This document shows, one piece after another, positions 1 through 53,625 of a stretch of DNA of 53,625 nt. Origin of the DNA: Betaproteobacteria bacterium Ga0077540 (GTDB lineage: Bacteria; Pseudomonadota; Gammaproteobacteria; Burkholderiales; Methylophilaceae); the NCBI GenBank assembly GCA_001464125.1, contig LNEP01000005.1:1-53625 (forward strand), in the 5' to 3' direction. Below the pieces are notes generated by a model that did not search any database, was not told the origin of the DNA, and saw only the letters and a list, made by a program, of their open reading frames with translations. Every line of letters starts with the position of its first letter. Position 1 is the first letter of the stretch. The translations under genes were made by a program, and so were the position numbers.

Positions 1-33
1 AATTTGTTGCTCTGTATATCTGCTCTTCTTCAT
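1..33 (-). CDS. IS3-family transposase OrfA, N-terminus (partial)
   Basis: Eleven codons, MKKSRYTEQQI, open at an ATG at 33-31 behind an AGGAG ribosome site (complement of 41-45) and run off the window. This N-terminus is typical of the HTH_Tnp_1 OrfA proteins of IS3-family elements, where OrfA binds the ends and fuses to OrfB by frameshifting to make the transposase. Only the first residues are visible, so the subgroup cannot be named. Confidence 0.7.
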   Translation of the reverse strand, partial: MKKSRYTEQQI

Positions 34-98
34 TTCGCCACTCCTAAAAGTGGACTTTATTTCAATTTAGATTGGTAGCGCAAGTGGGGAGCAGGTCA
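1..98 (-). mobile_element. IS3-family insertion sequence, left end only
   Basis: The terminal inverted repeat, read on the minus strand, begins TGACCTGCTCCCCA (complement of 85-98), an end type familiar from IS3-family elements. It is followed by an OrfA start at position 33. The rest of the element lies outside the window. To the right of 98 the interrupted host gene resumes. The few bases next to the end would be one copy of the target duplication; the other copy is out of view. Confidence 0.75.
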
Positions 99-1059
99 CC
101 GCAAACAAAACATAATCAGCACGACCTTTTTCTCCTTTGTGCTCTGTTGGCCATTCAGCAATGGCTAGATTCTTACCTTTTTCTGGCCTTGCTCCTTTTT
201 CATAGGTCATCTCTTGGCTATCGCACTCCCAACCAGCTTCGATTAGATGCTGATCAATCAGAATTCTCGTAAGTTCTTCATTTAAGACCAGTAATTGAGT
301 GGCTGTTTTTGATTTGGCAATCAGAGATGATTTTTGAGCTTGGAGAGTCTTTTCATCTTGTTCTTTTATTTGGGCCTGAAGAGCTTGAATCCGCTGCTCG
401 TATTCCTTTTGTTGTTGCTTGAGGGTTTCGTCATTATTTTCAGCTTGGGCTTTAAATACTCTGGACTCTTCATCCATTACATTCGCTAGTTGCTCATATT
501 CTGCTTTTTCTTTTGCGACGAGTTCATTTAATTGCTGGCTGTCTTCTAACTTGATATTAGCTTGAGTTAATTCATTTTTTAGTTGTGCAATTTGTACCTG
601 GAGTGCAGCTAGTTCTGCACTTGGATCTGTTGGTTGAATAAACGGACCAGGTTTGAAGTATTCTGTGTTTTTTCCAAATGCACGGTGAAACCATACAGCA
701 AGCGTTCTTGCGACTTTAAGAGCATCAAGGGCATCTTTGTGTTTGGTTTTGAATAGGTGGGTCGCCTTGTTTCCTTCCACGCGCAAAATATGAAACATTT
801 CACGAACAGTTGGCTCAAGCTTCAAATCACGATTAATACGATATAACAAATCTAATTGGGTGGTTTGGTCATCAAACTCAATACCACTTAAAACAGCAAT
901 TTGTTGCGCTAAAGCTTCACCAAGTTGGCGAAGTTTGATTAATGTGGTGTTGGGATCACTACTAAAATACTTTTCTGCAGACGAAGCCAACTCATAGAAA
1001 AGCGGTTCATGCTCTTCAAGAAAAGCAAAATTAGTCGTTTTTTGACTGATTGTTACCAA
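67..1059 (-). pseudogene. Type I restriction enzyme R subunit-like gene, cut by IS insertion
   Basis: The N-terminal third of an HsdR-like protein. Residues about 15-125 resemble the DUF4145 domain found in front of many type I R subunits, residues about 145-250 are a Gln/Glu-rich coiled coil, and from about 255 the HSDR_N nuclease domain begins (LIEAGWECDSQ, EKGARPEKGKNLAIAEWP, then ADYVLFA). Coding homology stops exactly at the IS end at 98/99, and the reading frame closes inside the IS at 67. The nuclease core and helicase are missing from this fragment, so it cannot restrict DNA by itself. The start is a TTG at 1059; no good Shine-Dalgarno decides it. It was probably the R gene of a type I system carried by the island whose other parts lie to the left. 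Domain assignment is by recalled family motifs. Confidence 0.75.
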
Positions 1060-1229
1060 TTGCTTCCCATTATTATTTAGTTTTGTTGTCCTGAATAATA
1101 AGGGAAAATAAAGTTAATGCGAAGTTAAAGTTTGGTCATCCACCACAATAGATGTTTTTAAATTAATTCCACTGCACCGCTACTTTCAGATAATAAGCAA
1201 ATGGATTCTCTTGCTAACTGCAATAGCAT

Positions 1230-1718
1230 CTAGTCAATTGGATTGAATGGCCTTCTAGTCCCATCGTTTAAGACCTCAATTCGTACCTTAACTCTGTCTG
1301 GCTCTTCACTAGGATAAGCATAGTAAACCAAAGCCGAGTCACCAATTTCGCTTTTCAGTCTTGTAGCTAACTCAATACCTTTTTTGTTAAAGCTAACCCA
1401 ATCAAAAGTTTGATAAATGGACTCATCTTTGAACCAAGGTTGACTGTCATAAAAGATTGCCCACTCTACAAAGTCACGCTCAAGCTGTTCACTCATTTTA
1501 ATGTCTGCAAACCAACCACTACCATCAGCGCAATTTGGGCCTACATAGCGCGTTTTATCTTCAGCTGACTTAACCCATGCCCATGGTGCCACACCAATGT
1601 CAGCAAATATCGTATAAGCAAGCTTCTCTGGGTTTGTATTTTCTTGATTGCAAATTTGATTCATTGACCTTAAATATTCTAGCAGGCCAATATGAATTGA
1701 AATTTGTTCGGCAGTCAT
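1230..1718 (-). CDS. Hypothetical protein, island gene A
   Basis: A 162-residue soluble protein I do not recognise. I choose the ATG at 1718; an in-frame TTG lies two codons upstream at 1724. It is rich in acidic and aromatic residues, has no membrane segment or signal peptide, and carries a central stretch with Trp and Cys (VAPWAWVKSAEDK, PNCADGSGWFADIK). Composition is AT-rich like the neighbouring island genes. The octamer AAACAGCC (minus strand) sits about 34 bases before the start, as it does near the starts of two other island genes. It is one of several same-strand singletons between the broken restriction gene and the integrase. A defence or immunity role would be a guess from location only. 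Confidence 0.6.
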   Translation of the reverse strand: MTAEQISIHIGLLEYLRSMNQICNQENTNPEKLAYTIFADIGVAPWAWVKSAEDKTRYVGPNCADGSGWFADIKMSEQLERDFVEWAIFYDSQPWFKDESIYQTFDWVSFNKKGIELATRLKSEIGDSALVYYAYPSEEPDRVKVRIEVLNDGTRRPFNPID

Positions 1719-1751
1719 TATCAAAGCTTAATAAACAATATTTTTAAAATA

Positions 1752-1759
1752 GGCTGTTT
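1752..1759 (-). promoter_or_regulatory. Shared upstream octamer AAACAGCC, copy 1
   Basis: AAACAGCC on the minus strand, followed by an AT-rich stretch leading to the start of the gene ending at 1230. The same octamer stands at 2380-2387 and 3890-3897 before other genes of this island. It may be an operator or part of a promoter. Confidence 0.3.
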
Positions 1760-1858
1760 GGGTGCGTACCAAAGTGGGAACTTCAAAATTACGTGATTTT
1801 TAACCCCCCTGTTTTGGCTCGCACTTTCGCTCGTACTTTTATTATATTTAATTACTTT

Positions 1859-2356
1859 TTAGATACTATCTGATAAATAATGCAATTGTTTGCGAACAAA
1901 TCCAAATGGTTCGAGTTGGATTGCCTGTTCATTTTTATCCAGCATAATCTTTGCATCAAATAGCGCGTTTTTAACTGACAAAATTACTTGAGCACTATCA
2001 AACTCAAACTGCTTAATTTTAGATAAGCTTAGATTAGCGTTTGTTGGCAAAGATGAATTATAGACAATCTTATCTGGCATGTTCCAAACGATTGTTGATA
2101 ACCCATGATTAACACTGACTCCTTGTGACTCACCGATACAGCCTGCTTCACCACAAACACAAGTCACGATATTAAAACTACCCGAACTTTTGAGACTGGC
2201 TATCAGTTCTGAAAGGTCTATTACGTTTTCGGGTGAAATGTTTATACCGTTAATCAGCACAGAAAACTTGAGCAAGTGTGCGCCGGGAACTGATGCAGTT
2301 CCTTTCGGCAAAAGTGCGAACTTTAGTTCTAAATGATCAAAGCTATTTGATTCCAT
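1859..2356 (-). CDS. Hypothetical protein with CxCGxxGC motif, island gene B
   Basis: A 165-residue protein of unknown family, with no signal peptide or membrane span. The visible landmark is a short cysteine motif, TCVCGEAGCIG, at about residues 65-75, followed by a conserved-looking VSVNHG stretch; a metal site or a structural disulfide is possible but there are only three cysteines. The start ATG at 2356 lacks a clear Shine-Dalgarno. Upstream lie the shared AAACAGCC octamer and a 14-base sequence (plus strand TATTATTTAGTTTT, 2364-2377) that also occurs before the restriction-gene remnant (1071-1084). This points to a common regulatory or recombinational history of the island genes. Confidence 0.6.
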   Translation of the reverse strand: MESNSFDHLELKFALLPKGTASVPGAHLLKFSVLINGINISPENVIDLSELIASLKSSGSFNIVTCVCGEAGCIGESQGVSVNHGLSTIVWNMPDKIVYNSSLPTNANLSLSKIKQFEFDSAQVILSVKNALFDAKIMLDKNEQAIQLEPFGFVRKQLHYLSDSI

Positions 2357-2697
2357 TTGTTTATATTATTTAGTTTTTTGGCTGTTTTGGTGATTGCACT
2401 GCTCTAACTTAAAACTTAGTGCTTTTCTGCATTTGACTTAACCTTCATCTGTCTTTACAGCTTCTGTTAGAATCGGCATGAGTGGAGTAATTGAGTCCAG
2501 ACTCCCGATAATATGCAGGAGCTTTTTTTGTACCTACACTGAATAATAACTTCCTACCATTTGTCTTACTTCCTCATGTTTGAATAACTAATAAATTCGT
2601 TCCCTCGGCATCAATACCTCAGTTTAGTTTAATTAAGCTATAACATTGTCTCTCAAAGTGTGAGTATTTGTTGGCAGTTCATGGATAAGAAAACACA
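2357..2697. other. Gene-free stretch in the island
   Basis: About 340 AT-rich bases without a convincing reading frame. It holds the shared octamer (2380-2387, minus strand) and a weak hairpin with a run of T on the plus strand (CTCC, then GGAG followed by CTTTTTTT, about 2492-2529) that could be a poor terminator. I see nothing else. Confidence 0.4.
2380..2387 (-). promoter_or_regulatory. Shared upstream octamer AAACAGCC, copy 2
   Basis: Identical octamer about 24 bases before the start codon at 2356, followed by an A-rich tract and a TAATAT that could serve as a -10 element. Confidence 0.3.
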
Positions 2698-3732
2698 TTA
2701 ATCTCTTTTAATAACATCTCTTGCATGAATCCATGAAAGATTTCCATGACCTGCAATTTCAAATCCACTGACGCTACCATCAATATACTTATAATTTTCT
2801 TTAGATATTTTCAATTCTGCACTTTCATTGATTAAATAATCATTTGAAAGAATCCAAGCCTTGTTGGTAATTTTTGAAACAATATCTTCAGGTTTTTTTA
2901 AATGGTCTGAAACTCGCGTTTCCCAATCAGGCAAAACACCATGTTGATCAAAATATGACTTTACTTCGTCTTTCTTAGATACTTCATGCTGAAAGATTCT
3001 TCCAATTGAAGTAATGTTATTTAAAAATTCAACTTTAAATGATTGCAAGGGTTTGTTTAGATAATAATTTGATAACCCGACTATAAATATGCAACAAAAA
3101 TTATCGAATAAATCTTTATGTTTAACAATTATTTTTGTAAGTAACTTAATATCTGAATTAGGTAAGTCATTGTAAAAATAATAACTTATCCAAGATAAAA
3201 CTATATTATCAATAAATCTGGATTGCTCTTTTTTATAGAAGTCCGCAATCATATTAGAATGCGAAACTAAATCTTGCGGTTTATTGTGAAGGATACTCTT
3301 TAACATTATTGATATATTGCTAATCGAATTGAATTTAGGATGGTCGAGAATTGCAACTTTTGCTGCAATACGACACTTATTAAACTTAATAATATTGAAT
3401 TTTCCCTCAAGAGTTCTTGATTTATACATGCAAGATTGAATATCTCGTTCAACATTCTGTATAAAAACTTTGTAGAGTTGCCCCTTGGAATCAAAACCGA
3501 AAGGATTAAGAGGGCCATTTAGAGACCCCGTCCCTTGTCGATAAAGTTCACAACCAATTCCGACTCCTGAGTGATGACAAAAAAAATGTGATTCATTAGG
3601 TACTAATCTTTTGGATTTAAATACTTTTTGGAGGCATTCTGGGCAGACTAGTTTTAGTTTGTTAGTTTGACCATAAGAAACTTTAGATGCCAAATAAAGC
3701 TTTCCATCCACTAAGCTCTTTGCATATTCCAA
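2698..3732 (-). CDS. CoiA-like N-terminal zinc-binding protein, function unknown
   Basis: A 344-residue protein. Its N-terminus (LEYAKSLVDGKLYLAS, then LVCPECLQKVF and ESHFFCHHS) resembles the start of CoiA-type proteins: a beta hairpin, a CPxC pair and a later His/Cys pair that would make a zinc ribbon. The remaining 270 residues are Lys/Ile/Asn-rich and mostly helical, and I do not recognise the PD-(D/E)xK nuclease core of classical CoiA, so no enzymatic activity is claimed. The start is a TTG at 3732, supported by AGGGG about seven bases upstream. The low GC of this gene compared with the chromosome right of 11 kb fits recent transfer. A small frame (3711-3863) overlaps its start. Confidence 0.6.
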   Translation of the reverse strand: MEYAKSLVDGKLYLASKVSYGQTNKLKLVCPECLQKVFKSKRLVPNESHFFCHHSGVGIGCELYRQGTGSLNGPLNPFGFDSKGQLYKVFIQNVERDIQSCMYKSRTLEGKFNIIKFNKCRIAAKVAILDHPKFNSISNISIMLKSILHNKPQDLVSHSNMIADFYKKEQSRFIDNIVLSWISYYFYNDLPNSDIKLLTKIIVKHKDLFDNFCCIFIVGLSNYYLNKPLQSFKVEFLNNITSIGRIFQHEVSKKDEVKSYFDQHGVLPDWETRVSDHLKKPEDIVSKITNKAWILSNDYLINESAELKISKENYKYIDGSVSGFEIAGHGNLSWIHARDVIKRD

Positions 3733-3863
3733 TTTAACCCCTGCCTTAGCTCTAATTGAATCGTAAACCTTAATAAGATAGCTTGAGCACTGGAGAATGC
3801 TGAAACGCCATCTGACATAAGTGCAATCCCAAATTTAATATTTTCAAGTTTGTCCATGTTCAT
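3711..3863 (-). CDS. Possible 50-residue leader protein overlapping the CoiA-like gene
   Basis: An ATG frame of 50 codons opens at 3863 (MNMDKLENIKFGIALMSDG) and ends at a TAG inside the following gene, overlapping its TTG start by 22 bases. The shared octamer AAACAGCC lies about 27 bases upstream, at the same kind of place as before two other island genes, which argues that translation of this transcript really starts here. There is no obvious Shine-Dalgarno. It could be a translationally coupled small protein, or the true N-terminus of the next gene separated by a one-base frameshift near 3770-3790. I recognise no family. Confidence 0.35.
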   Translation of the reverse strand: MNMDKLENIKFGIALMSDGVSAFSSAQAILLRFTIQLELRQGLNWNMQRA

Positions 3864-3889
3864 TTATTTGGTTTTATTAATTTAATAAA

Positions 3890-3897
3890 GGCTGTTT
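3890..3897 (-). promoter_or_regulatory. Shared upstream octamer AAACAGCC, copy 3
   Basis: Third copy of the island octamer, about 27 bases before the ATG at 3863, followed by AT-rich sequence containing TTAATAA. Confidence 0.3.
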
Positions 3898-3959
3898 TCA
3901 TTTGAACCATATCTCAAACCAACTTAATTTAAATCATGTGTTTAGCAATGGAAATTTAT

Positions 3960-5327
3960 TTAACTTGATACTTTCTTAACGATACGAAGATTTGTCATTT
4001 CGGGTGAAAACTTAATCTGAGCTTGTTCTAGTATCCAAGTTTCTATTTTTTCATGCCACATCCGCAATAAATCCAATGGACGACGACGATAATGCTTTTC
4101 AGCAATTGCACTTGGCTTCTGCCCCATAATCTGGGCCACTATTCCCTCTGGAACTTCAATCCATTCAGCAAGTGAGCCGAAAGACCGTCTAAGTCCATGA
4201 ACTGATAAGTCTGGCAATCCTGCAGCATTTAATGCCCTCTTATGTGCTTGTTTAGGCTCCTCAATGTGTCCAGTTGCAGCTGAAAGACTAGAAAAAACCC
4301 ACTCATTACGCTTTGGAAGAGATCTCAATAAATTTGCAACATATTGAGTTAATGGAATTGTTCTTTCACCTTCCACCTTATCTCGTATTGTCATACTTAA
4401 CCATTTAAAATCGACGTCAACCCATCGTAATTCTGCAAGTTCTCGTCGTCTTGCACCTGTGAGTAATAATGATTGAAGATATGCAGATTGAATGGGGTTT
4501 TGGATGCGTGCAACTGCAGAAAACCATAAAGCTAACTGCTCGCGCTGCAGACAATCACCTTTTTTCGCATTACTGCTGGGCAGTTCATCACGCACTTGCC
4601 GAGCTGAACAAGCTCCGTTGGGTATCAATCCAGTGTACTCATCTTGCGAGTTACACCAGCTAACAAAACCAGATAGCAAACGAAAGGCTAATGCTGCACG
4701 TGTAGGTCTAGTTTCAGCTTCCTTTGCAAGCCACACAGCAATCCGTGTTGCATTTAAATCTGACAGTCGAACATTGAGTAGTGATGCTAAAGGTCCGGCC
4801 TCTGTTAAGCCCTTACCACGTAACTTTTTAACCCCACCCGGATGAGCAATATTTTGATGGTCTCTTATACTCCACTCACTCCAACGTTTACGACGAGCCT
4901 CTATATAGATTGGCCATACCTTGCCAAGCGTTAGCGAGTCTTGTTTTTCTTGAATTATTTTAGCCTCTAATTCAGCTTTTCTTGATTGCACTTTAGCCTC
5001 ATCTTTAGCGATTTGATCTGCTTTGACTTGGCGAGGATCTATACCTCTGTTAGTCATTGCCTTTAAACTAACCGCTTCAGCACGTGCTTCAGAAATGCTG
5101 TAATTACTAATATTACCAATAGTGATTCGGATAGTTTTGTTATTAAGTGAAGTTTCAAATATATATGACTTTGCTCCTTTGGATGTAACACGCAAACCAA
5201 ACCCAACAGTTTTAGCATCCCAATATATAGACTGAGCTTTACCTTCAACACATTCAAATGATGCTACAGCTTCCCAGGTGAAGTTTTTTTTCTTGGGTTT
5301 TATTTCGTTTGAAGCATGATTAGTCAT
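3960..5327 (-). CDS. P4-type tyrosine recombinase (island integrase)
   Basis: A 455-residue phage/island integrase that would catalyse site-specific insertion and excision at a tRNA gene. N-terminal DUF4102 arm-binding domain about 25-100 (IYWDAKTVGFGLRV), a charged linker, core-binding domain about 135-230, and catalytic domain about 255-420. Visible catalytic residues are R293 (TGARRREL), K318 region (IRDKVEGERTIPL), H377 and R380 (HGLRR), and Y413 (EKHYRRR). The residue that is normally His or Trp in the fifth active-site position reads Gln (IMGQKPSA, Q403), which may lower activity. The gene runs away from the att scar at 5486-5535, with its start 160 bases from it, a usual layout for island integrases. 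Frame is intact over full family length. Confidence 0.93.
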   Translation of the reverse strand: MTNHASNEIKPKKKNFTWEAVASFECVEGKAQSIYWDAKTVGFGLRVTSKGAKSYIFETSLNNKTIRITIGNISNYSISEARAEAVSLKAMTNRGIDPRQVKADQIAKDEAKVQSRKAELEAKIIQEKQDSLTLGKVWPIYIEARRKRWSEWSIRDHQNIAHPGGVKKLRGKGLTEAGPLASLLNVRLSDLNATRIAVWLAKEAETRPTRAALAFRLLSGFVSWCNSQDEYTGLIPNGACSARQVRDELPSSNAKKGDCLQREQLALWFSAVARIQNPIQSAYLQSLLLTGARRRELAELRWVDVDFKWLSMTIRDKVEGERTIPLTQYVANLLRSLPKRNEWVFSSLSAATGHIEEPKQAHKRALNAAGLPDLSVHGLRRSFGSLAEWIEVPEGIVAQIMGQKPSAIAEKHYRRRPLDLLRMWHEKIETWILEQAQIKFSPEMTNLRIVKKVSS

Positions 5328-5340
5328 TTTGAGTCACTTC

Positions 5341-5360
5341 ATGTAGGGGCTATGTAGGGG
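5341..5360. repeat. Direct repeat ATGTAGGGG x2 upstream of the integrase
   Basis: ATGTAGGGG occurs at 5341-5349 and 5352-5360, 11 bases apart (one helical turn), between the integrase start and the att scar. Such paired repeats are typical of integrase arm-type sites or AlpA/Xis binding sites; which one is not decidable here. Confidence 0.4.
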
Positions 5361-5485
5361 AATTATAGCAACATGAAGATATATTAATCAACATTAGAAA
5401 ATTATAATATTTAAATAACTATATGTTTTATATATAATTTATTTATTTTACAAACAAAAATCAACACTAATAAATACAATTACAT

Positions 5486-5535
5486 CAGGATTCATAATCC
5501 TGGGGTCGAGGGTTCAAGTCCCTCTTTCACCACCA
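5486..5535 (+). repeat. tRNA 3' half (anticodon CAT), attachment-site scar
   Basis: Fifty bases fold as the 3' half of a tRNA: anticodon arm CAGGA/TCCTG with loop TTCATAA (anticodon CAT, Met or the Ile2 type), variable GGGTC, T arm GAGGG/CCCTC with loop TTCAAGT, acceptor strand TTTCACC, then ACCA. No matching 5' half (expected GGTGAAA and a D arm) precedes it; AT-rich DNA does. This is what remains at the far end of an element that inserted in a tRNA gene by crossover near the anticodon. The whole tRNA should lie to the left of the window. The integrase next door supports this. Confidence 0.85.
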
Positions 5536-5541
5536 ATAAAG

Positions 5542-5574
5542 ACGCCCCTTTCGAGAGATTGGGGCGTTTTTCTT
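5542..5574 (+). terminator. Rho-independent terminator after the tRNA scar
   Basis: ACGCCCC (5542-5548) pairs with GGGGCGT (5561-5567) and is followed by TTTTCTTT. It lies where the native tRNA terminator should be, so the DNA just right of 5535 was probably the original downstream flank of the tRNA. Confidence 0.8.
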
Positions 5575-5647
5575 TGTGTTACTTTCTCATTAATTTTATA
5601 TTTAAATCCAGCTCTTTAACCACTTCAAATTATGTGAGGTAATTATT

Positions 5648-5830
5648 ATGGATATCGATAGAATCATTAGAATGAAAGAACTAACAAGTATCGTAGGTCT
5701 TTCAAGATCTACTATTTACAGACTAATTCAAGAGGATAAATTTCCTAAGCAAATTCACTTATCAGTCCGCACTGCAGGTTGGAGGCTTAGTGTAATTAAT
5801 GAGTGGATAAATCAGAAAGAAACTATTTAG
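5648..5830 (+). CDS. alpA: AlpA-family regulator
   Basis: A 60-residue DNA-binding protein of the AlpA/phage_AlpA type: MKELTSIVGLSRSTIYRLI is a MerR-like helix-turn-helix, followed by the usual beta-wing with FPKQIHLS and a Trp-containing WRLSVINEWI end. Such proteins control excision and integrase expression in P4-like islands. A Shine-Dalgarno GAGG lies about eight bases before the ATG. It stands to the right of the att scar, so it either belongs to a second, decayed element between here and the tRNA-Phe-like scars or was left behind after a rearrangement. No integrase accompanies it on this side. Confidence 0.85.
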   Translation: MDIDRIIRMKELTSIVGLSRSTIYRLIQEDKFPKQIHLSVRTAGWRLSVINEWINQKETI

Positions 5831-5903
5831 AAATACAGAGAACATCACAAACCAAAACAGTTGGTAGCGTGATTGAATTAGTAGGTGTCAAACCAATTGA
5901 CCA

Positions 5904-5984
5904 ATTAAAATCCGCGTGTCGGCAGTTCGATTCTGCCCCCGGCCACCAGCATTTAGAAAGCTCACAGCAATGTGGGCTTTTTTA
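5904..5984 (+). repeat. tRNA-Phe-like 3' end plus terminator, copy A
   Basis: A headless tRNA 3' end: TAAAATCCGCGTGTC, T arm GGCAG/CTGCC with loop TTCGATT (5921-5937), acceptor strand CCCGGCC and ACCA (5945-5948). The segment through the T arm matches what I know of betaproteobacterial tRNA-Phe. It is followed by AGCATTTAGAAAG and a terminator hairpin ending in TTTTTTA (5957-5984). Copies B (about 8500-8540) and C (10699-10763) resemble it, C including the terminator. Interpreted as an attachment-site scar. Confidence 0.7.
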
Positions 5985-6024
5985 TTGACCTCTAGTCAAC
6001 TCACCACAATAACCGGCAAGTCTT

Positions 6025-7038
6025 CTACCACAGATACCCAATACTGAATAACAAGGTTTTATCGGTGCGTTTTCTTCCTTCGGCAGGCAAATTAGCATAG
6101 TCAACATTTAGCTGGGTAGATGCATTTAAATTGTTTGCAATCGGCACACGCAAGCCCGTTTTGCTAAATACCAGAGTGTTTTCAACATCTTCCATGCTAA
6201 CTAGAATCTCATGTTGGTGAAAAAACTTAACCTTATTAAAAACCAGTTGATCGTATTTGAGCGCCCAACGGCCACTTGAATATCTATCATCCTCGGCTTG
6301 TTTAAAGTCTGTACTGATATAGTTAACGCCCGCTTCAACAGATAAATTTAGACTTTCTGTCTCATACACCTGATACCCTGAACCAATACCAGCACTTGAC
6401 CTGAGATTAATATCGCGAAATTTATCGTTCTCAAGTGCGCCAGTTGCGTATAGATATAACTGTTTGTTTAGAAAGTGGTCGTATTGCGTATAGCCTTTGC
6501 TGTTAAATGCAGTACTTTCGTTGTTTGCACTGGCTCTGTTTGCAAAGGCTCCGATGGTGTATCGATTTTGCTTGGTGCGTGCAACGCCTTCCACATCAAA
6601 TCTTATTTGGCTGTTATCGGTATTCCCAGAGGTAGCAGCACCACCTACATTGGCATAACCTGACCAATCAACGCCATGACCAGATACTGCTGCACTTGGA
6701 TTAATGTAGGCTAAATCCTTTAAATCGATGTCTGTGTTGGTATTTAAGCCAGTGAGATTCACTATTGCTCGGCCATCTTCAGCGGCTTGAATTTCACCGT
6801 TAAAACTTGTGTCATTCGCCAACATCACTTTTACGGGTTTGTCGGTGCTTAGGCTGGAAATATCTGGCCAATTAATATTAATTTCTCCTGCGTATTGCGT
6901 TTGAAAGACCAATTTGTCGGTCTCTTTTTTGACGACGGTCCCAGAGAGGATATCGCCATTTTTAAGTTTGACGGTATCAGCGACTGCTGGGGTATTGAAT
7001 AGTATGGATATGGTGGCAATGGTTTGAATAAGTCTCAT
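6025..7038 (-). CDS. DUF481 outer-membrane beta-barrel protein (YdiY-like)
   Basis: An outer-membrane protein of the DUF481/YdiY salt-induced porin-like family, 337 residues from the ATG at 7038. That start is chosen because AGGGAG precedes it and because it opens a clean signal peptide (MRLIQTIATISILFNTPAVA, cleavage before DTV); the frame also extends 12 codons upstream. After the signal come SH3-like beta repeats (KLKNGDILSGTVV, ITWP-like INWPDISSLSTD) and from about residue 125 a barrel of about ten amphipathic strands (NVGGAATSGNTDNSQIRF) ending in the terminal aromatic FSIGYLW recognised by the BAM machine. Role of the family is not settled. It stands alone, convergent to the AlpA segment. 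Confidence 0.85.
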   Translation of the reverse strand: MRLIQTIATISILFNTPAVADTVKLKNGDILSGTVVKKETDKLVFQTQYAGEININWPDISSLSTDKPVKVMLANDTSFNGEIQAAEDGRAIVNLTGLNTNTDIDLKDLAYINPSAAVSGHGVDWSGYANVGGAATSGNTDNSQIRFDVEGVARTKQNRYTIGAFANRASANNESTAFNSKGYTQYDHFLNKQLYLYATGALENDKFRDINLRSSAGIGSGYQVYETESLNLSVEAGVNYISTDFKQAEDDRYSSGRWALKYDQLVFNKVKFFHQHEILVSMEDVENTLVFSKTGLRVPIANNLNASTQLNVDYANLPAEGRKRTDKTLLFSIGYLW

Positions 7039-7633
7039 TGATCTCCCTAAAATGAATGATGTTAAACAATGCACATAGATAAATCTTGATGTGCAGTTTT
7101 GATGGGGACTTAGTTTTTAATGGGCGGCGATTTGACCGAGAATAGGAAAGAAAACTGACCTTCCTATTTACATGACTGCATTGATGTTTAAAAGTTTAGA
7201 AAGATTTAAAAGCGTGGGTAGCCCTGTAATCAAATATCTCGCTAGTTAATGATTAAGGTTGCTGTAGGAAATGGAATGTTTAGCGTGACTATGTAACTGT
7301 CAGGCTTTTTTGTATCTACTTTAAGTTTTCAAAGCCGAGAAAATGAACTGCAACCCCTCTTCTATCTTGCTTAAATTCTAATCGCTTAATTGTCGATAAA
7401 ATATCAACTATGGTTATTTATTAACATATAAATTACATCCGTAAATTTTATTTTAAAATATTTGTCTTTTAAATCATTTAGTTACACATTTACTTTGCGC
7501 GATAAGTTCTGGCGCATTATCTGCTTTAGCATACATAACACTAATATTCCTTAGTTGCACAAGTCAGCACGTGTAGATTTAACTTTATAAAAATCGGTTA
7601 AATCAAACGTTAAGCCTGAAGAGGTGAATGATA
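7039..7633. other. Intergenic region between two divergent genes
   Basis: About 590 AT-rich bases that must hold the promoters of the genes at 6025-7038 (minus) and 7634-8446 (plus). Visible structure: a perfect 8-base inverted repeat AATAGGAA/TTCCTATT with a 12-base loop (7141-7168), and AATGTTTAGCGTG (7275-7287), which recurs exactly at 10801-10813. A 25-codon ATG frame at 7172-7249 has no ribosome site and I do not call it. Confidence 0.5.
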
Positions 7634-8446
7634 ATGCTCAACAATCAAAGTTTAATGTTACTTTCTAAGTTCGCACTAAAAGCCAAGAAGCATTTAGGCC
7701 TGATTAAGGTTATGCAGATGATTAATAGCGAGCAATATGCATATAAAACCTTAACGCAAGCAGCATTGTCCGATGACAAAGATCTTGTCGATTTAACGAA
7801 AAGAATTTGTCATGAATTGCATGTTGGAATGGATGTTGTTGATGCTATCGACATGTATATTGAAAGTATAAAAGCAATTAATAATGACGAAGATTATCTT
7901 CATGAAGTTAAATATTTTTTAATTAAGCTTACTACCCATTTGTATGGCATTTCTATCAATGGAGAAACCTACCGTCAGGCTGTAGATAATGTACTTATAA
8001 ATGTTGACGATAAAGAGAAGCCTAGGTACATAACGCTAGCGCGGAAATTCTATGGTTTTTGGAAAATAAGAAATGATGGTTTTAGTAAGAAATTCAATCC
8101 TCTCAATGAGAAAATGATGGCTCAGAAAGAAGATTTTATAAAGTTATGGGCAAGTATTGATCATGAGTTTTTAACCAACTTAGAGAGTTGGCCACTAAAC
8201 CTTTATGTGGAGTCTATCCGTCAGAGGGGGCTGATGGAAGAGGAAATCAATATCTGCCGGAGAGTAGCTAAAGTGGTTATTATTGAGCTTAGAAGTGAAC
8301 AAAATAGCGATGAAAATGCTTATCGTAATGTGATTGATAACATCCAAATTCTATTTGAACGAGACGATTTAAAAGGCTTGTTTCTCACTGTTTCACGAGA
8401 TTTTTACCACTTTTGGATGGGTACAGATTCCAAAGTGGCAAATTAG
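7634..8446 (+). CDS. Orphan protein with tandem duplicated domain
   Basis: A 270-residue soluble helical protein of no family I know. The ATG at 7634 is preferred over the one at 7628 because GAGG at 7621-7624 then has a nine-base spacing. The protein carries an internal repeat with a 116-118 residue period: YIESIKAINNDEDYL (about 75) matches YVESIRQRGLMEEE (about 191); ETYRQAVDNVLI matches NAYRNVIDNIQI; ARKFYGFWK matches SRDFYHFWM. Each half is therefore a copy of one roughly 90-residue, all-helical module. There is no signal peptide, no obvious catalytic motif and no partner gene. It sits between two tRNA-like scars, so it is probably cargo of an integrated element. A toxin-immunity or phage-related role is possible but not shown. 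Confidence 0.75.
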   Translation: MLNNQSLMLLSKFALKAKKHLGLIKVMQMINSEQYAYKTLTQAALSDDKDLVDLTKRICHELHVGMDVVDAIDMYIESIKAINNDEDYLHEVKYFLIKLTTHLYGISINGETYRQAVDNVLINVDDKEKPRYITLARKFYGFWKIRNDGFSKKFNPLNEKMMAQKEDFIKLWASIDHEFLTNLESWPLNLYVESIRQRGLMEEEINICRRVAKVVIIELRSEQNSDENAYRNVIDNIQILFERDDLKGLFLTVSRDFYHFWMGTDSKVAN

Positions 8447-8499
8447 TGACAACTCGTTTATTTTACAAATTAACTCTCATATCATTTGAGTTTGCATCG

Positions 8500-8540
8500 C
8501 GACTGATCGATTCTCAACCGGGGCACCAGCATTTAAAAAG
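8500..8540 (+). repeat. tRNA-Phe-like 3' end, decayed copy B
   Basis: GATCGATTCTC, then GGGGCACCAGCATTTAAAAAG. The stretch CACCAGCATTTARAAAG (8524-8540) is shared with copy A (5944-5960), and TCGATTCT matches the T loop, but the T stem no longer pairs and the following terminator is lost. It is the most eroded of the three scars. Confidence 0.55.
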
Positions 8541-8741
8541 TCATCTACAAACATCCACCTTAGATCATTTCAAGCTAGATTTATGTTTTAAACCTGTAAT
8601 ATTATTTGCTCAAAACTGCAAAATATAGCTTTCACTGATTTCCATCTTTAAGCAAACAACATAACTGCTTCTTTTGTAAATATTAGTTAGCGTTTATGCT
8701 AAATTTTAAATGAACATTCAACTTCAATTGAGAAAATCAAT

Positions 8742-9227
8742 ATGATTTCAGCTCCATTACCTGAAAATGAAGATAGAAGGCTACAAGTACTGAGAGACTT
8801 GCTTGTACTAGATACGACCACTGAAGAGAGATTTGACCGCATTACTAAATTCGCGAGTTTTGAATTTGATGTGCCGATTGTTCTTATCTCTTTGATCGAT
8901 AAAGATAGGCAGTGGTTTAAATCATCTGTTGGTTTAGATGTATGTAGCACATCAAGAGATATTGCTTTTTGCAGTCATGCAATATTACAAGACAATATTA
9001 TGGTTGTTGAAGATGCGACCAAAGATGAACGCTTTTTTGATAACCCGCTAGTGATGGGTGAGCCATATATTAGATTTTACGCAGGTGCACCCATCATATT
9101 ACCCACCGGTGAATCGATAGGTACTTTATGCTTGATAGATCAGAAGACAAGAACTCTTGATAATCTTGACATGTCGATATTATCTTCACTCAGGCAGATG
9201 GTAACAGCTGAACTGTTATCAAAATAA
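8742..9227 (+). CDS. Stand-alone GAF-domain sensor protein
   Basis: A 161-residue protein consisting of a single GAF domain, of the subclass common at the N-terminus of betaproteobacterial sensor kinases and diguanylate cyclases: N-terminal PLPENEDRRLQVL and LDTTTEERFDRIT, then SLIDKDRQWFKSS, IAFCSHAIL, DERFFDNPLV, IRFYAGAPI and IGTLCLID. No output domain is fused; the frame ends naturally after the last GAF helix. The start has only a weak ribosome site. The next gene, 33 bases downstream on the same strand, encodes a receiver-like domain, so the two may act as a pair. The ligand is unknown. It may also be a remnant of a larger signalling protein. Confidence 0.85.
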   Translation: MISAPLPENEDRRLQVLRDLLVLDTTTEERFDRITKFASFEFDVPIVLISLIDKDRQWFKSSVGLDVCSTSRDIAFCSHAILQDNIMVVEDATKDERFFDNPLVMGEPYIRFYAGAPIILPTGESIGTLCLIDQKTRTLDNLDMSILSSLRQMVTAELLSK

Positions 9228-9260
9228 AAGCGCGCACGTATCAATAGTTCAGATATAAAT

Positions 9261-9668
9261 ATGGCACAGGTAAACAATAATAACTCGGGATGTATGCCAC
9301 TTGTTTTGATGCATGACTATGAATACATGATTAGAAAAACATTTGGTTTATTTGCCTTAGAAACCAATTTAGCTAGCGTAACTGAAAGCTCTGAAATCAA
9401 CCAAGCAAGGGAGAGTTTAATCACCCAACCTTTTGATTTGATCATTTTGGGGTTTGATGGCTGGTTAGAAGAGATAGGTTTGATTCAATTGATTAGAGAA
9501 GATATGACTCTGTCAAAGAAGGATATACCTATCATCGCAGTTTTATCCAATATAACTGCGACTCAAATTGATAATTTGAAGCAGCTCAATGTCACCGAAA
9601 TAGTTTTAAAACCAGCTCGCATTAAAACCATACAAAAAGCATTCTTAAATGCTTACAAGCAAGTCTGA
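9261..9668 (+). CDS. Atypical receiver-domain protein without phosphoacceptor Asp
   Basis: A 135-residue single domain with the CheY-like pattern: beta1 PLVLMHDYEY with only part of the acidic pair (H18-D19), beta3 FDLIILGFDGW where the phosphoacceptor position reads Gly (G64) and an Asp follows two residues later (D66), beta4 IPIIAVLSN, and the conserved beta5 Lys in IVLKPAR (K117). Loss of the acceptor with retention of the fold is known in atypical receivers that signal by protein contact or ligand instead of phosphate. It follows the GAF gene closely and probably shares its transcript. Assignment to the family is by pattern; the functional statement is inference. Confidence 0.65.
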   Translation: MAQVNNNNSGCMPLVLMHDYEYMIRKTFGLFALETNLASVTESSEINQARESLITQPFDLIILGFDGWLEEIGLIQLIREDMTLSKKDIPIIAVLSNITATQIDNLKQLNVTEIVLKPARIKTIQKAFLNAYKQV

Positions 9669-10026
9669 ACGATATCTCCATCGGGCGATAAATAGCCACA
9701 CAACCATAGCCTATTCATCCTATTAAAGTTTACGCTCAGACTTTAATATGAAGCTAATCTCAGGAGTTCTCATTGATGTTATTGAGCTTACTAAACTACA
9801 AAATTAACGTAGATAATTGTCAGCCTCGCAATTGAGCTAAAAAATATTTCCGAATATAAAGCTTGCTATATACAAGTTAGTAGTCCATAGTGAGGTCCGG
9901 TGACTAACAAGTCCTCAAGTTTTTGTCAGCTTTAGTTTCTTTTTTAAGTCTCTTCTCTCTTTCATTCCTGTCTTGTTTCTCGCCTAACTTTAGGCAAATG
10001 CCTCATTATTTATAAAAGGAATTAAC
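9669..10026 (+). promoter_or_regulatory. Leader region of the cold-shock gene
   Basis: About 360 bases without a gene. A hairpin TGAGG (9891-9895) / CCTCA (9913-9917) followed by AGTTTTT may end the upstream transcript or belong to the leader. The final 90 bases are pyrimidine-rich (repeated TCTCTTTC-like sequence) before the ribosome site AAAAGGA at about 10014-10020. Long structured leaders are usual for csp genes, but I cannot show thermosensing here. Confidence 0.35.
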
Positions 10027-10233
10027 ATGGCTACAGGCAATGTAAAATGGTTTAACGACGCTAAAGGTTTTGGTTTCATCACACAAGATAACGGCGGCGC
10101 AGATTTGTTCGCTCACTTTTCAGCAATTGCTTCAGACGGCGGATTTAGAAGCCTGACCGAAGGTCAACGTGTAACGTTCGATATCACTACAGGTGCAAAA
10201 GGCGACCAAGCATCCAATATTAGACCTCAATAG
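10027..10233 (+). CDS. Cold-shock protein, CspA family
   Basis: A 68-residue single cold-shock domain (OB fold) that binds single-stranded RNA/DNA and melts mRNA structure. RNP1 is intact (KGFGFI, residues 14-19) and RNP2 reads DLFAHF where most members have VFVHF. The N-terminus [11 protein letters not shown] and end NIRPQ are typical for the family. AAAAGGA precedes the ATG. It is followed by a strong terminator, so it is monocistronic. An IF-1 paralogue follows directly, a pairing that makes sense for translation in the cold. Whether expression is cold-inducible cannot be read from the sequence. Confidence 0.95.
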
Positions 10234-10268
10234 TTTAATACTTTAGGTGTCTATTAAATCGCCTAGTT

Positions 10269-10300
10269 AAAAACCCAGTCAAGCTGGGTTTTTTTATTTT
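10269..10300 (+). terminator. Rho-independent terminator of the csp gene
   Basis: AAACCCAG, loop TCAA, then CTGGGTTTTTTTA. Perfect stem with a long T run, 35 bases after the csp stop codon. Confidence 0.9.
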
Positions 10301-10318
10301 CATAGCAAAGGGTACGCA

Positions 10319-10579
10319 ATGGCAAAAGAAGAATTAATAGAGATGGATGGTGTTGTTGATGAAGTACTTCCTGATTCCCGTTTTAGGGTAACACTTGATA
10401 ACGGACATAAGCTGGTTGCTTACACTGGTGGCAAAATGCGCAAGAACCATATCCGTATCTTGGCTGGAGACAAAATCTCATTAGAGTTTTCTCCTTATGA
10501 CTTTTCTAAAGGACGCATTATGTTCAGGCATCTTGAGAAACGCCAGGCATTTGCAAGCAAGCCAATAAGACGACATTAA
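10319..10579 (+). CDS. infA: Translation initiation factor IF-1 (accessory paralogue)
   Basis: An 86-residue S1/OB-fold IF-1: [22 protein letters not shown], then the family core [16 protein letters not shown] (usual GKMRKxxIRIxxGD). IF-1 sits in the ribosomal A site and helps IF-2 and IF-3 select the initiator tRNA. The C-terminus is longer than in the standard 72-residue protein and ends in basic residues ([13 protein letters not shown]); the customary DLTKGRI reads DFSKGRI. AAAGGG precedes the ATG. Because it stands in an accessory region and not beside ribosomal protein genes, it is probably a second copy; betaproteobacteria often have several. Confidence 0.92.
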
Positions 10580-10698
10580 TATTGAATTATGAATATTCTT
10601 TGGCGTGGCAAATATGTCATCCTAAAGAGAATTTTGGCGGGGGAAAGAAAATCAATTTATTGTTTAATAAACGTTTTTTCTTGTAAAAAACACACGTC

Positions 10699-10763
10699 TC
10701 GGCAGCTCTATTCTGCCCTAGTCACCAGTATTTAGAAAGCCCACAGAAATGTGGGCTTTTTTA
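10699..10763 (+). repeat. tRNA-Phe-like 3' end plus terminator, copy C
   Basis: CTCGGCAGCTCTATTCTGCC (T arm with stem GGCAG/CTGCC kept and loop CTCTATT changed), a shortened acceptor strand CTAGTC, ACCA, then GTATTTAGAAAG and the hairpin GCCCACA/TGTGGGC with TTTTTTA. The terminator differs from that of copy A at two positions only. It marks the probable right boundary of the accessory region. Confidence 0.65.
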
Positions 10764-10978
10764 TGCCTAAAATTTTTGAAAACATTCCGACTGTGCTAAC
10801 AATGTTTAGCGTGCGATACTTAATTGTCCTGAAGACTAACGCTGAATAACCACCAGTTCAACATAAAACTAAATTAATCAAGTTAAAGCGCACAATCTCA
10901 GTTTTCTTACAGCCTTGCTTTAGTCTGGACAATGTTTGTTGTTTTAATCAACAAAGTTAGGATTCATGGAAGGCAGAA

Positions 10979-11008
10979 TTGAAATTTTTTATCCACCCTA
11001 ACTAAAAT
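10979..11008 (+). promoter_or_regulatory. Sigma-70 promoter of the arabinose operon
   Basis: TTGAAA (10979-10984), an 18-base spacer, and TAAAAT (11003-11008), each one mismatch from consensus. The expected transcript start is about 35 bases before the first ATG at 11050. Confidence 0.5.
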
Positions 11009-11049
11009 TAAATGCGATAATTAACTGACTACATTTATAACTATAACTC

Positions 11050-12486
11050 ATGAAAAGTCAATTATTGCCTATCGCAGTAGATTTAGACGGTACTTTGTTA
11101 TACACAGATACACTACATGAGTCCGCCGTACATTTGTTGCATCACCATCCCATGCAAGTGCTGCTGTTACCTATCTGGCTAATCAAAGGCAAAGCCTATC
11201 TTAAACAAAAGCTATCTACTTACGTCACGTTAAACCCCGCCACACTGCCTTACAACCTTCAGCTGGTTGAATGGATAAAAGAAAAAAAAGCATTAGGTCA
11301 TCGGATAATATTGTGTACAGCAGCTGACAGCAAAAATGCCAACAGCATAGCTACTCACCTCAATATATTTGATGAAGTCATGTCAAGCGATGAAAAGACG
11401 AATCTTGCAGGTGAATATAAAAGGGAGGCACTTGTTCAGCGATTTGGGGAGCAAGGATTCATTTATGCGGGCAACTCTAATGCAGATTTAAAAGTATGGA
11501 AAAGTGCAGCTAGTGCGATTGTAGTAAATGCCGATAAAAATTTAGTTAAAAAGAGCTCAGAATTAGTCGAAGTTGATAAAGTCTTGCCTGCGCAACCTAT
11601 TACATTGAAAAATTGGCGGCGTGTATTCCGTGTGCATCAGTACCTCAAGAATCTGCTTTTGTTTGTACCTTTAGCTACAGCACACCAATTTGGTAATGTT
11701 GAAGCACTGTCCTCATTGCTGTTGGCTTTTATTTCTTTCAGCCTGTGCGCTTCTAGTGTTTACATTACAAATGATTTGATGGATCTTGAAAGTGACCGCC
11801 AACATCTAAATAAAAGGTTTCGTCCGTTTGCTGCTGGTTCAGTACCCATCAGTTATGGAGCCATACTCGCCCCCCTCAGCCTTATCACCAGTTTTATACT
11901 TGCGTTGTTTGTGGGAAGTACTTTTCTTTTATGGCTGATTGCCTATTACATTGTTACTGTTGCTTACTCTCTAAGATTAAAACGCTATGCGATGGTTGAT
12001 TGCTTGACCTTGGCAGGCCTTTATACTTTAAGAATAATCGCAGGTGCAGCAGCAGTTTCAATTCCGTTGTCATTCTGGTTATTAGGGTTTTCTATCTTTC
12101 TATTTCTCTCGCTAGCGTTTGTTAAAAGGTATGCTGAGTTACAAATACAAATTGCCCACAATAATACACAAGCTCATGGACGCGGCTACCTCATTGAAGA
12201 TGCGCCGTTAATACAGACATTGGGCGTTACATCTGGCTACGCTTCTGCACTAGTGTTAGCACTTTACTTGCAGAGCGAAGCGGTGACGATTTTATATAAT
12301 AATCCGCAAGTTATCTGGGGCTCTATACCCCTAATTTTGTTTTGGATAAGCTGGGTCTGGCTGAAAGCACACAGGGGACAAATGCATGATGACCCGATTG
12401 TTTTTGCGCTACGCGATAAAAGCAGTTTAATAGTAGGTGCGATGTTTATTGCAATATTCATTATTGCTAAACCCTGGGGCAGTTAA
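11050..12486 (+). CDS. HAD phosphatase-UbiA prenyltransferase fusion (DPPR synthase-like)
   Basis: A 478-residue fusion. Residues 1-175 are a HAD-type phosphatase (DLDGT at 11-15, ILCTAA about 87-92, GNSNADLKVW about 141-150). From about 188 it is an integral-membrane UbiA prenyltransferase with the binding motif NDLMDLESDRQHLNKRFRP (from 241) and the second Asp region YSLRLKRYAMVD (306-317), with seven to nine membrane spans. In the mycobacterial pathway UbiA (Rv3806c) moves phosphoribose from PRPP to decaprenyl phosphate and a phosphatase then removes the 5-phosphate; the fused HAD could do that second step. It is the first gene of a five-gene overlapping operon, and its stop overlaps the next start by one base. 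Substrate assignment follows from context. Confidence 0.85.
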   Translation: MKSQLLPIAVDLDGTLLYTDTLHESAVHLLHHHPMQVLLLPIWLIKGKAYLKQKLSTYVTLNPATLPYNLQLVEWIKEKKALGHRIILCTAADSKNANSIATHLNIFDEVMSSDEKTNLAGEYKREALVQRFGEQGFIYAGNSNADLKVWKSAASAIVVNADKNLVKKSSELVEVDKVLPAQPITLKNWRRVFRVHQYLKNLLLFVPLATAHQFGNVEALSSLLLAFISFSLCASSVYITNDLMDLESDRQHLNKRFRPFAAGSVPISYGAILAPLSLITSFILALFVGSTFLLWLIAYYIVTVAYSLRLKRYAMVDCLTLAGLYTLRIIAGAAAVSIPLSFWLLGFSIFLFLSLAFVKRYAELQIQIAHNNTQAHGRGYLIEDAPLIQTLGVTSGYASALVLALYLQSEAVTILYNNPQVIWGSIPLILFWISWVWLKAHRGQMHDDPIVFALRDKSSLIVGAMFIAIFIIAKPWGS

Positions 12487-12923
12487 TGACAAAACCGCAT
12501 AAAACGGCAATGTCCATTGCTGTGCTCTATATACTATTTGCCTGCCTCTCAACCTTCATCAATATTGGTAGCCAGATGCTGTCAATGTTGGCATACAAAG
12601 GGCCGTATGCGGTAGAAGTTTCCATACTCGTAGGTACAGCCGCCGGTCTGCCGCTGCGTTACCTTTTAGAGAAAAGATATATATTTGCTTTCAAATCTGA
12701 CAATATCGGACATGATGGTCGTTTGTTTATTCTATACAGTTTTATGGGGGTATTTACCACCGTAATATTTTGGGGCACAGAGTACGCATTTCACTTGCTA
12801 TTTTCTAGTGAGTCGATGCGTTATCTGGGTGGTGTGATTGGATTGGCCATCGGCTTTTATGTCAAATATCGCCTCGATAAAAAGTATGTGTTTGTCAACA
12901 GCAATAAACAGGTGATGGTTTAA
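12486..12923 (+). CDS. GtrA-family membrane protein
   Basis: A 145-residue protein with four predicted membrane helices and the charged ends typical of GtrA proteins (GLPLRYLLEKRYIFAF early, FYVKYRLDKKYVFV at the end). GtrA proteins are small partners of lipid-linked sugar pathways, often proposed as flippases or as anchors for the enzymes. The mycobacterial counterpart Rv3789 stands directly before dprE1, exactly as here. Start and stop overlap the flanking genes by one base each (TAATG), so translation is probably coupled. Confidence 0.85.
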   Translation: MTKPHKTAMSIAVLYILFACLSTFINIGSQMLSMLAYKGPYAVEVSILVGTAAGLPLRYLLEKRYIFAFKSDNIGHDGRLFILYSFMGVFTTVIFWGTEYAFHLLFSSESMRYLGGVIGLAIGFYVKYRLDKKYVFVNSNKQVMV

Positions 12924-14218
12924 TGCTGATACATGGCTGGGGCAACTATCCAAAAATAGAGGCTGAGGTAATGAATCCTTTGTCTGTAGCTAGTTCCAAG
13001 CATGCCATTCAAAAAACTCCCATCATTGCTCGGGGCATGGGCAGAAGTTACGGAGATAGTGCCAATTCACAGGTTGTTTTACAGACCACGTATCTGGATC
13101 ACTATATTACTTTTGATGCAGTCCAAGGCACGCTAACTTGTGAGTCAGGTGTCAAACTTAGAGAAATACTGAATCTGATTGTACCCAAAGGCTGGTTCTT
13201 ACCTGTCACCCCTGGGACTAGCTTTGTGACCGTAGGTGGAGCAATTGCAAGTGATGTGCATGGCAAAAACCACCATGCTGCAGGCACCTTCTGCCAGCAT
13301 GTCACCTCGATTACCATGCTGCTTGGCACTGGTGAAATCGTCACTACCTCACCCTTGCAAAAGCCTGATTTGTTTCATGCCACCGCAGGTGGCATGGGTT
13401 TAACGGGCGTAATCCTGACAGCCACCATAAAACTCATACCTATTGAGTCTGCTTTTATTACACAAAAGACCATCAATACAGGGTGTTTGGAAGCGGCTTG
13501 CGATGCATTCGAAGCACACACTAAATCAACGTACAGCGTGGCATGGATTGATTGCCTTGCAACTGGCAAAAGCTTAGGACGAAGTGTGCTGATGGTTGGC
13601 GAACATGCAGATAATGGTGGACTGAATCTAACCATCAAAGATCCAATTACCGTGCCTTTGCACACCCCCGCAGCGTTACTTAACAGTATGACCATGCGAG
13701 CATTTAACAATACTTACTACGCAAAAGCTCCACACAACAAAATACAAACCGTACCTTTGATGCCTTATTTTTATCCATTGGATGTAATAGGTGGGTGGAA
13801 CAAGCTCTACGGAAAAGCTGGATTTGTGCAGTATCAGTTTGCTTTACCTAAAACTGATGGCGTGGCTAACATGCGCAGCATTCTTAGTAAAATTAGCCAA
13901 AGTGGTCAGGGTTCGTTTTTAGCAGTGCTTAAGCAATTTGGGCCAGCAAACAGAAATCTTCTATCGTTCCCTATTGAAGGATATACGTTAGCTCTTGATT
14001 TCAAAATGTCCACAACGACTATTGAATTATTAAACAAGCTTGACGATGAGGTGGCGGGCATGGGCGGTCGAATCTACTTAGCAAAAGATGCAGTGATGCG
14101 AGAAACATCATTCAAGGCAATGTACCCTAATTGGGAACAGTTTGATGCTGTGCGCCAAAAGTATGGCGCCATCGGTAAATTTGCTTCTGATCAATCTAGA
14201 CGTATGGGGTTAGCATGA
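12923..14218 (+). CDS. DprE1-like FAD-dependent oxidase
   Basis: A 431-residue flavoprotein of the FAD_binding_4/ALO family that resembles decaprenylphosphoryl-ribose 2'-oxidase (DprE1). FAD motifs: ARGMGRSYGD (36-45), PGTSFVTVGGAIASDVHGKNHH (97-118, the HGKNHH being characteristic of the DprE1 group), HATAGGMGLTG (152-162). C-terminal part has YFYPLDVIGGWNKLYG and GFVQYQFALP, and ends SDQSRRMGLA. It would oxidise the 2'-OH of the lipid-linked ribose to the keto intermediate. The next gene is the matching reductase and overlaps by four bases (ATGA). Substrate is inferred from family and neighbours. Confidence 0.88.
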   Translation: MLIHGWGNYPKIEAEVMNPLSVASSKHAIQKTPIIARGMGRSYGDSANSQVVLQTTYLDHYITFDAVQGTLTCESGVKLREILNLIVPKGWFLPVTPGTSFVTVGGAIASDVHGKNHHAAGTFCQHVTSITMLLGTGEIVTTSPLQKPDLFHATAGGMGLTGVILTATIKLIPIESAFITQKTINTGCLEAACDAFEAHTKSTYSVAWIDCLATGKSLGRSVLMVGEHADNGGLNLTIKDPITVPLHTPAALLNSMTMRAFNNTYYAKAPHNKIQTVPLMPYFYPLDVIGGWNKLYGKAGFVQYQFALPKTDGVANMRSILSKISQSGQGSFLAVLKQFGPANRNLLSFPIEGYTLALDFKMSTTTIELLNKLDDEVAGMGGRIYLAKDAVMRETSFKAMYPNWEQFDAVRQKYGAIGKFASDQSRRMGLA

Positions 14219-14952
14219 AGAATATCCTTATAATTGGTGCAACCTCTGCTATTGCCGAGCATTGTGCAAGACTTTGGGCTGCAAGAGCAGATGCGCTATA
14301 TTTAGTAGCACGAAGTGAAGAGCGCCTTCAAACCATGGCCAGAGACCTAGCAATTCGTGGTGCAGCGCAAGTGGGCACTTACTGCGCAGATCTTAATGAT
14401 TTGCAAGTCCATGCCAACATAATCGATGCTGTAGAGATGGCATTAGGTGACGTAGACATCGTACTGATCGCGCACGGAACACTACCCAATCAAAAAACCT
14501 GTGAACAAAGCGTTGAAGATACGCTCATGGAAATAAAGACGAATGCTATATCCACGATTAGCTTGCTAACAATCATAGCAAATCGTTTTGAAGCAAAACA
14601 AAAGGGAACCATTGCGGTGATTTCTTCTGTTGCAGGTGACAGAGGCAGAGCCAGTAATTATATTTATGGTAGTTCAAAAGCCATGGTGACTGCGTTTACA
14701 TCAGGCCTGCGTCAACGCTTACATAAATCAAATGTGGCAGTAATCACTATTAAGCCAGGCTTTGTTGAAACCCCTATGACAGCCGAATTTAAAAAAGGTC
14801 TGCTTTGGGCAAAGCCTGCAACAGTAGCATCTAAAATTGTAAAAGCAATTGATCAACATAAAAATGAAGTCTATGTGCCAGGATTTTGGCGACTCATTAT
14901 GTATGTGATTAAAGCAATTCCTACGAACCTTTTTAATAAAATGCGACTATGA
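14215..14952 (+). CDS. DprE2-like short-chain dehydrogenase
   Basis: A 245-residue SDR with Rossmann motif GATSAIAE (8-15), AHG (86-88), and the active-site set S138, Y151, K155 (ISSVAGDRGRASNYIYGSSK region). The C-terminus has a hydrophobic stretch (FWRLIMYVIKAIP) that could tie it to the membrane, as in DprE2. With the DprE1-like oxidase it would complete the 2'-epimerisation of lipid-linked ribose to arabinose by NAD(P)H-dependent reduction of the 2'-keto sugar. It overlaps both neighbours by four bases, so the pair is translationally coupled. A general SDR role cannot be excluded by sequence alone, but the context is strong. Confidence 0.85.
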   Translation: MKNILIIGATSAIAEHCARLWAARADALYLVARSEERLQTMARDLAIRGAAQVGTYCADLNDLQVHANIIDAVEMALGDVDIVLIAHGTLPNQKTCEQSVEDTLMEIKTNAISTISLLTIIANRFEAKQKGTIAVISSVAGDRGRASNYIYGSSKAMVTAFTSGLRQRLHKSNVAVITIKPGFVETPMTAEFKKGLLWAKPATVASKIVKAIDQHKNEVYVPGFWRLIMYVIKAIPTNLFNKMRL

Positions 14953-16406
14953 ATAATTCCACTCATAAATTTACTCATCCTAGCACTTGGAATATATCGA
15001 CCTATATTGCAATATTTCTTGCTGTTGGTGGAATACTAGCTAGCTCTCTATGGATTTTCTCAACATACTCATACTGGATTGACGAGCTGTACAGCGTTAC
15101 TGCTGGTAATGAGACATTTTCTTCGCTCTACTCTATGATACTCTGGGATGTTCATCCCCCGCTCTATCAATTATTACTCAAAGTGTGGATATTAGCATTT
15201 GGAGACAATGAACCGACTACACGCTTTTTAAGTTGGATTTTTGCCAATGCCGCCGCACTTTACTTTTATAAGTCCACGTTGAGGTACGGAAAACTTTTCG
15301 GAATGGTGGCAATCCTTTTCTTCCTTACGAATACTCTTTTTGCATATTATTCAAATGAAACTCGCTCCTACGCGATGACTTTGTTCTTCACTACGATCTT
15401 AGCTGTCAATTATCCCTCAAATAAATCAAACCCCTCTTTAACCTTTTTTGTTGCATGTATCTTACTTTCATTAACCCATTATTTTGGGCTGATACTGGCT
15501 GGCGTTGCCCTAGCCATCTGTTTCTTACAAAACATAAAACATCCAAAATCGCTTTTGTTTATATTCATTACAGGTCTTATATGCCTGCTATGGCCCATCT
15601 ATCATATGGTTTATGGAGAGATACTTAACAAAACAAATGGGAATTTTTGGATTCAAGTGAATGGCATTTTTTCCACGCTTGAACTGGCGGCTTCTGGCTA
15701 CCTTCCAAAAACAGGCCAATTGGGTGGTGTTATTCTCATTCTTGGATTGTTATCAGGAATCGCCCTAGCCCTCAACAGCAAACCAAAAGCAGATAATAAT
15801 TTGAACAGTGTAGTTTCTATGACGCTCAATTCAAGTCTTATATTATTTATTTTCATAGGGTTAATAGCAATCATAGACATATGGTCGCCAATGTCGACAA
15901 GTAGAAATTACATTGTATTACTTCCACTCCTTGGAATTTCTATTGCAGGTGTCATCACCATCCTATCAAATCAGCACCCATCACATTCAAAAAAAATATT
16001 AGCGGTGTTTTTTGTATTCTGTGCGCTAAGTCTTATTAAGTCTTTCCATGTAGTGCATAAGAAATCAACCGCAAAGGAGGACTGGCGTGGTGCTTCTCTT
16101 TATCTCATAAAGAATCACCAAGATAAATCCATATACCATACATCGGCTAGTGAAAATGACGCTTGGCTTCACCTTATTTTTAATTTTTATTTAAAAAAGT
16201 TTAGTGATGGTTCAATAGAAGCAGCACCTTATGTTCTAGACAAAACTGTTTTGGACAAACCTGCTGCTATTCTTTTTGGTCACGACAATTTAATGGCTGA
16301 TGAGATTGAACGAAAAATGACAGAAATAGGGGCTAAGCAAAGCTATAAGAGCAACACCCCCATAGAAATTAAAAACGAATCAGTTGGGGTTTATGTAGTC
16401 GAATAG
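14949..16406 (+). CDS. GT-C family glycosyltransferase (putative arabinosyltransferase)
   Basis: A 485-residue membrane glycosyltransferase of the GT39/ArnT-like PMT_2 kind: about ten membrane helices, the first periplasmic loop with the acidic pair in YWIDELYSV (D45, E46) and WDVHPPLYQLLLKVW (D67, HPP), both usual in GT-C enzymes that use polyprenyl-phosphate sugars, and a soluble C-terminal part from about residue 360. As the last gene of the operon it would transfer the lipid-linked pentose to an acceptor outside the inner membrane, by position the counterpart of mycobacterial AftA (Rv3792). The acceptor is unknown: lipopolysaccharide, a polysaccharide or pilin are all open. Confidence 0.8.
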   Translation: MNNSTHKFTHPSTWNISTYIAIFLAVGGILASSLWIFSTYSYWIDELYSVTAGNETFSSLYSMILWDVHPPLYQLLLKVWILAFGDNEPTTRFLSWIFANAAALYFYKSTLRYGKLFGMVAILFFLTNTLFAYYSNETRSYAMTLFFTTILAVNYPSNKSNPSLTFFVACILLSLTHYFGLILAGVALAICFLQNIKHPKSLLFIFITGLICLLWPIYHMVYGEILNKTNGNFWIQVNGIFSTLELAASGYLPKTGQLGGVILILGLLSGIALALNSKPKADNNLNSVVSMTLNSSLILFIFIGLIAIIDIWSPMSTSRNYIVLLPLLGISIAGVITILSNQHPSHSKKILAVFFVFCALSLIKSFHVVHKKSTAKEDWRGASLYLIKNHQDKSIYHTSASENDAWLHLIFNFYLKKFSDGSIEAAPYVLDKTVLDKPAAILFGHDNLMADEIERKMTEIGAKQSYKSNTPIEIKNESVGVYVVE

Positions 16407-16432
16407 TTTGTTACATGGTCGACCTATCACTG

Positions 16433-16456
16433 CCGCTTAAGCAAATAATTAAGCGG
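16433..16456. terminator. Hairpin after the arabinose operon
   Basis: CCGCTTAA (16433-16440) and TTAAGCGG (16449-16456) form a perfect 8-base stem with an 8-base loop. There is no T run, so it may be a processing or Rho-independent pause structure. It separates the operon from the sulfur-relay genes. Confidence 0.4.
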
Positions 16457-16528
16457 GTGAAGTCCATAACTGACATCGCATCAAATGAAAATCCTGTGTA
16501 CAATCATGCACATAATCAGGGATATATC

Positions 16529-16849
16529 ATGAGCAATTTCCAAAACATCGAAGCCACTGCGCTGTTTAATTTAATTACGCAGCCTAAAGTATTGTTGGTG
16601 GATGTTCGCAATGATGACGAAGTGATGCGTGGCATCATTCCAAACGCAATTCATATTCCGTTATCCATGCTGCCCGTCTCTTATGAAAAGCTTGAAAACG
16701 CGGATAAAGTGGTGTTTTATTGCCACAGTGGCGTGCGCTCCGCATTGGCTGCGGATTTTGCAGTAAGTAAGGGGATTGAACATGTATACAATCTCACTGG
16801 TGGAGTGATTGCATGGGCAAGAGCTGGCTACGATTTCGTAAATAAATAG
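16529..16849 (+). CDS. Single-domain rhodanese (sulfurtransferase)
   Basis: A 106-residue rhodanese that carries sulfur as a cysteine persulfide. The catalytic loop is CHSGVRS, with the active Cys at residue 65 followed by the usual small residues and Arg. VDVRNDDEVMRGIIPNAIHIPL is the classic N-terminal half. The frame is open 38 codons upstream, but the ATG at 16529 has a ribosome site (AGGGAT) and matches the start of the family. It opens a three-gene set with tusA and a DsrE2-like gene, spaced 17 and 3 bases, a combination known as a sulfur-transfer module in sulfur-metabolising bacteria. Confidence 0.93.
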   Translation: MSNFQNIEATALFNLITQPKVLLVDVRNDDEVMRGIIPNAIHIPLSMLPVSYEKLENADKVVFYCHSGVRSALAADFAVSKGIEHVYNLTGGVIAWARAGYDFVNK

Positions 16850-16866
16850 AATAACAGGCGGATATC

Positions 16867-17106
16867 ATGGACTATGATAAAGAAGTAGATGCAAGAAATT
16901 TAAACTGCCCACTGCCTATTTTGCGTTGCAAAAAAGGACTTAACGAGTTGTTGGGTAATCAAGTGCTCAAAATCATGGCGACCGACCCTGGTTCTGTCAA
17001 AGACTTTGAGGCCTTCTGTAAGCAAACAGGCCATACATTGCTACAGCTAGACCAAACCGATAAAGTATTTACGTTTTACATCAAAAAGCGTAACGACACA
17101 CTTTAA
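16867..17106 (+). CDS. tusA: TusA-family sulfur carrier protein
   Basis: A 79-residue TusA/SirA-like protein. The CPxP motif that holds the persulfide is NCPLPILRCKKGL with the active Cys at 14. It accepts sulfur from rhodanese or a cysteine desulfurase and passes it on. AACAGGCGG precedes the ATG. Position between rhodanese and a DsrE2-like gene suggests the three exchange sulfur among themselves; whether the end use is tRNA thiolation, molybdenum cofactor or sulfur oxidation is not visible. It could also be one of several TusA paralogues in this genome, so the symbol is provisional. Confidence 0.88.
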   Translation: MDYDKEVDARNLNCPLPILRCKKGLNELLGNQVLKIMATDPGSVKDFEAFCKQTGHTLLQLDQTDKVFTFYIKKRNDTL

Positions 17107-17109
17107 ATC

Positions 17110-17577
17110 ATGGCAAAAAAACTTGCCCTAATTGCCTCTAAAGGCACTCTGGACTGGGCCTACCCTCCTTTCATTCTAGCCTCTACTGCCGCCGCGTTAG
17201 ACTATGAAGTCTGCATCTTTTTTACTTTTTACGGCCTGACTTTACTCAAAAATGACGTTTCCGATTTAAAAGTTTCCCCACTTGGCAACCCAGCCATGCC
17301 GATGCCCTTGCCTATGCCTAACCTTGCGCAAATGCTGCCTGGCATGGAGAGCATGGCGACGATGATGATGAAACAAAAGATTGCAGACAAAGGTGTGGCC
17401 TCCATCGAAGATCTGCGCAGCGCTTGTTTAGAAAGCGGCGTCAAACTAATTGCCTGTCAAATGACGGTTGATTTATTCGACTTTAAACGCAGTGACTTTA
17501 TTGAAGGCATTGAATTTGGCGGCGCCGCAACGTTTTTTGAATTTGCAGGCAACTCTGACGTCAGTTTGTTTATTTAG
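17110..17577 (+). CDS. DsrE2-like sulfur relay protein
   Basis: A 155-residue member of the DsrE/DsrF/DrsH family of the DsrE2 type. Features: LALIASKGTLDWAYPPFILASTAAALDYEV (beta-alpha-beta opening with a hydrophobic stretch), a Met/Pro-rich middle (MPMPLPMPNLAQMLPGM), and the conserved persulfide Cys near the end in LIACQMTVDLF. Such proteins receive sulfur from TusA. The gene begins three bases after tusA, so they are co-translated. Confidence 0.88.
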   Translation: MAKKLALIASKGTLDWAYPPFILASTAAALDYEVCIFFTFYGLTLLKNDVSDLKVSPLGNPAMPMPLPMPNLAQMLPGMESMATMMMKQKIADKGVASIEDLRSACLESGVKLIACQMTVDLFDFKRSDFIEGIEFGGAATFFEFAGNSDVSLFI

Positions 17578-17594
17578 TTATAGAGGAGCGCTCC

Positions 17595-18632
17595 ATGAGC
17601 AAAGGCGTAAGACTTTCTGAGAAATGGTTTAACCGCGCCCTGTGGTTAGTGGCGTTTGTATTTGCTTGGTTTTTATTAGGCTTAGGCTCCGCACTCATTC
17701 ATGATTTACCGCATGTTGAACAGTCGTACACCATGGATGATTTTGTTGACCATGCCATCATAGATCCATTACGTACGCAGCTTGACACCTTGCAGCAACA
17801 GCACCGGGAAACCAGCGACAAACTAGACCAAGCGCAGCTCACTCTCAACACGCGCCGCAATGATTACCAATCGATGCGCCGCACTTTTGAAAATTGGCTG
17901 GCCACACGTGATGTGACACAGCAAGCACAACAGGATGACGAACTAGTTAAGCGCACAGCCGGGTTAGACCAATTAAAAGCGCTAGAACGTGATGCCGAAA
18001 AAGCAGTAGAAACGCTTTCCAAAACACAATTAGATCAAAACCAAACCGAAGCCAAGGTGCGTGAGCAAGTCAAGCAGTTAGAAGACACGGCCTATAAGCA
18101 GTTGTATAACGCTAATCAAAAGCAGGCTACGCGGGTATTTCTCTACCGCTTACTGCTAGCATTGCCGTTACTTGCAATTGCTGCATGGTTGTTTGCCAAA
18201 AAACGTAAAACGCCTTACTGGCCATTTGCATGGGGCTTTATTATTTTTGCGCTCATCACATTCTTTGTCGAACTGGTGCCCTATCTGCCCGATTATGGTG
18301 GCTATGTGCGCTACTTGGTGGGGATTGTAATGACCGTGCTAGGCGGCAAATATGCCATTGGCGCTTTGCAGAAATATCTGGAAAAACAAAAACTGGCGGA
18401 AGCACAACCGCAATTGCTACGCCGCGAAGAATTGAACTACGATACCGCGCTGACTTTACTCAACAAAGGCGTATGCCCAGGCTGTGAACGTGGTGTGGAT
18501 TTAAAAGATGCAAGAAATGATTTTTGCCCACATTGTGGCATTGGCTTGCACACTAAATGTGGCAGTTGCGGCACGCGTAATAGCGCATTTAGCAAATTCT
18601 GCAAAGGTTGCGGAGCCAGCGCTAAGGCATAA
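17595..18632 (+). CDS. Membrane protein with coiled coil and C-terminal zinc ribbons
   Basis: A 345-residue inner-membrane protein. One N-terminal helix (about 13-36), a long Gln/Asp-rich coiled coil (about 60-175), two or three further helices (about 183-255), and a cytoplasmic C-terminus with paired zinc-ribbon knuckles: CPGC, CPHC, CGSC, CKGC between about 290 and 341. A strong GAGGAG ribosome site precedes the ATG, 17 bases after the DsrE2 gene, so it probably ends the same operon. The zinc ribbons suggest a binding or scaffolding role. I know no characterised function for this architecture, and a link to sulfur transfer is from position only. Confidence 0.75.
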   Translation: MSKGVRLSEKWFNRALWLVAFVFAWFLLGLGSALIHDLPHVEQSYTMDDFVDHAIIDPLRTQLDTLQQQHRETSDKLDQAQLTLNTRRNDYQSMRRTFENWLATRDVTQQAQQDDELVKRTAGLDQLKALERDAEKAVETLSKTQLDQNQTEAKVREQVKQLEDTAYKQLYNANQKQATRVFLYRLLLALPLLAIAAWLFAKKRKTPYWPFAWGFIIFALITFFVELVPYLPDYGGYVRYLVGIVMTVLGGKYAIGALQKYLEKQKLAEAQPQLLRREELNYDTALTLLNKGVCPGCERGVDLKDARNDFCPHCGIGLHTKCGSCGTRNSAFSKFCKGCGASAKA

Positions 18633-18700
18633 CTTCCTAAAAGACAATCCACAAGCAGGCTAGTTTTGACTTACGTTGTTCTAACTTGGTCTGCTTTTAC

Positions 18701-18940
18701 TTAATCTATTTGCGCTTGGTGAGTTTTCGATTGCTCGGCAGCCATTTGTTCAGTCAATGCTCGCACAAACTCCCCAATTTCCCACTCGCAGCCGCCGCAG
18801 CCACTCAGCGCACCGGAGTAGCGTGAAATAGCATCTATATCTTTGCCCTGCATCACCAAATCGTAAATCATGCCGCGCGTAGTGCCGCTGCAGCTGCACA
18901 TCACCTCATCGGTCACATCGTTCGTGTCTGTAGTAGTCAT
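18701..18940 (-). CDS. BFD-like [2Fe-2S] protein
   Basis: A 79-residue protein of the BFD/Fer2_BFD fold: CSCSGTTRGMIYDLV then GALSGCGGCEWEIGEFV, giving the C-x-C and C-x2-C ligands of a [2Fe-2S] cluster. Bacterioferritin-associated ferredoxin uses this fold to release iron; related domains occur in nitrite reductases and oxidases. The ribosome site GAGG sits seven bases before the ATG. It follows the DUF1398 gene on the same strand by 17 bases. No bacterioferritin gene is nearby, so the partner is unknown and I give no symbol. Confidence 0.8.
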   Translation of the reverse strand: MTTTDTNDVTDEVMCSCSGTTRGMIYDLVMQGKDIDAISRYSGALSGCGGCEWEIGEFVRALTEQMAAEQSKTHQAQID

Positions 18941-18957
18941 GGCTTAGCCTCAAACAT

Positions 18958-19368
18958 CTAGTCCACTTGCGTGGGTGCCGCACCGGGGAACCACTCGGTA
19001 TGCTGCTCACCGTCGCGACCCCAATAGGTTACACGTTGCCCGCGCAAAAATGCCATATAGCCTTGCACACCTGCTTCCATCGCACGTCGGGTAAAGTCGC
19101 GATAAGACTGTTGATTTTTTTGGCTATCAAAAATCGCGGCCTTTAAGCCAGCCACATCAAAGTCTGCGGCTACCGCAGGCAAATGTTCAAACGTAATCGG
19201 CGTGGTCACCATGCTGCCAGTCACGCTGTAAAACCGCTTATTGAGCGCCACGTAATCCACATGATAATACTCAACACCTGTTTCCATCAGCTGACGCACC
19301 ACCTCAGGGAAAGCAACACTCCCGTCCAATGTTGCGCGCGCCATTTGAGCCACAATATCAGCATTCAT
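18958..19368 (-). CDS. DUF1398 (YbcV-like) protein
   Basis: A 136-residue cytoplasmic protein of the DUF1398 family: GSVAFPEVVRQLMETGVEYYHVDY at the N-terminus, then a central FDVAGLKAAIFDSQ and the family end AGVQGYMAFLRGQRVTYWGRDG. Members are widespread and uncharacterised; E. coli YbcV is in a prophage. A good AGGAG site precedes the ATG at 19368. It forms a two-gene unit with the BFD-like gene, downstream of and co-directional with valS. Confidence 0.8.
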   Translation of the reverse strand: MNADIVAQMARATLDGSVAFPEVVRQLMETGVEYYHVDYVALNKRFYSVTGSMVTTPITFEHLPAVAADFDVAGLKAAIFDSQKNQQSYRDFTRRAMEAGVQGYMAFLRGQRVTYWGRDGEQHTEWFPGAAPTQVD

Positions 19369-19405
19369 GCTGCACTCCTATACGAGGCACACACTTTAAA
19401 TTACG

Positions 19406-22300
19406 CTACTTCAATTTAGTGAGTTGCGCCTCTAACTTTTCCAGACTCGCGCTAAACTCCGCCACGCGCGCTTTTTCCTGCTCAACGACTGCTGCTGGGG
19501 CGCGCGCCACAAAGCTTTCGTTATTCAATTTACCATTGGCTTTAGCAATCTCACCCTGTAACCGCGCGATTTCTTTGCCCAAACGCTCTTTTTCTGCGGC
19601 AACATCAATCTCCACTTTGAGCATCAATTTAAAGTCACCCGCCAGCATCACTGGCGCATCCGCATCGGGCAAATCAGCCACAATGGCAACGCTCTCCAAT
19701 TTAGCCAGCGATTTCAGGTATGGCGCATAAGCCTCCAATTGTGCTGCATCTCCAGCTGCGATCAACGGCACTTTGGCTGCAGGTGAAATATTCATTTCGC
19801 CACGCAGACTACGGCAAGCTTCCACTGCTGTTTTCAGGGTAGCTACCCAAGCTTCTGCAGCTTCGTCTATTTTTTCCAAATCCGCCTTGGGGTAAGCTTG
19901 AAGCATAATACTTTCGGTGCCACGCGATTTATCTTTCAACTCCGTCATTGGTGCAATCGCTTGCCAAATTTCTTCGGTAATAAACGGAATAATCGGATGT
20001 GCCAAGCGCAATATGGTTTCTAACACACGCAATAAAGTACGTCTTGTTGCACGTTGCTCAGCTGCATCGCCTGTTTGAATTTGTACTTTGGCAATTTCCA
20101 AATACCAATCGCAATATTGATCCCATACAAATTCGTAAATGGCTTTAGCCGCCAAATCAAAACGGTAATCGGTAAACGCACGTTCCACTTCAGCTTCAGT
20201 GCGTTGTAATAGGCTGACAATCCAACGGTCGGCTTGGCTAAACTTACGCCCACCAGCCTCACAACTTTCTGCGCCAAAACCGTTGTCCTGGCCTTCTGTA
20301 TTCATCAATACAAAACGGGTCGCGTTCCACAATTTATTGCAGAAATTGCGGTAGCCTTCCGCACGTTGTAAATCAAACTTAATATCACGGCCCGGTGAGG
20401 CTAAGCTAGCAAATGTAAAGCGCAAAGCATCGGTGCCGTAAGCAGAAATACCGTCTGGAAATTCTTTGCGGGTACGTTTCTCGATTTTTTCCGCATCTTT
20501 CGGGTTCATCAAGCCAGTAGTGCGTTTTTTAATCAAATCATCCAAGCCAATGCCGTCAATCAAATCAATCGGGTCAAGCACATTGCCCTTAGATTTAGAC
20601 ATTTTTTGACCTTCGGCATCGCGTATCAAACCATGTACATACACATGTTTGAATGGAATCTGGCCAGTGATATGTTTGGTCATCATCACCATACGCGCCA
20701 CCCAGAAGAAAATAATGTCAAAGCCAGTCACCAGCACACTAGAAGGCAAATATTGTTTGAGCGCTTGGTTTTGTGCGTCTGCTGCGGCGTCACCAGTCCA
20801 GTCTAATGTAGAGAATGGCCAAAGCGCAGAAGAGTACCAAGTATCCAATACATCGTTATCACGCACTAAACTGCCTGTGTAACCATCTTTTGCTGCAAGC
20901 GCCTTGGCTTCCGCTTCATCATGCGCCACATAGACTTTGCCGCTATCGCTATACCAAGCTGGAATTTGATGCCCCCACCATAACTGACGTGAGATACACC
21001 AATCTTGAATATTGTTCAGCCACTGGTTGTAGGTATTCACCCAGTTTTCTGGGTAAAACTTAATTTCACCATTCGCCACTACTTCCAACGCTTTTTCGGT
21101 GATGCTCTTGCCATCTGCGGCAGGCTTACTCATCGCCACAAACCATTGGTCGGTCAGCATCGGTTCAATCACCACATTGGTACGGTCACCACGTGGTACT
21201 TTGAGTTTATGTTTTTCGGCTTTAACTAAGTAGCCTTGGGCTTCCAGGTCTGCTACCACTTGTTTGCGTGCAGCAAAGCGCTCTAAGCCAGTAAGATTAC
21301 TTGGCAAATCGATAGACTGCTTGCCTGCGCCTTCTGCGCCCCAAACCTCTGCTGTAGATGGTACAAATCCTTGGAGATTGAGAATCACAATCTTATCCAA
21401 GCCTTGACGCTGACCCACCATATTGTCGTTAAAGTCATGTGCCGGCGTAACCTTCACCACGCCTGTGCCGAATTCTTTATCCACATACTCATCGGCAATA
21501 ATCGGAATTTCGCGATTACACAATGGCAATGTTACGTGTTTACCAATCAGGTGTGCATAGCGTTCATCTTCTGGGTGCACCATTACCGCCACGTCGCCCA
21601 GCATGGTTTCCGGGCGTGTCGTCGCCACCGTTAAATGACCTGAACCATCAGCAAGTGGATAGTTGATGTGCCACATAAAGCCATCTTCTTCTTCCTGCAC
21701 CACCTCTAAATCAGATACGGCAGTTCCTAGCTTTACGTCCCAATTGACCAAGCGTTTACCACGGTAAATTAAACCTTCGTTATACAAGCGCACAAAAGTC
21801 TCTGTGACCACTTTGTTCAAGCCTGCATCCATGGTGAAACGCTCGCGCGACCAATCTGGCGATGTCCCTAAACGACGCATTTGTTTGGTAATGGTGCCAC
21901 CGGAGTACTCTTTCCATTCCCACACCTTTTCCAGAAACTTGTCGCGGCCCAAATCATGACGGCTCACGCCTTGAGCATCTAGCTGACGCTCCACCACAAT
22001 TTGCGTAGCAATACCCGCATGGTCAGTACCCGGTTGCCAAAGTGTATTATCCCCGCGCATACGGTGATAGCGGGTGAGGGTATCCATCAGCGTCTGGTTA
22101 AGGCCGTGCCCCATATGCAGGGTACCGGTAACATTAGGTGGGGGTAATAAGATGCAGAAGTTATCTGCGACTTCCGGGTTCATGCCGGCAGCGTAGTAGC
22201 CTTTACCTTCCCAAAATGCATACCATTTGTGTTCAATGGTTTTGGGGTCAAATGATTTGGCTAATTCTGGTGTGGGGGCGGTAATATTCATACCCACCAT
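19406..22300 (-). CDS. valS: Valine-tRNA ligase
   Basis: A full-length class I aminoacyl-tRNA synthetase of 964 residues that charges tRNA-Val. Rossmann core with HMGH (62-65, in [14 protein letters not shown]), CP1 editing domain about 215-360, KMSKS near residue 565 (QKMSKSKGN), anticodon-binding helical domain, and the C-terminal coiled coil ([28 protein letters not shown] region) specific for ValRS. The start may be the ATG at 22300 or the one four codons on at 22291; neither has a clear ribosome site. The gene is followed closely by DUF1398, and preceded by the GIDE/LemA pair on the same strand. Confidence 0.98.
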
Positions 22301-22315
22301 TTTAACATAGGCAGG

Positions 22316-23230
22316 CTAAAGTCTTTTCAATTGAACAATGTAAAGCACCAGCAAGGTGATGGCGATAATAAGGAAAATTGCCAGCCATTTTTTGTGTTGT
22401 GCACGCAGTTGAGTTGGCGATTTGGCTGAGATTAAAAACATATGCCCATCGGCTGGCTTTGATAACACAAAACTACCAGTGTGCGCACGCATCTCATGCT
22501 CTGATTTTACTTGGTGAATCACATCTTGCCTGGCTTTTTCCCATTCATCCATCTCAATTTGACCATTCAAGTTGTGATCATATTGATTGAGCAATTGTTG
22601 TGGCTTACTTTTCATCTCTTTAAGCTGGGCGCTCACTTTTTGGTTAAGCGCCACTGGATTCAGCGCATCCTTGCGCGTATCAAGCTGACCAATCACATAT
22701 ACAGATTGATTGGCAGGCAAGTATTCCTCTACATAGCGATGATTATTTTTGCGCCAGGTGCGTGCTTGAAAGTAAATCACCTCTGCGCCTGCTGGCTCAA
22801 TCGTACATTGAGCAGAGTCATCCTCTAATATGAATGCAGATTGGCTTTCTGTGTATTCCAGCAGCCGATTATGCGTAAGGTGATCCATGCCGCGCGGGTT
22901 TTGTTGATTGGCATACACCCAAGCTCGATACCAAACACAGGGAATACCATGATAAGGGGTTTGCAGAGGTTTATCTGTCGTGGCTTTACCATACAGCTCT
23001 ACGTAACCCTGTGCAGCAGATGCGATAGAAGAAATTGGCGCCTCGTGCATTCTAAGCAGGCGCCAAAAATGAAAGGTTGCAGCAAGCAGACTAAGCGCTA
23101 CACCTGCCCCCAATAGCGCTGACCAATCAGACGAAGGAACACGGAGAACGTAAGCAGCAAACGGCACTGTTGCCAACAACACCAACGAGACCGCATTAAC
23201 CGTTTGGCTTTTGAAAAATCGAAACGCCAC
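22316..23230 (-). CDS. GIDE-domain membrane protein with an EF-hand
   Basis: A 304-residue protein with two N-terminal helices (about 10-55), a GIDE domain (E3 ubiquitin ligase-like region shared with mitochondrial MULAN: SSIASAAQGYVELYGKA, GIPCVWYRAWV, EYLPANQSVYVIGQL), a single EF-hand-like loop (DHNLNGQIEMDE, about 212-223) and a C-terminal helix (about 283-300). There is no RING finger, so no ligase activity is implied. The start is a GTG at 23230. It directly follows lemA, and a GIDE protein beside LemA is a recurrent bacterial pair. The calcium loop has Asp, Asn, Asn, Ile and Glu in the right places, so binding is plausible. Confidence 0.78.
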   Translation of the reverse strand: MAFRFFKSQTVNAVSLVLLATVPFAAYVLRVPSSDWSALLGAGVALSLLAATFHFWRLLRMHEAPISSIASAAQGYVELYGKATTDKPLQTPYHGIPCVWYRAWVYANQQNPRGMDHLTHNRLLEYTESQSAFILEDDSAQCTIEPAGAEVIYFQARTWRKNNHRYVEEYLPANQSVYVIGQLDTRKDALNPVALNQKVSAQLKEMKSKPQQLLNQYDHNLNGQIEMDEWEKARQDVIHQVKSEHEMRAHTGSFVLSKPADGHMFLISAKSPTQLRAQHKKWLAIFLIIAITLLVLYIVQLKRL

Positions 23231-23246
23231 AATTTAAGCTTTGTGG

Positions 23247-23813
23247 TTACGCGTTAAAGCGCGCATTTATATCTACATCTTTTAATTCTTCTGGTGCAAA
23301 GCGAAGCATATCGGCAGAGGCAAAATTAAATAGCTTTGCCACAATCAAATCTGGAAATTGTGCAATACGCACATTATTAACGTTAACTGAATCGTTATAA
23401 AACTCGCGTCTATCTGCAATTTGATTTTCCAGACCCGTAATCCGCTGCTGCAAATTAAGAAAAGTCTGATTGGCTTTTAGGTCGGGATAGTTCTCTGCAA
23501 CGGCATACAGGCCACCCAAACTCGCCGCCAAAGAGGATTCTGCTTTACCCAATCCAGCTACTTCATGCGCATTCAATGCACGATCAACCCCCATACGCGC
23601 TTGCATCACTTTTTCTAACGTTTGCGACTCATGCGCCATATAGGCTTTGCAAGTATCCACCAGCTTGGGTAACTCTTCGTTACGCTGCTTTAGCAATACA
23701 TCGATATTGGCCCAAGCTTTTTCAACATTGTGGCGTATGGCAATCAAGCTGTTGTACGTCATCACTAAATACACCAAAACAATACCGATTACCACCCAAA
23801 TCACAATCCCCAT
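23247..23813 (-). CDS. lemA: LemA family protein
   Basis: A 188-residue LemA protein: one N-terminal membrane anchor (IVIWVVIGIVLVYLVMTYNSLI) followed by a four-helix cytoplasmic/periplasmic bundle with the family signatures NVEKAWANIDVLLKQRNEELPKL, AENYPDLKANQTF, and ENQIADRREFYNDSVNVNN. Function is unclear; LemA proteins accompany membrane stress and TPM or GIDE proteins. The ATG at 23813 is preferred to the GTG one codon upstream. The GIDE gene starts 16 bases after its stop. Confidence 0.93.
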   Translation of the reverse strand: MGIVIWVVIGIVLVYLVMTYNSLIAIRHNVEKAWANIDVLLKQRNEELPKLVDTCKAYMAHESQTLEKVMQARMGVDRALNAHEVAGLGKAESSLAASLGGLYAVAENYPDLKANQTFLNLQQRITGLENQIADRREFYNDSVNVNNVRIAQFPDLIVAKLFNFASADMLRFAPEELKDVDINARFNA

Positions 23814-23844
23814 CACTTGCTCACTTTTCTATGTGTTATATATT

Positions 23845-25074
23845 TTAACTAGCACTGACACCAGTGACGTCTGGCTGTACCTTTTCCCAATAACGTGTAA
23901 ACCTTGCCAAGCGCTTTAAGCTTAAATCCACGTTTGTGAGCTTTTCATCTTCTTGCCAGATTGGGTTGAACGGAGCCAGCAACGCTTTAATCTGCAAATT
24001 GGGGGTGTTTTGTGAGATGACTTGCCCAACACTTAATTCTTCTAAAATGGTGCGCGTATCCCCCAGCCACACATCGACATTTGACATCTCGCTTAGGCAA
24101 TCCGCTAGAAACTGGATACGCTTAAGCGGCCAACTATCATATAGCGCTTCATCAAATATGAAGACCTTAGGCATTGCAAGCTTTGTCAGTGGATTGTTGG
24201 GGGAAAGCATTTCATCGTGCACATATACACTCACTGAAGAGTGCTTAGAAATGGGTGCTTTTTCTGGCATGCTGACTGGATAAACCTTGGTAACGATGGG
24301 GCCAGTTTCACTAAAAATCTTCTTGTGAATGTTTTCATAACTATCGTCAAAAGGGCAATCAATTTGGCATGTTGCACAGTATTTCTCACCGGTAAAACGT
24401 GCCAAGTTTTCTTTGTTGAAATAGTAAGGCTTAGAGCTAAAAGTACTTGCCACCCACTGCCAAGATAAGTGATTAGATGCTTTATCACCATCCAGTAGCT
24501 GCGATTCAAACCAATCGGCTGCTCTGCGCCAATCAACCTTTAGCCAATGTATGACATACGCAGCAAACCACATACGCGCATGGTTGTGCACATACCCTTC
24601 ATTGATAAGCTCACGCACTACCTCATCCATGCAAGGTAAGCCTGTAATGCCTTGCGGGATAAAAGGCGGTAGCAGATTACTACCCAATGCGACTTTTGGC
24701 TCTTCCATATCACTCATGATGGCATTGCCATGACGATACCAATTTTGACGCCAAAAATCTCGGTACGCCAACTCTTCTACTAGTTTAGCACCCTGTTTTC
24801 CAAAACGTTGCTGAACATGTTCTACTGATTCTTTGAGTGTGATACAACCATGTCTTAGATAAGGAGACAAGCGCGTTACAGCACCATTTATAAAGTTGCG
24901 GTTTCTACCATATGCATTTGCATCAACTGCGCTCAAACGTGCCAATGCCTGTTTTCTGCCACCTTGCCAAGCATCAATCAGATTTCTGCCTTTTGCCTGT
25001 GGGAACATGCGTCGAATGTACTGAAGACGTTCGACTCTATCGCTGGGTAATATGAGCTTAAATGAGGTCGCCAT
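23845..25074 (-). CDS. Photolyase/cryptochrome-like flavoprotein with swapped domain order
   Basis: A 409-residue protein. Residues about 40-225 are the FAD-binding domain of photolyases: RNFINGAVTRLSPYLRHG, EELAYRDFWRQNW, GLPCMDEVVREL, HNHARMWFAAYVIHWLKVDWRRAADWF, LLDGDKASNHLSWQWVAS. In normal photolyases this domain is C-terminal. Here it comes first, and residues about 281-355 look like the usual N-terminal alpha/beta domain: VYVHDEMLSPNNPL resembles the DLRLxDNPAL start, then VFIFDEALY and FLADCLSEM and VWLGDT. Between them is a Cys cluster YCATCQIDCPFDD (C233, C236, C240). So the domains appear permuted. Repair activity is uncertain. It stands between lemA and the divergent nfeD. Confidence 0.8.
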   Translation of the reverse strand: MATSFKLILPSDRVERLQYIRRMFPQAKGRNLIDAWQGGRKQALARLSAVDANAYGRNRNFINGAVTRLSPYLRHGCITLKESVEHVQQRFGKQGAKLVEELAYRDFWRQNWYRHGNAIMSDMEEPKVALGSNLLPPFIPQGITGLPCMDEVVRELINEGYVHNHARMWFAAYVIHWLKVDWRRAADWFESQLLDGDKASNHLSWQWVASTFSSKPYYFNKENLARFTGEKYCATCQIDCPFDDSYENIHKKIFSETGPIVTKVYPVSMPEKAPISKHSSVSVYVHDEMLSPNNPLTKLAMPKVFIFDEALYDSWPLKRIQFLADCLSEMSNVDVWLGDTRTILEELSVGQVISQNTPNLQIKALLAPFNPIWQEDEKLTNVDLSLKRLARFTRYWEKVQPDVTGVSAS

Positions 25075-25252
25075 TAATGTTTTTATTCGTTATAAATGAG
25101 TGAGTTAAAACATATACCTTATCAATTGTCCACATATCGTATGCAATTTGCAACTATTTCAATTTAATTCCCAATATAAACTCTGCAATTGTTAGCCAGA
25201 TATAAAAAAATGCTAAGATAATTGCGCTTTATATGTAAAAAGAAAGGCAATC

Positions 25253-25696
25253 ATGGACGTGTTTTGGTTGTGGGGTGCGCTTGGTCTAGCGCTGTTGGCT
25301 GCAGAGATGGCCACTGGCACCATTTATTTATTATGGTTTGGGATATCCGCATTATGCATGGCCATATTGGTCTGGATTTATCCAAATATTCATTACGGGA
25401 TTCAATTCGCGCTATTCGCCGGGCTATCAGTTACTACGTTGGCTGTTTGGAAATTCAATTACAAAAAAACAGAGACCCACTCTCGCATTGGTCAAGCACA
25501 AGGCGAAGAAATTGGACGTGTCGGCACTATTACCATTGCCTGTGGCCCATCTCAAAACGGCACAATTCAATTTACGCAAGGGCTGATGGGCAGCCGTGAG
25601 TGGATTGCTGTAAGCACAGAAACATTAGTAATTGGGCAACAAGCACAAGTCACAGCAGTGGAAGGCAATATGCTGAGAGTGACCGCTCACTTATAA
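25253..25696 (+). CDS. NfeD-family membrane protein
   Basis: A 147-residue short NfeD protein: N-terminal membrane helices (about 5-70, WLWGALGLALLAAEM, IYLLWFGISALCMAI, ALFAGLSVTTLAVW) and a C-terminal OB-like NfeD domain (EEIGRVGTITIACG to QVTAVEGNMLRV). A good AAAGGCA ribosome site precedes the ATG. The next gene encodes the SPFH partner 35 bases downstream. NfeD proteins associate with stomatins in membrane microdomains and are thought to control membrane protein quality or fluidity. Confidence 0.92.
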   Translation: MDVFWLWGALGLALLAAEMATGTIYLLWFGISALCMAILVWIYPNIHYGIQFALFAGLSVTTLAVWKFNYKKTETHSRIGQAQGEEIGRVGTITIACGPSQNGTIQFTQGLMGSREWIAVSTETLVIGQQAQVTAVEGNMLRVTAHL

Positions 25697-25731
25697 TCAA
25701 TAATCCCGTCTTTTAACCAAGGAAATTTATC

Positions 25732-26577
25732 ATGCCAGAGTTTAGTATAGTCCTCATCATATTAGTGATTATCGCCATCATCAAAGGGGTGCGCATCGTG
25801 CCTCAGGGCGAAGAATGGGTGGTAGAACGCTTAGGAAAATTCGCCGGCATTTTAGGCCCTGGTCTGCACGTCATTAACCCAATTTTCAGCAAGGTAAGCT
25901 ATAAAGTCACCACCAAAGACATTATTTTAGATGTACCGCAGCAAGAAGTGATTACGCGTGACAACGCCGTAATTTTAGCCAATGCGGTTGCATTTATTAA
26001 AGTCTCTAGCATTGAGCGCGCTGTATACGGCATTGAGAATTTCCGTGAAGCCATGCGCAATATGGTGCAAACCTCGCTACGCTCTATCATCGGCGGGATG
26101 GATTTGAACCAAGCACTGACTTCGCGCGACCGCATCAAGGCTGAGCTAAAAACGGCGATTGCCGATGAGGCATTAGACTGGGGGTTAACCGTAAAATCGG
26201 TAGAGATTCAAGACATTAAACCGTCACCCAACATGCAAGAGGCAATGGAAAGACAAGCCGCAGCAGAGCGTGAGCGTGTGGCGGTGGTGACGGAAGCAGA
26301 AGGCGCCAAGCAATCACTGATTTTGAATGCGGAGGCACGCTTAGAGGCTGCTCGCAAAGACGCCGAAGCACAGCTGGTAGCGGCCAAGGCCTCATCAGAA
26401 GCCATCAAAATGATTACGGATGCTGTTAAAGAAAACAACACCTCAGCGACTTTCTTATTGGGTGACCGCTATATTCAAACCATGCAAAAAATGGCGGAAT
26501 CTAGCAACAGCAAATTAGTGGTCGTGCCCGGCGACATTATTAGCGCTGTAAAAAGCCTAGTAGGCGGTAGCAAGTAA
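25732..26577 (+). CDS. Stomatin/SPFH-family protein (QmcA-like)
   Basis: A 281-residue band-7 protein. An N-terminal anchor (FSIVLIILVIIAIIKGVRIV) is followed by the SPFH domain (VPQGEEWVVERLGKFAGILGPGLHVINP, YKVTTKDIILDVPQQEVITRDNA) and an Ala/Glu-rich coiled coil (about 180-225, AEGAKQSLILNAEARLEAARK). Such proteins form large membrane-bound cages and work with NfeD proteins encoded next door, as here. AAGGAAA precedes the ATG. E. coli QmcA is the closest named relative I can point to. It is followed by a terminator at 26589. Confidence 0.95.
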   Translation: MPEFSIVLIILVIIAIIKGVRIVPQGEEWVVERLGKFAGILGPGLHVINPIFSKVSYKVTTKDIILDVPQQEVITRDNAVILANAVAFIKVSSIERAVYGIENFREAMRNMVQTSLRSIIGGMDLNQALTSRDRIKAELKTAIADEALDWGLTVKSVEIQDIKPSPNMQEAMERQAAAERERVAVVTEAEGAKQSLILNAEARLEAARKDAEAQLVAAKASSEAIKMITDAVKENNTSATFLLGDRYIQTMQKMAESSNSKLVVVPGDIISAVKSLVGGSK

Positions 26578-26588
26578 GCGCTCTTATT

Positions 26589-26615
26589 CCCTCCCCTTGT
26601 TTTGGGAGGGGTTTC
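26589..26615. terminator. Terminator between stomatin and moeB
   Basis: CCCTCCC (26589-26595) pairs with GGGAGGG (26604-26610), followed by GTTTCT. It lies 12 bases past the stomatin stop and just before the convergent moeB stop, so it may serve both, though the T run is poor. Confidence 0.6.
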
Positions 26616-26618
26616 TAA

Positions 26619-27362
26619 CTAACTACACACTGTGCATTTAGGGTCGCGCGCCAGTTTAATGGTGCGCCATTCTGCGGTAAGTGCATCTAGTAATAGCAAA
26701 CGGCCCTGTAGCGTTTCTCCAACATTGAGTATCAACTTAAGCACTTCCGCCGCTTGCGCGGTCCCTATCATCCCCACCAGCGGCGCAAACACGCCGTTGT
26801 CAGCACAGCGCATTTCTTGGTCACTGCCTACATCTGGGTACAAACAGTGGTAACAAGGCGTGGTTTCATTTCGAAAATCAAATACACTAATTTGCCCTTC
26901 AAACCGAATTGCAGCGCCTGAAACCAAGGGTGTTTTGTGCTGAAAACACAAGCGATTAAGCGCATAGCGCGTAGCAAAGTTATCACTGCAATCCACCACC
27001 ACATCGGCTTGCGCCACCAGCGTAGCCATTTCAGCTTCGGTGGATTTTGTTTGTACCGCTTGCACAGTCACTTCTGGATTGAGTTCAAATATGGCTTGTT
27101 GCGCGGATACTGCTTTATTGATGCCCACAGACTGTGTGGTATGAATGACTTGGCGTTGTAAGTTGGTTAAATCCACCGCATCAAAATCACAAATGGTGAG
27201 CGTGCCCACACCGCTCGCCGCTAAATACATAGCCACTGGCGAACCCAAACCACCAGCGCCGACAATCAGCGCATGACTTTGAATGAGTTTTTCTTGGCCA
27301 TCGTATTCAATTTGTGGCAATAAAATATGGCGGCTGTAGCGTAACAGTTGATTGTCGTTCAT
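26619..27362 (-). CDS. moeB: Molybdopterin-synthase adenylyltransferase MoeB/ThiF family
   Basis: A 247-residue E1-like enzyme that adenylates the C-terminal Gly-Gly of MoaD or ThiS. Features: N-terminal RYSRHILLPQIEYDGQEKL, ATP-binding GAGGLGSP (about 36-43), the Asp/Arg/Gln set in DFDAVDLTNLQRQV, the DCSDNFATRYALN stretch, and four zinc cysteines (CYHC and CTVC). There is no C-terminal rhodanese domain. Its ATG follows the stop of the upstream prepilin gene with no gap (TAAATG), so it is transcribed as the last gene of the pilus run. This position is probably an accident of gene order, since its job is cofactor synthesis; ThiF activity is the main alternative. Confidence 0.92.
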   Translation of the reverse strand: MNDNQLLRYSRHILLPQIEYDGQEKLIQSHALIVGAGGLGSPVAMYLAASGVGTLTICDFDAVDLTNLQRQVIHTTQSVGINKAVSAQQAIFELNPEVTVQAVQTKSTEAEMATLVAQADVVVDCSDNFATRYALNRLCFQHKTPLVSGAAIRFEGQISVFDFRNETTPCYHCLYPDVGSDQEMRCADNGVFAPLVGMIGTAQAAEVLKLILNVGETLQGRLLLLDALTAEWRTIKLARDPKCTVCS

Positions 27363-28034
27363 TTAAGGCAATCTTCCTGCAGTGACCATCCGATTCATAA
27401 TGGAGCCAGTGGACAACCAGCTCACTATGTCATCATAAGCGTTGGGCCCATCTATAAAACCATGATTGACAAATGTACCATCGCCATCTGCATTTTCTTG
27501 CTCATCCAAACTTATTGGGGGAAAGACTGCTCCATTCTTCCCGCGAGAGAAGACAAGCATGGGCACATTGGCTGACTCGGTTACCACGCAAGCATTATCA
27601 GCACACACTCGAATAATTCCGGCACCAGCGCCCACGGTATTTAATGTAAAGTTAGCAGTAAATGCATTATTCACCCTATATTGATAAGCTCTATCCCAAG
27701 GGTCTGTTGATTTTAGCCCTAGCGTAACCCATGGCAAATTCCCTCCTGTGGATGAGGTTGTATTGGCATTGGCGCATGCGTCCTCAAGTCCATCACCACT
27801 AGTATCAGGACATGGTAATCGGCCATTGATGACCGCAAATCCTAATAAAACACCCTTAATTTCGTCTAAGTCTCTCCGCGCTTCTGCATTTCTACTTTGG
27901 TCTAATTGCGCTGATAGTGGCGTAAGAAATGCAGATACCAAAAAGCCAACGATGACCAGTACAATGGCCAACTCGACTAGCGTAAAACCCTTTGAGGCAA
28001 ATGAAATACTTTTTTGACTTGTCTTCATAAACAT
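27363..28034 (-). CDS. Type IV prepilin-like protein (MSHA-type cluster)
   Basis: A 223-residue prepilin: short basic leader MFMKTSQKSISFASKG, cleavage before FTLVELAIVLVIVGFLVSAFL with the expected Glu at +5, then a globular domain with paired cysteines (LPCPDTSGDGLEDAC; RVCADNACVV). The second Met at 28028 could also start it. PilD-type peptidase would cut and methylate it. It is longer than a typical major pilin (about 150-170), so it is more likely a minor pilin or tip component. It overlaps the upstream GspK/PilX-like gene by ten bases and precedes moeB. No specific msh letter can be assigned by sequence reading. Confidence 0.85.
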   Translation of the reverse strand: MFMKTSQKSISFASKGFTLVELAIVLVIVGFLVSAFLTPLSAQLDQSRNAEARRDLDEIKGVLLGFAVINGRLPCPDTSGDGLEDACANANTTSSTGGNLPWVTLGLKSTDPWDRAYQYRVNNAFTANFTLNTVGAGAGIIRVCADNACVVTESANVPMLVFSRGKNGAVFPPISLDEQENADGDGTFVNHGFIDGPNAYDDIVSWLSTGSIMNRMVTAGRLP

Positions 28035-29224
28035 CTCAATAAATCTACACTGCTAACATTGGGATTAAAAGTTGCGTTCCCTACAAAATTATTGTTATTG
28101 GCTACCGGGGTTGCAAAGGCGGCTAAGTTTACCCCTTCAAGATAGTTAGCTGCAGTATTTTTATCTGCTGCAGTTACCCTAGTTTGCATCGCTGTTCTTT
28201 GTCCCCCAAAAATTAGTACTCGATTACAAACAGGCGTTGCAAGCCCATCTATGGTAATTGTAGAAGGCGCAGGCAAAGCTGTTAGCAGTAACATTTCACT
28301 CCAATTTTGACAAAATGTTCGATTACTAGCATTACCAATTAAATCACAATCAATATTCGCAGTCCCTTTGTTGCCAGATATTGCGATGGCTTGGAGATGA
28401 GTTTGGAAAGTTGCATCATCCAGCAGAGCACTTATCTGATTAGTAAAATCTGCACGCAAAATTAAAGGGCGAAAAATATCTTCAGTGCTAACCAGAACAA
28501 AACTATCATTATAAAAATTGTTTTTAGCCACCACAAACCGCTTATTGTTTGTGTTTGAGGCAGCTCTGTTATTTGGACTTCCAAGAAAATAATTTAACTC
28601 GCCCAATATGGCGTTACCAACGTTATATGCATCTAGATAGTTTCTGGCATCATAATTTCCACCACACTGAGGCGTATCAAGATTCGCTAATACTCTATCT
28701 TGAGCTGACAATATATAGCTGGGGGCAATAATTAACGCCGCTACGTTTGTGGCTAGCAAGCTACCATCTTGCCGAATAACGTCTATTTGACCAAGCGTAT
28801 CCCAATTTAGAGCTCCGGTAGGTGGACTAGTTTTAAAGCGCCCGGAGACTGCATACCAAAGGCACTCTCCCCACCCATCTTTCAGTGCAGCTACACCCAA
28901 GCTTCGCCATGGCAATTTGCCCAATAGTGAGATATCCACACCGCCAGCCATCCCACTCTGGCTACCTTCGGGGATCGCTACAGTTAACTTTAAATCCGGG
29001 TTAGGTAAATATGCAGGATCTGCTACGTTCGCCAGCATAGTGAATCCTATCAGGGCATCTTTTGCTTCTGCTAAGGCTCTTGTAGTTTGCTTATCGCGCT
29101 CAATCCTAATTGTCGTTGGATTTAAGAAACTCAACAGGAAGGCTGTGAACGCTAAAGCAATCATGAACACCAAAATCAACATGGCCAAGCCTTGCTGTTG
29201 ATTATGGCTGGCCTTCATCACCAA
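28025..29224 (-). CDS. PilX/GspK-like large minor pilin
   Basis: A 399-residue protein with a prepilin-like N-terminus: QQQG then LAMLILVFMIALAFTAFLLSFL, a hydrophobic helix without Glu at +5, as in PilX and GspK proteins that sit at the fibre tip. The rest is a large periplasmic domain rich in Asn, with several cysteines (GWGECLWY, TPQCGGNYD, NIDCDLIGNASNRTFCQNW, VCNRVLIF, LLRCL) that could form disulfides. It overlaps the MshK-like gene by 23 bases and the following prepilin by ten, so the three are one translational unit. Similar long proteins occur at the end of betaproteobacterial MSHA-type clusters; its role in priming assembly is inferred. Confidence 0.7.
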   Translation of the reverse strand: MVMKASHNQQQGLAMLILVFMIALAFTAFLLSFLNPTTIRIERDKQTTRALAEAKDALIGFTMLANVADPAYLPNPDLKLTVAIPEGSQSGMAGGVDISLLGKLPWRSLGVAALKDGWGECLWYAVSGRFKTSPPTGALNWDTLGQIDVIRQDGSLLATNVAALIIAPSYILSAQDRVLANLDTPQCGGNYDARNYLDAYNVGNAILGELNYFLGSPNNRAASNTNNKRFVVAKNNFYNDSFVLVSTEDIFRPLILRADFTNQISALLDDATFQTHLQAIAISGNKGTANIDCDLIGNASNRTFCQNWSEMLLLTALPAPSTITIDGLATPVCNRVLIFGGQRTAMQTRVTAADKNTAANYLEGVNLAAFATPVANNNNFVGNATFNPNVSSVDLLRCL

Positions 29225-29675
29225 TTCTTCCTTGCTCGCCCTGCACGGATGTACGCATTTCTCTTACGCGGTTGGTCTCGGGGTCATACGTTTGGCCTGC
29301 TTTTAAGGTGAGTACTTTACCCGAAGCATTGATTTGAATCGGTACCCGGTTTTGTTGGTGAGGTAGTTGCCCAACAGCAATCTCTCCATTTTTTGTACCT
29401 TCTTGAATCGCCTGTTGGTTAATCCAAACCGTGCCTTGCTTACCATCACTGCGCTTCACATAGCCTTGTAGCTCCACCGCTTTAGGCAAGGCCAACACTT
29501 CAACAGATTGAGGTGTTGATTCAACTTTCTGCGGCACAATAATTTTTCTAGTTTGGCGTAAATAATCCAAATTGGCGCGCTCTTTGGGAGTACTAAACAA
29601 TCGTCCCAGTGTTTCATCTGCGCACGTCAATTGGCAGTTGGCTAACATGAGCATGCTGATTACTAAGCGTTTCAT
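29202..29675 (-). CDS. mshK: MshK-like periplasmic pilus assembly protein
   Basis: A 157-residue exported protein: signal peptide MKRLVISMLMLANCQLTCA, then DETLGRLFSTPKERANLDYLR, a motif that also marks MshK-like and PilP-like proteins, and a beta-rich C-terminal part (LQGYVKRSDGKQGTVWINQQAI, LTLKAGQTYDPETN) reminiscent of the PilP/GspC homology domain that touches the secretin. The start overlaps the MshJ-like gene by four bases. It would link inner-membrane MshJ/MshI to the secretin. Letter assignment rests on position and size. Confidence 0.7.
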   Translation of the reverse strand: MKRLVISMLMLANCQLTCADETLGRLFSTPKERANLDYLRQTRKIIVPQKVESTPQSVEVLALPKAVELQGYVKRSDGKQGTVWINQQAIQEGTKNGEIAVGQLPHQQNRVPIQINASGKVLTLKAGQTYDPETNRVREMRTSVQGEQGRIGDEGQP

Positions 29676-30289
29676 GACGGTATCCTCAACTGTGGATCAC
29701 GCAAGGTAATCCAATCTAACTCGCAGCTTGCATTTAAGTAGTCAGTAATCATGCTGGGATTGATTGTTTGGCGCGCTGGTCGTGTGATGGTGCATTCGCG
29801 CACCACAAACGTATTAAATTGCGCGCGCAGATTATTCAGCAAAGTGAGCAAATCGCCCTCATGCAACATGCCAAAATCCAAGTGCATAGTAGAAGCATGC
29901 AAGGTAAAGCCACCCAAATTAGGCAAGTAACCAGGATGCGCTACCGCTTGCTGGCTTATGTTGTAGTCAATGCTAAATAGTTTGTGTTGCAGATGCGTTT
30001 GTCGCAATGTCTCTATCCACTCGATGCGTCTCTCCTCTCCCACAAAACCAGATGCCAGCAAATCTTGATACTGTGGCAGATACTGCACAATCATCTCTCG
30101 CTCTTGCCCCGAGGATAGGTATTTTTGTCGCGCTTGGTTGAGTAAGTTACGTTGCGCTTCCAAGGCTTGCTGCTTTTCGTTGTGATAATTTTTGGCATAA
30201 AAAGCCAACAACCCGACCACCACAAGGGCGGCGCCTAATACTAGCAGGGGTATTTGCAGTCTTTTCCAGTCTTGTTGATTGAGTACCAT
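29672..30289 (-). CDS. mshJ: MshJ/PilO-like inner-membrane pilus protein
   Basis: A 205-residue bitopic protein: short cytoplasmic N-terminus, one membrane helix (about 14-32, IPLLVLGAALVVVGLLAFY), a coiled-coil stalk (QQALEAQRNLLNQARQKY), and a PilO/GspM-type ferredoxin-like domain to the end. It would form the alignment complex with MshI and MshK between platform and secretin. The gene starts two bases after the MshI-like stop and overlaps mshK by four. Confidence 0.75.
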   Translation of the reverse strand: MVLNQQDWKRLQIPLLVLGAALVVVGLLAFYAKNYHNEKQQALEAQRNLLNQARQKYLSSGQEREMIVQYLPQYQDLLASGFVGEERRIEWIETLRQTHLQHKLFSIDYNISQQAVAHPGYLPNLGGFTLHASTMHLDFGMLHEGDLLTLLNNLRAQFNTFVVRECTITRPARQTINPSMITDYLNASCELDWITLRDPQLRIPS

Positions 30290-30291
30290 TG

Positions 30292-31887
30292 CTAAACCCC
30301 ACCTGACGTAGGCATGTGCTTCAGCACAATTTTCAACTTAAACTCCGCTGGTGTGCGCTCGGAAGTGTTTTCATCCAAGGTGCTACCTTTGAGATTAGCT
30401 AGCGAACTCACGTTCACCGGCTCTTGCAGCACGACCACTTGCTCCACCATCGGGTTACGTTTTAATTCCTCAGCAAAACGATTAACGTTGGTCAACGCCC
30501 CACGGTAATCCCCATTAAAATTCACCAACTCTGCATTCACAAAGGCCACTTGCCTTAGCTCACCTGTTTGCGCGGTGCTCGCACTGCCCTGCCCGTTGAC
30601 CAACCCCAATATTTCGATTGTCTTATCTGTATCCTGCGCATCTACTCGATTGGTCTGCACCCAACGCAAGCGTTGAATGGCTACCTCTGGCATCACTTCT
30701 AAAGCTTTACTGAGTACACCCATCATGGTTGCAGGGGTGGTGTTGTACTGCTTAACCTGGTTAGCAATATCAATCGCTGTTTTGAGATCTGCACTGGGGA
30801 TAGGCGTACTAGGGAAATTTCTAGCTACCTCCTCATAGCGCTTAAGTTGTTGTTGAGTCTGCTCTGCGAGCAGTGCAGTCTCTCTCACCTCTGAGTTGGC
30901 TTGAAAAAAATTATAGCCGGCCACACCAACACCCAGCAGGGCCGCTGCTGCCGCGGCAACGTATATACCTTGGCGTATCTTGTTTAAATGGTAAGCCTTG
31001 GTGAGCTGGTCTGGCGCTAAATTATCCGGAATATTGCCGTTAGCCAGTAACTGCATATGCAGCAATTCAGGATGTTTGGTGACCAAATCTGGCGCAATAT
31101 TGATATTTTTTGCATAGGCCAGCGAATCCACAATCTTGCATTCCATGCCTTGCTCTTGGCTGATACTTTTGCCAATGACTTCGCTTTGCGGGTCTGATGA
31201 TGGCATCACCAATTGCAGCTCGGTCTGGTCGGTGATAAAGCGCTGGCTCAGTAGATACAAGCGTGTTTTTTCAATCTCTACCAAATAAAAATACGCCATC
31301 TGGTTGGGTTTTACATCGGTAATCGGCGCTAAGCGACTCATGCGCAAACGACCATTACTCAGATAGGTTTGCCGTAAACCAGAGGATAAGCGCTCACACA
31401 GCAAAATGTTGGGCGCCATCAGCTTCATCTGCTGTACCGTGTATTGGCTAATCATGGGCAACATATACAGCCCAACCAAAGGCACTTGGTTCACCTGAAC
31501 CACGCTCATCCAGCCTTGCAGAAAATCGGCATTGCTCAGCGCAACAAATAAAAAGTTGTCGTCACGTCGTTTATCTTTATCTTGGTTAATAAAGTGCGCG
31601 GTTCTAAATAAATTGTTACGGTTGAATTGATTTAACTTGCGCTCTAAGAGCTCGGCCCGCGCGCTACCGGTGGTATGCGGCAAACTCTCTAGCCGATACT
31701 CTTCCTCAATCGCATCCGCAATCAAGTAAGCATTCATATTGGGATTTTTTTTGATGAATGCATCAAACGCCTGATAACCGGCTTCTGAATTGGCAAATGT
31801 CTCGTAGTAGTGCAAACGCGTGCCAAACCACACCCCTGCGGTGAGGCGCTGGTTTGAAGCACAAAGAATGAGTTTTGAGATAGCCAT
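30292..31887 (-). CDS. mshI: MshI/PilMN-like (GspL-like) pilus protein
   Basis: A 531-residue protein whose first 300 residues would fold like the actin-like cytoplasmic part of GspL/PilM (LILCASNQRLTAGVW, LPHTTGSARAELLERKLNQF), followed by a membrane helix near 310 (VAAAAAALLGVGVAGYNFF), a coiled-coil and a PilN-type periplasmic domain. It thus combines PilM and PilN roles, linking the ATPase/platform to the MshJ-MshK alignment complex. It begins one base after the mshG stop. The symbol follows role and position; the protein is longer than Vibrio MshI, so it may be a fused form. Confidence 0.65.
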   Translation of the reverse strand: MAISKLILCASNQRLTAGVWFGTRLHYYETFANSEAGYQAFDAFIKKNPNMNAYLIADAIEEEYRLESLPHTTGSARAELLERKLNQFNRNNLFRTAHFINQDKDKRRDDNFLFVALSNADFLQGWMSVVQVNQVPLVGLYMLPMISQYTVQQMKLMAPNILLCERLSSGLRQTYLSNGRLRMSRLAPITDVKPNQMAYFYLVEIEKTRLYLLSQRFITDQTELQLVMPSSDPQSEVIGKSISQEQGMECKIVDSLAYAKNINIAPDLVTKHPELLHMQLLANGNIPDNLAPDQLTKAYHLNKIRQGIYVAAAAAALLGVGVAGYNFFQANSEVRETALLAEQTQQQLKRYEEVARNFPSTPIPSADLKTAIDIANQVKQYNTTPATMMGVLSKALEVMPEVAIQRLRWVQTNRVDAQDTDKTIEILGLVNGQGSASTAQTGELRQVAFVNAELVNFNGDYRGALTNVNRFAEELKRNPMVEQVVVLQEPVNVSSLANLKGSTLDENTSERTPAEFKLKIVLKHMPTSGGV

Positions 31888-33093
31888 TTACAGTTTCATT
31901 ACACTAAATGAGTCGTACACCGGTAACAATACGGACGCCATGATAAACAATAGCACCAAGCCTAATATGATGGTCAACGCTGGCTCAAGTAGCTTGAGCA
32001 TTTTTTGCATCATGTCGTTTACATCACGGTCATAAAAATAACTTACGTTCATCAGAGATTTATCCAACGCACCAGTATTTTCGCCAATTTTAATCATGCG
32101 GACTACCAATGGGGAGAACAAACCTGCATTTTGAAAGCTCTCGCTCATGCTATCACCCGCATTAATTTGGCCATGTACCCGATTGAGCGAATCGGCAATC
32201 ACGCGATTCCCCACAATTTTTTCACAGGTTTTAATCGCATCCAACACTGGGATACCGGTTTGATACATCAAGGCAAAATACCTGGAAAAACGGGCCATGA
32301 TAATTTTGTGCAAAATCTCACCTGTGAGTGGTAATTTTAATTTCAAGTAATCAAATTGATAACGCGCAGCATCACTGGATTTCAGCAATGAAAACACGCC
32401 CACCACAATCCCAGCAATCACCAGCAATATAAGCCACCAGTAATTCACAAACGCATCCGAAATCGCAATCAGTAATTTGGTGTTCCAAGGCAACTCTTGG
32501 CCTAGACTGTTCAAAAACTTCACCATTTCCGGTACCAGATACACCATTAATATCACGACAGCCGCTGATACCACCACCAGCAGAATTAACGGGTACATCA
32601 ACAAGCGTTTGGTTTGTGCAAACAATTCATCTTGCCATTTGAGGGTATCGCTGAGGTTATTAAACACCAAGGGTAATTGCCCGGTTTGCTCACCTGCGGC
32701 CACCAAATTAACAAACACTTCGCTAAACACGTTCGGGTATTCCGCCAGTGCTTGTGAGAGCATTTTCCCACCCTCAACATCCGCCACCAAGCCGCCTATC
32801 ACCTTTTGAAAATAGGGGTTATTGGTGCTATCGCGCAAATCATTCAACCCCTCTAGTAAGGGCACGCCCGAACTGGTCAACTGCTCCAATTGAAAGCAAA
32901 ACATCACCAAATCACGGTTGCTGACACGGTTGCCTGAAAATGTTTGACTGGATTTTCCAGCAGACTTAAAGGTAATGAGGTCCAGACCCATCCGCTCCAA
33001 ACGGATTTCTAAGTCGACCTCGTTCAACGCATCCATCTGGCCACGCGCATAACGGCCAGATTTGTTAATCGCTTTGTAGTTAAAGGTCGCCAC
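31888..33093 (-). CDS. mshG: Pilus platform protein MshG (GspF/PilC family)
   Basis: A 401-residue polytopic inner-membrane protein with two T2SSF domains: the first about 65-190 (MFCFQLEQLTSSGVPLLEGLNDLRDS), helices at about 168-190 and 215-240, and the second about 268-395 (FSRYFALMYQTGIPVLDAIKTCEKIVGN) ending with a third helix (ALTIILGLVLLFIMASVLLPVYDS). It is the rotor-like platform driven by the assembly ATPase encoded 13 bases upstream. Length and two-fold repeat are normal for the family. Confidence 0.93.
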   Translation of the reverse strand: MATFNYKAINKSGRYARGQMDALNEVDLEIRLERMGLDLITFKSAGKSSQTFSGNRVSNRDLVMFCFQLEQLTSSGVPLLEGLNDLRDSTNNPYFQKVIGGLVADVEGGKMLSQALAEYPNVFSEVFVNLVAAGEQTGQLPLVFNNLSDTLKWQDELFAQTKRLLMYPLILLVVVSAAVVILMVYLVPEMVKFLNSLGQELPWNTKLLIAISDAFVNYWWLILLVIAGIVVGVFSLLKSSDAARYQFDYLKLKLPLTGEILHKIIMARFSRYFALMYQTGIPVLDAIKTCEKIVGNRVIADSLNRVHGQINAGDSMSESFQNAGLFSPLVVRMIKIGENTGALDKSLMNVSYFYDRDVNDMMQKMLKLLEPALTIILGLVLLFIMASVLLPVYDSFSVMKL

Positions 33094-33106
33094 GTCTGCT
33101 TAACTG

Positions 33107-34813
33107 CTAATGTTTAATTCTGGAAGTTAGGTCAATCACACGCATCACTTCATCAATGCTGGTATACCCCTCTAAGATGCGACGAACGCCATCGTCAGCA
33201 AGGGTCACAAACCCTTTCTGCAAGGCCAGTTTGCGCAATTCATCCAAGTGTGCGCGACGCGCAATTAACGCATCCATATCGCTGTCTACTCTCAGCAACT
33301 CAATAATGGCCATACGCCCCCTAAAGCCGGTAAACGCACAGCGCTTACAGCCTTTATGTCTGAATATCTGTACGGCTTCTGATTGGCTTACGCCAAGAAT
33401 TTTGCGCTCATCATCCGATGGTTTGACTGCCTCTTTACAATGCGGGCATAGCACGCGCACCAAACGTTGCGCCACCACCCCAATAATATTGCCCGCCATG
33501 ATTTCCGGCGAGATACCAATATCCAGCAAACGTGGGAAGGTGCCTAAAGCAGAGTTGGTATGCAGGGTACTAAACACTTGGTGACCAGTCATGGCGGCAC
33601 GGAAAGCCATAGTGGCGGTGTCCTCATCACGAATCTCACCCACCAAAATAATGTCTGGGTCTTGGCGCATAATCGAGCGGATACCATTGGCAAAATCCAC
33701 CTTATTCACTTCTGCTACAGAGGTCTGGCGCATCATGGTCACTGGATATTCCACAGGATCTTCCAAGGTCATGATATTCACGGCCTCTGTATTGAGATGT
33801 GAGAGCAATGAATACAAGGTAGTGGTTTTACCGCTACCAGTGGGCCCGGTGACAATCACAATGCCTTCTGGCCGAGTCATCATAAACTTCAATTCATCCA
33901 GCGTGGTGCTTCTTAAGCCCATGCGCTCTAAAGGAATAATCGATTTCTCACGGTCGAGCACACGCAATACGATATTTTCACCATTGATGGTGGGGTGCGT
34001 GGACACCCTAAAATCAATGGGACGACCACATAAATTCATGTTGAGACGTCCATCTTGTGGTGAGCGTGTTTCGGCAATGTCCATTCCAGACACCACTTTT
34101 AAACGCACTGCCACCCCCGGCCAATAGGTTTTGTGTAAACTTCTCACCTGTTGCAATACACCATCCACGCGGTAGCGAATACGCAAGAACGCATACTCTG
34201 GCTCAAAGTGAATATCCGATGCGCCCCGTTTCACAGCATCCATCAACAACGCGCCCACCAAGCGTACCACTGGCTGAGTGTATTCATTGCCGTTTTCGGC
34301 CAAGCTTTGGTAGTCAATTTCGCCAGTTTCAATTTCGCGCAGAATGCCATCTACCGACAATTCATAACCATAAAACTGGTCAATAAACTCTTCCAGTTGC
34401 GCTTCAGCAGCTAACACTGGTTTGAGCTGAATCTGCCCGCCCAACATCGCACGCAATTGGTCCAAGGCCACAACGTTGAACATGTCGGCCATGGCCACAA
34501 TCATGATTTTGCTGGCGTCGTCATAAGAAACCGGCAACACATGATAACGCCTAGAAAAGTCTTCCGGCACCATACTCAGTGCATCAATGTCGGCTACCAC
34601 CGCGCTCAAATCGATACTTTCCTGACCAATGGTGTGCGCGACCAAATCGCGCACCATGGACTCGGACACAAAGCCTAATCTAACCAGTTGCTTGCCTAAC
34701 GGCAAATTGTTTTGGTCCTGCTCAATGAGCGCAATGCGCAGCTGATCCTGAGTAATCAGGCCTTGCTGCACCATCAAATCGCCTAATCTTAATTTACGTC
34801 GTTGTTCTGCCAT
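33107..34813 (-). CDS. mshE: Pilus assembly ATPase MshE with c-di-GMP-binding MshEN domain
   Basis: A 568-residue hexameric secretion ATPase of the GspE/PilB kind. N-terminal MshEN domain: RLGDLMVQQGLITQDQLRIA (from residue 9) fits the 24-residue c-di-GMP motif RLG-x6-G-x6-L-x3-L-x2-Q, and after five residues a second, weaker copy begins (PLGKQLVRLG, from 38). Catalytic core: GPTGSGKTT Walker A (323-331), IILVGEI Walker B (about 388-394), the Asp box and His box (TLEDPVEY, TGHQVFSTLHTN), and a zinc clip (CPHC at 456-459, CKRC at 489-492). It extends the pilus by ATP hydrolysis, probably under c-di-GMP control. It lies five bases after mshN. Confidence 0.94.
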   Translation of the reverse strand: MAEQRRKLRLGDLMVQQGLITQDQLRIALIEQDQNNLPLGKQLVRLGFVSESMVRDLVAHTIGQESIDLSAVVADIDALSMVPEDFSRRYHVLPVSYDDASKIMIVAMADMFNVVALDQLRAMLGGQIQLKPVLAAEAQLEEFIDQFYGYELSVDGILREIETGEIDYQSLAENGNEYTQPVVRLVGALLMDAVKRGASDIHFEPEYAFLRIRYRVDGVLQQVRSLHKTYWPGVAVRLKVVSGMDIAETRSPQDGRLNMNLCGRPIDFRVSTHPTINGENIVLRVLDREKSIIPLERMGLRSTTLDELKFMMTRPEGIVIVTGPTGSGKTTTLYSLLSHLNTEAVNIMTLEDPVEYPVTMMRQTSVAEVNKVDFANGIRSIMRQDPDIILVGEIRDEDTATMAFRAAMTGHQVFSTLHTNSALGTFPRLLDIGISPEIMAGNIIGVVAQRLVRVLCPHCKEAVKPSDDERKILGVSQSEAVQIFRHKGCKRCAFTGFRGRMAIIELLRVDSDMDALIARRAHLDELRKLALQKGFVTLADDGVRRILEGYTSIDEVMRVIDLTSRIKH

Positions 34814-34818
34814 GATTA

Positions 34819-36132
34819 TTATTGTTGTGATTGAATAGCAGCGATACGCGCCTGTAACGCTGATATATCAATGGTTGAAGAAGGCGAAGCAGCCACCTGC
34901 GCGAGTGCCTGCTGATAATACGGCAATGCAAGTGCTGGCTTACCCATTTGGTCCAAACTCACGGCCAAGTTAAATGCGTTTTCTGCGGTCGCGTTTAATC
35001 TGTAGGCTTCAAAATAGGATTGTTGTGCATCTGCCCATTGTGATTGGCCAGCATAAAAGGCACCTAAATTGGCATGCGCATTGGCATCGTTTGGGTTTTC
35101 TTGCAGTATCTTTCTAAATTTAGCGACACCAACTTGGTCATCTTGCGTCACATTGGCAGCATAGGCCGATAACGCTGTCGCATTTTTGGGCTCCACTTCC
35201 AGCACTTTTTGGTACCAGCCCAGCGCGTCATTGATACGACCCTCACGCTCTGCAATTGCCCCCATTCCCAACAAGGCATCCACATTGCGTGTATCACGCT
35301 GTAATACACGTTTATATAAACTTTGTGCTTCTTGATTATTGCCTGCCAAATAAGCATTGTAGGCATTTGTTAAGACAGGGCTGATGACAGCGGCAGATTG
35401 CGTTTTTGATACTTGAATCGATGCACTGGGCGAAGCGATTGTTGGCACAACAATCGCTGATGATCTGCGTACTTCCATGACTGGCGTATCGATATCCGGT
35501 GCTGCTCTGTTGGGTTTGCTACGCGCAACACTGGATGTTCGCTCTGCTGACTCTCTCGCAACGGTTGCAGGTTGCATAGCCTGTGGATCTGGCGAATTGG
35601 TCAAACCTTCTGAGGCTAAAGTATTTGTTGGTGCGGGCGGCACCATACGCTCAACATCTTGGTTTGGTGCCTGCGCTAGCTGATTTTGCGGTGATGGTTG
35701 CAGTGGTGTAACGTTTGCTGGCAACACTGGCGGGTTAGCATTCACTGCTGGTGGCGCATTTACAACATTCAATTGATAGTAAAAATAGCCTAGTATCGCC
35801 AGAAACCCCAATACACCAAACAGCACAATCCAAACAATGGGCTTCATTTCTGAACGGGGCTCCACTTTGGCAGCAAACATATTATTGGCGCGCTCAGAAT
35901 TGTGCTCGCCTGAGTATTGTGTGCCGACAAAACTTGGCGCAGCTTCTGGCTTTTCTGCATCCTCATCCGCCAAAGATAAGGTAATCGGATCTAAATCATC
36001 CGGCTGGTCATTGGCAATATTGGTGGCACTTCTTCTGCGCGCCTGCTGCATATCCTGCTGCGCTTGCTCAAGTTTTTGTTGGTCAAGTTGCGCTTTTTCT
36101 GCTTTATCCAATGCTTTGATTAATAAGCTCAT
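34819..36132 (-). CDS. mshN: MshN-like TPR protein
   Basis: A 437-residue bitopic protein: a cytoplasmic N-terminus with a short helix MSLLIKALDKAEKAQ (also seen in other MshN-type proteins), one membrane helix about 101-121 (IVWIVLFGVLGFLAILGYFYY), a Pro/Asn-rich linker, and C-terminal TPR repeats from about 255 (AYLAGNNQEAQSLYKRVLQRD, DALLGMGAIAEREGRI, ANLGAFYAGQSQWADAQQ). It probably assists secretin or machine assembly through the TPRs. It begins 17 bases after mshL. Confidence 0.85.
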   Translation of the reverse strand: MSLLIKALDKAEKAQLDQQKLEQAQQDMQQARRRSATNIANDQPDDLDPITLSLADEDAEKPEAAPSFVGTQYSGEHNSERANNMFAAKVEPRSEMKPIVWIVLFGVLGFLAILGYFYYQLNVVNAPPAVNANPPVLPANVTPLQPSPQNQLAQAPNQDVERMVPPAPTNTLASEGLTNSPDPQAMQPATVARESAERTSSVARSKPNRAAPDIDTPVMEVRRSSAIVVPTIASPSASIQVSKTQSAAVISPVLTNAYNAYLAGNNQEAQSLYKRVLQRDTRNVDALLGMGAIAEREGRINDALGWYQKVLEVEPKNATALSAYAANVTQDDQVGVAKFRKILQENPNDANAHANLGAFYAGQSQWADAQQSYFEAYRLNATAENAFNLAVSLDQMGKPALALPYYQQALAQVAASPSSTIDISALQARIAAIQSQQ

Positions 36133-36149
36133 ACCGGTTGATGGTGCAA

Positions 36150-38042
36150 TTACTCGTTAGCCTCTTCAAGCACTTTTTCTAACTGCTGGGCGGGCAAAAA
36201 CTGTTTGAAATTACGTAACTCGTCGGACTCCAGGCTAGCATTTGGAATCACCGTTGGGCGCAAGAAAATCACCAATTCTGTCTTGCGTGTCGCATCATTT
36301 TTACCTCTAAATACATTTCCCACACCAGGCACATCAGATAAACCAGGCACTTTATCGGTATTTCTGTAGATCTCATCTTGCATTAAACCACCCAATACCG
36401 CGGTATTGCCACTGCCGATTTGTAATATGGACTCCATCTCCCGCACTTGGATTTGCGGAATCAAACTCTGAATTTGCACTAACTGTGGATTGGGGTCACG
36501 CACAAAACCGACCACTCTAGAAATGGTAGGGCGCACGTTAATGTTGACATCGCTGCTATCGTTAATCTGTGGCGTGACGCTCATTACCACCCCTACAGGC
36601 ACCGTATTTGGTGTTGTCGTAAATGTTGCAAGCGTGCCACCTACCGTGCCACCTACCGTAGATTGTTGTGCTTGTACTGTAAAGTACACCAGATTATCCA
36701 CCACTTTAAGCACAGCGGTTTGATTATTAAGCACCATTAACTTAGGGCTTGATAACACTTTGGTGTCACCAAACTGCTTCAACAACGTGATGGAGGCTGC
36801 AATATTACCGATTGCGCTGGCAGGATTGATATAACCAGCAACAAAGCCAGCGGTTGGTGTTGTGCCAAATGCATTGGCCTCACCTGCACCAAATTGTGTA
36901 TTTACACCCGCACCAGTGTTAGGGTTAAAATTAACGTTCGGGTTAAACACAACGCCTTTATTGCCCAAGGTCTGACCAAATACAAACCCGCTGTTATTGG
37001 CACTATTATTTAAACGACTCCAATCGATGCCCGCTTGAAAACTGTCATTCAAAATCACCTCAACAATCGTGGCTTCAATCAAGACCTGTTTTCTGGCGCT
37101 ACCCATCACGCGTTCGATAAACTCCTGCACTTTTTCGTGTTGTTTGTTGGTCGCACGCACGCTAATTACGCCCGTTTCAGGGTTGGCAATCACATTGGCA
37201 GCCAGTAACGTTTTATATTCCGAACGTTGCTCCTTACGTTGGTCAGCTTCGGCTTTGTTACTATCCGCTTGCGCTTTTGCATCCTCTGCCGATAACTTTT
37301 CGTCTAGGTTTTTCGCCCCCACACTGCCGTAGCGGGTTACGATCACTTCTTTGTCCGTCTCAGCCAATAGCTCTTTGATGTTTTGTACCAGAGATTCCCA
37401 CAGATGGTTTTTAGAAATACTATCCACTGCGGTACTTGAACTGTTTTTGGCACCGTTACCCGAAGTGCTAGTTGTCGTGCTTTGACCGCCCACGCCAGTG
37501 CTAGCACTTTGTCCTGTACTCGAGATTTCTGCGGCCGCGCCAATAAAGCCTTTGGTATCGCGGTTCATGTTGACGTAATCCACTTTGTAAGTACGCAACA
37601 CAGGCTGGTCTGGGGTGATGTACAACACATTGCCATCCATGCGATAGGTTAAATCCACCTGCTTGGCTAGACGTTCTAAAATCGAAGGCAAGGTCTGATC
37701 CACTGCATTGAGGGTAGCACGGCCTTGAATGGCGGGATGAATATCAATATTCAGTTTGCTTTCACGCGCCAAGGCAAACAGAATCTCCTTGACCGGCACC
37801 TCGTTCACTACCACGCTGTAGGTCTGTGATTTTGGTATCGCCTTGGGCGGGGGTAATTGGGTTTGCGCCTTAACAGGTTTGGGAATAGGGGCTTGTGCTA
37901 CGGTTGATTCAGATGAAGGGTTAGCTGCTTTAGATTCAATATGTCCGGCAGAAGGCGTAATTTTGGTCTGGTGCGTGCAAGCGGCAAGTAAAGCCACCAG
38001 CAAATAAGCAAAACGCTTAAACGGGTAAAGATGATTGAACAC
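36150..38042 (-). CDS. mshL: MSHA-type secretin MshL
   Basis: A 630-residue outer-membrane secretin, the pore through which the pilus leaves. A lipoprotein signal (LLVALLAAC, Cys22) is followed by an STN domain (VPVKEILFALARESKLNIDIHP), a Ser/Gly/Thr-rich linker near 170-200, an N-domain (GVISVRATNKQHEKVQEFIERVM) and the secretin domain from about 400 to 610 (SSPKLMVLNNQTAVLKVVDN, TPQINDSSDVNINVRPTISR, NTAVLGGLMQDEI, LSDVPGVGNVFRGKND, LVIFLRPTVI). Length agrees with the family. It is encoded between mshM and mshN, with a 102-base gap upstream that may hold a secondary promoter. Confidence 0.94.
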   Translation of the reverse strand: MFNHLYPFKRFAYLLVALLAACTHQTKITPSAGHIESKAANPSSESTVAQAPIPKPVKAQTQLPPPKAIPKSQTYSVVVNEVPVKEILFALARESKLNIDIHPAIQGRATLNAVDQTLPSILERLAKQVDLTYRMDGNVLYITPDQPVLRTYKVDYVNMNRDTKGFIGAAAEISSTGQSASTGVGGQSTTTSTSGNGAKNSSSTAVDSISKNHLWESLVQNIKELLAETDKEVIVTRYGSVGAKNLDEKLSAEDAKAQADSNKAEADQRKEQRSEYKTLLAANVIANPETGVISVRATNKQHEKVQEFIERVMGSARKQVLIEATIVEVILNDSFQAGIDWSRLNNSANNSGFVFGQTLGNKGVVFNPNVNFNPNTGAGVNTQFGAGEANAFGTTPTAGFVAGYINPASAIGNIAASITLLKQFGDTKVLSSPKLMVLNNQTAVLKVVDNLVYFTVQAQQSTVGGTVGGTLATFTTTPNTVPVGVVMSVTPQINDSSDVNINVRPTISRVVGFVRDPNPQLVQIQSLIPQIQVREMESILQIGSGNTAVLGGLMQDEIYRNTDKVPGLSDVPGVGNVFRGKNDATRKTELVIFLRPTVIPNASLESDELRNFKQFLPAQQLEKVLEEANE

Positions 38043-38144
38043 GTTTGACTAACCCCATCACTTATTATTTATCAAGAAGTTTATCGCATAAAGAGGTTTG
38101 AATTGCAATACTAACTTATTGAAAGTTTTGCTTTTTCAGCCACT

Positions 38145-39617
38145 CTAAGTACTTTTGATTGTTTCTTCCAATATCCCGCCAATCGTTCTTAACTGTGGGC
38201 GATTTTTTTGCAAACTTTCGGGCAGCTGCTTCAATGCCTCATTCGCAGAAAAACGATCTGCATACGAACCGTATACTACAGTATAAAATATCTGTTGATT
38301 CACTTTAGTTTGGTAAACATACAATTTATCCAACTCTATGATTTGTGCCAGCAACGCCAATTGCAACCTCAATTGCTGCTCATCGGATGACCCTAAAATT
38401 TGAATGGTGACTGTCTCTTTTGGCATTGCCTGCAACCATTGTTGAGTGACTTGCATGCGGGTTTGCAAGGTATCCATCGGCTTAATCGTGGTGACTGGTT
38501 GATTGGAACTAGCACTCGCAGAAGTTGCTTGGCCTGCTGCTTCCAATCCTGAAGGGGTCGTCGTTTGATTTTGGACTGGATTGGCCGGTAGAGCAGAAGA
38601 TGCCTGAGCATTACTGGGTGTTGCAGAACCTGCGCTGGTATTTTTTGTAGTTGTTGCAGGCGTTGTTTTTACCGGAACGGTAGCCGCTGGTGTTAAAAAC
38701 TGCAATTGATACAAGCGCTGTCCCAAATAACCAAGTGCCAACCCTAGCACCAACACACCCAACAGACCAAGCAACCAGAGCCTGCGCCCCGCTTTCTTAG
38801 CTTTTTCTGCACCAAACTCACTATCCGCAATCGCCGCCTTCACATGCTTGGGTGTCACCAAATACACATTGTCTGCAAATGCAGCTAACAAGGCTTTGTC
38901 TGCCAGAATATTCACTCGGCGTATTAATCCCTCTGCCGCATTGGCAATATGTGTAATGGATTTGTCGCTAAATAAGTGCGGGCCAAAATAGCCGGCAGCT
39001 CTCAGGCGAAAAATCAAATACTCCCCCACTTCTTTGGGTCGCAATGGTGTGAGGTTAAAGCTATGTGTGATGCGCTCTCGCAGTTGTCGAATTTGCGTTT
39101 GATTTAAATTGCTATCCAACTCAGGCTGACCAAACAATACCATTTGTAGCAATTTGTGGTGCTTAGTCTCCAAATTGGACAACAATCGAATCTCTTCCAG
39201 TGTGGCCAGTGGCATGCCTTGCGCTTCTTCCACAAATATCACCACCTGTTTGCCGGCCTCATGTCGAGTCAACAAGTAGGATTGCAATACCTGCATGACT
39301 TTAAGTTTGTCTGCATTTTTGGGTAGTTTGACCCCCAACTCAAACGCGATGGCGTGCAGAATATCTTCTGGTGCCACACTGGGGTTAGCCAAATAGACGC
39401 ACTCCACCTGCTCAGGCAACATGTTTTGCAACATACGGCAGAGCATGGTTTTACCACTGCCCACCTCACCCACCACTTTCACTATCCCCTCGCCACTGGT
39501 GATGGCGTACATCAGCGCATCCAGTACCGCGCCGCGATTGCTGCCATTGTAAAAGTGCTCGGTATTGGGGGTGATTTTGAAGGGCGGTTCTTTTAAACCA
39601 AAGTGCGCGTAATACAT
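38145..39617 (-). CDS. mshM: MshM/ExeA-like AAA ATPase with SPOR-like end
   Basis: A 490-residue protein of the ExeA/MshM kind: N-terminal MYYAHFGLKEPPFKITPN, AAA core with Walker A GEVGSGKT (50-57), Walker B about VVIFVEEAQ, then a membrane helix about 278-300 (LWLLGLLGVLVLGLALGYLG), a Ser/Thr/Ala/Pro-rich linker, and a C-terminal SPOR-type peptidoglycan-binding domain (VTIQILGSSDEQQLRLQLALL, VYQTKVNQQIFYTVVYGSYADR). It likely uses ATP to place the secretin in the cell wall. It starts 18 bases after the regulator gene. Confidence 0.92.
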   Translation of the reverse strand: MYYAHFGLKEPPFKITPNTEHFYNGSNRGAVLDALMYAITSGEGIVKVVGEVGSGKTMLCRMLQNMLPEQVECVYLANPSVAPEDILHAIAFELGVKLPKNADKLKVMQVLQSYLLTRHEAGKQVVIFVEEAQGMPLATLEEIRLLSNLETKHHKLLQMVLFGQPELDSNLNQTQIRQLRERITHSFNLTPLRPKEVGEYLIFRLRAAGYFGPHLFSDKSITHIANAAEGLIRRVNILADKALLAAFADNVYLVTPKHVKAAIADSEFGAEKAKKAGRRLWLLGLLGVLVLGLALGYLGQRLYQLQFLTPAATVPVKTTPATTTKNTSAGSATPSNAQASSALPANPVQNQTTTPSGLEAAGQATSASASSNQPVTTIKPMDTLQTRMQVTQQWLQAMPKETVTIQILGSSDEQQLRLQLALLAQIIELDKLYVYQTKVNQQIFYTVVYGSYADRFSANEALKQLPESLQKNRPQLRTIGGILEETIKST

Positions 39618-39635
39618 ATCAACCAGCCTGTATCA

Positions 39636-41063
39636 TCATGCATTGCCTTGCTCTTGCAACTGGATGCGGCTATACAACGTTGTTCGATTGACCCCTAACA
39701 ACTTGGCGGCCTGACTTAAATTCCCATGTGTAATTTTCATAGCTGCCTCAATGTAGGCTTTTTCCCATGATTTCAGCACCTGATCCAAACTCACGTTAGC
39801 CTCGGTTTGCAAATGTTGCATAGCATAACCAGACAAATCTCCATTATTGGAAATCACAGGGCCTTCACCCACTTCACTTTGGCGAGATAAATCCAGCTCA
39901 GCAGAAAGCTGTTGCTCATTCACGGTTTGCCCCGCATATTTGGCAATCAGGCGGATAATGATATTGCGCAACTCGCGCACATTGCCTGGAAAGTGATAAC
40001 TTAACCAACGGGATTTCGCCCGCTCATCCAATTTAAATGGCTGTTGCTCAGTCTCACGTGCATAAAACTGGTTAAAGTGATCCAGCAATATCACACTATC
40101 TTCACCCAACTCACGCAGAGGTGGCACTTTTACAGCAAATACGCTCAAGCGGTGATATAAATCGGTTCTAAACTTACCTGCCTTGGCTTCAGCACGCAAA
40201 TCACGGTTGGTGGCTGCCACAATTCTGGCTTTACTTTTACGTATTTGCGTCTCGCCCACCCGCGCAAACTCACCGTTCTCTAATACGCGCAATAACTTAG
40301 CCTGCATTTCCAGAGGCAACTCGCCAATTTCATCCAAAAATAACGTACCTTCGCCCACCTCCTCAAAATACCCTGAGTGTGCACCAGCCGCGCCCGTAAA
40401 AGCACCCTTGGCATGCCCAAACAAAATAGATTCGGCCAATTGGGGTGAAATTGCCGCGCAATTCACGGATAAATAAGCTTGCTTGCTGCGTTTGCTAAAA
40501 CGGTGAAAGTTACTGGCCACCCGCTCTTTACCCGCACCTGATTCACCCTCAATCAATACCGGAAATGGCGAATCTGCAAACTGGCGAATTTGGGTGATGA
40601 GCGTTTGCATAGGCAGACTTTGCCCCAACATGCCTCCATTTTTGTCTTCTGGCTGCTCAGTCAGCTCAACACTTTGTACCTTCAAAGAGTTGATTAGCAA
40701 ATCTTTGAGGCGCTCTACATCACATGGTTTGGGAATAAAATCTAACGCGCCTAAGGCTAGCGCGTGCTTCACATTTACGTCATCGCTTTGTCCGGATAGG
40801 ACATGGATTTTCATGGTGGGGGAATGGGCAAGTAATTCGCCTATCATTTTAAAACCTTCATCAGGCTTGTGCTGGGATGGCGGCAAACCCAAGTCGACCA
40901 ATGCCAACGCTGGCGGCTCGTCTAGTTGTCGCAACAAACTTTTTGCCTGCGCTCTCGAATCTGCCACGCATACCTCAAAGTGCTTACTCAACACAAAATG
41001 CAATGTGTCAGTAATCAGCGGGTCGTCATCGATGATTATCAAAATAGGACGTGTTTCAGCCAT
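39636..41063 (-). CDS. Sigma-54-dependent response regulator (PrsR-like), heads the pilus cluster
   Basis: A 475-residue NtrC-class activator: receiver domain with D12-D14, phosphoacceptor D57 (LVDLGLPP) and K112 (IPKPCD); AAA+ domain with Walker A GESGAGKE (173-180), the sigma-54 contact loop GAFTGA (220-225) and Walker B TLFLDEIGE (240-248); and a Fis-type helix-turn-helix at the end (LSQAAKLLGVNRTTLYSRI). The receiver, with DLGLPPS then DEGFKMIGE, resembles the PrsR type of PEP-CTERM systems. It is intact and should activate sigma-54 promoters when phosphorylated. No histidine kinase lies nearby. As first gene of the run it probably controls pilus genes or itself. AAGGA precedes the ATG. 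Confidence 0.9.
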   Translation of the reverse strand: MAETRPILIIIDDDPLITDTLHFVLSKHFEVCVADSRAQAKSLLRQLDEPPALALVDLGLPPSQHKPDEGFKMIGELLAHSPTMKIHVLSGQSDDVNVKHALALGALDFIPKPCDVERLKDLLINSLKVQSVELTEQPEDKNGGMLGQSLPMQTLITQIRQFADSPFPVLIEGESGAGKERVASNFHRFSKRSKQAYLSVNCAAISPQLAESILFGHAKGAFTGAAGAHSGYFEEVGEGTLFLDEIGELPLEMQAKLLRVLENGEFARVGETQIRKSKARIVAATNRDLRAEAKAGKFRTDLYHRLSVFAVKVPPLRELGEDSVILLDHFNQFYARETEQQPFKLDERAKSRWLSYHFPGNVRELRNIIIRLIAKYAGQTVNEQQLSAELDLSRQSEVGEGPVISNNGDLSGYAMQHLQTEANVSLDQVLKSWEKAYIEAAMKITHGNLSQAAKLLGVNRTTLYSRIQLQEQGNA

Positions 41064-41230
41064 TTTGCATCCTTAATCTATTTTATTCTTAATGTTGATT
41101 GATTAAAGCTACTATAGCTTGAGATGGCTTAACCATCAATGTTTAAGCGAAAATTACTTAGGAAAATAGCTTAGAAATCAGGGCTTAACCCCCTGAAAAA
41201 AATGACGGTACGTTTACGCGCATCAAACGT

Positions 41231-42280
41231 CTAGAACAACTCGATTTCACCTTCTTTGATGTCTTCTTGCAGCAGACCTTCCGCTTTCAGCTCATCGTAA
41301 CTGCATGTGCGGTTACGGCCGTTATTTTTTGCATAATACAAAGCCAAATCGGCACGGTCTACCAGCTGACTTGGCGCGCTATCACCGGTAAGCCTTGTGT
41401 AACCTACGCTAGCTGTAACCTTTCCAACTTGGGGAAAGCTAAACGATTGCAGTTTATCGGTGAACCGCTTCAGTACCATATTGATGTCTGAATCCTGCGC
41501 ACAGCCAAATATTCCGACAAACTCCTCACCACCAAATCTAAACAGCGGATCTGTTTCGCGGAACGATTTTGTCATCATTTGTGAAAACAACAACAACACC
41601 TCATCCCCAATCAAATGACCAAACTCGTCGTTCACACGCTTGAAGTGATCAATATCAAAAATGGCAATGAAGTAAGACATGCCTGCGCGATCGTCCTGTC
41701 GCATCGCATTGTTATGCAATGTCGTCATGATTTTATTGATTTTCTGATCAAACGTTTTACGATTCAGCAACCCAGTCAGGGTGTCACGCTCATTATCGTT
41801 AAGCAAACCGTTGTAGTTTCGGTAAATATCCAGCAAATGACTAATTGCTTGCGTCAGGCCTGCATGCTCAAAATCAGATTCCACCACCACAACTGCATTG
41901 TTATAGACAACCTCATGTTTCATAGGAAACAAGTGATGCTTCTTACCATCACTGCCGTTTAACACTACATACTCGCCCGTGTTATAACAGTCTAACAACG
42001 CCTGACAAAGCTCATCAGGAATCTTCTCAGCGTCTCCCAATGTTTCGTCGGCAATCGCTGAAAAAAACAAAGTGGAGATTTCTTTTAATCGATAAATTTG
42101 CACCGAATGCGCTTGCGTATTGGTGAACAGTTGCAACAAATAGGCAATGTTCTGCTTCAATGCAGCTTCCAGCGCAAGGCCGTCTCGCTCTTTCGTTAAG
42201 ACAGTCAAGCTTTCAAGAAATTGATTTATCAAAGTATTTGGCAAAGTATTCGCAAGTTCAGTTACACGGTTCATCAACAT
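41231..42280 (-). CDS. Diguanylate cyclase (GGDEF protein)
   Basis: A 349-residue soluble diguanylate cyclase. Residues 1-155 are a helical/sensory region of unknown ligand. The GGDEF domain (about 160-335) has TLTGLLNR, FDIDHFKRVND, the active-site GGEEF (250-254), and an intact inhibitory I-site RETD (241-244) five residues before it, so it should make c-di-GMP and be subject to product inhibition. It lacks EAL and any membrane segment. It is upstream of the pilus regulator on the same strand, with a gap of about 170 bases; with the MshEN-bearing ATPase nearby it may set the level of the signal that drives the pilus. Confidence 0.93.
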   Translation of the reverse strand: MLMNRVTELANTLPNTLINQFLESLTVLTKERDGLALEAALKQNIAYLLQLFTNTQAHSVQIYRLKEISTLFFSAIADETLGDAEKIPDELCQALLDCYNTGEYVVLNGSDGKKHHLFPMKHEVVYNNAVVVVESDFEHAGLTQAISHLLDIYRNYNGLLNDNERDTLTGLLNRKTFDQKINKIMTTLHNNAMRQDDRAGMSYFIAIFDIDHFKRVNDEFGHLIGDEVLLLFSQMMTKSFRETDPLFRFGGEEFVGIFGCAQDSDINMVLKRFTDKLQSFSFPQVGKVTASVGYTRLTGDSAPSQLVDRADLALYYAKNNGRNRTCSYDELKAEGLLQEDIKEGEIELF

Positions 42281-42499
42281 TTAAGACCTAAAATTGACAG
42301 TCTTAAAACCCATTAGGTGTGAATATAGAATAGATGCGCAATATTTAATTGACTGAACAACTGTATAAAAATGGCTTAATTCAAGAAGAATGCAGATAGC
42401 CAACATACCAGGCACAAGTTTACAGACATTCAAAGCTATAGGTGGATAGCGCCAAAATAGAACAAGCGCAAACTTAACTTATTTTACTTTTGAGGAGGT

Positions 42500-42576
42500 T
42501 GGGGTGGCTGATGGGGCTCGAACCCACGACAACTGGAATCACAATCCAGGGCTCTACCAGCTGAGCTACAGCCACC
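42500..42576 (-). tRNA. tRNA-His (GTG)
   Basis: Reading the minus strand: extra G at -1, acceptor GTGGCTG/CAGCCAC, D arm GCTCAGCTGGTAGAGC, anticodon loop TTGTGAT with anticodon GTG, T arm GTGGG/CCCAT-like with TTCGAGC, discriminator C and an encoded CCA. Third gene of a tRNA operon. Confidence 0.95.
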
Positions 42577-42589
42577 ATTGAGCGCAAAT

Positions 42590-42666
42590 TGGCCTGCCCG
42601 ACAGGAATCGAACCTGTAACCCCCAGCTTAGAAGGCTGGTGCTCTATCCGGTTGAGCTACGGGCAG
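42590..42666 (-). tRNA. tRNA-Arg (TCT)
   Basis: Minus strand: acceptor CTGCCCG/CGGGCAG, D arm GCTCAACCGGATAGAGC, anticodon arm CAGCC/GGCTG-type with loop CTTCTAA (anticodon TCT), T arm ACAGG/CCTGT with TTCGATT, discriminator G and CCA. Second gene of the operon. Confidence 0.95.
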
Positions 42667-42740
42667 ATTTAGTTACATGTTGACACTGTCATATCATGCC
42701 ACTGAACTACGTGACGTTGACGGGTAAACCAAAGGGTATT

Positions 42741-42817
42741 TGGTCGGCGTGGAGAGATTCGAACTCCCGACATCCTGCTCCCAAAGCAGGCGCGCTACCA
42801 GACTACGCTACACGCCG
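42741..42817 (-). tRNA. tRNA-Pro (TGG)
   Basis: Minus strand: acceptor CGGCGTG/CACGCCG, D arm GCGTAGTCTGGTAGCGC, anticodon loop TTTGGGA (anticodon TGG), T arm CGGGAG-type with TTCGAAT, discriminator A and CCA. First gene of the operon, just downstream of the promoter. Confidence 0.95.
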
Positions 42818-42827
42818 AAGAGGCAGA

Positions 42828-42856
42828 AATATAGCGCAATACTGCCTGTTGGTCAA
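42828..42856 (-). promoter_or_regulatory. Promoter of the tRNA-Pro-Arg-His operon
   Basis: On the minus strand TTGACC (42856-42851), a 17-base spacer and TATATT (42833-42828), followed by TCTGCCTC, a C/G-rich discriminator of the type found at stable-RNA promoters under stringent (ppGpp/DksA) control. It faces away from folD. Confidence 0.8.
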
Positions 42857-42908
42857 TTCTAATATGTTAAAATTGCGTTTTATTTTTAATAAATATTCAA
42901 AAATTAGC

Positions 42909-43784
42909 ATGACCGCGCAAATTATTAACGGCAAAGCAATTGCCGAATCACTTCTCGATAATCTGAAAAACAGGGTTCAACAACGCATCGCCGCTGGCAA
43001 GCGAGCGCCTTGCCTAGCTGTAATTTTGGTGGGTGCCGATCCGGCCTCTGCCATTTACGTGCGCAATAAGCGCCTTGCTTGTGAAAAAGTTGGTATTCAA
43101 TCGATTGCACATCAATTGCCTGCCACCACCAGCCAGGCCGATCTATTAGCATTAGTAGACACACTGAATACTGACCCTAATGTGGATGGTATTCTGGTTC
43201 AGTCGCCGTTACCAGAACATATTAATGAAGACTTATTGATTGAGCGCATCAGCACGTTTAAAGATGTAGATGGCTTTCATCCCTATAACATTGGCCGCTT
43301 AGCTGTGCGTCAGCCCACACTGCGCTCTTGCACACCTTTTGGCGTGATTAAAATGCTACAGGCCAGCAATATTACACTGATGGGTTTAGATGCTGTGATT
43401 GTCGGCGTATCCAACCATGTGGGGCGCCCTATGGCATTAGAACTGCTACTAGCGGGCTGTACTATCACTAGTTGCCATCGCCATACCAAGGATTTGGCGG
43501 CACATGTAAAAAATGCCGATATTGTAGTGGCTGCTGCTGGCAAAGCGGGATTGATTCAAGGCGACTGGATTAAGCCGGGCGCGATTGTGATTGATATTGG
43601 CATTAACAGACGTGAAGATGGCTCTATTTGCGGCGATGTGGACTTTGAAGCAGCCAAAACACGTGCTGGCTATATCACACCGGTACCCGGTGGTGTGGGG
43701 CCTATGACCGTTGCCACGCTGATGGAAAACACATTGCTAGGTTTGGAGTTGCGCGAGCAGAGCGAGTTGGATAATCACGCTTAA
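42909..43784 (+). CDS. folD: Bifunctional methylene-THF dehydrogenase/cyclohydrolase
   Basis: FolD, 291 residues from the ATG at 42909, which matches the family N-terminus [15 protein letters not shown]. It interconverts 5,10-methylene-, methenyl- and 10-formyl-THF with NADP. Signatures: [22 protein letters not shown] with the catalytic Tyr and Lys, [27 protein letters not shown], the NADP-binding [14 protein letters not shown], and the C-terminal [19 protein letters not shown]. The frame continues 71 codons upstream through the antisense of tRNA-Pro; that part is not coding. In a methylotroph FolD may take part in C1 oxidation, but the gene is universal. Confidence 0.96.
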
Positions 43785-43928
43785 GCGTGCAAGCAAATGA
43801 TTTTTGCATATATGTAGTATTCGGTGTAAACTCGCGCGATTAAATTTTTTGTTTTTGTATAGATTTGGTTGGCAATTCTCTTTTCTTATTAACTGTGATT
43901 TAACGACAATATAGTCGCTGGAAACAAC

Positions 43929-44351
43929 ATGGCAGAAACCCTCAACAAAACATTCACCCCTTATCAAGCCAAGCCTGATGAGGAATACATGAACAAAAAA
44001 CAACAAGATCATTTCCGTAAAATTCTTAACGATTGGAAATCCGAACTTAGTCACGATATCGACAAAACCGTGCATACCATGCAAGATGAAGTGACAATGT
44101 TTGCAGACCCCAATGACCGCGCCAGTCAAGAATCAGACATGGCTTTAGAGTTACGCAACCGTGATCGCGAGCGTAAATTAATCAAGAAAATTGATGAAAC
44201 GCTGCGCAACATCGATGCCGATGAATATGGTTACTGCGAAGGATGCGGTGTAGAAATTGGCTTAAAGCGACTAGAAGCACGCCCGACTGCAACACTTTGT
44301 ATTGATTGCAAAACATTAGACGAAATGCGTGAAAAACAGGTCGCTAAATAG
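43929..44351 (+). CDS. dksA: RNA polymerase-binding factor DksA
   Basis: A 140-residue DksA that enters the RNA polymerase secondary channel and works with ppGpp on rRNA and tRNA promoters. N-terminal [23 protein letters not shown], the coiled coil with the conserved acidic tip ([27 protein letters not shown] region, Asp residues at the tip present), and the four-Cys zinc finger CEGC then CIDC. Full family length. It follows folD by 144 bases, probably on its own promoter. The neighbouring tRNA operon promoter is the type of target DksA controls. Confidence 0.96.
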
Positions 44352-44434
44352 CCACCTGTTTTCAGTGAAGGCAAAGATTTAGGTTATGCCGGAACTAAAA
44401 GTGAATTATTGGCCACGGGCTTTCAGTGCAAGCT

Positions 44435-44451
44435 AACATGCGCAGCATGTT
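44435..44451. repeat. Inverted repeat AACATGC-GCA-GCATGTT
   Basis: A perfect 7-base inverted repeat with a three-base loop in the dksA-pnp gap, with no T run. It could be a protein-binding palindrome or an RNA hairpin at the end of dksA mRNA. Confidence 0.4.
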
Positions 44452-44499
44452 ATGTTGTAACTAAAAGCAAGCATGGTCACCAAGGTGTGACTAGCCAAT

Positions 44500-44528
44500 A
44501 AAAAAGCCCGCGAAAGCGGGCTTTTTTA
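44500..44528. terminator. Bidirectional terminator between dksA and pnp
   Basis: AAAAAAGCCCGC, loop GAAA, then GCGGGCTTTTTTA: perfect stem with A run before and T run after, so it serves both convergent genes. Confidence 0.95.
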
Positions 44529-44544
44529 TTACACCGACTGTATA

Positions 44545-46665
44545 TTACTCAGCCGCTGGCGCTTCTTCTTTAGCTGGTGCGTCAATCAAGGCTTTCATGC
44601 TTAAACGCACTTTGCCTTTATCATCAATTTCCACCACTTTAACTTTAACTACATCGCCCTCTTTCACAAAATCACCTACCGCTTTTACGCGCTCATGTGC
44701 GATTTGAGAAATATGCACTAAGCCATCTTTGCCTGGCAATAGCGAAACCACTGCACCGAAATCTAAGATTTTGACCACTGGGCCTTCGTAGATTTGACCC
44801 ACTTCAACCTCAGCAGTAATTTGGGCAATGCGGCGTTGTGCTTCTTCGCCTTGTTCTGCACTGGTACAAGCAATTTTAATCGTGCCATCTTCTTCAATAT
44901 CGATGCTGGTGCCGGTTTCTTTAGTCAACGCTTGAATGACTGAGCCGCCTTTACCAATCACATCACGGATTTTGTCCGGATTAATCTTCATGGTAATAAT
45001 ACGTGGTGCAAACGCAGACATTTCTGTATTGGCGCCTGAAACAGCTTGCTTCATTAAGCCGAGGATGTGTGCACGACCTTCTTTCGCTTGCGCTAAAGCC
45101 ACCTGCATAATTTGTGCAGTAATCCCGGTGATTTTGATGTCCATTTGTAATGCCGTGACACCATTTTCGGTACCCGCCACTTTAAAGTCCATATCGCCCA
45201 AGTGATCTTCATCACCCAAAATGTCAGTCAATACAGCAACGCGATTGCCTTCTTTAATCAAGCCCATGGCAATACCAGCCACGTGCGCTTTCATCGGCAC
45301 ACCTGCATCCATCAATGCCAAACAGCCACCACACACAGAGGCCATAGAGCTCGAACCATTGGATTCAGTAATCTCTGACACAACACGCATGGTGTAATCG
45401 AAATCTTCCTTGGCTGGCAAGGCAGCAATCAATGCACGCTTAGCTAAACGGCCATGGCCGATTTCTCGGCGTTTTGGCGTACCCACGCGACCTGTTTCAC
45501 CTGTCGCATACGGAGGCATGTTGTAATGCAACATAAAGCGATCGTTGTACTCACCTTGCAAGGCATCAATGGTTTGCTCATCGCGACCAGTACCTAAGGT
45601 TGCAACTACCAAAGCTTGTGTTTCACCGCGTGTAAATAGCGCTGAACCGTGTGTACGTGGCAACACGCCAGTACGAATGCTGATAGGACGCACAGTGCGC
45701 GTATCTCGGCCATCAATACGTGGCTCACCATTTAAAATTTGGCTACGCACTGTTTTCGCTTCCAACTTAAAGAACTCGTCTTTAATTTTGTTGGCTTCTA
45801 AGGTTGAAGTTTCTTCTGTAATCAATTCTGCCATCACGCGGTTTTTGATTTCATCCAGCTTGCTTGAACGCTCGCCTTTGGCTTTGATTTTAAATGCTGC
45901 ATTAACATCGTCTGCAGCCAACTTTGCTACCTTTTCAATCAACGCTGTGTCTGGCTCTGGCGCAACCCAATCCCACGCATCTTTACCAGCTTCTGCTGAT
46001 AATTCGTTAATCATTTTAATCACAGCTTGCATTTGCTCATGGCCATACACCACAGCGCCTAGCATCACTTCTTCGGATAACTCTTGCGCTTCAGACTCCA
46101 CCATCATCACGGCGGTTTCAGTTGCAGCCACTACCAAATCTAACGCTGTTGTTTCTAATTCAGTTTTGGATGGATTTAATATATATTGTCCATTGATGTA
46201 GCCCACGCGCGCTGCGCCTAGTGGTCCAAAAAATGGAATACCTGACAATGACATAGCGGCAGAGGCGCCGATAATCGCCGGAATATCTGCATCGATTTCT
46301 GGATCAGAAGACAACACAGTCGCCACTACTTGCACTTCGTTATAAAACGCTTCTGGGAATAATGGACGCAATGGGCGGTCGATTAAACGGCTGGTCAGTG
46401 TTTCTTTTTCTGAAGGACGGCCCTCACGTTTGAAGAAACCACCTGGAATCTTACCTGCAGCATAGGTTTTTTCCATGTAATCTACAGTTAATGGAAAGAA
46501 ATCCTGACCTTCTTTGACTTCGCGTTTGCTGGTCACTGCGACCAATACCACGGTATCACCATAGCTCACCATCACGGCCGCATCGGCTTGACGTGAGATT
46601 TCACCTGTTTCAAGGGTGAGCGTATGCGCACCGTATTGAATACTTTTTTTCACAATATTAAACAT
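44545..46665 (-). CDS. pnp: Polyribonucleotide nucleotidyltransferase (PNPase)
   Basis: Full-length PNPase, 706 residues, the phosphorolytic 3'-5' exoribonuclease of the degradosome. Two RNase PH domains (first about 1-230: [43 protein letters not shown]; second about 310-545: [22 protein letters not shown], and [23 protein letters not shown] region with the catalytic acidic residues), a KH domain ([17 protein letters not shown], about 560-615) and an S1 domain ([33 protein letters not shown], about 622-692). AAAAGGA precedes the ATG. It is the last gene after rpsO, separated by a terminator that allows read-through in relatives; autoregulation of the pnp leader is known in E. coli. Confidence 0.98.
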
Positions 46666-46796
46666 TATTTTTCCTTTTCATCTCAATTACTCGCTATTCA
46701 CTACCCAATAGCAAGTACTACTTTTCACTACGTTTTGTGTTATTACTTTTTGTGATATTTTTTACTTATGGCATCCACGATAGGAACGTTTGCCAA

Positions 46797-46835
46797 TAAA
46801 AAAGCCGATGCACATCACAATGCAATCGGCTTTTA
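46797..46835 (-). terminator. Terminator between rpsO and pnp
   Basis: AAAGCCGAT and ATCGGCTTTT with a long loop form a stem with A and T runs on either side; on the minus strand it ends rpsO transcription with probable partial read-through into pnp. Confidence 0.85.
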
Positions 46836-46886
46836 TTCATTACAGAAGTGCGCTGAAATTAATAATCTTAGACACTTCTATAACAA

Positions 46887-47156
46887 TTACTTACGGAGGC
46901 TTAAGCGCTCAATCAAAGATTGATAACGGCTTACATCTCTGCTTTTTAAGTAGTCCAACAAGCGACGACGTTGACTTACTAATGCCAACAAACCACGACG
47001 TGAGTGATTGTCTTTTTTGTTAGATTTAAAGTGTTCTGTTAAATAAGCGATACGGCTAGTTAATAAAGCCACTTGTACTTCTGGGCTTGCTGTATCGTTT
47101 GGTGCGCGTTGATATTCTTTAACGATTTTTGCTGTATCTTGTGCTGTAATTGCCAT
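46887..47156 (-). CDS. rpsO: 30S ribosomal protein S15
   Basis: S15 of 89 residues, from the ATG at 47156 behind AAAGGA (the frame extends eight codons further, which do not match the family). It binds 16S rRNA early in 30S assembly. Recognisable by [43 protein letters not shown] and the C-terminal [12 protein letters not shown]. Followed by pnp, as in most proteobacteria. Confidence 0.98.
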
Positions 47157-47303
47157 CTTTTTTCCTTTAGTTAGCGTCAATGCAGAAGCAGGTGTTTAAA
47201 TCATCGCCCCGCGAAAGCATTCATTTACGATGAACCGCGCATTGTATAGGCATTTACCTGAATTCACAAGCTAATATTAAATTAAATATCTGTTTTTATT
47301 AGC

Positions 47304-48254
47304 CTATTTGTTTCTTGCAATAGCTTCTGCTTGTAACAAGCGCTTAGGTGCTATTTTGCCGTCCGGTTGCAAAAAACCCAACCCCAAAAACTGCTGTTGC
47401 GCGTTATATATACGCAAGTCTCCTTCGGGGATTTTGCCTGACTGCCAAACTGGCTGACCTTGTAATAGATAATAAGCTGCATCCGCATCCAGTACGACCT
47501 TGGGAATGGCTTCGATGGCAGTATCTACTGGCAATAACTGCTCCTCACGTTGCGTAAGCGTCATCCGCTCCAAAGCGTCCAAACAAATCGTTTGCGTAAT
47601 GTCATAAGCGGCTGTAGCGGTGCGACGCAATGCCAATAAGTGTGCGCCACAACCCAAAGCGTGCCCGATATCTTCGGCCAAGGTACGAATATATGTCCCT
47701 TTGCTACATGTCACACTGATTTCCGCAACACCCTCTGCATATGCATTCAGAGCGATTTTTAGGATATACACACTGCGAGCCCGACGCTCGATTTCAACGC
47801 CTGCACGGGCATAAGTGTACAAGGCCTTACCCTCATGCTTGAGCGCAGAATACATAGGGGGCACTTGTTCAATGAGGCCTTCAAACTGTTTCAAAACTGC
47901 TATCAACTGTGTTTGATTAAAGGCTACCGGACTAAGTGTGAGCACCTCTCCCTCGGCATCACCAGTCGTCGTCGTCACGCCAAATTGCACGCGCGCGATA
48001 TAGGTTTTGTCTGCATCGGTTAGGTACTGTGCAAACTTGGTTGCCTCGCCCAAACAAATAGGTAACACGCCCGTCGCCAATGGATCTAGTGTGCCTGTAT
48101 GCCCGGCCTTAGCAGCCTGGAATAACCATTTGACCTTTTGTAAAGCTTGATTGGAAGAATAGCCAAGCGGTTTATCAAGCAACAACACACCATCAATAGG
48201 TCGCTTGATACGCTTAACTTGCGTGGCTTTTACTTTAGGGAGCGAATCGTGCAC
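47304..48254 (-). CDS. truB: tRNA pseudouridine-55 synthase
   Basis: TruB, 316 residues, which makes the pseudouridine of the T loop in tRNAs. Catalytic Asp57 in GHTGTLDPLATG, upstream GVLLLDKPLGYSSNQALQKVK, then YTYARAGVEIERRAR and CSKGTYIRTLAEDIG, and a C-terminal PUA-like domain (LDADAAYYLLQGQPVW). The start is a GTG at 48254, two bases after the rbfA stop, so translation is probably coupled. Confidence 0.96.
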   Translation of the reverse strand: MHDSLPKVKATQVKRIKRPIDGVLLLDKPLGYSSNQALQKVKWLFQAAKAGHTGTLDPLATGVLPICLGEATKFAQYLTDADKTYIARVQFGVTTTTGDAEGEVLTLSPVAFNQTQLIAVLKQFEGLIEQVPPMYSALKHEGKALYTYARAGVEIERRARSVYILKIALNAYAEGVAEISVTCSKGTYIRTLAEDIGHALGCGAHLLALRRTATAAYDITQTICLDALERMTLTQREEQLLPVDTAIEAIPKVVLDADAAYYLLQGQPVWQSGKIPEGDLRIYNAQQQFLGLGFLQPDGKIAPKRLLQAEAIARNK

Positions 48255-48256
48255 GC

Positions 48257-48616
48257 TTAAGAGTTTGATTTTGCGTCTGACGCGATGGCTTCGTTAATGA
48301 GTTGCGCCATTTTCATGCCATTATCAATCGAAGCGTCGTATACAAAATGCAGTTGCGGTACTGTGCGCAACAGCATGCGTTTGGCTAATTGGGTGCGCAA
48401 AAAGCCAGAAGATTTTTCCAAACCTTTTTGTATAGCATCACTCGGTTTTGCTGCGCTGTAAAAGATTTTGGCGTGCGCCATGTCACCCGTCACTTCTACT
48501 TCAGTTACAGTGACCATGCCAATTCTTGGATCTTTCACCTCAAACTGTAGCAAATCCGCCAACTCTCGGCGCATTTGCTCAGCTACACGGTGACTTCTTG
48601 AAAACTCTTTAGCCAT
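48257..48616 (-). CDS. rbfA: 30S ribosome-binding factor A
   Basis: RbfA of 119 residues with a KH-type fold: SRSHRVAEQMRRELADLLQFEVKDPRIGMVTVTEVEVTGDMAHAKIFYS and the C-terminal LRTVPQLHFVYDASIDNGMKMAQLINEA. It aids late 30S maturation and cold growth. Stands between infB and truB, the usual order. Confidence 0.96.
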   Translation of the reverse strand: MAKEFSRSHRVAEQMRRELADLLQFEVKDPRIGMVTVTEVEVTGDMAHAKIFYSAAKPSDAIQKGLEKSSGFLRTQLAKRMLLRTVPQLHFVYDASIDNGMKMAQLINEAIASDAKSNS

Positions 48617-48630
48617 GATTGATTTGCAAC

Positions 48631-51297
48631 TTAAAGTGTACGTGCCACTTCAACCACTTCGTAAACTTCCAGAATATCACCCACTTCAATATCATTGAAG
48701 TTTTTCAGCGACAGGCCGCACTCAAAGTTATTTTTCACTTCTTTTACGTCATCTTTAAAGCGCTTGAGTGAGTCTAGCTCGCCGGTATGAATAATCACAT
48801 TGTTGCGTAGCAAGCGTACTTTAGAATTGCGTTTTACCATACCGTCTTGCACGTAACAACCAGCGATTGAGCCCACTTTAGAAATGCGGAACACTTCGCG
48901 CACTTCTACGGTACCAATCATTTGCTCTTTTTGCTCTGGTGCTAACATACCGCCCAGTGCCGCTTTCACTTCATCCACAGCCTCGTAAATGATGTTGTAG
49001 TAACGGACATCCACACCTAAGTTTTCAACCAATTTACGCGCACCGGCATCGGCACGTACGTTAAAGCCAATCAATACCGCGCTTGATGCTGCAGCCAAGT
49101 TCACATCTGACTCGCTGATAGCACCCACACCAGAGTGGATAATATTAACGCGCACTTCTGCCGTAGACAGTTTTTGTAAGCTAGTAGATAAAGCTTCAAA
49201 CGAACCTTGTACATCAGATTTAATAATGATATTGAGCGTTTGCACTTCGCCTTCAGCCATTTGTTCAAACATATTTTCAAGCTTGGCGGCTTGTTGTTTA
49301 GCCAATTTCACATCGCGGAATTTACCCTGACGGAACAGCGCAATCTCACGCGCTTTACGCTCATCATTCAATACAATTACTTCTTCACCCGCGCTCGGCA
49401 CATCGGACAAGCCTAGAATTTCTACCGGAATTGACGGACCTGCTTCTTTGATGTCACGGCCGGTTTCATCCAGCATGGCACGTACGCGGCCATATGAGCT
49501 ACCAGCTAACAACATATCACCACGACGTAAAATGCCTGACTGCACCAACACTGTCGTTACGGAACCACGGCCTTTATCCAAACGGCCTTCAATCACCAAG
49601 CCTTTAGCCGGCGTATTTTTAGCTGCTTTCAACTCCAGCACTTCAGCTTGCAGCAACACGGCTTCTAGCAACTCATCAATGCCTTTACCGGTTTTGGCCG
49701 ACACTTCGCGGAACATCACGTCACCACCAAACTCTTCTGGCACCACTTCGTGATTAACCAGTTCCATTTTAACGCGCTCCGGCTGTGCTTCCGGTTTATC
49801 CACTTTATTAATCGCCACTACAATCGGCACATTGCCCGCTTTTGCATGGTGAATCGCTTCAATGGTTTGCGGCATTACACCGTCATCAGCAGAGACTACC
49901 AAAATCACAATATCTGTCGCTTTTGCACCACGTGCACGCATCGCAGTAAACGCCTCATGACCTGGGGTATCTAGGAAAGTCACCATGCCGCGCGGTGTTT
50001 CCACATGGTAGGCACCAATATGCTGCGTGATACCACCGGCCTCGCCAGAGGCTACACGACTACGGCGAATGTAATCCAACAATGAAGTTTTACCATGGTC
50101 AACGTGACCCATGACAGTCACCACTGGTGGACGCTCTTCCAATATCGCTTCTACAGAATCCGTTTCTTCCAAAAACGTTTCTGGATCGTTGGCCGCCGCA
50201 GCTTGCGCTTTATGGCCCATTTCCTCGACAACAATAATCGCAGTTTCTTGATCCAGCACTTGGTTAATCGTCACCATCATGCCCATTTTCATCAACGCCT
50301 TAATCACTTCAGCTGCTTTTACCGCCATTTTGTGCGCTAAATCGGCCACTGAAATGGTTTCAGGCACTAACACCTCATGGATAATCGGCTCAGTAGGCGC
50401 ATTAAAGGCGTGTTGCTCGTCGTCTTTATGTGACTTATGTTTGCCTTTTGGTGTGCGCCAGCCTTGGTTAGCGCTGACGTCACCGCGTGTCTTCAACCCG
50501 CGTTTTTTGCTCTCAGCATCATTCCAATCTTTATTGTTATTGCCTTTGCCTTTTTTGGCATCTTTATTTTCCGGTTTTGCACCCTCTTTGGCAGCAGGCT
50601 TGTGCAATGTACCTTCTGTCAGTTTTGCCGCTTTCGCCTTGGCTGCTTCCGCTTCTGCAAGACGCTTAGCTTCCTCATCCGCTCTGCGCTGTATTAACTC
50701 TTGTTTCTTGCGAGTGTCTTCCGCCTGCATTGCCAATAAAGTGGCGTGACGTTTGGCTTCCTGCTCACGAATAGCAATCTGCTCCGGAGACAGTACTTGT
50801 TTTTTGATGGTGGTCGATACCGGTTCAGCTTTAACTGGTTCTGGTGCAACTACAGGCTCGACTACCGGCACTTCTTGTACCACTGGCACAACTACAACTT
50901 CCGGCTCAGCGATCACCTCTACCACTGGTGCTATTTCCGGTACATCAGCCGCTTCTACCAATACTTCCGGCTCAGCAACTGGCAACTCATCGTCTTCTGT
51001 ACGACGCTCTAGCACACGTTTTTTACGCACCTCTACTTGAATAGTACGTGCACGGCCTGAACTGTCCGTTTTCTTTATCTCAGTGTTTTGCTTACGCGTT
51101 AGTGTGATTTTATTTTTAGGGGCTTGAGCAGCACCATGTTCTTTACGCAAATATTCCAACAAAGCAGTTTTGTCCGCTTCATCTAAGCGATCTTCTACTG
51201 TTGATTTATTAACGCCCGCACTTTTTAGCTGCTCTAGTAGCAACGTCGTTGGCAGCCCTAACTCTGCGGCGAATTGTGCAACGGTTGATTGTGCCAT
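48631..51297 (-). CDS. infB: Translation initiation factor IF-2
   Basis: IF-2 of 888 residues. An N-terminal IF2_N domain ([23 protein letters not shown]), a long charged, Val/Pro/Lys/Ala-rich linker (about 100-300), a second IF2_N-like segment ([31 protein letters not shown]), the GTPase with GHVDHGKT (about 397-404), DTPGHEAF and NKVDKP, then domains II-IV including the fMet-tRNA-binding end ([25 protein letters not shown]). GGAG precedes the ATG. It brings the initiator tRNA to the 30S subunit. Between nusA and rbfA as usual. Confidence 0.98.
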
Positions 51298-51354
51298 GTA
51301 CTGCTCCAGTCTCTTAACTATACTTTTATTACTTATGCCGATTATTTAAACTTA

Positions 51355-52821
51355 TTACTTAAACCAAGGCGCACGTGCGGTCATGATAAGTTCTTTAGCA
51401 CGCGCTTCTTCCATGCCAGTCAACTCCATTAACTCATCCACTGCAAGTTCAGCCAAGTCATCCATGGTAGAAACCCCTTTAGAAGCAAGCAAGTGTGCGG
51501 TTTTGTCGTCCATTCCTTCCATTGCCAGTAAATCTTCTGCGGCTTCTTCTACTTTTTCTTCTTTGGCGATCGCCTCTGTTAACAATGCTGCACGTGCTCG
51601 TGAACGCAATTCATTGATAGTGTCTTCATCAAACGCATCAATTTCTGCCATCTCTGCCAATGGCACATAAGCAATTTCTTCTAACGTACTAAAGCCTTCT
51701 TGTACCAAGATATCAGCAACCTCTTCATCCACATCCAGCTTCTCAATGAATAACTTGCTGACACTTGCATATTCGTCTTGATTCTTCTTAGCAGCGGCTT
51801 CTTCAGTCAGAATATTGAGTGTCCAACCGGTCAACTCAGAAGCCAAGCGCACATTTTGTCCGTTACGGCCAATCGCTACAGCTAATTGCTCTTCGTCTAC
51901 CACCACATCCATGCTGTGCGCATCTTCGTCCACAACAATAGAGGATACTTCAGCAGGTGCTAATGAGTTAATGACGAATTGCGCTGGATCCATACTCCAC
52001 AGCACAATATCCACACGCTCGCCAGCCAACTCAGAAGTTACGGCCTGTACACGTGAACCACGCATACCCACGCAAGTACCTACCGGGTCCAAACGTTGAT
52101 CATTGGTTTTCACTGCAATTTTTGAGCGTAAGCCAGGATCGCGAGCTGCTGAACGAATCTCTAAAAGACCCTCTTCAATTTCAGGCACTTCCAATTCAAA
52201 CAAGCGCTTTAGGAACTCTGGTGCTACACGAGACAATACCAGTTGTGGGCCGCGGCCACCACGATCAACACGCGACAAATATGCACGTACACGATCACCT
52301 ACACGTAAGTTCTCTTTAGGAATCATAGACTCACGGGGCAGCAAGCACTCAATACGACCCACCTCAATGATGGCATTGCCCTTTTCCATACGCTTAATCA
52401 CACCAGTGACCAAGCTTTCACCGCGCGCTAAAAAGTCTTGCAGAATCTGTTCACGTTCTGCTTCACGCACCTTTTGCAAGATAACTTGCTTTGCTGCTTG
52501 CGCTCCTATGCGACCAAATGAGATGGATTCTAGAGGCACTTGTACATAGTCACCAATATTGAGGCCTTTGGCACGTTCATCTTCCTCATCGAATTGGTAC
52601 GCCGAACTCTCCAATAAGTCGTATTCAACATATTGCCAACGTCTAAATGTTTCGTAATCTCCGGTTTCGCGGTCAATCGTCACGACAATGTCCGCGTTCT
52701 CTTCGTGATTTTTTTTAGTTGCAGAAGCCAAAGCGAGTTCCAGCGCAGTAAAAATCACCTCTTTACTCACATTTTTCTCGTGAGCTAAGGCGTCTACTAA
52801 TAATAAAATTTCACGACTCAT
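51355..52821 (-). CDS. nusA: Transcription elongation/termination factor NusA
   Basis: NusA of 488 residues from the ATG at 52821, chosen because GGAG lies seven to nine bases upstream and [17 protein letters not shown] is the family start. N-terminal RNA polymerase-binding domain, S1 domain (about 135-200, [21 protein letters not shown]), two KH domains ([51 protein letters not shown]) and two C-terminal acidic repeats ([38 protein letters not shown]). Full length, normal position after rimP. Confidence 0.98.
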
Positions 52822-52871
52822 TTTAATCTCCAACTCAAATTATACTTAAATGCTTTAAAGCAAAGGCTTGC

Positions 52872-53360
52872 TTAATCAAATACCGGACTTAATCTGGCTT
52901 TATCAATATTACTCAAAGCGAGCTTGTAAACATGCCCTTCAAATTCCAGCAACACCGATTCATCTTCAGTACCTTGCAAAACCCCCAAAAATGTTTTGCG
53001 AGGTAAGGTGGTATCAGTGGCTTTAGGGCCCATATCTTTCACACCTACGCGCAGCTTAATCTGCGCGCGCTCTCCTGAAAATCGTGCAAAATCGCTCAAC
53101 TTCTTCAATACTCGATCTAAACCTGCAGAAGAAATTTCCAAGCGATCATAATCAATATCATGCTCAACGGTAAGTACATTACCCAATTGATTGCTCACCA
53201 ACACGCAATCATCAATATTGACACTGTCTTTAGTGTCTTTTGGATGCAGCTTATCTATAAACACGCGCAATAATTTGCCTCTGTTTGACATCTCCAGATC
53301 CACCAACTCGAATCCAAGTTGATTTACCGTTTTCTCAATCAAAGTTTGCAAGTCTTGCAT
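52872..53360 (-). CDS. rimP: Ribosome maturation factor RimP
   Basis: RimP of 162 residues, needed for 30S maturation: TLIEKTVNQLGFELVDLEMSNRGKLLRVFID, VNIDDCVLVSNQLGNVLTVEHDI, YDRLEISSAGLDRVLKK, then an SH3-like C-terminal domain (RKTFLGVLQGTEDESVLLEFEG). The ATG at 53360 is preceded by GGGAG; the TTG one codon upstream is an alternative. It opens the nusA-infB operon. Confidence 0.95.
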   Translation of the reverse strand: MQDLQTLIEKTVNQLGFELVDLEMSNRGKLLRVFIDKLHPKDTKDSVNIDDCVLVSNQLGNVLTVEHDIDYDRLEISSAGLDRVLKKLSDFARFSGERAQIKLRVGVKDMGPKATDTTLPRKTFLGVLQGTEDESVLLEFEGHVYKLALSNIDKARLSPVFD

Positions 53361-53510
53361 CAACTAATACTCCCGCCATGATTTGTACTGCTACACAACG
53401 AGCAGAAACAAAAAATGGGCACAAAGCCCATCTAACATATTGAATTATACCAACTTATTCAAGGAATTGAAATAAGGCTATTGAACAGTTCAACAATAAA
53501 GTTATTCCAA

Positions 53511-53543
53511 TAAAAAAGCCTCAGACTTATCTGAGGCTTTTTA
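53511..53543. terminator. Terminator of the rRNA operon
   Basis: AAAAAGCCTCAGA, short loop, then TCTGAGGCTTTTTA. Strong stem flanked by A and T runs. On the minus strand it follows the 5S gene and separates it from rimP. Confidence 0.9.
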
Positions 53544-53551
53544 AAACAAAT

Positions 53552-53570
53552 AACCTCCACGAGGGAGGTT
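53552..53570. repeat. Hairpin AACCTCC-ACGAG-GGAGGTT after 5S rRNA
   Basis: Perfect 7-base inverted repeat with a five-base loop between the 5S 3' end and the terminator. It may be a processing or stabilising hairpin of the rRNA transcript's end. Confidence 0.45.
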
Positions 53571-53586
53571 AAGTGTATAAATAAAT

Positions 53587-53625
53587 AGCTTGGCGGTGAC
53601 CTACTTTCGCATGCGAAGAGCATAC
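53587..53625 (-). rRNA. rrf: 5S ribosomal RNA, 3' end (partial)
   Basis: The minus strand reads ATGCGAAAGTAGGTCACCGCC then AAGC, the conserved loop E / helix I end of bacterial 5S rRNA (compare ATGCGAGAGTAGG in E. coli). The rest of the rRNA operon lies beyond the right edge. The exact mature end is uncertain by a few bases. Confidence 0.93.

What the first reader, a model, noticed from the sequence alone, without database searches (positions are those of the whole stretch)
11050..16406. A complete lipid-linked D-arabinofuranose operon in a betaproteobacterium, with mycobacterium-like gene order
Five genes overlap by one to four bases: HAD-UbiA fusion, GtrA, DprE1-like oxidase (HGKNHH motif), DprE2-like SDR, GT-C transferase. 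From family knowledge, Mycobacterium tuberculosis has the order GtrA (Rv3789), dprE1 (Rv3790), dprE2 (Rv3791), aftA (Rv3792), with the UbiA phosphoribosyltransferase (Rv3806c) elsewhere. Here all steps from PRPP to a transferred D-Araf appear packed in one unit, with a phosphatase fused to the prenyltransferase that could replace the separate mycobacterial one. The polymer that receives the arabinose in a Gram-negative cell is unknown.
Basis: partly seen in the sequence, partly recalled or inferred. Interest (0 to 1): 0.8.

Follow-up and report, generated by a model that had tools for sequence, protein, structure and literature searches.

The report
Mobile D-arabinofuranose surface-modification operon
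A five-gene operon at a tRNA-linked insertion site of a Methylophilus-like bacterium carries the genes predicted to make a lipid-carried form of the sugar D-arabinofuranose and likely attach it to the cell surface; such gene sets are already known outside the mycobacteria, and what is new is mainly the predicted attaching enzyme, for which our sequence searches found no characterised relative.

Summary
In detail: five same-strand genes at 11050-16406 overlap by 1, 1, 4 and 4 bases and encode a HAD-UbiA fusion, GtrA, a DprE1-like oxidase, a DprE2-like reductase and a GT-C-fold membrane protein. The surprise mostly goes. The pathway is published in Gram-negatives (Pseudomonas pilins, Azorhizobium noeCHOP, Citrobacter, where a HAD-UbiA fusion was assayed), and the four-gene donor order occurs in 17 of 89 loci examined here. 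What remains new: (1) the operon sits in a variable tRNA-Phe hotspot and was found in none of 21 other genomes of its genus (3 of them under 90% complete); (2) its GT-C subfamily lies beside the cassette in only 1 of 89 loci (Gallionellaceae), while other cassettes carry membrane proteins without detectable similarity nearby; (3) no polysaccharide cluster adjoins it, so the acceptor is probably encoded elsewhere. Product and acceptor are untested. New member of a known kind, moderate interest.

The parts
11050..12486 (+). HAD-UbiA fusion: predicted polyprenyl-phosphate phosphoribosyltransferase plus 5'-phosphatase
11080..11094 (+). HAD motif I DLDGT (predicted nucleophile Asp11)
   Evidence: D11, K124 and D146 each in 28 of 28 fused homologues, D13 in 27, T15 in 26; Citrobacter ORF15 D18 is the tested equivalent (PMC11127046)
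11770..11796 (+). UbiA NDxxDxxxD motif (N241, D242, D245, D249)
   Evidence: each residue in 71 of 71 loci with a UbiA match; N247, D248, D251, D255 of ORF15 matter for its activity
12486..12923 (+). GtrA-family membrane protein, predicted flippase of the lipid-linked sugar
   Evidence: gtrA_1 173 bits, cut-off 50; flipping not tested
12923..14218 (+). DprE1-like FAD oxidase
   Evidence: NF053785 433 bits (cut-off 500) vs next family 65; PDB sequences: DprE1 286 bits vs next protein 50
13259..13276 (+). HGKNHH motif (residues 113-118)
   Evidence: H, G, K, N in 89 of 89 loci; the last two His in 87 and 88 of 89
14215..14952 (+). DprE2-like SDR reductase
   Evidence: PRK07102 329 bits (cut-off 267), DprE2 model 189 (cut-off 250); Y151 and K155 in 83 of 83 loci with an SDR match
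14949..16406 (+). GT-C membrane glycosyltransferase, predicted to transfer D-Araf to an unknown surface acceptor
10687..10764 (+). tRNA-Phe 3'-end repeat, left edge of the operon segment
   Evidence: 83.5% identical to 5907-5985 over 79 columns; intact tRNA-Phe genes at matching repeats in L141, L142 and L144
5907..5985 (+). tRNA-Phe 3'-end repeat
8507..8540 (+). weaker tRNA-Phe 3'-end repeat (82% over 34 nt)
3960..5327 (-). tyrosine-type integrase of the stacked insertion site
   Evidence: Phage_integrase 51.6 bits and Arm-DNA-bind_3 47 bits
16471..16849 (+). conserved right flank (rhodanese gene), right edge of the insert
   Evidence: alignment with same-genus genomes G011 and G016 starts at 16471 and 16474

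Best explanation
The operon encodes a gene set predicted to make polyprenyl-phosphate-D-arabinofuranose from PRPP and likely to transfer the sugar, outside the inner membrane, to a surface structure that is probably encoded elsewhere in the genome. Predicted steps: the UbiA domain transfers 5-phosphoribose from PRPP to undecaprenyl phosphate; the fused HAD domain removes the 5'-phosphate; DprE1 oxidises and DprE2 reduces C2, turning ribose into arabinose; GtrA flips the lipid-linked sugar to the periplasm; the GT-C transfers it. The acceptor is inferred, not shown; I commit to LPS (O-polysaccharide or core), as in gtr-type seroconversion islands (recalled), at about 0.45. The confidence below is for donor synthesis and transfer, not for LPS. 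I read the unit as a mobile surface-modification cassette in a tRNA-Phe hotspot whose donor genes are conserved and whose transferase is exchanged.
For: Gene calls and overlaps; family scores; catalytic residues kept in 71 of 71 UbiA, 28 of 28 HAD (D11), 88 of 88 DprE1 (K388, the K418 position; 1 of 89 not aligned there) and 83 of 83 SDR (Y151, K155) matches; structure models; DprE2 downstream of DprE1 on the same strand within 4 kb in 82 of 89 loci, and the full four-gene order in 17 of 89; the assayed Citrobacter HAD-UbiA fusion. Mobility: no DprE1 in 21 of 21 other genomes of the genus; the interval from tRNA-Phe to the rhodanese gene is about 6.5, 11 and 32 kb in G005, G016 and G011. Exchange: 54 membrane proteins from 43 of 89 loci, plus the window's, fall in 40 clusters, and the window's joins one other.
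Against: No sugar, enzyme or mutant data for this organism. DprE1 and DprE2 score below the NCBIfam equivalog cut-offs (433/500, 189/250), as does the decaprenyl-P phosphoribosyltransferase model (143/207). The GT-C is nearer in fold to ArnT and PMT than to any arabinosyltransferase, so donor and acceptor are inferred from the operon. Most neighbouring membrane proteins were not shown to be GT-C: 2 of 10 scanned match PMT_2, one of them the L016 relative, and a crude motif was found in 6 of 55, the window and L016 included. In 46 of 89 loci no such neighbour was found. Distant GT-C relatives in 20 regions read from other genomes lie without the cassette. Nothing in the data picks LPS over a pilin.
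Confidence: 0.8

Rival explanations
1. The operon arabinosylates a pilin (type IVa, or the MSHA-type pilus encoded 10 kb downstream), as Pseudomonas paraeruginosa does with island-borne D-Araf genes and TfpW.
For: Pilin arabinosylation with island-borne donor genes is documented (PMC12369383, passages); the genome has two tandem PilA-like genes and a third pilin; an MSHA-type cluster (MshL 269 bits, cut-off 250) lies at 26.6-38 kb; PMT, which modifies proteins, ties with ArnT as nearest fold.
Against: The transferase gene does not lie next to a pilin gene, and no transferase-like membrane ORF lies directly beside the pilins in the two regions read (judged by eye). No TfpW sequence was compared.
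Confidence: 0.3
2. The operon arabinosylates an exopolysaccharide or outer-membrane glycoprotein rather than LPS or pili.
For: The genome has an exopolysaccharide-like cluster (judged by eye) near a second Wzy_C protein at C3:59207; D-Araf polysaccharide exists in another Gram-negative (Devosia submarina, PMC8707391, passages).
Against: No physical link between that cluster and the operon.
Confidence: 0.25
3. The FAD and UbiA proteins are an unrelated ALO-type oxidase and a quinone prenyltransferase, and the operon has another function.
For: The FAD protein matches Pfam FAD_binding_4 and, just below its cut-off, ALO.
Confidence: 0.03

Closest known systems
Pseudomonas (para)aeruginosa D-Araf genes PSPA7_6245-6251 (island RGP80) with TfpW
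   Same: UbiA-type donor synthesis of D-Araf on a genomic island of a Gram-negative (PMC12369383, passages; PMC11127046)
   Different: Kelly 2024 says its phosphoribosyltransferase lacks the HAD domain and needs a separate phosphatase; its transferase TfpW lies with pilA elsewhere
Pseudomonas syringae B728a homologue named by Kelly 2024
   Same: a synthase candidate with a fused phosphatase domain, predicted for pilin Araf
   Different: the phosphatase domain is C-terminal there, N-terminal here; no biochemical data there either
Citrobacter youngae three-component pentofuranose system (ORF12-ORF15, GT136; Kelly 2024)
   Same: N-terminal HAD phosphatase fused to the UbiA-type synthase, GT-C last step; the paper reports DprE1/E2 homologues in candidate systems with Araf
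   Different: MATE flippase there, GtrA here; ribose or xylose there; the GT-Cs were not compared
Azorhizobium/Rhizobium noeC(N)HOP Nod-factor arabinosylation
   Same: Gram-negative D-arabinofuranosylation operon with mycobacterial orthologues and a proposed transferase, NoeP, at its end (PMC5080398, PMC2443382, passages)
   Different: the proposed phosphatase NoeN is a separate gene; acceptor is a Nod factor
Mycobacterial Rv3806c / Rv3789-DprE1-DprE2-AftA
   Same: same chemistry and, for four genes, the same order (order recalled)

Membership tests
Lipid-linked D-arabinofuranose donor pathway | UbiA-type PRPP:polyprenyl-phosphate phosphoribosyltransferase | tested here: met
Lipid-linked D-arabinofuranose donor pathway | 5'-phosphatase | tested here: met
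Lipid-linked D-arabinofuranose donor pathway | DprE1 oxidase over curated cut-off | tested here: not met
   433 bits, cut-off 500; still the best family by 368 bits, with the active-site Lys and HGKNHH kept, so I call it DprE1-like
Lipid-linked D-arabinofuranose donor pathway | DprE2 reductase over curated cut-off | tested here: not met
   189 bits, cut-off 250; over cut-off for SDR PRK07102; overlaps the DprE1 gene, so I call it DprE2-like
Lipid-linked D-arabinofuranose donor pathway | product is polyprenyl-P-D-Araf | not testable with these tools
   needs enzyme assay or lipid analysis
Three-component pentofuranose system (Kelly 2024) | PRP(HAD)-UbiA synthase | tested here: met
   domain order HAD then UbiA
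Three-component pentofuranose system (Kelly 2024) | MATE flippase in the unit | tested here: not met
   the five genes include a GtrA protein and no MATE protein
Three-component pentofuranose system (Kelly 2024) | GT136 transferase | not tested
   no GT136 model or sequence was at hand
TfpW-type pilin arabinosylation | transferase gene next to its pilin gene | tested here: not met
   the operon is not at a pilin gene of the three found; the two pilin regions read have no such neighbour
TfpW-type pilin arabinosylation | sequence similarity to TfpW | not tested
   no TfpW sequence was fetched
Mycobacterial arabinosyltransferases (AftA/AftB/Emb) | fold or sequence specifically nearest to these | tested here: inconclusive

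The most novel reading that the evidence does not exclude
The GT-C founds an undescribed subfamily of D-arabinofuranosyltransferases that, together with a conserved four-gene donor cassette, forms a self-contained mobile unit: it needs only PRPP, undecaprenyl phosphate and a surface structure made by the core genome, and switches the coat of any recipient, probably against phages. Donor genes stay, acceptor-specific transferases are swapped.
Probability: 0.35. Interest if true: 0.55.

Novelty: new member of a known kind. Interest (0 to 1): 0.35.

Why it matters
D-arabinofuranose is often treated as a mycobacterial hallmark (recalled). The DprE1-DprE2 pair was found here in records titled Proteobacteria, Bacteroidetes and several other phyla, in about half of the loci beside membrane proteins that mostly lack detectable similarity to one another. 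If those are transferases, the cassette is a general module for changing the cell coat, and the unnamed transferases point to unknown arabinosylated glycans. At the place of mycobacterial Cys387 the relatives have Ala (84), Thr (3) or Ser (1) in 88 aligned of 89.

Tried and rejected
Rejected: an artefact of ORF calling (tight overlaps and conserved families agree). Rejected: ALO-type oxidase and quinone UbiA. Rejected: the operon as part of an O-antigen cluster here, because its neighbours are cold-shock-like and IF-1-like ORFs on the left (by eye) and rhodanese and DsrE2 genes on the right.

Led nowhere: the GT-C alignment in viral contigs gave 12 pattern matches and no relative; the GT-C in plasmids gave 3 records, at most 47% covered; DprE1 in phage records gave 1, 44% covered. 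The GT-C profile in 369 class, 399 order and 398 phylum genomes matched 1, 6 and 19 genomes, own included; the other matches were partial. These come to 22 hits in 21 other genomes; I read regions of 8 to 20 kb around 20 of the 22 (19 genomes; not G1066, G1154), and none of the 20 shows a cassette gene by tblastn. hhalign of the GT-C profile against five neighbouring proteins gave probabilities of 0.1 to 10.5% (against the HAD-UbiA protein, gave 0.6%). That test is weak: L015, which Pfam names PMT_2 at 112 bits, gave 0.1% too, so a remote common origin of the partners is not excluded. Promoter and terminator scans were no better than shuffles. Harvey 2011 (PMC3151058) is not held; I know it only through citing papers. 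No paper with both Methylophilus and DprE1 was found.

Adjacency means within 4 kb. Alignment A1 holds 56 of the 98 GT-C relatives plus the window; A2 holds 23 sequences from named loci, of 28 fused ones in all, plus the window. The GT-C homologue search scored only 7998 candidates. In the genus, G005, G018 and G019 are under 90% complete.

Full report
Five + strand ORFs at 11050-16406 overlap by 1, 1, 4 and 4 bases. Their families are a HAD-UbiA fusion (PRK08238, 655 bits, cut-off 351), GtrA (173, cut-off 50), a DprE1-like oxidase (433 bits; cut-off 500; next family 65), an SDR (PRK07102 329, cut-off 267; DprE2 model 189, cut-off 250), and a membrane protein without a Pfam or NCBIfam match at E 0.01. 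The window is a whole contig of a 2.33-Mb assembly, 88.6% complete. Its closest named NusA relatives are Methylophilus, a betaproteobacterium.

Earlier Gram-negative cases. P. paraeruginosa carries island-borne D-Araf genes for pilin glycosylation (PMC12369383, passages), and TfpW adds the sugar (PMC11841053, passages). Azorhizobium noeCHOP arabinosylates Nod factors, with noted mycobacterial orthology (PMC5080398 and PMC2443382, passages). Devosia makes a D-Araf polysaccharide (PMC8707391, passages).

Distribution. With 9 loci from unnamed related genomes, 89 loci were read. DprE2 lies downstream on the same strand within 4 kb in 82 of 89, a UbiA match within 4 kb in 71 of 89, a HAD-fused UbiA in 28 of 89, and the whole order HAD-UbiA, GtrA, DprE1, DprE2 in 17 of 89. 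Among plasmids, 64 records carry the oxidase at E 1e-40. Of three read, Rhizobium and Paracoccus have UbiA-GtrA-DprE1-DprE2 followed by an unnamed protein, and Azospirillum has an acyltransferase between the oxidase and the SDR. In the window's family DprE1 occurs in 8 of 187 genomes, own included, and in none of the 21 other genomes of the genus (three of the 21 are under 90% complete). The nearest oxidases are in another genus of the family (76%, G053) and in a MAG titled Porticoccaceae (64%, L013); a tree groups these with the window.

The insertion site. Copies of a tRNA-Phe 3' end lie at 5907-5985, 8507-8540 and 10687-10764. Intact tRNA-Phe genes with that end lie in G011, G016 and G005, about 32, 11 and 6.5 kb from the rhodanese gene; in the window itself no intact tRNA-Phe was found. 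An integrase gene is at 3960-5327. Homology to G011 and G016 starts again at 16471-16474, at the rhodanese gene, 65 bases after the GT-C. In G016 the gene on the other side of that edge is cyclopropane-fatty-acid-synthase-like; in G011 it is a 929-aa GGDEF-type sensor gene, then a cyclopropane-synthase-like one (all named by eye). The operon is thus cargo between the last tRNA remnant and a core gene.

Acceptor. No sugar-polymer cluster adjoins the operon in the window. The genome has two tandem pilin genes and a third, without a transferase-like gene directly beside them in the two regions read, two Wzy_C proteins over cut-off, and an MSHA-type pilus cluster in the window. I favour LPS at about 0.45 by analogy with island-borne gtr systems (recalled), then pilins (0.3), then other glycans (0.25). 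These figures are judgement.

Verdict. The pathway assignment is well supported by sequence and predicted structure; the surprise is small, since such operons are published and frequent in the loci read. The remaining interest is the variable transferase slot, the GT-C subfamily without a characterised relative, and the unknown acceptor.

Noticed in passing
26619-38042 (-): MSHA-type pilus cluster (MshL 269 bits over cut-off 250, MshE-type ATPase, GspF/GspG-like proteins), a possible acceptor source 10 kb from the operon.
   Followed up: partly
5484-10765: Stack of tRNA-Phe 3'-end repeats plus a tRNA-like 3' piece at 5484-5535 beside an integrase: several successive insertions at one tRNA site.
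   Followed up: partly
12923-14218: The place of mycobacterial DprE1 Cys387 is Ala357 here; in 88 aligned of 89 relatives it is Ala 84, Thr 3, Ser 1, never Cys (numbering counted by hand on the alignment).
   Followed up: yes
9857-10296 (+): cspA-thermoregulator-like leader (54.9 bits, below the gathering score 78) and a cold-shock-like ORF inside the island region.
   Followed up: no
L183, L029, L038: DprE1 and DprE2 are split by an insert: an acyltransferase gene in Azospirillum (L183), about 2 and 3 kb in L029 and L038, perhaps a further sugar modification.
   Followed up: no
G000:C1:155664: A second GT-C-like gene with PMT_2 (28.4 bits, cut-off 26.1) stands beside a GtrB-like and a GtrA-like ORF in the same genome (the two neighbours named by eye), perhaps a separate hexose system.
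   Followed up: no
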